Below are positions 1-36,624 of a DNA stretch of 36,624 nucleotides, one piece after another. Each line of letters begins with the position of its first letter. Positions within the stretch are counted from its first letter, which is position 1. The notes under the pieces are model-generated. The model searched no databases and had not been told where the DNA came from. It worked only from the letters and a program-made list of their open reading frames with translations. This stretch comes from Anaeroplasmataceae bacterium (GTDB taxonomy: Bacteria; Bacillota_I; Bacilli_A; Acholeplasmatales; Anaeroplasmataceae), in assembly GCA_029057785.1 (NCBI GenBank), contig JAIDZC010000041.1:1-36624 (forward strand), written 5' to 3'. The position numbers were made by a program, and so were the translations under genes.

Positions 1-57
1 GCAAGAGATGCATGGAACTGGCAAAAAAACAATCCAAATGGATATGAAAATGAATAA
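1..57 (+). CDS. galE: UDP-glucose 4-epimerase, C-terminal end (partial)
   Basis: Only the last 18 codons and a TAA stop are in the window, read in frame 1. The peptide ARDAWNWQKNNPNGYENE matches the usual GalE ending (an AW-W segment followed by NPNGY). GalE interconverts UDP-Glc/UDP-Gal and in some lineages UDP-GlcNAc/UDP-GalNAc, in the cytosol. It sits just upstream of a nucleotidyltransferase and a NahK-like kinase, which is the expected company in a lacto-N-biose/galacto-N-biose pathway. A terminator follows at once, so it probably ends its own transcript. The call rests on a short but characteristic tail. Confidence 0.7.
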   Translation, partial: ARDAWNWQKNNPNGYENE

Positions 58-64
58 ATTTTAT

Positions 65-93
65 CCTCTTAGTGAATGACTAAGAGGTTTTTC
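65..93 (+). terminator. Intrinsic terminator after the galE-like gene
   Basis: A perfect 8-bp stem, CCTCTTAG/CTAAGAGG, with a 7-nt loop is followed by a T-rich tract. It lies eight bases after the upstream stop codon. Confidence 0.85.
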
Positions 94-122
94 TTTATAA
101 AATGAAATATTGTTTAAGTAAG

Positions 123-146
123 TACATAGAGATATATCTCTATGTA
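123..146. repeat. 24-bp perfect palindrome
   Basis: The arms 123-134 and 135-146 are exact reverse complements with no spacer. It lies between the galE terminator and the promoter-proximal hairpin of the next operon. It could be a dimeric repressor site or a cruciform. The sequence does not show which. Confidence 0.55.
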
Positions 147-163
147 AATAACAAAACTAGAGG

Positions 164-198
164 AAAACTCCACTTTTTTTGAAAAAATGGGGTTTTTA
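164..198 (+). terminator. Terminator-like hairpin upstream of the nucleotidyltransferase gene
   Basis: ACTCCA and TGGGGT pair (one G-U) around a T7/A6 inner stem, followed by TTTTT. It sits about 65 bp before the ATG at 262 and just before a TATAAT. It may be a second terminator for the upstream transcript, or an attenuator if transcription starts further up. Confidence 0.5.
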
Positions 199-221
199 TT
201 TCATATTTTTTTTGTTATAAT
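193..221 (+). promoter_or_regulatory. Possible promoter of the nucleotidyltransferase/NahK pair
   Basis: A consensus -10 box TATAAT lies at 216-221, with only a weak T-rich -35 about 17 bp upstream. A GGAG ribosome site at 251-254 and ATG at 262 follow. Confidence 0.4.
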
Positions 222-261
222 TATGTTAAGAAAAAACAATGACGGATAAAGGAGTACAAAA

Positions 262-2182
<1,921 letters not shown>

Positions 2183-2204
2183 GGCCCTGTAAGGGTCTTT
2201 TTTT
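2183..2204 (+). terminator. Intrinsic terminator after nahK
   Basis: GGCCCT/AGGGTC (one G-U pair) with a 3-nt loop, followed by eight T residues, starts at the base after the nahK stop codon. Confidence 0.85.
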
Positions 2205-2256
2205 TACCAAAAAATGTAAAAAATGGAGCAAATCTTCAATAAAACAAAAATTTTTG

Positions 2257-2285
2257 TTGATACGCTCCAAAATATATGATATAAT
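2257..2285 (+). promoter_or_regulatory. Promoter of the glycosaminoglycan locus
   Basis: TTGATA (2257-2262), a 17-bp spacer and TATAAT (2280-2285) form a near-consensus vegetative promoter. A 16-bp perfect palindrome (2243-2258) overlaps the -35 box, and TGGAGC (2224-2229) and GCTCCA (2264-2269) form a wider inverted repeat around it. Both could bind a regulator. Confidence 0.85.
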
Positions 2286-2305
2286 CATACTTACAAAAGG
2301 GAGAA

Positions 2306-2332
2306 GTGCGCACAAATTTAGAAAGCGCTTTC
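2306..2332. promoter_or_regulatory. cre-like operator with neighbouring palindrome
   Basis: GAAAGCGCTTTC (2321-2332) is a perfect 12-bp palindrome. With flanking bases it matches the CcpA cre consensus WTGNAANCGNWNNCA at all but one fixed position. An 8-bp palindrome, GTGCGCAC, lies at 2306-2313. Both fall just downstream of the inferred start (about 2292), where a bound repressor would block elongation. A LacI-family or CcpA regulator is likely. The protein is not encoded in the window. Confidence 0.65.
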
Positions 2333-2354
2333 AAATTTAAAGGGGATGACAGGT

Positions 2355-3167
2355 ATGCTGAAACTAAAAATTGTTAATGGACAAAACAACGAATTGTTTA
2401 TAAGTCCTACGCAAGAAAGTATTTGTAGTATATATAATTTCGAATATCAAGATGGGGATTGGCTTATTGTCGATTGTGATAAAAAAGGCGGTTTTTATAA
2501 AATCCGTTTAGAAGACACAATGCTAGAATCTATAGTCTATGTTCCAGGCAATTGTCTCATCTATCATATCCCTGTTAAAAGTCAGAGAAGTAATTATTCT
2601 CCAAAATCTTTTTATGGAGATTGTCATATTATTACCGTTTCAGAGGCAACAGAAGAAGAAATTTACCAAAGAAGAAATCTCGCGTTTAATCCATATGATC
2701 AGCACGAGAACGACAGCTTCTTTCCACACTCCTCTGCAAATGTGGAAACTAGAAATGAATGTGTGTTTGCAAGTAGAAATGCAATAGATGGGTATTTCTT
2801 TAATGAATCTCACGGGAGCTTCCCTTATCAAAGCTGGGGCATAAATAAAAACCCTAATGCTGAATTTAAAATAGATTTTGGTAGAGATGTTCTTATAGAT
2901 GAGATTGTTTTAACCCTTAGAGCTGATTTCCCTCATGATAACTTTTGGAAATCTGCAACACTAAGCTTTTCTGATGGTAGTGAGCTTGTAATGCAGTTAA
3001 ATAAAACTGCAGAAAGGCAATCTATATGTTTTGAAGCCAAAAAAGTTAGAACGATTGTTTTAAAGAATTTAATCAAGGGAGAAGAGTTATCTGATTTCCC
3101 AGCTCTCACACAATTTGAGGCGTGGGGCTATGAAATAAAAAATAATAAAGAAAGGAGAGAAAAATGA
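2355..3167 (+). CDS. Cytosolic discoidin (F5/8 type C)-like carbohydrate-binding protein
   Basis: About 270 aa, with no signal peptide or membrane segment. The C-terminal half (about residues 125-260) resembles a galactose-binding/F5-8 type C beta-sandwich: an ASRNAIDGYF block, a W-G-I-N segment, FKIDFGRDVLIDEIVLTLR and a terminal FEAWGYE strand. The N-terminal half is beta-rich and unrecognised. It is first in the locus and overlaps the GH88 hydrolase gene by 4 bp (ATGA), so it probably works with that enzyme on imported uronic-acid oligosaccharides. ATG 2346 sits directly against the GGGG ribosome site, so I chose ATG 2355, with proper spacing. The function is inferred from context only. 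Confidence 0.6.
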   Translation: MLKLKIVNGQNNELFISPTQESICSIYNFEYQDGDWLIVDCDKKGGFYKIRLEDTMLESIVYVPGNCLIYHIPVKSQRSNYSPKSFYGDCHIITVSEATEEEIYQRRNLAFNPYDQHENDSFFPHSSANVETRNECVFASRNAIDGYFFNESHGSFPYQSWGINKNPNAEFKIDFGRDVLIDEIVLTLRADFPHDNFWKSATLSFSDGSELVMQLNKTAERQSICFEAKKVRTIVLKNLIKGEELSDFPALTQFEAWGYEIKNNKERREK

Positions 3168-4390
3168 AAAAGGTTAATTTAGAAAAAATTCAAAAGGAAG
3201 AGTATAAGATTTGTCCTAAATTTTCTAAAGAAGATATTAAAGCCGTTTTAGACAAGGTTGTTAAAATTGTGGATCATATGTTACTGAAATTCCATGACGA
3301 TTCCTTTCCTAGAGCTTGTAGTAAGGGATATGTATATGACTCAGTTGGAAATTTAAAATGGGATAGCAGCAATAATGAAAGTATATGGACCACATCCTTT
3401 TGGACCGGTATTCTGTGGTTGGTTTATGAGTATACAAATGATGAGAAATACAAGATAGAAGCACAAAAGCATTCAGAATCTTTCCGTCAAAGAATAGACA
3501 ATTACTATAACAAAAACGAAGAAGAGGCCGGTTTAAATCATCACGATCTAGGATTTCTCTACAGTATCTCCACTGTTGCAGATTATAAACTGACTGGATC
3601 TAAGCGTGCTTTAGAAACATCTCTTATGGCTGCGGAACTCTTATCTAAGCGTTACATTGATAAAGCTAAGATTTTACAAGCCTGGGGAGATATGAATGAT
3701 GAAAATCAAAGAGGCCGAATGATTATTGATTGTAATTTAAATATTCCACTTCTTTATTTCGCAAACGAGTATAAAGAAGATAATGAGTTTTACTGGATGG
3801 CTTACAATCATGCTAAAACAGCAAGTCAATATATTATCCGTGAGGATGCCTCAACGTTCCATACCTTCCATATGGATACGGAAACAGGAGAGCCTAGATT
3901 TGGATCTACGCATCAAGGCTATAGTGATGATTCTTGTTGGGCTAGAGGACAGGCTTGGGGAATTATGGGCTTCCCAATTTCCTATCGTTACACCAAGGAT
4001 TTAGAATTTGTTGATAAGGCGAAATGCTTAGCAAATTATTTCCTAAATCGATTACCTAAAGATTATGTATGTAATTGGGATTTGATCTTTTTAGGAGAAC
4101 ATGACCAAAGAGATACAAGTGCAGCAGCAATTGCAGCAATAGGACTCTTAGAGCTTTCAGATATTCTTCCAGAAACAGATAAGACTAAAGAAATATATAA
4201 GAATGCAAGTTTGTATATAGCAAAGTCATTATCAGAAAATTACTTGGGTGATAATTTAGAAGGCATTTTAAAAAGTGGTGTATATTTTTATCACGGTGGT
4301 CTGGGTATTGACGAATATGTAATATTTGGGGATTACTTCTTCGTTGAACTATTATTAAGATTATATAAGAAATGGAATTCATATTGGTAG
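3164..4390 (+). CDS. Unsaturated glucuronyl hydrolase, glycoside hydrolase family 88
   Basis: A 408-aa cytosolic enzyme of the (alpha/alpha)6-barrel family. GH88 hydrates the 4,5-double bond of the unsaturated uronic acid left by polysaccharide lyases, which releases the uronate and the neighbouring amino sugar. The two essential Asp residues known from Bacillus UGL align with Asp128 in NHHDLGF and Asp189 in MIIDCNLNIPLL. The block HQGYSDDSCWARGQAWG (250-266) is typical of the family. The length is normal. It overlaps the upstream gene by ATGA and has a good AAGGAGAG site. With the PL8 lyase and NagA/NagB downstream, its likely substrates are unsaturated hyaluronan- or chondroitin-type disaccharides. 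Confidence 0.93.
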   Translation: MKKVNLEKIQKEEYKICPKFSKEDIKAVLDKVVKIVDHMLLKFHDDSFPRACSKGYVYDSVGNLKWDSSNNESIWTTSFWTGILWLVYEYTNDEKYKIEAQKHSESFRQRIDNYYNKNEEEAGLNHHDLGFLYSISTVADYKLTGSKRALETSLMAAELLSKRYIDKAKILQAWGDMNDENQRGRMIIDCNLNIPLLYFANEYKEDNEFYWMAYNHAKTASQYIIREDASTFHTFHMDTETGEPRFGSTHQGYSDDSCWARGQAWGIMGFPISYRYTKDLEFVDKAKCLANYFLNRLPKDYVCNWDLIFLGEHDQRDTSAAAIAAIGLLELSDILPETDKTKEIYKNASLYIAKSLSENYLGDNLEGILKSGVYFYHGGLGIDEYVIFGDYFFVELLLRLYKKWNSYW

Positions 4391-4400
4391 GAGGGGAAAT

Positions 4401-5456
4401 ATGGAAGTAGAAATCTTAGAAAACACTGAAGTTGTACAGACTGATGAAGTTAAGGAATCTTCAGAACAAAATTTAACGACAAACACTTTCAAGGATAAAA
4501 TGAAAAATTATACTAAGACTTTCAAAGATAATATGAAAAAGTATATCAAGTATAACTGGCAAATCTATTTATTATTTTTACCAGCGTTTATTTGGATGAT
4601 CATGTTTGTGTTTGTTCCGTTTATTTCCAATGTCTATATGTCTTTTATGGATTATAGTACAGAAAAAGGACTAATTGGTAGTCCTTTTGTGGGAGTAAAA
4701 AACTATGCAGAATTCTTCACAATGGATGGATTCTGGGGTCTGTTGGGAAATACGTTGCTATTAAATGTGTTGGTTTTAGTTATCGGATTCCCTGCAGCAA
4801 TTTTACTAGCAATTATGATTTATGAATCTAAGAGTAAAGTGGTAAAGGGTATTGCCCAAACAACAACCTTCTTGCCTTTCTTTATTTCAGCAGTTGTCGT
4901 TTGTAATTTAGTGATTGAGTTTTTAAAGTCTGACACGGGTATGATTGTTAACATTCTTGCAGCTTTGCATATTGTTGATCCAGAGAACAAGCCAGAGTTA
5001 TTAGAAAATCCGGCAGCCTTTAGATGGATATATGCACTTATGGAGCTATGGCAAACGATAGGATACAATTCCTTAATTTATCTTGCAGCATTATCTGCGA
5101 TAGATACATCTCTATACGAAGCTGCATCAATGGATGGTGCTGGAAAGTTTAGACAAATTTTCCATGTAACATTACCAGGAATTGCACCAACAATTATTAT
5201 CACATTGATATTGAAAATCGGAAAATTATTATCAATGGGATATGAAAAGGTCTTGTTATTACAAAATGTTTATAATAAGCCGACATCTGAAATTATAAGT
5301 ACGTATGTATACACTGTTACCCTAGGACAAGAATTGGGTATACCAAATTATGGTCTAGCAGCAACGATTGGTTTATTTGATGCAGTAGTTGCAATTGTGT
5401 TGGTTACTATTGTAAACAAGGTTGCTAAGAAAGTATCAGATACTCAGTTATGGTAA
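4401..5456 (+). CDS. Carbohydrate ABC transporter permease, LplB/MalF type
   Basis: A 351-aa inner-membrane permease. A lysine-rich, partly repeated cytosolic N-terminus of about 55 residues (FKDKMKNYTKTF, then FKDNMKKYIKY) precedes six predicted membrane helices, beginning at about YLLFLPAFIWMIMFVFV. The EAA loop that contacts the ATPase is present as EAASMDGAGKFRQI near residue 240. It pairs with the permease at 5471 and the lipoprotein at 14507, and all belong to the LplABC-type oligosaccharide importers. No ATPase gene sits beside it. The MsmK-like ATPase at 25966 is the obvious candidate. AGGAGGGG lies just before the ATG. Confidence 0.9.
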   Translation: MEVEILENTEVVQTDEVKESSEQNLTTNTFKDKMKNYTKTFKDNMKKYIKYNWQIYLLFLPAFIWMIMFVFVPFISNVYMSFMDYSTEKGLIGSPFVGVKNYAEFFTMDGFWGLLGNTLLLNVLVLVIGFPAAILLAIMIYESKSKVVKGIAQTTTFLPFFISAVVVCNLVIEFLKSDTGMIVNILAALHIVDPENKPELLENPAAFRWIYALMELWQTIGYNSLIYLAALSAIDTSLYEAASMDGAGKFRQIFHVTLPGIAPTIIITLILKIGKLLSMGYEKVLLLQNVYNKPTSEIISTYVYTVTLGQELGIPNYGLAATIGLFDAVVAIVLVTIVNKVAKKVSDTQLW

Positions 5457-5470
5457 GGCGGGTGATTAAA

Positions 5471-6358
5471 GTGAAAATGAGTTTAAATTTACAAGATTTT
5501 AAAAAGAAATTAACTGTGGATAATATCTTAGGTATTGTTAATAATGTGTTATTAATTGTTTTATCCATAATAATGCTTTATCCAATACTTTATATCTTTA
5601 TCACTGCTGTAAGTGATCCACAATCATTCACAAACGCAGTGAATCACAATAAGTTCTTACTATTTCCTCAAGGATTTACGGCAGAATTTTTAGTAGAACA
5701 TTTAAAGTCTATTGAAATTTGGCGGGCTTATGGTAATACAGTTCTCTATACTCTTTTAGGTACTGCTATCAGCTTATTCTTGAGTATCACTTGTGCTTAT
5801 GTTTTATCCAGAAAAGGATTAAAGGCAATAAAGGTGATGAGTATTATTGTTGTTTTAACTATGTGGCTAAAGCCAGGTATGATAGCAACTTATACAAACA
5901 TTTTAAATTTAGGACTAATGGGAAGTATCTTTGGTATTTTATTACCATTTGCTTTCTCAGCCTATAATGTTATTTTATTAAGAACCTATTTTGCAGCAAT
6001 TCCTCAAGATATTGATGAATCTGCACAAATAGATGGAGCATCTCACTTTAGAATGCTGACAAGCATTTATATTCCAGCGAGTGGACCTGCAATAACTACT
6101 GTTGGATTATTCTATGCTATTGAGCGTTGGAATGGATATTTCTGGGCAGAGCTTGTCTTAACAGATCCAAACAAACAACCTTTACAAGTAGTAGTTAAGA
6201 AGATGCTTGAAAATCAAGGAGATGCTGTCGGTCTATTCAATAATGGAACTGTATCAGCATTCGCATTAATTATAATCGCTATTGTTCCAATCATGTTAAT
6301 ATTCCCATTCATCCAGAAGTATTTCAAAAAGGGTGTCATGGTTGGTTCAGTTAAATAA
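5471..6358 (+). CDS. Carbohydrate ABC transporter permease, YtcP/MalG type
   Basis: About 295 aa with six membrane helices. The EAA loop is ESAQIDGASHFRML and the C-terminus GVMVGSVK is typical of this subfamily. It forms the second half of the permease dimer with the upstream gene. An ATG at 5450 overlaps the preceding stop codon, but the Shine-Dalgarno-like AAGGCGGGTGA at 5455-5465 lies after it. I therefore take GTG 5471 as the start, with ATG 5477 as the alternative. The function is import of oligosaccharides released by the surface lyase. Confidence 0.88.
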   Translation: MKMSLNLQDFKKKLTVDNILGIVNNVLLIVLSIIMLYPILYIFITAVSDPQSFTNAVNHNKFLLFPQGFTAEFLVEHLKSIEIWRAYGNTVLYTLLGTAISLFLSITCAYVLSRKGLKAIKVMSIIVVLTMWLKPGMIATYTNILNLGLMGSIFGILLPFAFSAYNVILLRTYFAAIPQDIDESAQIDGASHFRMLTSIYIPASGPAITTVGLFYAIERWNGYFWAELVLTDPNKQPLQVVVKKMLENQGDAVGLFNNGTVSAFALIIIAIVPIMLIFPFIQKYFKKGVMVGSVK

Positions 6359-6381
6359 TAAAAAAGAAAGGAATGAAAAAA

Positions 6382-9300
6382 ATGGCGAAATTCAAAAAAA
6401 TATTTTTAAGTGCAGCAATGCTATTTGGCATTTGCGCTATAGGGGGGGGTCTTACATCTCATGCAGAAGATGGTGACCAAACACCTGTAGAATTAACAGA
6501 ACACTTTAGTTTTACAGAAGAATTTGATTATGGAGATGGCACTATTGATGCTTATGGTGGAGCAAACAACCATAACATTTTTGCTATCGGCAATAACGCG
6601 GCAAATCTTGTGTCCACTTCACTAGAAAATATGGATGGATTAGAGGTTTTAAAGATAACAGGTTTATCAGACGGCGCTCTACAAGGACAGGTACAATTTA
6701 GAGATAATGGTAGTGCTTCAAGCTTATATAATCAACCTGGAACTTCTATGGTTCTTAAATTTAAATTTTACATTGATCACGCAAGAGAACAACAATTTAC
6801 AATATGGTTTGGTTCAGATGATATTGGTGCCAGCAGAACGTATACATTGTTAAGAATGCGTGATGATGCAACTACTTATCAAGTTGCGGGCGGTTCTTGG
6901 CAAACAATTGATGTTCTAACCGAAAGAGTTTCTACCGATACATGGCATGAAGCGACTTTCATTTTTGAAAACAATGGAGGCTTAACTAGTGATAATAAGT
7001 CACAAGATAAAATCATTGGTTTTTTAGATGGACAACGCATTTATGAAACAAATTTTGCCAATGGGGATGATTTTGATGGCAAATTAACACAATTTGCTTA
7101 CAATCTACCAAATGGTAACACTGGTCGAGATCTGCATACTTATATTGATTATATTAGAATTGGTGAATATAATGCACCAGTTGTGAATAATCCAGAAAAT
7201 ATGGAAGCATTCACAAACATTCCATTCTCAATTGGATCTTTGGTGATTGGAACAAATGCTGCATATTTGCCTTCTATTGTACCTTCTTATGATGTAGAAT
7301 TTACACTTAAAGATTCTGGAGATTCATTAGAAAAAACTACATCTGGAAATGTTACCACATATTCATTAGATGGTACAGACTATTTAGAATATTCAAGTTT
7401 AACAAATAAGTATACTGCATTAACAGAAACTGTGTTAACTGCAACAGCAACTTTCTCTGACACATTTGATCCAATCACTTTTGATGTTTCTGTTAGTGAA
7501 TACACACAGCCAATTCCAGTAGAAAGAATTATTATTTCACAACCAGATATTGTAAAAAATGATTCAATTACTTTAGGTGTTGGAGAAACATATGATTTAA
7601 CTCAATTATTTAGCGCTGATCCAATTACTGCTACTGACTTAAACGTTACTTATACAGTAGAAGACGAAGGAATTGCATATGTTACAGATTCTACTTTAGA
7701 AGCTTTAGCAAGTGGTTCTACAAAGTTAACTATTACTGCAACTGGTGGAGGTGCAGAAGTTTCAAAAGAAATTACTCTTAATGTAACAAAAGGACATTAT
7801 TCAATATTAAATGGCTATACAACAGAAGACACATCTACAGAAGGTAATCAAGAATTTGCTGGATATGTGAGTTCAAAAGCTAATAATAAAGAGTATGCCC
7901 CAGTTACTGTTATTACAGATCCTCTATTTGGTAATGTGATAAAGTTTACAGGTGTAGGTGAAACTACGAATGGTTCAGCAGCACATTTAAATCTACATAT
8001 TCCTCTAGAAAATCTTGTAGCAAATAAGGATTACAAGCTTACTGGTTGGGTAAAGATGGAAAATAATGGAGCTACAAACAAAGATGCAAGATTAGATGTT
8101 AAAATTATTATGTACTATGTTGAAGGTGACAATTATGGATATCCAGATCAAGGTGTACTTCCTTACCGTGTTGAATATGCTACAATAAAAATTAGTCAAG
8201 CAGGCCAGGGATGGAGACAATTTGAAATGGATGTTCCTGCAAACTTAGATATGAATGCAAATGGATTTGATTTTGCAGGATTAAAAGTGGAAATTGCCGC
8301 TTGGAACGTACAAGAAAATATAGATAGTTATATTACTCATTTAAATTTAGTAGAACAAGATAGCGTATACCTTTCTAGCTGGGGATTAGCTGATGAAGAG
8401 GGCGCTGCTAAAGAAGAATATACTTTAAATACTGGAAGCACATTACAGTTAAATGCTGTACCAGTTCCATCAGCTGCAACTGTTGAGGCAACTTATGAAT
8501 CAGCAGATAATACAATCGCAACAGTAGATGAAAATGGATTAGTAACTGTTTTAAATGTAGCAGGTGAAACAACAATAACTGTTACTGTAGGAACTGTAAC
8601 AAAAACTGTAAAAATTACAGTAACTAAGGGCGCAACAGCTATTACTAGTGATAAGAATAGTATCGAAATGACTATTGATGAATTTGAAGAAGAGGGACAA
8701 TTTGACCCTGTTTGTACAATCACAGTAACACCAGCTGATTCAACTAGTAAGCTTGATGTTAAAGTAGCTGATGAAACGGTTTGTAAAGCAGAATTAATTG
8801 GTAATGAATTATGGTTAAGTGATGCTAAAGTTGGAACTACTATAGTTACAATATTCTCTAAGGATGATCCTACTGTTAAGTTTGAAATTACAGTTACCTT
8901 TACAGAAGAAGGAAGCGAGACTCCAGAACCAGATACTTATACAATTACTTATAATGTACAAGGCCATGGAGAAGCACCGGCAAGTGTATCTAATGCAACA
9001 GCATTACCAACAAATCTTCCTCAAATTACAGCAGAAGGTTATGTATTTGGCGGTTGGTATTTAAATGCAGATTGTACTGAAGCAGCACAAGCAGGCGCAG
9101 CAATCACAAAAAATACAACACTATATGCAAAGTGGACACCAGAAGGTGAAGAACCAGCAACAACTTATACAATTACATATGATATACAAGGTCATGGAGA
9201 AGCACCAGCAAGTGTATCTAATGCAACAGCATTACCAACAAATCTTCCTCAAATTACAGCAGAAGGTTATGTATTTGGCGGTTGGTATTTAAATGCAGAT

Positions 9301-9804
9301 TGTACTGAAGCAGCACAAGCAGGCGCAGCAATCACAAAAAATACAACACTATATGCAAAGTGGACAGCAGAAGGTGAAGAACCAACAACAACTTATACAA
9401 TCACATATAATGTACAAGGTCATGGAACAGCACCAGCAAGTGCTACAGGAACAAAGCTTCCTGATGAATTACCTGTATTATCTGAAACAGGATATACATT
9501 CGGTGGTTGGTATTTAGATGCAGATTGTACTGAAGCAGCACAAGCAGGCGCAGCAATCACTGAAGATACAACATTATATGCACAATGGACTGAAAAACCA
9601 GTAGTTAATCCAACTCCTGAAAATCCAAAGAAAAATGGTCTTTCTGGAGGCGCTATTGCTGGAATCGTTATCGGTGTTCTTGCAGCTTTAGGATTAGCTG
9701 GAGGTTTAGCATTCTACTTTATTAAAAAGAATCAAGCTCCAAAAGCAGCTGAAGAAAATAAAGAAGAACCAGAAAACACAGAAAATACAGAAGATAAGGA
9801 ATAA
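6382..9804 (+). CDS. Large surface protein with LamG-like, Big_2, CBM-like and three InlB (Flg_new) repeats
   Basis: 1140 aa. A signal peptide ends at about SHA-ED (residue 28). A LamG/concanavalin-like sandwich follows (about 35-260), then bacterial Ig-like Big_2 regions (about 380-470, 660-750 and 750-840), a CBM/galactose-binding-like module (about 475-655), three InlB/Listeria-Bacteroides repeats ending in LYAKWT or LYAQWT (about 850-1070), a membrane helix (about 1090-1110) and a charged cytosolic tail. There is no LPXTG, so it is held by the helix. The likely role is binding of host polysaccharide or extracellular matrix next to the lyase encoded downstream. No catalytic motif was recognised. 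ATG 6373 abuts the ribosome site, so ATG 6382 is chosen. A G8 run lies in the signal-peptide codons. Confidence 0.82.
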   Translation: MAKFKKIFLSAAMLFGICAIGGGLTSHAEDGDQTPVELTEHFSFTEEFDYGDGTIDAYGGANNHNIFAIGNNAANLVSTSLENMDGLEVLKITGLSDGALQGQVQFRDNGSASSLYNQPGTSMVLKFKFYIDHAREQQFTIWFGSDDIGASRTYTLLRMRDDATTYQVAGGSWQTIDVLTERVSTDTWHEATFIFENNGGLTSDNKSQDKIIGFLDGQRIYETNFANGDDFDGKLTQFAYNLPNGNTGRDLHTYIDYIRIGEYNAPVVNNPENMEAFTNIPFSIGSLVIGTNAAYLPSIVPSYDVEFTLKDSGDSLEKTTSGNVTTYSLDGTDYLEYSSLTNKYTALTETVLTATATFSDTFDPITFDVSVSEYTQPIPVERIIISQPDIVKNDSITLGVGETYDLTQLFSADPITATDLNVTYTVEDEGIAYVTDSTLEALASGSTKLTITATGGGAEVSKEITLNVTKGHYSILNGYTTEDTSTEGNQEFAGYVSSKANNKEYAPVTVITDPLFGNVIKFTGVGETTNGSAAHLNLHIPLENLVANKDYKLTGWVKMENNGATNKDARLDVKIIMYYVEGDNYGYPDQGVLPYRVEYATIKISQAGQGWRQFEMDVPANLDMNANGFDFAGLKVEIAAWNVQENIDSYITHLNLVEQDSVYLSSWGLADEEGAAKEEYTLNTGSTLQLNAVPVPSAATVEATYESADNTIATVDENGLVTVLNVAGETTITVTVGTVTKTVKITVTKGATAITSDKNSIEMTIDEFEEEGQFDPVCTITVTPADSTSKLDVKVADETVCKAELIGNELWLSDAKVGTTIVTIFSKDDPTVKFEITVTFTEEGSETPEPDTYTITYNVQGHGEAPASVSNATALPTNLPQITAEGYVFGGWYLNADCTEAAQAGAAITKNTTLYAKWTPEGEEPATTYTITYDIQGHGEAPASVSNATALPTNLPQITAEGYVFGGWYLNADCTEAAQAGAAITKNTTLYAKWTAEGEEPTTTYTITYNVQGHGTAPASATGTKLPDELPVLSETGYTFGGWYLDADCTEAAQAGAAITEDTTLYAQWTEKPVVNPTPENPKKNGLSGGAIAGIVIGVLAALGLAGGLAFYFIKKNQAPKAAEENKEEPENTENTEDKE
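6442..6449 (+). repeat. Poly-G(8) tract inside signal-peptide codons (possible phase-variation tract)
   Basis: Eight consecutive G residues (ATA GGG GGG GGT) encode Gly-Gly-Gly in the hydrophobic core of the signal peptide. In this AT-rich window I see no other G run this long; the next longest I noticed is six, near 32596. A gain or loss of one base would frameshift the gene after about 22 codons. Confidence 0.75.
8935..9593 (+). repeat. Tandem 228-bp DNA repeats encoding InlB domains
   Basis: Three in-frame units start at 8935, 9163 and 9391. The first two are nearly identical at base level. The third is more diverged in its middle and slightly shorter. They encode the Flg_new repeats of the surface protein and are good substrates for slippage or recombination that changes repeat number. 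Confidence 0.9.
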
Positions 9805-9812
9805 GTGAATTT

Positions 9813-12800
9813 ATGAAGAAAAAAGTTATATTATTTAGTGCTTTATTTCTTCTGATTCTAACATGTTTTATTGGAACTGCCATTTCTTTGGACCTAAGGG
9901 TACAAAAAGATGGCAGTACTTCTCCTTCCTTTGTAGCTACAAGTAGCGAAAGGAGAAATCCTTTAAAGAATAAAGAAAATCAAGTAATTGATGTTGGCGA
10001 AGAGTATGAATTCACTTTTATGCCATATGTCAAAGAGGAACAAAAGCAAAGTCTTCAAATTGAAATAGAAGATGAAGAAGTATTATATTTAACAAAATCT
10101 AAATATAAAGTAATCGGTTTAAAGGCAGGCACCTCAAAGGTTACAATTTCTTCAGCTGATTACTATGCAGAAGTTGAAATTGAAGTTCGATTAAAAAATC
10201 TTTCAGAGGATGGTGATTTTTCATCATTTGCATCAGATGCAGAATGGCTTACAGGAAATCAAACCGTTAATGGATGGAGACTTTATACAGGTTCAGGCAG
10301 CAACGATCTAGATAGCAAGCAGGTTGTTAAAATCGTTGAAATCGATGAAACAAATGAAGCTAACGAAACTGTCCAAAACAAGGTTGTTTATTATAATCAC
10401 CAAAAAGAAGCACAATCTGTTTTATATAGAACCTACGATGTAGGTGCAGGACAATATTATGTTACTGCTAGAATGAAAACTGAAAATGTTTCTAAAACAA
10501 CCTATTTACGTGTAAATCAAGATAATAAAAATACTGTAGTATCAGACAGTTTAACTGGAAGTACAGATTGGATGCAAGTTTCCACTCCAATTTTTAGAAT
10601 TGAAGAAGGAGAACCGAATCCTTTAAAGATTGAGCTTTATATCGCAAATAGTACAGGTGAAATTTGGTTTGATGATATTCAAATTTATCGTATTATTCAA
10701 CATGATTATTTGTCTATTTCTTCAGAAAGTATGACAGAAGATTTAGAGGTTGGAGAACAAAGACAGATTAACTGTTTTACAAATCCTGCTTCAAAGGTAG
10801 ATTACCAGTTTGAATATGAAGTAAAAGATGAGAATATTGTTGAAGTTTCTCCAACAGGTGTAATGACTGCTAAAGCAGCAGGTATTACAACAATCACTAT
10901 TAAGGATGAAATATTTGGTTATACAACAAAGTTTGATGTTATCGTTGGTGCAAAGGACAAAATCTCAGCAAAGGTAAATGATAACAACAATTTAGTTTAT
11001 ACTAAGGAAGATACAACTTTAGAAATTTCACTACAGGTTACAAATAGTACATCTTATCAAATTGTAAAGTATAGTTCTGCAGCCTATGGTGATTACTATA
11101 TTAAAAACAACAAGATTTACTATACACCAAAATATAATGTCTTTACTACAAATGAAAGAGATTCATTTGAGGTGGTTGTTCTTGATGAAAAAGCAGGAGC
11201 ATTCTGTATTGTAAAGATAACTGTTGATGTTTCTGCAGAAAGCGATCCTTGTATTGCAACAGATTTTTGGTTGACTACACCAAAGAATACAGCTTTAGAG
11301 TGGACAACAAGCAAAAATAAATATAATTACTCTGCAGGTGGAAAGTATAATGGAACATCTACAGATATGATCTATAACGGAGCATATTTACAAATCACAT
11401 GTGATGATGTTGAGGTTATCTATCCTTATACTACAAGAAATCAATTTAGAGAGGCAGGAACAGAAGCCACTTTAAGAAAAGCCAAAGTTGATCTTTACCA
11501 AGCTATTTATGCAACTGCAGCAGATGGAAGCTTTAAATTCACGACTTCAAACGGAGGAACAGTAGAAATTCTTCGAGGCGGAAAAATTGATGAAATCCAG
11601 GATAGATATTATTCTCAAACAGGAAAGATTATTCATGGTTTATTATATAACTATACTCCTAAAGAGGGATTCTATGGATATGATACATTCAACTTTACAC
11701 TTCATAACGGAGAAAGAGAAGATGTTGTTTCAGCAACAATTTATGTTCTTCCTGGTGATGAAGAATTCAAATTTAAAAATTTAGATTTGGATGGCATTTA
11801 TTTATTAACAAATAATGCATGGTTAGAAGAAGTAAGAGCAGGATTTGAAAATGGTGATCCTTATATCTGCCGCTGGGTAGATTTTTATGAAAATCAATTA
11901 AGAGGACATAACTTAACAGGTATTCCAGCTAATGCACGTTCTGCCATTGAACAATTTGCAATTCTTTATCAGGTGACTGGTGAGGAGGAATATGCAGAAC
12001 GTTGTTGGGAACAGTTATCCGTAATTGTTGGTAAGGATAGAGGATTAGACTGGGGAGGATCTTCTAATGGATTCTTGGATGCAGCAATGGTTACATATAG
12101 TGTTGCTTTTGCCTATAATTTTATTAGAGATACTTTAACAGAAGAACAAAAAGCTCAAACAATACGAGCTCTTTATGAAGAGGGATTCTATTTCTTTGAG
12201 ACCCTTACAAATGTAAATGTATTATTACATGGTAACAACCACTGTTTGTTAATTTGTGGAAATTTAGCTCTTGCAGCTTTATCTACATTAAGTTATGAAG
12301 GAAAATTAGACGTAACCACAAATGGAAAAACATCTACAATAGATGTTCAAGAAATGTCAGTTCAAGTTATTATTACAGCACTTAAATTCTTACAAACAGG
12401 ATTAGTTCATTATTCTGAATCAGGTGGATTCCCTGAAGGTCCAGCATATTCCATTTATGCACATAGAAATATGGTGCATTTGCTTGCTACCTTAAGAAAT
12501 CTATATGGTGAAGAAGATGGGAAAATTTATTCCTTTGGATTAAGTGATATTAAAGGTATTATGGATTATACAAATTATCCACTATATACCTCTACTCCAA
12601 ATTATGAATCTTTCTATTATGCAGAAAGTGAATATTCAAATAACCAACCAGCACTTATGTGGTATACAAGAATAGATGAATCTAATATAAATGCTGCGGT
12701 TTTAAGTAAATTAGCTGATGAAAACGAACAATATAATATTCTAAATTTATTGTGGTATACACCAGGATTATTTGATAAGGTGAATCTACACGAAATGGAT

Positions 12801-14510
12801 ACGCTAGACTATTTACTAGAAGATCATGAGCTTGCAACCTTCCGTTCAGCCTTTGGTGATGAGATGGCTATCTTTACTGGTTTAAAAGGCTTTGATACGG
12901 ATAGTGGAGCATATACTCATAGAAATCTAGATAGCGGAACATTCGAGATATATGCATTTGGAGAAAGATTTATAGGAAACTTCTCAGATGAATTATATAG
13001 TGCTGATGTTGGTGTTCCAAATGGATTCTGGGACTATGACTATCAAAGATGGACATATTATAGAAAGAGTGCTCAAGGACAAAACACATTAGTGTTTAAT
13101 CCAGAGAAGAACCCTGTTCTACAACAATCCCCTTATGAATATGCACCGATTGTTGATTTCAATTCTAATAAGAATGGTGGATACGCAGTAATCAATTTAT
13201 CTGATGTATATAACACAGATGTTACATCTGCTTATCGTGGATTAAAATTCTTCGATAATCGTTCAAAGATTATGATTCAAGATGAATTTGAATTACGTGA
13301 CACATCCACAGTATATTGGAGTGCCCACACAGAGGCTAAAATTGAAATTATCAATGAAAAGCTTGCTAGATTGATATTGAATGGAAAGAGCTTATACGCT
13401 TATATTAATAGCGAAATCGGAACATTCTCTGTTATGCCAGCAACTGCTCTTCCTGGAACAATTGGAGAATTCTGTCATCTAGATAATACAGATATTAACA
13501 AGCTTATTATTAAATTAGAAAATGTTACATCTGGTGTCTTAAATGTAGTGTTTGTTCCAACATTAGAAGAGATTACAGAATTCGAAAAATATGAAATTGT
13601 TTCTCTTGCAGATTGGACATTAGAAGATTTACCTATCATCCCTGATATTTCAGTTGAGAATATTGAAGTCAATGCAGAATTAGGAAATCAGTTTAAATAT
13701 GTATTTAATCCTTATCAATATGATTATATTGTTAAATTAGATAATACAGTTAAAGAGGTACCTGATCTTACTGTAGATTATAATTCATCTAAATATGAAG
13801 TTACAATTGAAAAATCAAAGCTATTTAATCAAGCAACTAAGGTCATAGTTACAGATATTGAAACAAAGGAAACTCGAGAATATCGCTATCGATTCATTGT
13901 GGATACAATTATAGATGAATATGAATATGAAGATTACACGCAAATTACTGTTGCAGATGTAACAGGAAATGAAGGGGCTTCTAATTTAATTGATGGACGT
14001 AACTCTACAACCTTTACATCTGATGAACGCGAAATTGTAATATTTGAATTTGAGAAAGTCTCTAAATTGACTAATGTATTAATGCGTTTTTCAGGAGGTC
14101 TATTGAATACTTATTACTTTGATATTTACTATAGCTTAGATGGAGAAACTTGGACAACCTGTTATTTTGGCGGTCAAAGCACGAATAATATGGGAAATGA
14201 AGTTTATTCTCTTGGTGCAGTTGAAGCAAAATTTATTAAAATAGTATTTAATGGAAATAATCATAGTGAGAAAGTAACTATTTCAAGAGTTGAATTTTAT
14301 AATAACAATTATGATGAACAAGAAGAACCAGGAGAGGATCCAGGTTACAATCCAGGAGAAGATCCAGGATATGATCCGGGAGAAGATCCAATTGACGAAA
14401 AGGAGATTAACAATCTTCCAATCATTTTAGGATCTCTTTTCGGTGTAATAGGTTTAGCAGTTTTAGCTGCTGCCGTTGTAATCATTATTAAGAGGAGGTT
14501 AAAAAAATGA
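9813..14510 (+). CDS. Membrane-anchored heparinase II/III-family polysaccharide lyase, multidomain
   Basis: 1565 aa, and exported: hydrophobic residues 5-26. Two Big_2-like regions (about 50-125 and 300-380) flank a CBM4_9-like module (about 130-295), and further Ig-like sandwiches reach about 650. The catalytic part follows: an alpha-toroid (about 655-1000) with HGNNHCLLICGN (806-817) and GGFPEGPAYSIYAHR (871-885), then the heparinase II/III beta-sandwich (about 1010-1240) with YTHRNLDSGTFEIYAFGERF (1034-1053). By analogy with heparinase II, candidate catalytic residues are Asn809/His810, Tyr879 or Tyr882, and His1036. A discoidin domain (about 1375-1500), a Pro/Gly/Asp linker with a repeated GEDPGY motif, a membrane helix (1534-1559) and KRRLKK end the protein. 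The enzyme would cut uronic-acid polymer at the cell surface by beta-elimination. The exact PL family and substrate are unknown. Confidence 0.82.
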   Translation: MKKKVILFSALFLLILTCFIGTAISLDLRVQKDGSTSPSFVATSSERRNPLKNKENQVIDVGEEYEFTFMPYVKEEQKQSLQIEIEDEEVLYLTKSKYKVIGLKAGTSKVTISSADYYAEVEIEVRLKNLSEDGDFSSFASDAEWLTGNQTVNGWRLYTGSGSNDLDSKQVVKIVEIDETNEANETVQNKVVYYNHQKEAQSVLYRTYDVGAGQYYVTARMKTENVSKTTYLRVNQDNKNTVVSDSLTGSTDWMQVSTPIFRIEEGEPNPLKIELYIANSTGEIWFDDIQIYRIIQHDYLSISSESMTEDLEVGEQRQINCFTNPASKVDYQFEYEVKDENIVEVSPTGVMTAKAAGITTITIKDEIFGYTTKFDVIVGAKDKISAKVNDNNNLVYTKEDTTLEISLQVTNSTSYQIVKYSSAAYGDYYIKNNKIYYTPKYNVFTTNERDSFEVVVLDEKAGAFCIVKITVDVSAESDPCIATDFWLTTPKNTALEWTTSKNKYNYSAGGKYNGTSTDMIYNGAYLQITCDDVEVIYPYTTRNQFREAGTEATLRKAKVDLYQAIYATAADGSFKFTTSNGGTVEILRGGKIDEIQDRYYSQTGKIIHGLLYNYTPKEGFYGYDTFNFTLHNGEREDVVSATIYVLPGDEEFKFKNLDLDGIYLLTNNAWLEEVRAGFENGDPYICRWVDFYENQLRGHNLTGIPANARSAIEQFAILYQVTGEEEYAERCWEQLSVIVGKDRGLDWGGSSNGFLDAAMVTYSVAFAYNFIRDTLTEEQKAQTIRALYEEGFYFFETLTNVNVLLHGNNHCLLICGNLALAALSTLSYEGKLDVTTNGKTSTIDVQEMSVQVIITALKFLQTGLVHYSESGGFPEGPAYSIYAHRNMVHLLATLRNLYGEEDGKIYSFGLSDIKGIMDYTNYPLYTSTPNYESFYYAESEYSNNQPALMWYTRIDESNINAAVLSKLADENEQYNILNLLWYTPGLFDKVNLHEMDTLDYLLEDHELATFRSAFGDEMAIFTGLKGFDTDSGAYTHRNLDSGTFEIYAFGERFIGNFSDELYSADVGVPNGFWDYDYQRWTYYRKSAQGQNTLVFNPEKNPVLQQSPYEYAPIVDFNSNKNGGYAVINLSDVYNTDVTSAYRGLKFFDNRSKIMIQDEFELRDTSTVYWSAHTEAKIEIINEKLARLILNGKSLYAYINSEIGTFSVMPATALPGTIGEFCHLDNTDINKLIIKLENVTSGVLNVVFVPTLEEITEFEKYEIVSLADWTLEDLPIIPDISVENIEVNAELGNQFKYVFNPYQYDYIVKLDNTVKEVPDLTVDYNSSKYEVTIEKSKLFNQATKVIVTDIETKETREYRYRFIVDTIIDEYEYEDYTQITVADVTGNEGASNLIDGRNSTTFTSDEREIVIFEFEKVSKLTNVLMRFSGGLLNTYYFDIYYSLDGETWTTCYFGGQSTNNMGNEVYSLGAVEAKFIKIVFNGNNHSEKVTISRVEFYNNNYDEQEEPGEDPGYNPGEDPGYDPGEDPIDEKEINNLPIILGSLFGVIGLAVLAAAVVIIIKRRLKK

Positions 14511-16123
14511 AAAAATTTTTACTAATGATAGCACTAGCAATTTGTAGTATTTTTACTCTTGCATCTTGTGGTGGTAATACTGATAATCCAGGTGGCGGTA
14601 ATACCGATAATCCAGGTGGTGGTAATACTGATAACCCAGGCAATGTTAATAAAAAAGAGTTCACAATTTTCTTACAACAAGATGGCGTGATTTATCGTTC
14701 TGATATGCCTGTTTTCCAAAAGGCAAATGATTATGCCAATATTAAATTGACAGGTATTTTACAAAAATACGATACAAACTACGATACAATCTTTAATTTA
14801 AGAGGAAAAAATGCAAGCTTAGTAGTTAATGATCAAGATACAATTGAGGCTTATGCATTAAGAGATAAGCTTTATGTAGATTTAACATCTTTAATTGAAG
14901 AGCATGCTCCTAATTTAAAGAAATTCTTTGATGAGAATCCAAAACAGAAGGCTTGGGCAACTGCAAGTGATGGAAAAATTTATGGTATTCCATTCTATAC
15001 TGATGGAAAGACTGCAAAAGCTTTCTTTGTAAGACAAGACTGGGTTAACATTCTTGCAAACAAGAACGCATTACCAAAGGGCGTTACAAAAAATAATTTA
15101 AATAATATGACAGTTCAACAATTCCATGATTTGTTGATGGCATTTAAGGACAACAAGAAGGATTTAACTTCATACTCAAAGATTATTCCATACTTTGATA
15201 GAGATTCTGAATTTGCAATTTCTGAATTGGCTTCTTTATGGGGCGGAACAGCAGAGTATTATTTAGATAACAATAATAAAGTTCAATATGGTGCAATTAT
15301 GCCAGAATTTAGAACTGCTATAGATAATATTTCTGTGTGGTTTAAAGAAGGTTTAATTGATTCAACAATCTTAACTTCATCTTCAAAGGATAAGAGAGAA
15401 ACTTACTTTGCTCAAAATAGCGGTGGTGCTACACATGACTGGTTAGGTACTACTTATTCATTTAACGATGATGTTTATGCAGAAAACATGGTTGATGGAT
15501 TTGAATTAGTTTGTATTGCTCCACCTACAAGAAGTGATGGAACAAAGTATGAGCCTACTCTTCGTAAGCAAATCGGTACAGTAACTGCAATCAATGCAGC
15601 AACAAGTGTAGAAGATCAAATTCAATTAATTAAATGGATTGATTATTTCTTTACAGAGACAGGTCATGATCAATTGAATTTTGGTATTGAAGGAGAACAT
15701 TTCACAAAGAATGGTTCTACTTATGAGTATACAAATAAGATTATTAATGATAACGGAACAGCGTTAGCAAACCTTTATAATATTGGATCTCAGCTTCAAT
15801 CTCCAGGTGTTCAATCCTTTGCATATGAAAAGGCATGGTTATCTACTCCTGCAAGTGAAGCAATGGAGATGTATGAAAATAACAAATATTTGAACTTAAA
15901 GTACAATGATTTAATTTATCCTAATATTAAATTAAGCAATGCAGATTATCAAACAATCAATGCGGCAAGAACAGCTGTAAAGAAAGTTTATAATGATCAG
16001 GTTGCTAAATGGTTAAAGGCAGGAACAGCAGTTAGCGATAAAGATTGGAATGCATTTGTTGCAGCTATGGAAAAGGCAGGAACAAAGACCATCGTCGCTA
16101 CACTACAAAAATATGTAAAGTAA
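14507..16123 (+). CDS. Lipoprotein sugar-binding protein of the ABC importer, LplA type
   Basis: 538 aa. A signal peptide with lipobox LASC gives lipidated Cys21, followed by a flexible linker of three 24-bp DNA repeats (GGNTDNPG, about 14570-14638) and a large extracellular solute-binding domain (about residues 50-538). The size and the partnership with LplB/YtcP-type permeases fit the family that binds uronic-acid or complex oligosaccharides. Its start overlaps the lyase stop codon (ATGA), and its ribosome site AGAGGAGG lies in the codons for the lyase's basic tail. It would capture oligosaccharides made by the surface lyase and deliver them to the permeases encoded at 4401 and 5471. Confidence 0.9.
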   Translation: MKKFLLMIALAICSIFTLASCGGNTDNPGGGNTDNPGGGNTDNPGNVNKKEFTIFLQQDGVIYRSDMPVFQKANDYANIKLTGILQKYDTNYDTIFNLRGKNASLVVNDQDTIEAYALRDKLYVDLTSLIEEHAPNLKKFFDENPKQKAWATASDGKIYGIPFYTDGKTAKAFFVRQDWVNILANKNALPKGVTKNNLNNMTVQQFHDLLMAFKDNKKDLTSYSKIIPYFDRDSEFAISELASLWGGTAEYYLDNNNKVQYGAIMPEFRTAIDNISVWFKEGLIDSTILTSSSKDKRETYFAQNSGGATHDWLGTTYSFNDDVYAENMVDGFELVCIAPPTRSDGTKYEPTLRKQIGTVTAINAATSVEDQIQLIKWIDYFFTETGHDQLNFGIEGEHFTKNGSTYEYTNKIINDNGTALANLYNIGSQLQSPGVQSFAYEKAWLSTPASEAMEMYENNKYLNLKYNDLIYPNIKLSNADYQTINAARTAVKKVYNDQVAKWLKAGTAVSDKDWNAFVAAMEKAGTKTIVATLQKYVK

Positions 16124-16153
16124 TTTTAAAATCAAAAGAAAGGGGATGATCTA

Positions 16154-18244
16154 GTGGATTTTCATAATGACAAGCCGGGAGATTTCTATTTGGAGATCAA
16201 AGTTTTAAAGGATCTTGATTGTACGGATATTAAATATCATGTTGATGGAAGAGAGGGTGTTCTTCCTATATCCAATCAAGGATATTATGCAATTTACTTA
16301 GGTCATTTCTCCTTTTGTATGATAGAAGAGCATAAGGATGCAGAGTTTGTTTTAAAGACTTGTGATTCGAAATTAGATAAAATCATTAGGACTTATAAGG
16401 ATTCTTTGTTAGAGACTGTTGAATTGAATGTTTTAGAAATTCAAAATTTATATGAGAATTTACCTAAAGAAAATACAGAAAGAATTTATCACATCTTTAA
16501 AAGGTTGTTGAGTCTTGTTAAGCAGGGCTTACTTTCGCAGAATGAGAATTTACTTAAAGAAGTTATAAAAGAATTACAAATCAATATTCAAAAGGAATAT
16601 AGCGGAAAGAAAAACTATATCGGAAATTGGTGGGTATTTGAAATTGGTGTTCCAAGATGTCTAAATGAAATGATGATATTGTTATATGATTATATTCCTA
16701 AAGAGGATTTATTCTCCTATATGGCAATAGAAAACTTTTACTTGCCAAATGCAGAATATGAGTACTATAGAAGAAACTATCCCATTGTAAGTCGCTTCAA
16801 AACAAACTATGCAAATTTGGCTGATAACATTTATATTTGCCTTTTAAGAAATGTTTTAATTCAAAACAAAGAAGAGATTATGTATTTACATTCTCTTTTA
16901 CCAACTCTGATACAAACAACAGAAGAAGGAAATGGTTTTTATGAGGATGGAGGATTTCTTTACCATACGAATATCCCTTACAATGCATCTTATGGTGAAG
17001 TTCTTCTACATTCTATTGCAAAAATTCTTGAGGTTTATGTTTTATTAGAAGTGGATTGTACAGAATATTTTGAAAAGCTATATTTGATTATTGAAAAGGG
17101 TTATATGCCGTTTTTGTATCGACAAAGAGCGTTGGATTGTGTTCGAGGAAGGGCTTCTAGCCGAACAAGAGGAGCACAGTATAGCTTTAATACAATTATT
17201 GCTTCCTTTCGTAAGCTTTCAAAATTATTTTGTAAGCAAGGGTTTATAGATTATATTTTTAATGAAGAGCAGTGCTATGATTACAAGGCAAAAGCTTATG
17301 TATATAATTCGATGAATCGATATATAAAAAGAAACCAAGAATATCTTATAGCTATATCGTCTTATTCAAATCGAGTTGCAAATTATGAGAGCATCAACAA
17401 TGAGAATCTAGTTGGGTTTTATCAATCCAATTTCACATTTGATGTATATTATAATGAACCCGTTGATCCGGATGCAATTTTAAAAATAAATCCATATTAT
17501 CGAAATGGCTCAACAAACGTATTGAAGCCAGAAGAAGCAAACGCACCAATGGAAAATATGATTTCAGCAGGTGTTGCTTTCAATACACTTTTAAATACTT
17601 GTTATCATCAAAACAATACTGTAAAAGGATACTTTTCTAAAATCGTATTAGAAAATTCTATTGTAGCTATAGGAACTCATATTTCTTCTGATCAAGAATA
17701 TGTTTCAACAATCTATAGCTTTGATGAACCATATTCTTTACATAAGGATGTGGTAGAAGCAAGCTTCAAGCTTATTTGTAAACAAAAACCGATATTTGAA
17801 AAATTTAAAGAAGAACGTTCTTATTATGATATGAATCTAAATGAAGAGGATAAACCTAAGTGTTTTTCAGGAACTCGTATTTATTATAAGAACCCTAAAG
17901 AATATGAATATCAATTCTATCCAAAAATGTATAGCATACAAGATGAGTATGAAGCAGTTACTCTTCCTGCTGCCCATATTGTAATGTATAAGAATTATAT
18001 TTTCATCAATAGCTTTGACGAGCTTTCTTGGAAGTATAAGAGCTTTAAAATTCAAGGACGTGCTTCTATGATTGTGCTTTTGAAAGATGAGCAAATAAAA
18101 ATTAAATTTGCTGGTGTTCCAAATCACAACCTATCCTTAAGCATTGATGGGTATGAGTGTGTTGATACAGATGTATTTAGAGAAAAGGATACGTTTGAAG
18201 TAAAGGATTATTTCGAACATACTATAGTGTATAGGAGAAAATAA
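16154..18244 (+). CDS. Polysaccharide lyase family 8 (hyaluronate/chondroitin lyase), apparently cytosolic
   Basis: 696 aa. Family PL8 is recognised from NWWVFEIGVPR (158-168), YANLADN with Asn221, EGNGFYEDGGFLYHTNIPY (258-276) with His271, Tyr280 in NASYGEV and RGRASSR (331-337). Asn221, His271 and Tyr280 match the Asn-His-Tyr triad of pneumococcal hyaluronate lyase, and the His-Tyr spacing of nine residues is kept. The C-terminal beta domains are present. Most PL8 enzymes are secreted, but this one begins with a polar beta-rich stretch and has no signal peptide. It probably degrades imported oligosaccharides to unsaturated disaccharides for the GH88. GTG 16154 follows AGGGGATGAT at good spacing, and no ATG fits better. 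Confidence 0.88.
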   Translation: MDFHNDKPGDFYLEIKVLKDLDCTDIKYHVDGREGVLPISNQGYYAIYLGHFSFCMIEEHKDAEFVLKTCDSKLDKIIRTYKDSLLETVELNVLEIQNLYENLPKENTERIYHIFKRLLSLVKQGLLSQNENLLKEVIKELQINIQKEYSGKKNYIGNWWVFEIGVPRCLNEMMILLYDYIPKEDLFSYMAIENFYLPNAEYEYYRRNYPIVSRFKTNYANLADNIYICLLRNVLIQNKEEIMYLHSLLPTLIQTTEEGNGFYEDGGFLYHTNIPYNASYGEVLLHSIAKILEVYVLLEVDCTEYFEKLYLIIEKGYMPFLYRQRALDCVRGRASSRTRGAQYSFNTIIASFRKLSKLFCKQGFIDYIFNEEQCYDYKAKAYVYNSMNRYIKRNQEYLIAISSYSNRVANYESINNENLVGFYQSNFTFDVYYNEPVDPDAILKINPYYRNGSTNVLKPEEANAPMENMISAGVAFNTLLNTCYHQNNTVKGYFSKIVLENSIVAIGTHISSDQEYVSTIYSFDEPYSLHKDVVEASFKLICKQKPIFEKFKEERSYYDMNLNEEDKPKCFSGTRIYYKNPKEYEYQFYPKMYSIQDEYEAVTLPAAHIVMYKNYIFINSFDELSWKYKSFKIQGRASMIVLLKDEQIKIKFAGVPNHNLSLSIDGYECVDTDVFREKDTFEVKDYFEHTIVYRRK

Positions 18245-21200
18245 TGAAACCAATAAAAAAAATAATAGGGTTGTTTATTTTGCTTGGTGCACTACTATTC
18301 TGTATATCTATAGATGCTGCTGAAAAGAAACGCTTGGATGCAAAGGACTACATTACTGAAGCATCTGAAGATCAAACCAGCGAAATAAACAATTTCTTAA
18401 TAACCTGTAAAAACAAAAATGCAGATGCCTTTTTTAGTAAAGGTGTATATAAAATTGATGGTACAATTGTCTTGGCAAATGGTGTATCTTTGTATGGTGA
18501 AGAGGGAACCATTTTTCGAGGAATGGGGACAACCTATCAAAGCTATATAAGAGACACAAAAGAAAAGGTAACAAATATTACAATTGAGCATATCATATTT
18601 GATAATATGACAATGTACTTTCAGAATGGTAATTCTACGAACATCACAATTGAGCATAATATTTTTGCGAATGCGAAACGAGTAGATTTGTCTATATCCA
18701 CAGGGTTAAATCCAGATAGGAATAATCAAAATGGTGGAGAATCCACAGGATATTATATTGCTAAGAATCATAAGACGATTACCATAAAATCCAATTTGTT
18801 TTTTAGAGATGAAAACAGCTTGGGAAGATGTCTTTCTATTTATTATACAGAGAATGCACTTATCCAAGATAATTATTTTGGATTAGTGGAGGATATTGAT
18901 AAAAGCATTGTCAGTCCTGAAACAAAGGCCTTAAAGGAAGAAGCTATAGCCTCAGGGATTCTATCAGAGACATCCAATCAAGGATATTTTATGTCTGCGA
19001 TTAATGTAATTAACTCAGATAGGAATGCCAAAATTATAGGAAATCATTTTTCTATAAATACCGATATTACAGAAGAGAGGTATGAAGATAAATCTCAAGC
19101 CACCTATGGATACAATAGAGATCATATCATTTATGCCAAAATGTTTAACGGCTTAGAGGTTGTAGGAAACTACTTTAAGGGAATGAATAAGAATCAAGAT
19201 GGTGGCATTAAATTTAGAAATGGTGAAAATCTTTTAATTCATAAAAATGTATTAGAGGATACAATGATTTTGATGTATGTGCAAAATGCGAACACCAATC
19301 TTTGGTTTAGAAATATTTATATTAAAGAGAATATATTTATAAATAGGTTTTATACTACAGATTCATATACCTCTAGCATTACAAATAATAAAAAGAATTT
19401 CAGTGCTGAGTTTTTATTTCTATTAATGAATTACGATCAAACTGCTGATGTAACAAATATTACTATGGAATCGAATAAAATGATTTCTCCAAAGTTTGCG
19501 AATGAAGAGATAAGAATCGATAATCGTAACTTTGCGATGCCTACAAATGTTACCGTAAGGAATAATATCAATGGTATTGTAAATCAGCCTATGAGAATCC
19601 GGATTGTCAATACAAATGGCATTTCGAATTGGTATGACTCTAATACTTCAAGTCCAAATTTTAGTAATGTTACAGCAGGAGCAGAAGCATTTACAATGGA
19701 TACCTCATCTTATGAAGATATTTCTGTAGATGCATTAGTCAATCTTGATGAAGTGGAATATTCGATAGAGGATAGAAAACTTGTTACAGATGCCAACCTT
19801 ATATTTGTAGATGGTGTTTCTTATACACCAGAAGAAAAATTGGAGTATGGCGAGCATTATATCTTCCTAACTACTCCCACTACAGTTCCGTTAGTGGTTG
19901 AAGGAAATGTGCGTACACTTCAAACGAATTTGTTCACTGCTTTAAAAATTGTAATAGAAAGACAATTTAGACTAACCTATAATACGAATCAGCATGGAGA
20001 AACGATTGAAGAGGAGTATACCCCTAGATTACCAGAAACTCTACCTATATTAAGTGAAGATGGATACCGCTTTGATGGTTGGTTCTTGGATGAAAGCTTT
20101 ACGCAAAAGGCGGTTGCTGGAGAGGGGATAGACCAAGATACGATTTTGTATGCGAAATGGACTAAGCTCTATAATGTCACCTATAATGTATTGGGCCATG
20201 GTAAAGCACCAGAAGATTTATTCAACATTTCTCTGCTGCCAGAAATCCTGCCTGTGTTAAGTGAAGAAGGATATCGTTTTGATGGTTGGTATTTAGATGA
20301 GAATTTTAAAACTGGCGCTATAGAAAATGCAGTTCTTTTAGAAGATATTACGCTTTATGCGAAATGGACTAAAATACCTGTATACACAATAAGCTTTGAT
20401 AGCCAAGGAGGATCTTCAGTTGATTCTATATCTTTGTTAGAAGGAAACAAGCCTTCTATGGTTAAGGAACCAACAAAGGCAGGATATCTCTTTATGGGGT
20501 GGTATACAGATAAAGCTTGTACAGTTCTGTGGGATATAGACGCTGCTGTAGAAAATGATCTCACGTTATATGCAAAATGGAATCCTATACCTAAGGAATT
20601 TAAGGTGACTTTCCAAGCTATTGATGGAGAGGTATATTCTGAAATAGTTGTAAAAGAAGGCACCTCAATTCAAAAGCCAGAGGAGCCCAAAAGAAATGGC
20701 TATGATTTTGATGGCTGGTATACGACCAAAGACTACACGACACGATTTGATTTTGAAAATAAACAAATCACAGAAGATACTATCTTATATGGAAAATGGA
20801 TAGTAGTGGTAGTAAAATATACGATCACTTACCAAATCAATGGTCATGGCAAGGAGCCAGCTAAGGTTGGTGAAGTGGTTCAACTTCCTAATCCACTGCT
20901 TGTCTTAACTGCAGATGGCTATGAATTTGGAGGCTGGTATTTAGATAAAGATTTCAAAACACCTGCAACAGCGGGCGCTGAAATTACTGCTAACACAACA
21001 TTATATGCAAAGTGGACAAAGCTTAAAATTCGTTATACAGTTACATTTTATGTAAAAGATGAAGGAGTATTTCATACGGATTCTATTTTAGAAGCGAGCA
21101 AAATAGCACGACCAGAAGATCCTCAAAAAGAAGGATATGAATTCTATGGGTGGTATGAGGATGAAACTTATACTACACAATGGAATTTTGAACAGGATGC

Positions 21201-21360
21201 GGTTGTTAACAATATTACGCTTTATGGAATGTTCGTAAATGAATCCGGTTCTACTGAAGATAATTCAAACATTTTGCTTTATATTCTCCTTCCTGTGCTT
21301 TGTGTGTTTGTGGGTTGTGGAGCTGTAGGAATCGTGATCTTTAAAAAAAGAAAAAAATGA
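18244..21360 (+). CDS. Surface parallel beta-helix protein with six InlB repeats and membrane anchor
   Basis: 1038 aa. A signal sequence (residues 5-25) precedes a right-handed parallel beta-helix (about 30-470) with many pectate-lyase-like rungs such as ITIEHNIFAN, ALIQDNYFG and LEVVGNYFKG. A connecting region (about 480-570) leads to six InlB/Flg_new repeats (about 575-1005), most ending in LYAKW, then a membrane helix (about 1008-1032) and KKRKK. The segment GGIKFRNGENLLIHKN (320-335) resembles the part of PL6 lyases (chondroitinase B, alginate lyase) that carries the catalytic Lys, but I do not see the partner Arg motif, so activity is uncertain. The start overlaps the PL8 stop by one base (TAATG), with AGGAG upstream. 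It could be a lyase or a polysaccharide-binding surface protein. Confidence 0.75.
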   Translation: MKPIKKIIGLFILLGALLFCISIDAAEKKRLDAKDYITEASEDQTSEINNFLITCKNKNADAFFSKGVYKIDGTIVLANGVSLYGEEGTIFRGMGTTYQSYIRDTKEKVTNITIEHIIFDNMTMYFQNGNSTNITIEHNIFANAKRVDLSISTGLNPDRNNQNGGESTGYYIAKNHKTITIKSNLFFRDENSLGRCLSIYYTENALIQDNYFGLVEDIDKSIVSPETKALKEEAIASGILSETSNQGYFMSAINVINSDRNAKIIGNHFSINTDITEERYEDKSQATYGYNRDHIIYAKMFNGLEVVGNYFKGMNKNQDGGIKFRNGENLLIHKNVLEDTMILMYVQNANTNLWFRNIYIKENIFINRFYTTDSYTSSITNNKKNFSAEFLFLLMNYDQTADVTNITMESNKMISPKFANEEIRIDNRNFAMPTNVTVRNNINGIVNQPMRIRIVNTNGISNWYDSNTSSPNFSNVTAGAEAFTMDTSSYEDISVDALVNLDEVEYSIEDRKLVTDANLIFVDGVSYTPEEKLEYGEHYIFLTTPTTVPLVVEGNVRTLQTNLFTALKIVIERQFRLTYNTNQHGETIEEEYTPRLPETLPILSEDGYRFDGWFLDESFTQKAVAGEGIDQDTILYAKWTKLYNVTYNVLGHGKAPEDLFNISLLPEILPVLSEEGYRFDGWYLDENFKTGAIENAVLLEDITLYAKWTKIPVYTISFDSQGGSSVDSISLLEGNKPSMVKEPTKAGYLFMGWYTDKACTVLWDIDAAVENDLTLYAKWNPIPKEFKVTFQAIDGEVYSEIVVKEGTSIQKPEEPKRNGYDFDGWYTTKDYTTRFDFENKQITEDTILYGKWIVVVVKYTITYQINGHGKEPAKVGEVVQLPNPLLVLTADGYEFGGWYLDKDFKTPATAGAEITANTTLYAKWTKLKIRYTVTFYVKDEGVFHTDSILEASKIARPEDPQKEGYEFYGWYEDETYTTQWNFEQDAVVNNITLYGMFVNESGSTEDNSNILLYILLPVLCVFVGCGAVGIVIFKKRKK

Positions 21361-21373
21361 TTGTTTGTAACGC

Positions 21374-21402
21374 TTTAAAAATGTGACATATTTTGATATA
21401 AT
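21374..21402 (+). promoter_or_regulatory. Weak promoter candidate for the rpiR/nag segment
   Basis: TATAAT (21397-21402) lies 17 bp after a poor -35, TTTAAA. No terminator follows the preceding gene, so readthrough from the 19-kb operon may also drive these genes. Confidence 0.45.
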
Positions 21403-21449
21403 AATATATATTTAGATGTAAAAATATATCGCAAGGGCAGTGGTTATAT

Positions 21450-22268
21450 ATGATTATCGATAAAATTAAATTTGAGAGCATACTTGTAAAGGAACATATT
21501 AATTTTTCTAAAACAGAAAAAAGAATACATAACTATATCGTCAATAATCCAGAACAAGTAATTTATGATACGTTGAATAGTATTACAACTAAGCTTCAAG
21601 TTGGAGAAGCATCTATTGTTCGATATTTTAAAAAATTGGGATATTCTAATTTTATTTCCTTTAAAATGGATATATATAGAGTTCTACAAGAGTTAAGTAT
21701 AAAGAATGGACTTCCTTATATTGATAATATCACAGACAATATGATAGATGTTATACAAAAAACAAAAGCATCAATTAATATGGAAGCAATAGAACAAGCT
21801 ACAGATTTAATTCTAAATTCAAAACAGGTCATTATAGCCGGTATGGGAACAAGCCATACTACTGCGTTAGATATGTTTAGTAAAATTATACGTACTGGTG
21901 TGAATGCAATTGTGATTAATGATTCTCATTTTGGTTATATGTATACGGCCACTTTAAATGAAGAATCTTGTGCAATTATTTATTCCTTTAGTGGTGAAAC
22001 TGAAGAAATGATTAAATTTGCGGTCAACTGCAAAGAAAAGAATGTTAAAATTATAGTCATTTCTAACTATTCAAATTCAACATTATATCAACTTTCAGAT
22101 GTGTTTTTAAAAACAAACGGATTTGAAAATGAGATTAGTGGTGGGTTCTTTTGTTCTAAAATATCACAGGTTTATGTATGTGATGTTCTAGTGACAAGCT
22201 GCGCATTGCGAGATATTGAAAAGACAAAAAAATATGTTCAAGGAGTTACAAATACCGTATTAAAATAA
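21450..22268 (+). CDS. RpiR/MurR-family transcriptional regulator
   Basis: 272 aa. The N-terminal HTH_6 domain has its recognition region at VGEASIVRYFKKLGYSNF (51-68). A C-terminal SIS sugar-phosphate isomerase domain (about 110-250) contains GMGTSHTTA (131-139) and the phosphate-binding YSFSGETEEM (178-187). Such regulators sense phosphosugars, and MurR and relatives respond to amino-sugar phosphates. It is the first gene of the segment that holds NagB, NagA and a ROK kinase, so the likely effector is GlcNAc-6-P, GlcN-6-P or a related sugar phosphate. The ribosome site is weak and distant: AAGGG lies about 12 bases before the ATG. Confidence 0.9.
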   Translation: MIIDKIKFESILVKEHINFSKTEKRIHNYIVNNPEQVIYDTLNSITTKLQVGEASIVRYFKKLGYSNFISFKMDIYRVLQELSIKNGLPYIDNITDNMIDVIQKTKASINMEAIEQATDLILNSKQVIIAGMGTSHTTALDMFSKIIRTGVNAIVINDSHFGYMYTATLNEESCAIIYSFSGETEEMIKFAVNCKEKNVKIIVISNYSNSTLYQLSDVFLKTNGFENEISGGFFCSKISQVYVCDVLVTSCALRDIEKTKKYVQGVTNTVLK

Positions 22269-22278
22269 AGGAGATTGT

Positions 22279-23142
22279 ATGTATAAAATACAAAACGAAA
22301 TCTTTTGTTTGAGTATTTCAGAAATCGGAGCAGAGTTAGAAGAGGTTTTTGTTAAAGGAATCAATGTTCTTTGGAACGGACAAAAGCTTTGGAAAGGTAA
22401 AAGCCCATTATTATTTCCTATCATAGGGAATTTAAAGGATGGCTATTTCATGTATGAGAATCAGAAGTATTTTATGAATACTCATGGTTTCTTAAAAGAA
22501 CAACGCTTTGAAGTGATTCATCATAAAGAAAGTAGTATAACGTTAAAATCGAATTATACAAAAGAGACTTTAGCTCAATATCCATTTCTTTATGATTTTT
22601 ATATAACATATACAGTATTAAACCATCAAATTAAAATTCAAATAGAGGTTTGTAATTTAGATGAGAAAGAAATGTTATTTTCTTTAGGGTTACATCCGGG
22701 ATTTGATTATAATGGTTTAAGAACTCTTTTGGGAGATCATCTTGAGGTTTCGCTTTCTCCTAATCAATCAAAATCTATATTTTTTGATCCAAATTTTGTG
22801 AAGAAGATAGAGAATATAGAATTACCCCATTCTATAGATTTGCCAAGCTTATCTTTAGAATTGCTTAGAGAAAAAACAATATGTTATCAAGGAATACATC
22901 AAGTTGACTTGAAGTCTCAAACGAACGTTTTAAGAATTAGACACTCAATGCCATTTGTGGCATTTTGGCAAAGTAAACCAGAGAACCCAGAATTTCTTTG
23001 TATAGAGCCTTGGTGTGGTTTGCCAGATGAATGTATTACAAACCATCAGTTACAAGATAAATTATACATTCAAAAATTAAAAGGTAATGATTCTTTTAAA
23101 ACAGATATAATAATTGAATATATAGAAGGAGTTAAAGAATGA
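22279..23142 (+). CDS. Aldose 1-epimerase-like protein (LacX group)
   Basis: 287 aa with the galactose-mutarotase-like beta-sandwich. Typical motifs are PLLFPIIGNL, NTHGFLKEQRFEV and LGLHPGFDYN, which contain the conserved His residues of this group. Members interconvert alpha and beta anomers of free or phosphorylated hexoses. Next to NagB/NagA and a ROK sugar kinase it probably supplies the right anomer of an amino sugar or its phosphate. AAGGAG precedes the ATG, and the end overlaps nagB by ATGA. Confidence 0.82.
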   Translation: MYKIQNEIFCLSISEIGAELEEVFVKGINVLWNGQKLWKGKSPLLFPIIGNLKDGYFMYENQKYFMNTHGFLKEQRFEVIHHKESSITLKSNYTKETLAQYPFLYDFYITYTVLNHQIKIQIEVCNLDEKEMLFSLGLHPGFDYNGLRTLLGDHLEVSLSPNQSKSIFFDPNFVKKIENIELPHSIDLPSLSLELLREKTICYQGIHQVDLKSQTNVLRIRHSMPFVAFWQSKPENPEFLCIEPWCGLPDECITNHQLQDKLYIQKLKGNDSFKTDIIIEYIEGVKE

Positions 23143-23867
23143 AAATCATTCGTTGTAAGAATTATGAAGAGGCCAGCAAGGTTGCGGGCGAAATTATTTC
23201 AGCATCTATTAAAACAAAACCAGATATTGTTTTGGGATTGGCTACTGGCTCCTCTCCAATTGGAACATATAAAAATTTAATACAAGATTATGAAAACAAT
23301 AACATTTCTTTTAAAAATGTTAAAACATATAACCTAGATGAATATGTTGGCTTAGATAGACAGAGCCCTCAAAGCTATTACTACTTTATGAATGAAAATC
23401 TATTTGATCATATTGACATCAATAAGGAAAATGTGCATATTCCTTATGCACAAGCTAATGCTTTGGAGGAATCCTGTAAAAAGTATTCTGAGGCCTTAGA
23501 GAAGGCTGTGGTTGACATTCAACTATTAGGAATTGGAGCAAATGGACATATTGGCTTTAACGAGCCTAAAACACCATTTGAACAAAAAACATTTATTGTA
23601 AATCTTACTGAGAAAACTAGAGAAGACAATAAAAGATTTTTTAGTTCAATAGATGAAGTTCCTACAAAAGCTATCACAATGGGTATTGCAGAAATCATGA
23701 AAGCTAAAAAGATTATTTTGATTGCTACTGGAAAGGGTAAAGCAGAAGCAGTGAAACGTCTTTTATCAAAAGAGATTACTACAGATTTTCCTGCAAGTGC
23801 ATTACATCTTCATCAAGATGTTGTTGTAATTACTGATGAAGAAGCAATGAGTTTGGTGAATTCCTAA
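23139..23867 (+). CDS. nagB: Glucosamine-6-phosphate deaminase
   Basis: 242 aa, the usual short length of Gram-positive NagB. It converts glucosamine-6-phosphate to fructose-6-phosphate and ammonia in the cytosol. LATGSSPIGTY (34-44) binds phosphate. Asp67 in NLDEYVGL and His137 in GIGANGHIGFNEP are the catalytic residues. It acts directly after NagA, whose gene starts two bases downstream. Together they link GlcNAc released from glycosaminoglycan to glycolysis. Confidence 0.97.
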   Translation: MKIIRCKNYEEASKVAGEIISASIKTKPDIVLGLATGSSPIGTYKNLIQDYENNNISFKNVKTYNLDEYVGLDRQSPQSYYYFMNENLFDHIDINKENVHIPYAQANALEESCKKYSEALEKAVVDIQLLGIGANGHIGFNEPKTPFEQKTFIVNLTEKTREDNKRFFSSIDEVPTKAITMGIAEIMKAKKIILIATGKGKAEAVKRLLSKEITTDFPASALHLHQDVVVITDEEAMSLVNS

Positions 23868-23868
23868 A

Positions 23869-25020
23869 ATGAAATGCTTGGGCTTTAAGAATTCAAACGT
23901 TTATGTTTTCGGCAAAGGGCTAGAAAAAACATCTTTATGTATTGAAGATGGAAAAATCAAAGAAATTGGCAATGCCATTCAAAATCAAGCGCTTATAGAG
24001 CTTGATGAAAAATATATTGTTCTTCCAGGCTTTGTTGATAAACATACACATGGAGCTAATTCTGCAGATTTCATGAATCCTTCTAAAGAACAGATCAAGC
24101 TGATTTTATCTGCAGTTGCTAAAGAGGGAACAACGAGCTGTTTGGCAACAACGATGACCCAAAGTATAGATAACATCAATTTGAGTTTACAAACTATAGC
24201 AAGTTATATAGAAGAAAAGCCATTGGGAGTGGAGATACTAGGAGTACATTTAGAAGGACCGTTTATTAGTCCTAAGCATGCTGGTGCTCAACCTCTAAAG
24301 TATATTATTCCTTGTGATATCCAAACCTTTGAAGAATTGAATCAAAAGGCTAAGAATCATATCAAGCAGGTTACTTTAGCTGTCGAAGAAAATGGAGTAG
24401 ATTTGGTTAAGCATTTAAAGGATAAAGGCGTTGTTGCTTCTTTAGGTCATACGGATTGTACTTATGAACAGGCAGTAGAGGCTGTAAATCAAGGTGCAAC
24501 CTCCATATCCCATATGTTTAATGCTATGCGTGGTCTACATCATAGAAATGCAGGGACTGTAGGAGCTGGTTTATTTTGTGATGAGTTAAAGTGTGAGCTT
24601 ATATGCGATTTGATTCATGTTTCAAAGCCGGTTGTACAACTATTGTATAAGAATAAAGGAAAAGATGGAATCTGTTTAATTACAGATGCTATGGAGGCAA
24701 AGTGGATGCCTGATGGTGACTATCAGTTAGGCGGCCAAAAGGTCATTGTTAAAAATGGCGAGGCAAGGCTAGAGGATGGAACTCTTGCAGGCTCGACTTT
24801 AAAGATGAATGAAGCAATTCATAATTTTATGCAAGCTACAGGAGCGTCTTTGTTAGATGCTGTTGATCTTGCAACAATTAATCCTGCAAGATGCTTACAT
24901 GTTGAGGACAAAAAGGGAAGCATTGAGGTTGGCAAGGACGCCGACTTCGTTGTTGTAGATAAAGATTTAAATGTCTATATGACAATATGCCGAGGAGAAA
25001 TTGTGTATTCAAAATTATAG
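23869..25020 (+). CDS. nagA: N-acetylglucosamine-6-phosphate deacetylase
   Basis: 383 aa, a metal-dependent amidohydrolase that removes acetate from GlcNAc-6-phosphate. Metal and catalytic motifs appear in order: HTHG (His59/His61), HLEGPF, SLGHTD, SHMFNAM and LITDAM, the last carrying the catalytic Asp. The length is normal. The start codon follows the nagB stop by one base and has only a weak GGTGA ribosome site, so translation is probably coupled to nagB. It shows that the locus feeds on a GlcNAc-containing polymer. Confidence 0.96.
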   Translation: MKCLGFKNSNVYVFGKGLEKTSLCIEDGKIKEIGNAIQNQALIELDEKYIVLPGFVDKHTHGANSADFMNPSKEQIKLILSAVAKEGTTSCLATTMTQSIDNINLSLQTIASYIEEKPLGVEILGVHLEGPFISPKHAGAQPLKYIIPCDIQTFEELNQKAKNHIKQVTLAVEENGVDLVKHLKDKGVVASLGHTDCTYEQAVEAVNQGATSISHMFNAMRGLHHRNAGTVGAGLFCDELKCELICDLIHVSKPVVQLLYKNKGKDGICLITDAMEAKWMPDGDYQLGGQKVIVKNGEARLEDGTLAGSTLKMNEAIHNFMQATGASLLDAVDLATINPARCLHVEDKKGSIEVGKDADFVVVDKDLNVYMTICRGEIVYSKL

Positions 25021-25031
25021 GAGTGTGAGAT

Positions 25032-25979
25032 ATGTATATATTTGGAATAGATATAGGCGGGACTTCTGTAAAGATAGGAATGTTTGAGGATACCTTTGAT
25101 CTTTTGGATCAATGGGAAATACCTACACACCCTGAAAATTTATTTGAAGAAGTTGCAGATGATATAAAAGCCCATTTAAAGAAAAAAGAAATATCTTTTG
25201 CACAAGTTTTTGGATATGGAATAGGCATACCTGGTATGGTGAAAAGTGGGATAGCAATAAGCTGTGTGAATCTTGGATGGCAGAATGTAGATGTGAAAAA
25301 AGAATTTTCTAAAGCATTAGGCTATGATGCAAGAGTATATGTTTTTAACGATGCAAACATTGCCGCTTTTGGAGAAGCCTCCTACTTGAATTCAAAATGG
25401 GATTCAGTAATTTTCATCACATTAGGAACAGGAGTTGGTGGTGGAATCATATTCCATCATGAAATTGTTGAAGGTGCAAATGGTTTAGGTGGAGAAATCG
25501 GACACATTTGTATAGATGATACATATCACTTCACTTGTGGATGTGGTAAGACAGGCTGTTTAGAAACTGTTGCCTCTGCGACAGGGATGATTAGATTGGC
25601 CCAACATTATAAGGACAAGCTATCTTCAAGGCTTAACTTCAATAGCAAGCTTGCAGCAAAAGATATAATTGATGCAGCAAAAGAGGAAGATCCGCTTGCT
25701 TCTCATGTGTTTGACGAGGCATGTCAAGCACTTGCAAAAGCAATGGCAAATCTTTCGGTTATAATTAATCCAGATGCTTTTATCATTGGCGGTGGAGTTA
25801 GTAATGCTGGAGTATTTTTGTTAGAGAGAATCCAAAAGCATTATTTGAATTTATGTTTAGAACAAGCAAAACATACAAAAATAAATTTAGCAGTATTAAA
25901 AAATAATGCAGGCATTTATGGTGCTTGTGCTTATTTGATAAATAAAAAACATGAGGTGGAAAACAATGGCAAATGTTAG
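25032..25979 (+). CDS. ROK-family sugar kinase, probable N-acetylglucosamine kinase
   Basis: 315 aa. GIDIGGTSVK near the N-terminus is the ATP phosphate loop, FNDANIAAFGE carries the catalytic Asp, and CGCGKTGCLE is the ROK zinc motif. GLGGEIGHICID supplies the conserved Glu and His. ROK kinases phosphorylate glucose, GlcNAc, ManNAc and related sugars at C6. GlcNAc taken in by an ABC importer, or freed from disaccharides by GH88, arrives unphosphorylated. A kinase is therefore needed before NagA, and GlcNAc is the expected substrate. Glucokinase is the alternative. Confidence 0.85.
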   Translation: MYIFGIDIGGTSVKIGMFEDTFDLLDQWEIPTHPENLFEEVADDIKAHLKKKEISFAQVFGYGIGIPGMVKSGIAISCVNLGWQNVDVKKEFSKALGYDARVYVFNDANIAAFGEASYLNSKWDSVIFITLGTGVGGGIIFHHEIVEGANGLGGEIGHICIDDTYHFTCGCGKTGCLETVASATGMIRLAQHYKDKLSSRLNFNSKLAAKDIIDAAKEEDPLASHVFDEACQALAKAMANLSVIINPDAFIIGGGVSNAGVFLLERIQKHYLNLCLEQAKHTKINLAVLKNNAGIYGACAYLINKKHEVENNGKC

Positions 25980-27063
25980 TTTAAAGAATATTAATAAAAT
26001 ATATCCTAATGGAGTTCAAGCAGTATTTGATTTTAACCTAGAAATTGAGGATAAGGACTTTATTGTTTTAGTTGGTCCTTCCGGTTGTGGTAAATCTACA
26101 ACGTTACGTATGGTTGCAGGATTAGAAGAAATATCTAGTGGAGAATTGCGTATTGATGGGGAATTGATGAATGATGTTCCTTCTAAGAATCGTAGTATCG
26201 CAATGGTATTTCAATCTTATGCACTATATCCTCATATGACTGTATTTGATAATATGGCCTTTGGATTAAAGCTTAGAAAAATTCCTAAGGATGAAATTAA
26301 AAGAAGAATTGAAGAGGTTGCAGTTACTTTAGGATTAACTGCGTTTTTAGATAGAAAGCCAAAGGCTTTATCTGGTGGACAAAGACAAAGAGTAGCTTTA
26401 GGTAGAGCAATTGTACGTGATGCTAAGGTGTTCTTGTTTGATGAACCACTTTCCAACTTGGATGCGAAGCTAAGAGTACAGATGCGTACTGAAATTGCAA
26501 GAATTCATAAGAATATAGGTGCCACCTCTTTATATGTAACACATGACCAAATAGAGGCAATGACAATGGCTTCTAGAATTGTTGTAATGAAGGATGGATA
26601 TATTCAACAAATTGGTACACCAAAGGAAATTTATAATTCTCCTGCCAATGTGTTTGTTGGAAGCTTTATTGGTACTCCATCTATGAATTTTTTACCAGGT
26701 ACAATTAGTGAAGAAGGAAATTTCGTTTCTACTCAAAGTACAATAACACTTCCTTTAAATAAAGAACATAAAAAGTCAGCTAAAGAACAAGGCTTATATG
26801 GCAAAGAGATTCTTTTAGGTATTCGTCCAGAAGATATTGTGTATGAGGCTGTAAAAGAAAAACCAACAACAATTGAAGCAAATGTTGAACTTTTAGAAAT
26901 GTTAGGGCATGAGGCTAATCTTCATTTTAAAATTGAAGAAACATCTTTGATTTCAATTGTGAATTCAAGAGCTCCTATTGATGAAGGAACTAAGGTTAAA
27001 CTTACGTTCGATATGGATCACTGCCATATATTTGATGCTGAAACACAGTTGAGATTGTGCTAA
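25966..27063 (+). CDS. msmK: Multi-sugar ABC transporter ATP-binding protein, MsmK/UgpC type
   Basis: 365 aa. Walker A GPSGCGKST (37-45), signature LSGGQRQRVALGRA and Walker B FLFDEPLSNLD are all intact, and the C-terminal third is the TOBE/OB domain of the MalK branch. MsmK-type ATPases energise several carbohydrate importers. Here it fits the two permeases and the lipoprotein encoded upstream, which have no ATPase beside them. ATG 25951 lies upstream of the GAGGTG ribosome site (25953-25958), so ATG 25966 is the start. It overlaps the end of the ROK gene. A terminator follows. Confidence 0.93.
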   Translation: MANVSLKNINKIYPNGVQAVFDFNLEIEDKDFIVLVGPSGCGKSTTLRMVAGLEEISSGELRIDGELMNDVPSKNRSIAMVFQSYALYPHMTVFDNMAFGLKLRKIPKDEIKRRIEEVAVTLGLTAFLDRKPKALSGGQRQRVALGRAIVRDAKVFLFDEPLSNLDAKLRVQMRTEIARIHKNIGATSLYVTHDQIEAMTMASRIVVMKDGYIQQIGTPKEIYNSPANVFVGSFIGTPSMNFLPGTISEEGNFVSTQSTITLPLNKEHKKSAKEQGLYGKEILLGIRPEDIVYEAVKEKPTTIEANVELLEMLGHEANLHFKIEETSLISIVNSRAPIDEGTKVKLTFDMDHCHIFDAETQLRLC

Positions 27064-27105
27064 TTTTTATGTTCTTTTGTAAAACAAAATTTGAAAATAA
27101 GGTTT

Positions 27106-27134
27106 AAAAAGGGATGGAATTCCATCCTTTTTAA
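27106..27134 (+). terminator. Intrinsic terminator ending the GAG/nag locus
   Basis: GATGGAA/TTCCATC with flanking A and T tracts forms a strong hairpin and ends in TTTTT. It lies about 45 bp after the msmK stop codon and could work in both directions. Confidence 0.85.
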
Positions 27135-27176
27135 TATTTTGGAACGGTATAAAAAAAGAAGGAAGTAAAAAGCGTA

Positions 27177-27205
27177 TTGACAATATAGAATATATGTAAT
27201 ATAGT
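27177..27205 (+). promoter_or_regulatory. Strong promoter of the duplicated small-gene locus
   Basis: TTGACA (27177-27182), a 17-bp spacer and TATAGT (27200-27205). Transcription should start near 27212, about 160 bp before the first coding region. The 309-bp gene-free stretch 27064-27372 therefore holds the msmK terminator, this promoter and a structured leader. Confidence 0.88.
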
Positions 27206-27211
27206 AAAGAT

Positions 27212-27354
27212 AGCTAGTAAAAGTTTATAAGTAAGAACTCTACTTCTTATAGATGGCTAAGACAATTGAATGTAGTAGAGTGATTTTCCGTAATGGATAG
27301 CGTGATTGAACATGATAAGTACAAATGTACTATCAAATTTGATCACGCTTTTTT
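27212..27354 (+). ncRNA. Structured leader RNA with possible pseudoknot and terminator
   Basis: The inferred transcript of about 143 nt folds as follows. A 9-bp stem (27226-27235 with 27243-27251, one bulge) exposes a 7-nt loop. Loop bases ACTCTA (27237-27242) are complementary to TAGAGT at 27276-27281, which would make an H-type pseudoknot. A terminator follows just before the next gene's ribosome site. It could be an attenuator, a riboswitch-like leader or a separate small RNA. A 15-codon ORF (27253-27300) without a ribosome site ends at the terminator stem. I do not recognise a known family. Confidence 0.6.
27299..27354 (+). terminator. Leader terminator before the first duplicated gene
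   Basis: AGCGTGAT (27299-27306) pairs with ATCACGCT (27342-27349). An inner hairpin has AGTAC/GTACT with an AAAT loop, and TTTTTT follows. Only seven bases separate the T-run from the AGGGGAG ribosome site, so the downstream gene is expressed only by readthrough or antitermination. Confidence 0.85.
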
Positions 27355-27372
27355 GTTTAAAGGGGAGATAAA

Positions 27373-27867
27373 ATGAAAAAGAAGTATTCCAGGTATGTAA
27401 ACTCAAAATCTAAGCGTCTTAATTCTATACCAGTAACAATAGGTTCTATTATTGTAGCTTATTTATCTGATTATGAAAGATTACCTAAATATGTAGAGGA
27501 TCATAAGAGAGAATCTGTAGTGGTACTTAAGGATATCAATAATGAATTAGGAGTAGTGTATATTCATGGATTAAAAAGCATTGATGGAAAATCCAGGCAC
27601 AAGAAGAAGGAGGCGGGTCTATGGGAAGAAATTGAAAAGAATGGACAAAAGGTATATGTGGACTTAGATATTAAGATTACAGACGCAGAAGGGAAATCAA
27701 TTAAACAAGGAGCTAAGTTTCAAAATACAGGAGTAATTTTGAGTTCTAAAGAGATGAAAAAAGTAAAAAATCACATATTTGGTGTCACTCCAAAACAAAG
27801 AGTAAACGGCGCCGATAGAATAATTAGAAAAAATAGAGCATTAAAAGAAAAAAGGAAAACCCAGTAA
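27373..27867 (+). CDS. Basic protein of unknown function, paralogue 1
   Basis: 164 aa, strongly basic, with no signal peptide or membrane helix. A conserved core (about residues 1-135) is shared with the next gene, and the last 30 residues diverge. Strands such as GSIIVAYLSDY and SVVVLKDINNELGVVYIHGL, followed by TGVILSSKEMKKVKNHIF near the end, are arranged somewhat like a MazF/PemK-type fold. No catalytic residues could be matched, so this is only a hint. It lies behind a strong promoter, a folded leader and a terminator. A convergent small-RNA gene overlaps its last codons. It could be a toxin, an RNA-binding protein or part of a mobile module. The family is not recognised. Confidence 0.75.
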   Translation: MKKKYSRYVNSKSKRLNSIPVTIGSIIVAYLSDYERLPKYVEDHKRESVVVLKDINNELGVVYIHGLKSIDGKSRHKKKEAGLWEEIEKNGQKVYVDLDIKITDAEGKSIKQGAKFQNTGVILSSKEMKKVKNHIFGVTPKQRVNGADRIIRKNRALKEKRKTQ

Positions 27868-27923
27868 TAAGGTTTTCCGAGAATTTTTTTGAACCGTATA
27901 TCGTCATCGACAAATTCTAACGT
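27848..27923 (-). ncRNA. Convergent small RNA of cassette 1
   Basis: The inferred minus-strand RNA is about 76 nt, starts near 27923 and ends in a T-run at 27848-27853. P1 pairs 27912-27918 with 27880-27886 (7 bp). P2 is the small hairpin 27900-27911, whose closing pair is G-U in this strand's RNA but would be A-C in the other strand. The terminator stem GGAAAACC/GGTTTTCC (27854-27861, 27871-27878) follows. The 3' part is antisense to the last codons of the protein gene. The second cassette has the same architecture. The RNA is predicted, not known. Confidence 0.7.
27854..27890. terminator. Bidirectional terminator between protein gene 1 and its small RNA
   Basis: A perfect 8-bp stem, GGAAAACC/GGTTTTCC, has a T7 tract on the plus side (27884-27890) and a T6 tract on the minus side (27848-27853). 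It can end both convergent transcripts. Confidence 0.85.
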
Positions 27924-27929
27924 ACTTAA

Positions 27930-27958
27930 ATTCTAGCATAGCGAATTTTTATTGTCAA
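27930..27958 (-). promoter_or_regulatory. Promoter of small RNA 1 (minus strand)
   Basis: On the minus strand, TTGACA (27958-27953), a 17-bp spacer ending in TGC and TAGAAT (27935-27930) make a near-perfect extended -10 promoter. An overlapping weaker plus-strand candidate, TTGTCA-N17-TATTTA (27952-27980), could serve the next gene. Confidence 0.85.
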
Positions 27959-27996
27959 TTCTAATTTTTATGAATATTTATTATGAGGGAGATAAA

Positions 27997-28485
27997 ATGA
28001 AAAAGAAGTATTTTAAGTATATAAATCCAAAATCTAAACGTCTTAATACTATACCCGTAACAATAGGTTCTATTATAGTAGCTTATTTATCTGATTATGA
28101 AAGATTACCTAAATATGTAGAGGATCATAAAAGAGAATCTGTAGTGGTACTTAAGGATATCGACGATGAACTAGGAGTGGTGTATATTCATGGATTAAAA
28201 AGCATTGATGGTAAACCAAGAGTAAAAAAGAAAGAAGCAGGACTATGGGAAGAGATTGAAAAGAATGGACAAAAGGTATATGTGGACTTAAATATCAGGA
28301 TTACAGATGCAGAAGGGAAACCAATTAAACAGAGGAGCAAGTTTAAGAACACAGGAGTAATTTTAAGTTCCAAAGAGATAAAGAAAGTACAAAATCATTT
28401 ATTTGAGCCTGGGAAAAGGAGTCATTCGGCAAGAAATATTGTAAGAGATAACAAAAAAATCCGAGAAAAAAAGGCTAATAAATAG
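27997..28485 (+). CDS. Basic protein of unknown function, paralogue 2
   Basis: 162 aa, about 85-90% identical by eye to the preceding paralogue through residue 130, then diverging into a different lysine/arginine-rich tail. The same possible MazF/PemK-like strand pattern is present, again without an identifiable active site. ATG 27997 follows GAGGGAG. An in-frame start further up (27952) lacks a ribosome site and is not conserved in paralogue 1. It is followed by its own convergent small-RNA gene. The tail divergence against a conserved core suggests an RNA- or partner-specific C-terminus, but that is inference. Confidence 0.75.
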   Translation: MKKKYFKYINPKSKRLNTIPVTIGSIIVAYLSDYERLPKYVEDHKRESVVVLKDIDDELGVVYIHGLKSIDGKPRVKKKEAGLWEEIEKNGQKVYVDLNIRITDAEGKPIKQRSKFKNTGVILSSKEIKKVQNHLFEPGKRSHSARNIVRDNKKIREKKANK

Positions 28486-28535
28486 CCCTTTGGATTTTTA
28501 GTTGCCGTATGTCGCTCCCGACCAAATCCTAACGT
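28466..28535 (-). ncRNA. Convergent small RNA of cassette 2
   Basis: The inferred minus-strand RNA is about 70 nt. P1 is GGATTT (28492-28497) with AAATCC (28524-28529); one A-T pair of copy 1 has become G-C on both sides. P2 is GTCG/CGAC (28511-28522) with a changed loop. The terminator stem GGCTA/TAGCC (28473-28487) leads into seven T residues (28466-28472). The linker complementary to CCGTAT and the 5' end are the same as in copy 1, while stems and loops vary. This is what a conserved RNA structure looks like. Confidence 0.7.
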
Positions 28536-28541
28536 ACTTAA

Positions 28542-28570
28542 ATTCTAGCACAGTATATTTTTAATGTCAA
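28542..28570 (-). promoter_or_regulatory. Promoter of small RNA 2 (minus strand)
   Basis: Minus-strand TTGACA (28570-28565), a 17-bp spacer ending in TGC and TAGAAT (28547-28542). Spacing and extended -10 are identical to the first copy, although the spacer sequence has diverged. Confidence 0.85.
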
Positions 28571-28610
28571 TTCTAATTTTTCAAAACGAGATTTATAAGG
28601 AGGTGTAAAA

Positions 28611-28796
28611 ATGGATAGAAAAATGCAGAGCATTTATTTAAGGGAAGGAAATATTATCGAATTACCCATAACTGCAGTTGAGATTCTAAATATCAAAGCG
28701 GGTGATGAATTAAAACTTCTTTTTACAGAGGATGCGATAATTATAATGAATTCTAGTAAGTTTGGAGAAAAACTTTTGAAAAAATTAAAAAATTAG
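28611..28796 (+). CDS. AbrB/MazE-like small DNA-binding protein
   Basis: 61 aa. The arrangement matches one swapped-hairpin SpoVT/AbrB domain: IYLREGNIIELPITAVEILN, then IKAGDELKLLFTEDAIIIM, then a lysine-rich helix. Such domains form dimers and are common in MazE-type antitoxins and transition-state regulators. AAGGAGGTG precedes the ATG. It follows the two cassettes and ends 94 bp before an hsp20 gene. It could be an antitoxin or autoregulator for the cassette proteins, or a separate regulator. Confidence 0.72.
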   Translation: MDRKMQSIYLREGNIIELPITAVEILNIKAGDELKLLFTEDAIIIMNSSKFGEKLLKKLKN

Positions 28797-28870
28797 CACT
28801 CGCATATTGACATTGCCAAAAAATGTGGTATACTATAATTGTGTTGGCAATATAATATATAGAGTGCCAA
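28793..28870 (+). promoter_or_regulatory. Promoter and inverted repeats upstream of the hsp20 pair
   Basis: TTGACA (28807-28812), a 16-bp spacer and TATACT (28829-28834). ATTGCCAA (28812-28819) and TTGGCAAT (28844-28851) flank the -10 region. TTAGCACTC (28793-28801) matches a CIRCE left half, and GAGTGCCAA (28862-28870) matches the right half at 8 of 9 bases, but they are 60 bp apart rather than 9. Stress-responsive repression is likely. The regulator is unknown. Confidence 0.65.
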
Positions 28871-28889
28871 TTAGAAAGGGTGAACAAAG

Positions 28890-29267
28890 ATGTTAATATT
28901 TAATAATGTATTTGATGAATTAAATGATTTCTTTTATGGGCAGGGAGGATATAAGAGTTTTCCTGTTGATATGGTAGAAATTGAAAATGGATTTAAAGTA
29001 ATAGCTGAAATGCCTGGTGTTGAGAAGAAAGATGTGCAAATGAGCTTTGAGGATGGCGTTTTAACAATTGAAGCTGATCGTAAAAAGGACGAGAACGAGA
29101 AATATCTCATTAATGAACGTGAAACTACTCATTTGAAACGCAGCATTAGCTTTGGAGAAATTCATGAGGATTCTATTCAGGCTAAATTAGAAAATGGTTT
29201 ATTGATTGTTACTATTTTGACAAAAAAGCCAGAAGATAAACCGAAGAGAAAAATCATCATTGAATAA
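28890..29267 (+). CDS. Hsp20/alpha-crystallin small heat-shock protein, copy 1
   Basis: 125 aa, an ATP-independent holdase that binds unfolding proteins in the cytosol. The alpha-crystallin domain (about 20-115) has the usual start FPVDMVEIENGFKVIAEMPGV and the signature AKLENGLLIVTI. AAAGGGTGA precedes the ATG. It leads a two-gene unit with a second Hsp20 and lies behind an operator-rich promoter, consistent with heat or stress induction. Confidence 0.93.
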   Translation: MLIFNNVFDELNDFFYGQGGYKSFPVDMVEIENGFKVIAEMPGVEKKDVQMSFEDGVLTIEADRKKDENEKYLINERETTHLKRSISFGEIHEDSIQAKLENGLLIVTILTKKPEDKPKRKIIIE

Positions 29268-29308
29268 AACTATTATTTTCGACATAAACTAAGATTGGAG
29301 TGAAGATT

Positions 29309-29716
29309 ATGTATTTTATAAAAAAGAATAATGAAGAAAAGAAAAATAATTTAGTAGATGATTTTCAAAATTTCTTTATGGATTCATTTTTTTCCAACAA
29401 AGCCTTAAAAACGGACATTGTTGAAACAGAGAAGTCCTATATTTTAAAAGTTGATCTTCCTGGTGTTGAGAAGAAAGATGTAAATCTGGATTTCAACAAC
29501 CAATATTTGACTTTATCAGTAAATCAAGAGGAAGATAAAGAGGATAAGGATCAGCACTATATTCGTAAAGAAAGAAGTCGTTTCTCTTATTCGAGAAGCT
29601 ATTATTTAGATAAGGCCGATGAAACAAATATCAAAGCCAAATTGGATAATGGGATTCTAACAATAACGATTGGAAAAAACGAAGAAGACATCAAAAAAAC
29701 TATTACAATCGACTAA
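29309..29716 (+). CDS. Hsp20/alpha-crystallin small heat-shock protein, copy 2
   Basis: 135 aa. The domain includes LKVDLPGVEKKDVNLDF and AKLDNGILTITI. It is a divergent paralogue of the previous gene and shares the PGVEKKDV motif, so the two may form mixed oligomers. GTG 29300 is part of the TTGGAG ribosome site, so ATG 29309 is taken as the start. A terminator follows within 15 bp of the stop. Confidence 0.92.
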   Translation: MYFIKKNNEEKKNNLVDDFQNFFMDSFFSNKALKTDIVETEKSYILKVDLPGVEKKDVNLDFNNQYLTLSVNQEEDKEDKDQHYIRKERSRFSYSRSYYLDKADETNIKAKLDNGILTITIGKNEEDIKKTITID

Positions 29717-29729
29717 GAAAAAATATAAA

Positions 29730-29762
29730 AGGCATATCTACAAACAAGATATGTCTTTTTTT
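29730..29762 (+). terminator. Intrinsic terminator after the hsp20 pair
   Basis: AGGCATATCT pairs with AGATATGTCT (one G-U) and a T-run follows. Confidence 0.88.
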
Positions 29763-29810
29763 CTTGTTTTAGAAATAGTATAATTATAGAAGATTATAGG
29801 AGGATTGTTT

Positions 29811-31055
29811 ATGAAGCTACTTGCAGAACATAGTATTTCCAAGGAGGATAAAAGTAATATATTGGTATTAGGCGGAATTGCTAAAGAAATGAAAGCTAAG
29901 GATCCTAGTGTTGTAAATGCAACTATTGGTATGTTATATGACGAAAAAGGAAAATTATTTACATTTCAAAGCGTGGATGAGGTCTTAAAAAATTTAACTG
30001 CAGAGGAAAAATATGCATACTCATCAACTCCAGGAAATAAGGATTACCATGATGCATTAAAGCGTTGGATTTTTAAAGAATATTATGATGAAATATTATC
30101 TACTATGAAATGTTCTGTTATTGCTACACCTGGCGGTACAGGTGCTATTGCCAATACATTTTCAAATTATTTAAATCCCAACGATAGAGTTTTATTACCC
30201 GATTATATGTGGGGCAATTATAAGCAAATGGCATATGAATGCTTTGCATCTTTTACAACATATTCGTTATTTGAAAACAATCATTTTAATCTGAATTCTG
30301 TACAAAATAAAATCAAGGAATTAAAAATTTCACAAAAAAGAGTTGTTTTGGTAATTAATGATCCTTGTCATAATCCTACAGGATATACCATAAGCTATGA
30401 AGAGTGGCAGAAGCTAATTGATATTATTAACGAAGCCACAGAGGATGGGACTCCATTTGTTCTACTCTATGATATGGCATATATTGATTATGACAGTAGA
30501 GGATTTGAGGCAACAAGAAAAAATATTCGGTTATTCCAAAAACTAAATTCTTCTGTACTTACAATTTTAGCTTTTAGCGGCTCTAAAACAATGGCACTTT
30601 ATGGCTTACGTATAGGGGCTCAAGTTGCTTTAGCTAAAGAACAATCTATAATAGATGAGTTTACTCCTGCTAACGCATTTTCAGCCAGAACGAAATGGTC
30701 TATGGCAACTAATTTAGGAATGCATTTGGTATCTAAGGTTTTATTGACAGAAGAGTATTGCAAGAAATTTGAAATAGAATTAAAGCAAGCAAGTAATATG
30801 CTTACTGCTAGAGCCAATGCTTTTTTAGAGGAGAGTAAGAAGGTAGGACTCCAAACATTACCATTTATGTGTGGTTTTTTTATAACGATTCCTTGCCAAG
30901 AACCTGATAAAGTATACCAAAAGCTTGTAGAAAGAAAGATACACATTATCCCATTGGGAAATGTTTTGCGTGTCACGATTGCGGCGATCTCTCTAGATGA
31001 GTGTAAAAAACTTCCAAAGGAAATAAAAACAGCAATAGATAGTTGTTTAGAATAG
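29811..31055 (+). CDS. Class I/II aminotransferase (aspartate/aromatic type)
   Basis: 414 aa, a fold-type I PLP enzyme. NDPCHNPTG (183-191), Asp221 in LLYDMAY and Lys259 in FSGSKTMALYGLRIG are the PLP-binding residues, and TPGGTGAI (106-113) binds the cofactor phosphate. It moves an amino group between an amino acid and 2-oxoglutarate. The motifs suggest the AspC/TyrB branch, but the substrate is not readable. A TATAAT at 29779-29784 lies upstream with a poor -35. AGGAGG at 29798-29803 fits ATG 29811 rather than TTG 29805. Confidence 0.85.
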   Translation: MKLLAEHSISKEDKSNILVLGGIAKEMKAKDPSVVNATIGMLYDEKGKLFTFQSVDEVLKNLTAEEKYAYSSTPGNKDYHDALKRWIFKEYYDEILSTMKCSVIATPGGTGAIANTFSNYLNPNDRVLLPDYMWGNYKQMAYECFASFTTYSLFENNHFNLNSVQNKIKELKISQKRVVLVINDPCHNPTGYTISYEEWQKLIDIINEATEDGTPFVLLYDMAYIDYDSRGFEATRKNIRLFQKLNSSVLTILAFSGSKTMALYGLRIGAQVALAKEQSIIDEFTPANAFSARTKWSMATNLGMHLVSKVLLTEEYCKKFEIELKQASNMLTARANAFLEESKKVGLQTLPFMCGFFITIPCQEPDKVYQKLVERKIHIIPLGNVLRVTIAAISLDECKKLPKEIKTAIDSCLE

Positions 31056-31072
31056 TTTTGAATTTTTTTGAA

Positions 31073-31101
31073 TTGACAATAATTGAACAGGGTGTTATAC
31101 T
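31073..31101 (+). promoter_or_regulatory. Strong promoter of the ABC exporter operon
   Basis: TTGACA (31073-31078), a 17-bp spacer and TATACT (31096-31101) with an extended TGT in front of the -10. Confidence 0.9.
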
Positions 31102-31125
31102 ATAAGTATAATAGGAGGAATAAAT

Positions 31126-31836
31126 ATGCTTGAAATCAAATCCGTTTCAAAAACATATAAAAAATCAAAAGTAAAAGCTATAGAAGATATCACCTTGACA
31201 ATAGAGGATGGTGACATCTATGGTTTTATCGGACCTAATGGTGCAGGAAAATCTACCACAATTAAATGTGTTACAGGTATTCATCCTTTTGAAGAAGGAG
31301 ATATTTTATTAGATGGTGTATCTATAAAAACCGATCCTATTGCCTGTAAGAAAAAAATGGCGTATGTTCCAGATAATCCAGATGTTTATGAAAACTTAAG
31401 TGGTATAACCTATATTCATTTTATTTGTGATGTGTATGGTGTTGGTGAAGAAAGAAACAAGTTAATTCATCAATATGCTGAAATGTTTGGAATCACTGAC
31501 AGATTATCTGACAGTATTAAAAACTATTCTCATGGTATGAAACAAAAAATTGTACTCATTGCTGCGTTAGTGCATAAGCCTAAACTTTTAGTTTTAGATG
31601 AACCGTTTGTGGGACTGGATCCAAAGGCTGCCTATGATTTAAAAGAAATAATGAAGGAATTATGTTCAAATGGAACAATGATATTCTTTTCATCTCATGT
31701 GTTAGAAGTAGTAGAAAAATTATGTAATAAAATTGCGATTATAAAGAATGGTAAAATTATAGCAAGTGGAGAGCTAGAGGCTGTACGTGGTGATACATCA
31801 CTAGAAAATGTATTCTTGGAGTTATTTAATGAGTAA
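31126..31836 (+). CDS. ABC transporter ATP-binding protein (ABC-2/EcsA-like)
   Basis: 236 aa. Walker A GPNGAGKST (36-44), a signature-like YSHGMKQKI, Walker B LLVLDEPFVGLDP and the switch His in FSSHVLEVVEK are present. Only one nucleotide-binding domain is present, so it works as a dimer with the membrane protein encoded next. The cargo is unknown. EcsA/DrrA-type exporters move lipids, peptides or drugs. GGAGGA precedes the ATG. Confidence 0.92.
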   Translation: MLEIKSVSKTYKKSKVKAIEDITLTIEDGDIYGFIGPNGAGKSTTIKCVTGIHPFEEGDILLDGVSIKTDPIACKKKMAYVPDNPDVYENLSGITYIHFICDVYGVGEERNKLIHQYAEMFGITDRLSDSIKNYSHGMKQKIVLIAALVHKPKLLVLDEPFVGLDPKAAYDLKEIMKELCSNGTMIFFSSHVLEVVEKLCNKIAIIKNGKIIASGELEAVRGDTSLENVFLELFNE

Positions 31837-33418
31837 ATCTTTTAAATCCTTGTTTAAGGTAAGTTTATCTCAGAGCTTTGACTTCAGAAGGAAGGATAAA
31901 GCAAAAAATGCCTCTATTCTTGTACCGCTTATTTTAATCTTTATATTTGGAACCTTGTTGTCTGCTATATATAGTTTTATTTTTAGTATCACCTTATATA
32001 GTTCAGAATATAAAAGTCAAATGAATATAGTTCTTTATGCTATGGCAGGTCTTTCTTCGCTGCTAGCTTTAGTTACAGGGGTAACAAAGGTAAAAGGAAC
32101 ATTGTTTGGTGGGAATGACTATGATTTATTAGCGTCGCTACCCGTATCTAAAAAAAGCATCATTTTTGTTAAACTAATTAGCCTTTATTTGATGCAAACT
32201 TTTTATACAATTATATTTGTTTTACCTGCAACTCTTATTGTCACGATTTTAGGAAAACAACCTTTATGGTTATTAGATGGAGTATTACTAATACTCTTTT
32301 CTCCAATCATTCCATTATTTTTTGCAGGTGTGTTTGGAACCATTGTAAGCTTTATATCTGATCGCTTTAGATTTGGAAATATAATTTCTGTAATTTTCTA
32401 TATTGCTTTTTTAGGTGTAGTAATGTATTCATCTTTTATTCTTAATAGTAGTGGAAATGGAGATGAAATGGATGTCTCTGGCATATTAAACCTCTTAAAT
32501 ATCTTTGGATGGTTTAATCCTGCTACAAAGCTGTTGACCTTAAATTATCTTATTTTACCACAAGTAATATATGGGGTATTAAATCTTTGTTTGCTGGGGG
32601 GAATGATTTGGCTATTTGCACATTGTTATGATTCGATTCATTTCTTAATGACTGCAACGAAATCTCATCAAAAATATGTAGAAAAAAACATCAAGCAAAA
32701 AGGGCAATTTATGGCTTTGTTAGTTCTTGATTTTAAACGCTATTTTTCATCAAAAATGTATTTACTAAATACCATTACAGGTGGTGTTATGTCTATCTTA
32801 TGTTTGGTGATTATGATTGTTACTTTTCAATCCATCGATAACCCTGAGGCAATTACCATATTAAATCAAATAGCGCCTTTCTTTGTTTTGTTAATTGTTT
32901 GGTGTATTGGTATGTCGGTTCCCTCTGCAGTGGCAATCAATTTTGAAGGAAAAACAATGTGGCAGATGAAGTCTTTACCTATTAACTACAAAAAGTATGC
33001 TAAGAGCAAGATTTTAATGTCTTATTTGATATTAGCACCTTTTGTACTCATTGCATCTTGTGTTCTAACTATTTTCACAGAAAAAAACTTTATCCATATT
33101 TTCACCGCATTTGTTTTACCTCAGATTTACTTATTTAGTATGAGTTGTATTGCCTTTTGGATAAATTCTATGTTTTATAAATTAAAATGGTCTAATGAAA
33201 CAGAAGCTGTAAAAAATTCTGCGGGTATGTTAATTTCAATGTTGATTGATTTCGCTTATACAGCAGTCCTTTGTGTGGTCTTAATTCTTCCTGGAGTTTT
33301 GGGATATTTCTTTATTGGTGCAATACTTACTATATGTATCGTTTCAGTAGTGGCTATTAGTTTTTATGTTATTGTTAAAAAAACCTGTTGTAGGAATATA
33401 AATATAATTGAAGTTTAA
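31829..33418 (+). CDS. ABC-2-type exporter membrane protein
   Basis: About 529 aa with many hydrophobic helices in two clusters (about residues 30-250 and 300-525) around a polar middle, as in large putative ABC exporter permeases. The start at 31829 overlaps the ATPase gene by 8 bp, so the two are coupled. The substrate cannot be read from the sequence. Confidence 0.85.
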   Translation: MSKSFKSLFKVSLSQSFDFRRKDKAKNASILVPLILIFIFGTLLSAIYSFIFSITLYSSEYKSQMNIVLYAMAGLSSLLALVTGVTKVKGTLFGGNDYDLLASLPVSKKSIIFVKLISLYLMQTFYTIIFVLPATLIVTILGKQPLWLLDGVLLILFSPIIPLFFAGVFGTIVSFISDRFRFGNIISVIFYIAFLGVVMYSSFILNSSGNGDEMDVSGILNLLNIFGWFNPATKLLTLNYLILPQVIYGVLNLCLLGGMIWLFAHCYDSIHFLMTATKSHQKYVEKNIKQKGQFMALLVLDFKRYFSSKMYLLNTITGGVMSILCLVIMIVTFQSIDNPEAITILNQIAPFFVLLIVWCIGMSVPSAVAINFEGKTMWQMKSLPINYKKYAKSKILMSYLILAPFVLIASCVLTIFTEKNFIHIFTAFVLPQIYLFSMSCIAFWINSMFYKLKWSNETEAVKNSAGMLISMLIDFAYTAVLCVVLILPGVLGYFFIGAILTICIVSVVAISFYVIVKKTCCRNINIIEV

Positions 33419-33427
33419 TAGAATATA

Positions 33428-33463
33428 AAATAGGGTAGTCATTTTGATCACCCTATTTATTTT
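33428..33463 (+). terminator. Hairpin between the ABC operon and glyA
   Basis: AAATAGGGT/ACCCTATTT forms a 9-bp stem with a 13-nt loop and an imperfect T-rich tail. It is probably a terminator, but it also sits just upstream of the glyA ribosome site and no separate glyA promoter is clear, so partial readthrough may feed glyA. Confidence 0.65.
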
Positions 33464-33480
33464 ATAAAGGGGGAATAGTG

Positions 33481-34707
33481 ATGAAGCATTTAACAGAAGA
33501 TCAAGAAGTATACGCTGCTTTAAAAAAAGAACAAGAAAGGCAAGATTATCATATAGAACTTATCGCTTCTGAGAATTTTGTTTCTCAAGCGGTATTAGAA
33601 GCACAGGGAAGCATACTTACGAACAAGTACGCAGAAGGATACAGTGGAAGAAGATATTATGGTGGCTGTGAGTTTATTGATGAAGTAGAAAATATAGCTA
33701 TAGAGCGTGCATATAAATTATTTAACGCAAAATATGCTAATGTTCAACCCCATTCAGGTTCTGCTGCAAATATGGGTGCTTATGGCGCATTGCTATCTAT
33801 TGGGGATGTCATTTTAGGAATGTCTTTAGATGCAGGCGGACATTTAACACATGGGTATGAAAAAAGCTTTAGTGGAAAACTATATAAGGCCTATTCTTAT
33901 GGTCTTGATGAGAATGGCTACATTGATTATAAAGAGGTAGAGCATATTGCTAAAGAGGTTAAGCCTAAGCTTATTGTTGCAGGGGCAAGTGCATACTCTA
34001 GAATTATTGATTTTAAAAGATTTAGAGAAATTGCAGATTCTGTAGGAGCTTACCTTATGGTAGATATGGCTCATATTGCTGGATTGGTTGCTGCAGGATT
34101 ACATCCCAATCCATTGGAATATGCTGATATAGTAACGACTACAACACATAAGACCTTGCGTGGCCCACGTGGAGGTATAATTTTGACAAATAATAAAGAG
34201 ATTGCTAAAAAAGTAAATTCCTATGTATTTCCGGGTATACAGGGTGGTCCTTTAATGCATGTCATTGCTGCAAAGGCAGTAGCATTTAAGGAAGCTTTAG
34301 AACCAGAATTTAAAGAGTATGCGAAGCAAGTTATTTTGAATTGTAAAGCCTTGGCAGATGAATTATCTAAATTAGGGTATACACTCATATCTGGTGGAAC
34401 TGACAATCATTTGGTATTGGTTGACATATATAATAGTGTTGGAATTACAGGAAAGCAAGCAGAAGATATTTTATATTCAGTCAATATAACCTGTAATAAA
34501 AATGCTATTCCCAATGATACTCTGAAGCCAACAATCACTTCGGGCTTACGCCTAGGTACTGCAGCAATAACAACAAGAGGCTTTAAAGAAGAAGATTGTA
34601 GAATGGTTGCAGGTTGGATCGATCAAGTTTTGAGGAATAATACTGATAAATTAACTTTAACCAATATACGTAATAAGGTCATTGAAAGAATGAAGCAAAC
34701 TTTGTAA
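33481..34707 (+). CDS. glyA: Serine hydroxymethyltransferase
   Basis: 408 aa, a cytosolic PLP enzyme that converts serine and tetrahydrofolate to glycine and methylene-tetrahydrofolate. LIASENFVS (28-36), [27 protein letters not shown] and [14 protein letters not shown] with PLP-binding Lys224 are all standard. AAAGGGGG at 33467-33473 suits ATG 33481. GTG 33478 is too close. It ends 5 bp from the convergent gene at 34713. Confidence 0.97.
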
Positions 34708-34712
34708 GTGAT

Positions 34713-35594
34713 TTAACTAATGTTTTTAATTAGAACTTTTGTGTTTATAAAATCTATTTTGGTTAAAACAAATCTCTTTTTGCCAACATCCTTAATAGAA
34801 GCCCCACATAGATAGATTGTATCATCTATAATGATAAATCTATCGTGTATTTGATTTGTTTTAATGACAGTAAGATTGTGATTGATATTAAACTTATCTA
34901 TATCTTGATTTGTAAGTGTAGAGGATGGATAAGTATAGATAGTTATAGGTAGAGATATGCCTATTAGCATATCTAATACAGATAAATCTACATAACCATC
35001 AATAAGAGTAATAGAAGAATTAGCAGATAGAAAGAGTTGTTTCACATAAGAATAAGCATCAAATATATCTCCTTCATAGAATAGTTTATCTGATAATAGA
35101 GAAGTAGGATTAGAAAGACTTTGTATATCTTTAGAATGCTGAATATCATGCTCTAGTAAAGTATTCACTTTATTGTTTAAACTGACAAGATTTTCTTGGC
35201 ATTCCAAACAACGTTTTTCATTAATTGAATATCCATTCAACATATATTGTTTTAAGATAGAGGTAGCCCATTTACGGAAGAGGATACCTCTTTTTGAATT
35301 TACACGATAACCAACTGCTAGAATCATATCTAAATTGTAATATTTGATTTTTCTTCTAATCAGTCTATTCCCTTCCATTTGAACTTGTTCCAAAATGGAA
35401 CAGGTTGAAGTATCTAACTCTTTGTTTGAAAGAATATTTGAAATATGCTTTAATATGGCAGGTCTTTGTACATTAAAAAGCATAGCCATTTGATTAGCAG
35501 TCAACCACACAGTATCTTCATTAGGACTCACATTGACATCTAAAGAGAACTCACCATCTTCAAATTTGATTAAATCATAGTTGTTATTTTGCAT
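34713..35594 (-). CDS. RhuM-family protein with C-terminal PLD-like domain, copy 1
   Basis: 293 aa. The N-terminal part (about 15-130) matches the RhuM virulence-protein family: VWLTANQMAMLFNV looks like a DNA-binding helix-turn-helix, and YNLDMILAVGYRVNSKRG (86-103) is the family signature. A variable linker (130-165) joins a C-terminal PLD-like domain (168-290) whose motif HDRFIIIDD (250-258) is HxRx4D in place of the HKD of true phospholipase D, followed by LCGASIKDVG. With one such motif per chain, activity would need a dimer, or the domain may only bind. The role is unknown; such fusions occur in defence and mobile regions. GGGAGG precedes the ATG. Confidence 0.8.
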   Translation of the reverse strand: MQNNNYDLIKFEDGEFSLDVNVSPNEDTVWLTANQMAMLFNVQRPAILKHISNILSNKELDTSTCSILEQVQMEGNRLIRRKIKYYNLDMILAVGYRVNSKRGILFRKWATSILKQYMLNGYSINEKRCLECQENLVSLNNKVNTLLEHDIQHSKDIQSLSNPTSLLSDKLFYEGDIFDAYSYVKQLFLSANSSITLIDGYVDLSVLDMLIGISLPITIYTYPSSTLTNQDIDKFNINHNLTVIKTNQIHDRFIIIDDTIYLCGASIKDVGKKRFVLTKIDFINTKVLIKNIS

Positions 35595-35598
35595 AGTA

Positions 35599-36483
35599 TT
35601 ATTCCTCCCTAATTTCTTTTAATAATAGTTCTTTAGTTATAGTAGATAATTTAGTTAAAACAAATCTCTTCTTACCAACATCTTTAATAGAAGTCCCACA
35701 TAGATAGATAGTATCATCTATTATGATAAACCGATCATGGATCTTATTTGTCTTAATAACCGTAAGATGATGTTTAATATTAAACTTATCTATATCTTGA
35801 TTGGTAAGTGTAGAAGATGGATAAGTATAGATGGTAATAGGAATGAATATATCTGTTAACATATCTAATACAGATAGATCTATATATCCATCTATAAGAA
35901 TGATAGAAGATTTAGCAGAAGCAAATAGTTGTTTGATATAAGAATAAGCATCAAAGATTTCACCTTCATAAAACAATTTATCTAATAGTAAAGTATCAGG
36001 ATTGGATAATGATATGATCGTGTTTTCAATAGTATTGATTTTATCTTTGATAATTTCTACATCATTACTTAAATTCACTATAGAATCACTATGTGCAAGA
36101 CAGCGTTTCTCATTTAGTGAGTAACCATTCAACATATATTGTTTTAAGATAGAGGTAGCCCATTTACGGAAGAGGATGCCTCTTTTTGAATTTACTCGAT
36201 ACCCTACTGAAATAATCATATCTAAATTATAAAAATCAACAAAATATTTTTTTCCATCATTTGCAGTATAGGCAATTTTTGCCCAAACTGAATTTTTTTG
36301 TAATTCATTTTGCTTTATAATATTTCTGATATGCTTGCCAATTACACTGATATCTCTTTCAAATAGTGCTGCTATGCTAGAAATTGATAGCCATACAGTA
36401 TCTTCAGTAGGACTGACATTGACATCTAAAGAGAACTCTCCATCTTCGAATTTGATTAAGTCATATTTGTTTGTATTTTGCAT
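35599..36483 (-). CDS. RhuM-family protein with C-terminal PLD-like domain, copy 2
   Basis: 294 aa, a paralogue of the gene at 34713. Residues 1-30, the YNLDMIISVGYRVNSKRG block and the PLD-like half are almost the same. The region in front of the block (about 32-85) and the linker (about 130-165) are completely different. This mosaic points to exchange of the target-recognition part. The motif HDRFIIIDD is kept. The AAGGAG ribosome site lies within the last codons of the copy upstream of it, and the stop is 4 bp before the next start, so the copies form one operon. Confidence 0.8.
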   Translation of the reverse strand: MQNTNKYDLIKFEDGEFSLDVNVSPTEDTVWLSISSIAALFERDISVIGKHIRNIIKQNELQKNSVWAKIAYTANDGKKYFVDFYNLDMIISVGYRVNSKRGILFRKWATSILKQYMLNGYSLNEKRCLAHSDSIVNLSNDVEIIKDKINTIENTIISLSNPDTLLLDKLFYEGEIFDAYSYIKQLFASAKSSIILIDGYIDLSVLDMLTDIFIPITIYTYPSSTLTNQDIDKFNIKHHLTVIKTNKIHDRFIIIDDTIYLCGTSIKDVGKKRFVLTKLSTITKELLLKEIREE

Positions 36484-36490
36484 AATTGAA

Positions 36491-36624
36491 TTACTCCTTT
36501 ATTTCTTTTAATAATAGTTTTTTAGTTATAGTTAATATTTTGGTTAAAACAAATCTCTTTTTGCCAACATCCTTAATAGAAGAACCACATAAATAGATAG
36601 TATCATCTATAATGATAAATCTGT
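36491..36624 (-). CDS. RhuM/PLD-like protein, copy 3, C-terminal end (partial)
   Basis: The last 44 codons before a TAA stop are visible on the minus strand. The peptide contains RFIIIDDTIYLCGSSIKDVG and ends in LLLKEIKE, the same as the C-terminal part of the two downstream copies. The gene runs off the window, so the array has at least three members and its promoter lies outside. Confidence 0.85.
   Translation of the reverse strand, partial: RFIIIDDTIYLCGSSIKDVGKKRFVLTKILTITKKLLLKEIKE

Follow-up and report, generated by a model that had tools for sequence, protein, structure and literature searches.

Does a run of eight G residues inside the signal peptide of a surface protein work as a phase-variation switch in a bacterium of the Anaeroplasmataceae? 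The original prediction, made on the stretch of DNA analysed here (36,624 nucleotides in all, the window), said that it probably does. Our answer is that the run, with a probability of roughly two in three, is a contingency switch of the slipped-strand type within a 5' coding region and belongs to a larger group of poly-G sites. The run lies at 6442-6449 on the forward strand, in the context ATA GGG GGG GGT CTT, and forms the glycine codons 21 to 23 (GGG GGG GGT) of a predicted signal peptide (6382-6465, +). A slippage-prone homopolymer is therefore present within the first 25 codons, as had been claimed; in Campylobacter, the usual lower limit for such tracts is 7 G (PMC8224891). The gene (6382-9804, +; open reading frame list and Pfam) encodes an exported surface protein of 1,140 aa with G8, which has three Flg_new repeats and a Big_2 domain according to Pfam and, judging by its sequence, a C-terminal membrane anchor. 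The signal peptide with its predicted cleavage reads MAKFKKIFLSAAMLFGICAIGGGLTSHA|ED, the cleavage after SHA being placed by eye. The open reading frame is listed from ATG 6373. The start is more likely to be ATG 6382, because the ribosome-binding site AAAGGA (6367-6372, +) lies 9 nt upstream of it, while ATG 6373 directly abuts this motif.

We computed the reading frames of the window gene for other lengths of the run. With G7 the product is a peptide of 35 aa and with G9 a peptide of 31 aa, which bears out the expectation that slippage truncates the protein; the frame stays open with G5, G8 or G11. This means that one G more or less abolishes the full-length product, as is the case for a contingency locus. 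Under the mechanism that we propose, slippage to G7 or G9 would lose the frame and end translation after 31-35 codons (OFF), while G8 or G11 would be the ON state. We infer that such slippage occurs, at a rate of its own and reversibly, that it changes expression and that it brings a benefit, which might be surface diversity against phage, immunity or a changing substrate. A promoter across the run was considered and ruled out: the best -10 hexamer, found from the near-identical G003 and G008 copies, is TCTTAC (3/6), and the run does not lie between -35 and -10 hexamers as the porA repeat does. It could also be imagined that the run makes the RNA polymerase or the ribosome slip in a programmed way, so that a constant fraction of the product is frameshifted and nothing switches heritably, since transcriptional slippage is possible at homopolymers of eight or more. 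However, each of the shifted frames runs into a stop within 31-37 codons and yields no useful product, and relatives lose the run without any other change, so that we consider this explanation extremely improbable.

The presence of a single G8 is only mildly unusual taken alone; its position and its evolutionary behaviour carry the weight. The G+C content of the window is 32.6%, and a G8 is present in 4 of 100 dinucleotide shuffles of it. By pattern searches in the whole genome (an assembly of 1.76 Mb in 44 contigs), we found 8 runs of at least 8 G or C, against about 5.3 expected from the dinucleotide frequencies of the window; a weaker second estimate, extrapolated from the counts of G6 and G7, puts P for at least 8 runs at 0.085. 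For runs of at least 10, we found 4 (lengths 10-13) against 0.22 expected from the same frequencies. The codon GGG accounts for 7.1% of the glycine codons in the window and for 3 of the 98 in the gene itself. Loss of mismatch repair as the source of the long poly-G runs was ruled out: MutS_I and MutL_C are both present in this genome, and among 60 relatives they are found in 58 and 59 respectively. The runs therefore do not stem from such a loss.

Orthologues of the window gene were taken by their position behind the same permease end. Among the congeners, the G8 is kept in frame in G003 (69% identity), in G008 (72%, the 5' end of the gene lying on a separate contig) and in G005 (52%). In G007 (47%) the run is G10 and out of frame: an open stretch of 36 codons around it ends in a stop, and the following 1,007 codons are open in another frame. 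No intact run is left in G001 (GGA ACA GGA), G006 (GGA GGA GGC) or G002 (GGG GGA GGT). The length alleles, which are between species only, are thus G8 in four genomes and G10 (OFF) in G007; that G8 makes up 4 of the 5 intact alleles is a point against a switch. Strict conservation of G8, which the original prediction had named as an outcome speaking against it, was not seen. Replacement by other glycine codons, the second such outcome, did occur in some species; it is no refutation, since the G10 allele exists elsewhere. Viral contigs and 160 genomes of the order (one genome per species) were searched for a second allele of the window run; none was found, the sole match being G003 with its G8.

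These alleles bear on the simplest alternative, according to which the signal peptide simply has three glycines in a row, written with GGG codons by chance and passed on to relatives without any selection for switching. About five G8 runs per genome are expected in any case, most orthologues keep the glycine-rich motif at the protein level with other codons (as in G006 and G002), and coding poly-G is also seen at conserved glycine pairs of unrelated genes (a resolvase and an MnmA-like gene). Yet GGG GGG GGT is kept at 52% protein identity: the window gene and its G005 orthologue have 49 glycine positions in common, the codon is identical in just 17 of them, and GGG is present in both genes only at two positions of the run (hypergeometric P 0.0075). 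Nor does an ordinary glycine stretch account for an out-of-frame G10 allele whose remainder is intact, for the poly-G in the promoter of one orthologue, or for the genome-wide link of poly-G with exported genes. We therefore hold this alternative to be unlikely.

The orthologue with the promoter run is G019, from a sister genus (g4): it is without the coding run and has a G9 directly 5' of TATAAT, the -35 hexamer of this promoter being ATGTCA, which agrees by eye at just 4/6 positions. Within the same sister genus, G013 has an interrupted form of the run, and no such run was present in G032 or G034. Besides, a homologue in G004 (contig C2, L270:2498-2506) has a G9 near codon 730, beyond which 292 codons are open in another frame. 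This may be a second OFF allele, removing the C-terminal part of the protein, in which case a switch between a full-length and a truncated form is possible.

Of the eight runs of the genome, five lie between TTGAC[A/T] and a -10-like hexamer; the other three are an RNA-like one on contig C6 and two within coding sequence, namely the window run and a run in a gene for a TetR-type regulator. The long poly-G runs of this genome are thus mostly in promoters, at the position of the porA repeat. The spacers are 18 (C8), 17 (C44), 19 (C13) and 19 (C10) long; the fifth promoter run (C11) is a G13 with a weaker -10, 37 bp from a contig end. Across eleven genomes of the genus we counted 33 such promoters; their runs are G8-G13 and their spacers 17-21, with a single exception. 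Slippage in these sibling runs would change the spacer length and so retune the promoter. The genes downstream are mostly for lipoproteins or other exported proteins, which the siblings would then serve: 20 of 27 are signal-like, against 28 of 213 control neighbours (OR 19, p 8e-11), as called by a simple hydrophobicity rule and not by a trained predictor. The promoter pattern is found in 13 of the 160 genomes of the order besides the one studied here, all of them Anaeroplasmataceae (14/55), and is absent from all 105 genomes of the order outside this family. Among the sampled genomes of the phylum, 13 of 392 have it; the reversed pattern, used as a control, gave 0 throughout in both scans. 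Poly-C in the same place was found in 0 of 60 relatives, and the promoter spacers of the order have a strict strand bias, poly-G and never poly-C. Slippage alone does not explain this bias; an extended -10 with its G at -14 might. The lack of poly-C suggests a further role for the G run, in promoter recognition.

Taken together, a translational switch is well supported at the window gene, because the run is kept in several species and is out of frame in a congener, because other species have lost it by other codons, because the sister-genus orthologue has poly-G in its promoter, and because the other long poly-G runs of the genome precede exported proteins. The phase switch of the original prediction is thus favoured by the comparative alleles and by the genome-wide placement; the tract taken alone is not rare enough to argue for it (about 5 expected, 8 found).

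In these genomes, poly-G runs are often at contig ends: 12 out of 72 are found no farther than 160 bp from an end, against 1.2 expected, this limit having been chosen after the data were seen. In G007, the breaks of contigs C25 and C53 fall within apparently the same promoter run. This clustering fits mixed run lengths in the sampled populations; read errors at poly-G could also cause it. One may then ask whether the OFF allele and the clustering together are nothing but errors of sequencing or assembly. Clear poly-G artefacts do occur in these assemblies, the probable cases at contig ends being L249, L253 and L266 (A-runs followed by G12 or G29) as well as L240 and L244, a class which includes interrupted G runs, and read errors also break contigs at poly-G. 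But the window run is internal to its contig and identical in three other species, and the promoter runs, unlike the artefacts, sit precisely between hexamers and are never poly-C. Moreover, the apparent contig-end artefacts were excluded before the statistics were made. An explanation by errors is hence very improbable, although the artefacts call for caution in poly-G surveys of metagenome assemblies.

The RNA-like run belongs to an element on contig C6 (L009:4120-4310, genome G000), which reads ATTATACT-G10-TATATT before a gene for a HAD-type phosphatase. It is exactly G10 in six species (L009, L258, L248, L234, L267, L263), and the G10 can pair with the conserved upstream sequence CCUCUCUC (RNAalifold consensus: 12 pairs, -14.07 kcal/mol). 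No Rfam match was found in the two loci scanned. From this folding model, the element looks like a fixed RNA structure, possibly an undescribed structured leader RNA. Its constant G10 shows that a long G run by itself is no proof of a switch.

Judging by its domains, the window holds a real host-glycan (glycosaminoglycan-use) locus, because it has a polysaccharide lyase of family 8 (PL8; 16154-18244, +; Pfam), an unsaturated uronyl hydrolase of the GH88 family (3164-4390, +; Pfam) and a heparinase II/III C-terminal match. The last, at 23.5 bits slightly below the Pfam cut-off of 24, belongs to a heparinase II/III-like protein with Big_2 and F5/8 type C domains (9813-14510, +; open reading frame list and Pfam). 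A putative promoter of the locus (2257-2285, +) consists of TTGATA, a 17-nt spacer without poly-G and TATAAT, and is followed by a candidate palindromic cre/LacI-type operator-like site, AGAAAGCGCTTTCA (2320-2333, +). By sequence, two ABC permease genes (4401-5456 and 5450-6358, +) come between the GH88 gene and the switch, and a lipoprotein without Pfam match (14507-16123, +; also in the open reading frame list), probably a solute-binding protein, lies between the heparinase-like gene and the PL8 gene; 3' of the latter are NagB-, NagA- and ROK-type genes, then an ABC ATPase. The suggestion that the switch would reduce, by polarity, the expression of the lyase and transporter genes is doubtful, because the permeases are upstream of the run and because Bacillota couple transcription to translation less tightly than enterics do. 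Since the heparinase-like frame starts 9 nt past the stop of the switched gene, an effect by translational coupling is nevertheless conceivable. At the same glycosaminoglycan locus in G007 (contig C98, L237, near 26,880), a G10 stands directly 5' of the start of the first gene; the window has AAAGGGGATGACAGGTATG at this place. The window also contains two tandem pairs of paralogues, one at 27373-28485 (+) with proteins of 164 and 177 aa, the other at 34713-36483 (-) with proteins of 293 and 294 aa whose C-terminal halves are near-identical.

The mechanism itself has precedents in Neisseria porA, Campylobacter and mycoplasmas. Simple-repeat phase variation has been studied mainly in proteobacterial pathogens and mycoplasmas, and in gut commensals phase variation is known chiefly from DNA inversions. 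Like the window run, the poly-G/C tracts of Campylobacter and Helicobacter are in the 5' part of genes with surface functions, at about G8-14, and set ON or OFF by the frame (PMC2823697, PMC8224891). That evidence, in a different phylum, comes from reads or rates, length variation having been shown at read level in H. canadensis and rates measured in C. jejuni (PMC2823697, PMC8224891), whereas the window run is known from a comparison across species. A G8 of C. jejuni gains a G at 4e-4 and loses one at 4e-5 per division (PMC8224891). G8 is a short tract, which speaks against a switch, and since MutS and MutL are present here, slippage may be slower than in Campylobacter; Helicobacter, by contrast, is without parts of mismatch repair (PMC3234257). 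The poly-G of Neisseria meningitidis porA lies between -10 and -35 (PMC3899988), in the same place as the sibling runs; the window run differs in being coding, and in the Anaeroplasmataceae the porA design recurs in front of numerous unrelated genes for exported proteins. Among wall-less relatives, surface lipoproteins are switched by promoter repeats of poly-A (vlp of Mycoplasma hyorhinis) or of a dinucleotide (vmm of M. mycoides), while here the repeats are poly-G, before unrelated exported genes, and coding runs are present as well (PMC10502178). We found no description, in the open-access literature, of phase variation in Anaeroplasma or Acholeplasmatales, nor of an exchange of switch types between orthologues. 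The claim that none is known in glycosaminoglycan-use loci also held in this literature, in the parts available; the available part of a PL8-related paper on H. bizzozeronii describes no phase-variable lyase.

The locus and its sibling runs point to poly-G switching as a common way of controlling surface proteins among uncultured relatives of Anaeroplasma; if this is true, host-glycan use would be tied to surface switching. The same promoter form occurs in many other gut lineages. Among the matches listed from named genomes (L076-L194), TTGACA-N-poly-G-TATAAT is present in many gut Clostridia (Borkfalkia, Pumilibacter) and Bacilli, and also in Saccharibacteria, Ancillula and Streptobacillus. 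Again among the matches listed, the downstream protein is signal-like in 67 of 126; part of these promoter matches will be due to chance. A broader proposal, whose chances we see as evenly balanced, is that Anaeroplasmataceae and probably many gut Bacillota carry undescribed promoter switches made of sense-strand poly-G in front of genes for exported proteins, that between species a gene can trade such a switch for one in the signal peptide and stay phase-variable, and that the G run aids promoter recognition and so works as a graded rheostat besides turning the gene on or off. Such an exchange between promoter and coding switches on orthologues would be unusual evidence for selection of switching itself. 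The reverse of the case of G019 concerns the lipoprotein encoded downstream of the C8 promoter run (L010, G000), which has a homologue in G001 (L246, contig C82; 40% identity over 449 aa): there the promoter is without a run, and a coding G8 stands right after the lipobox.
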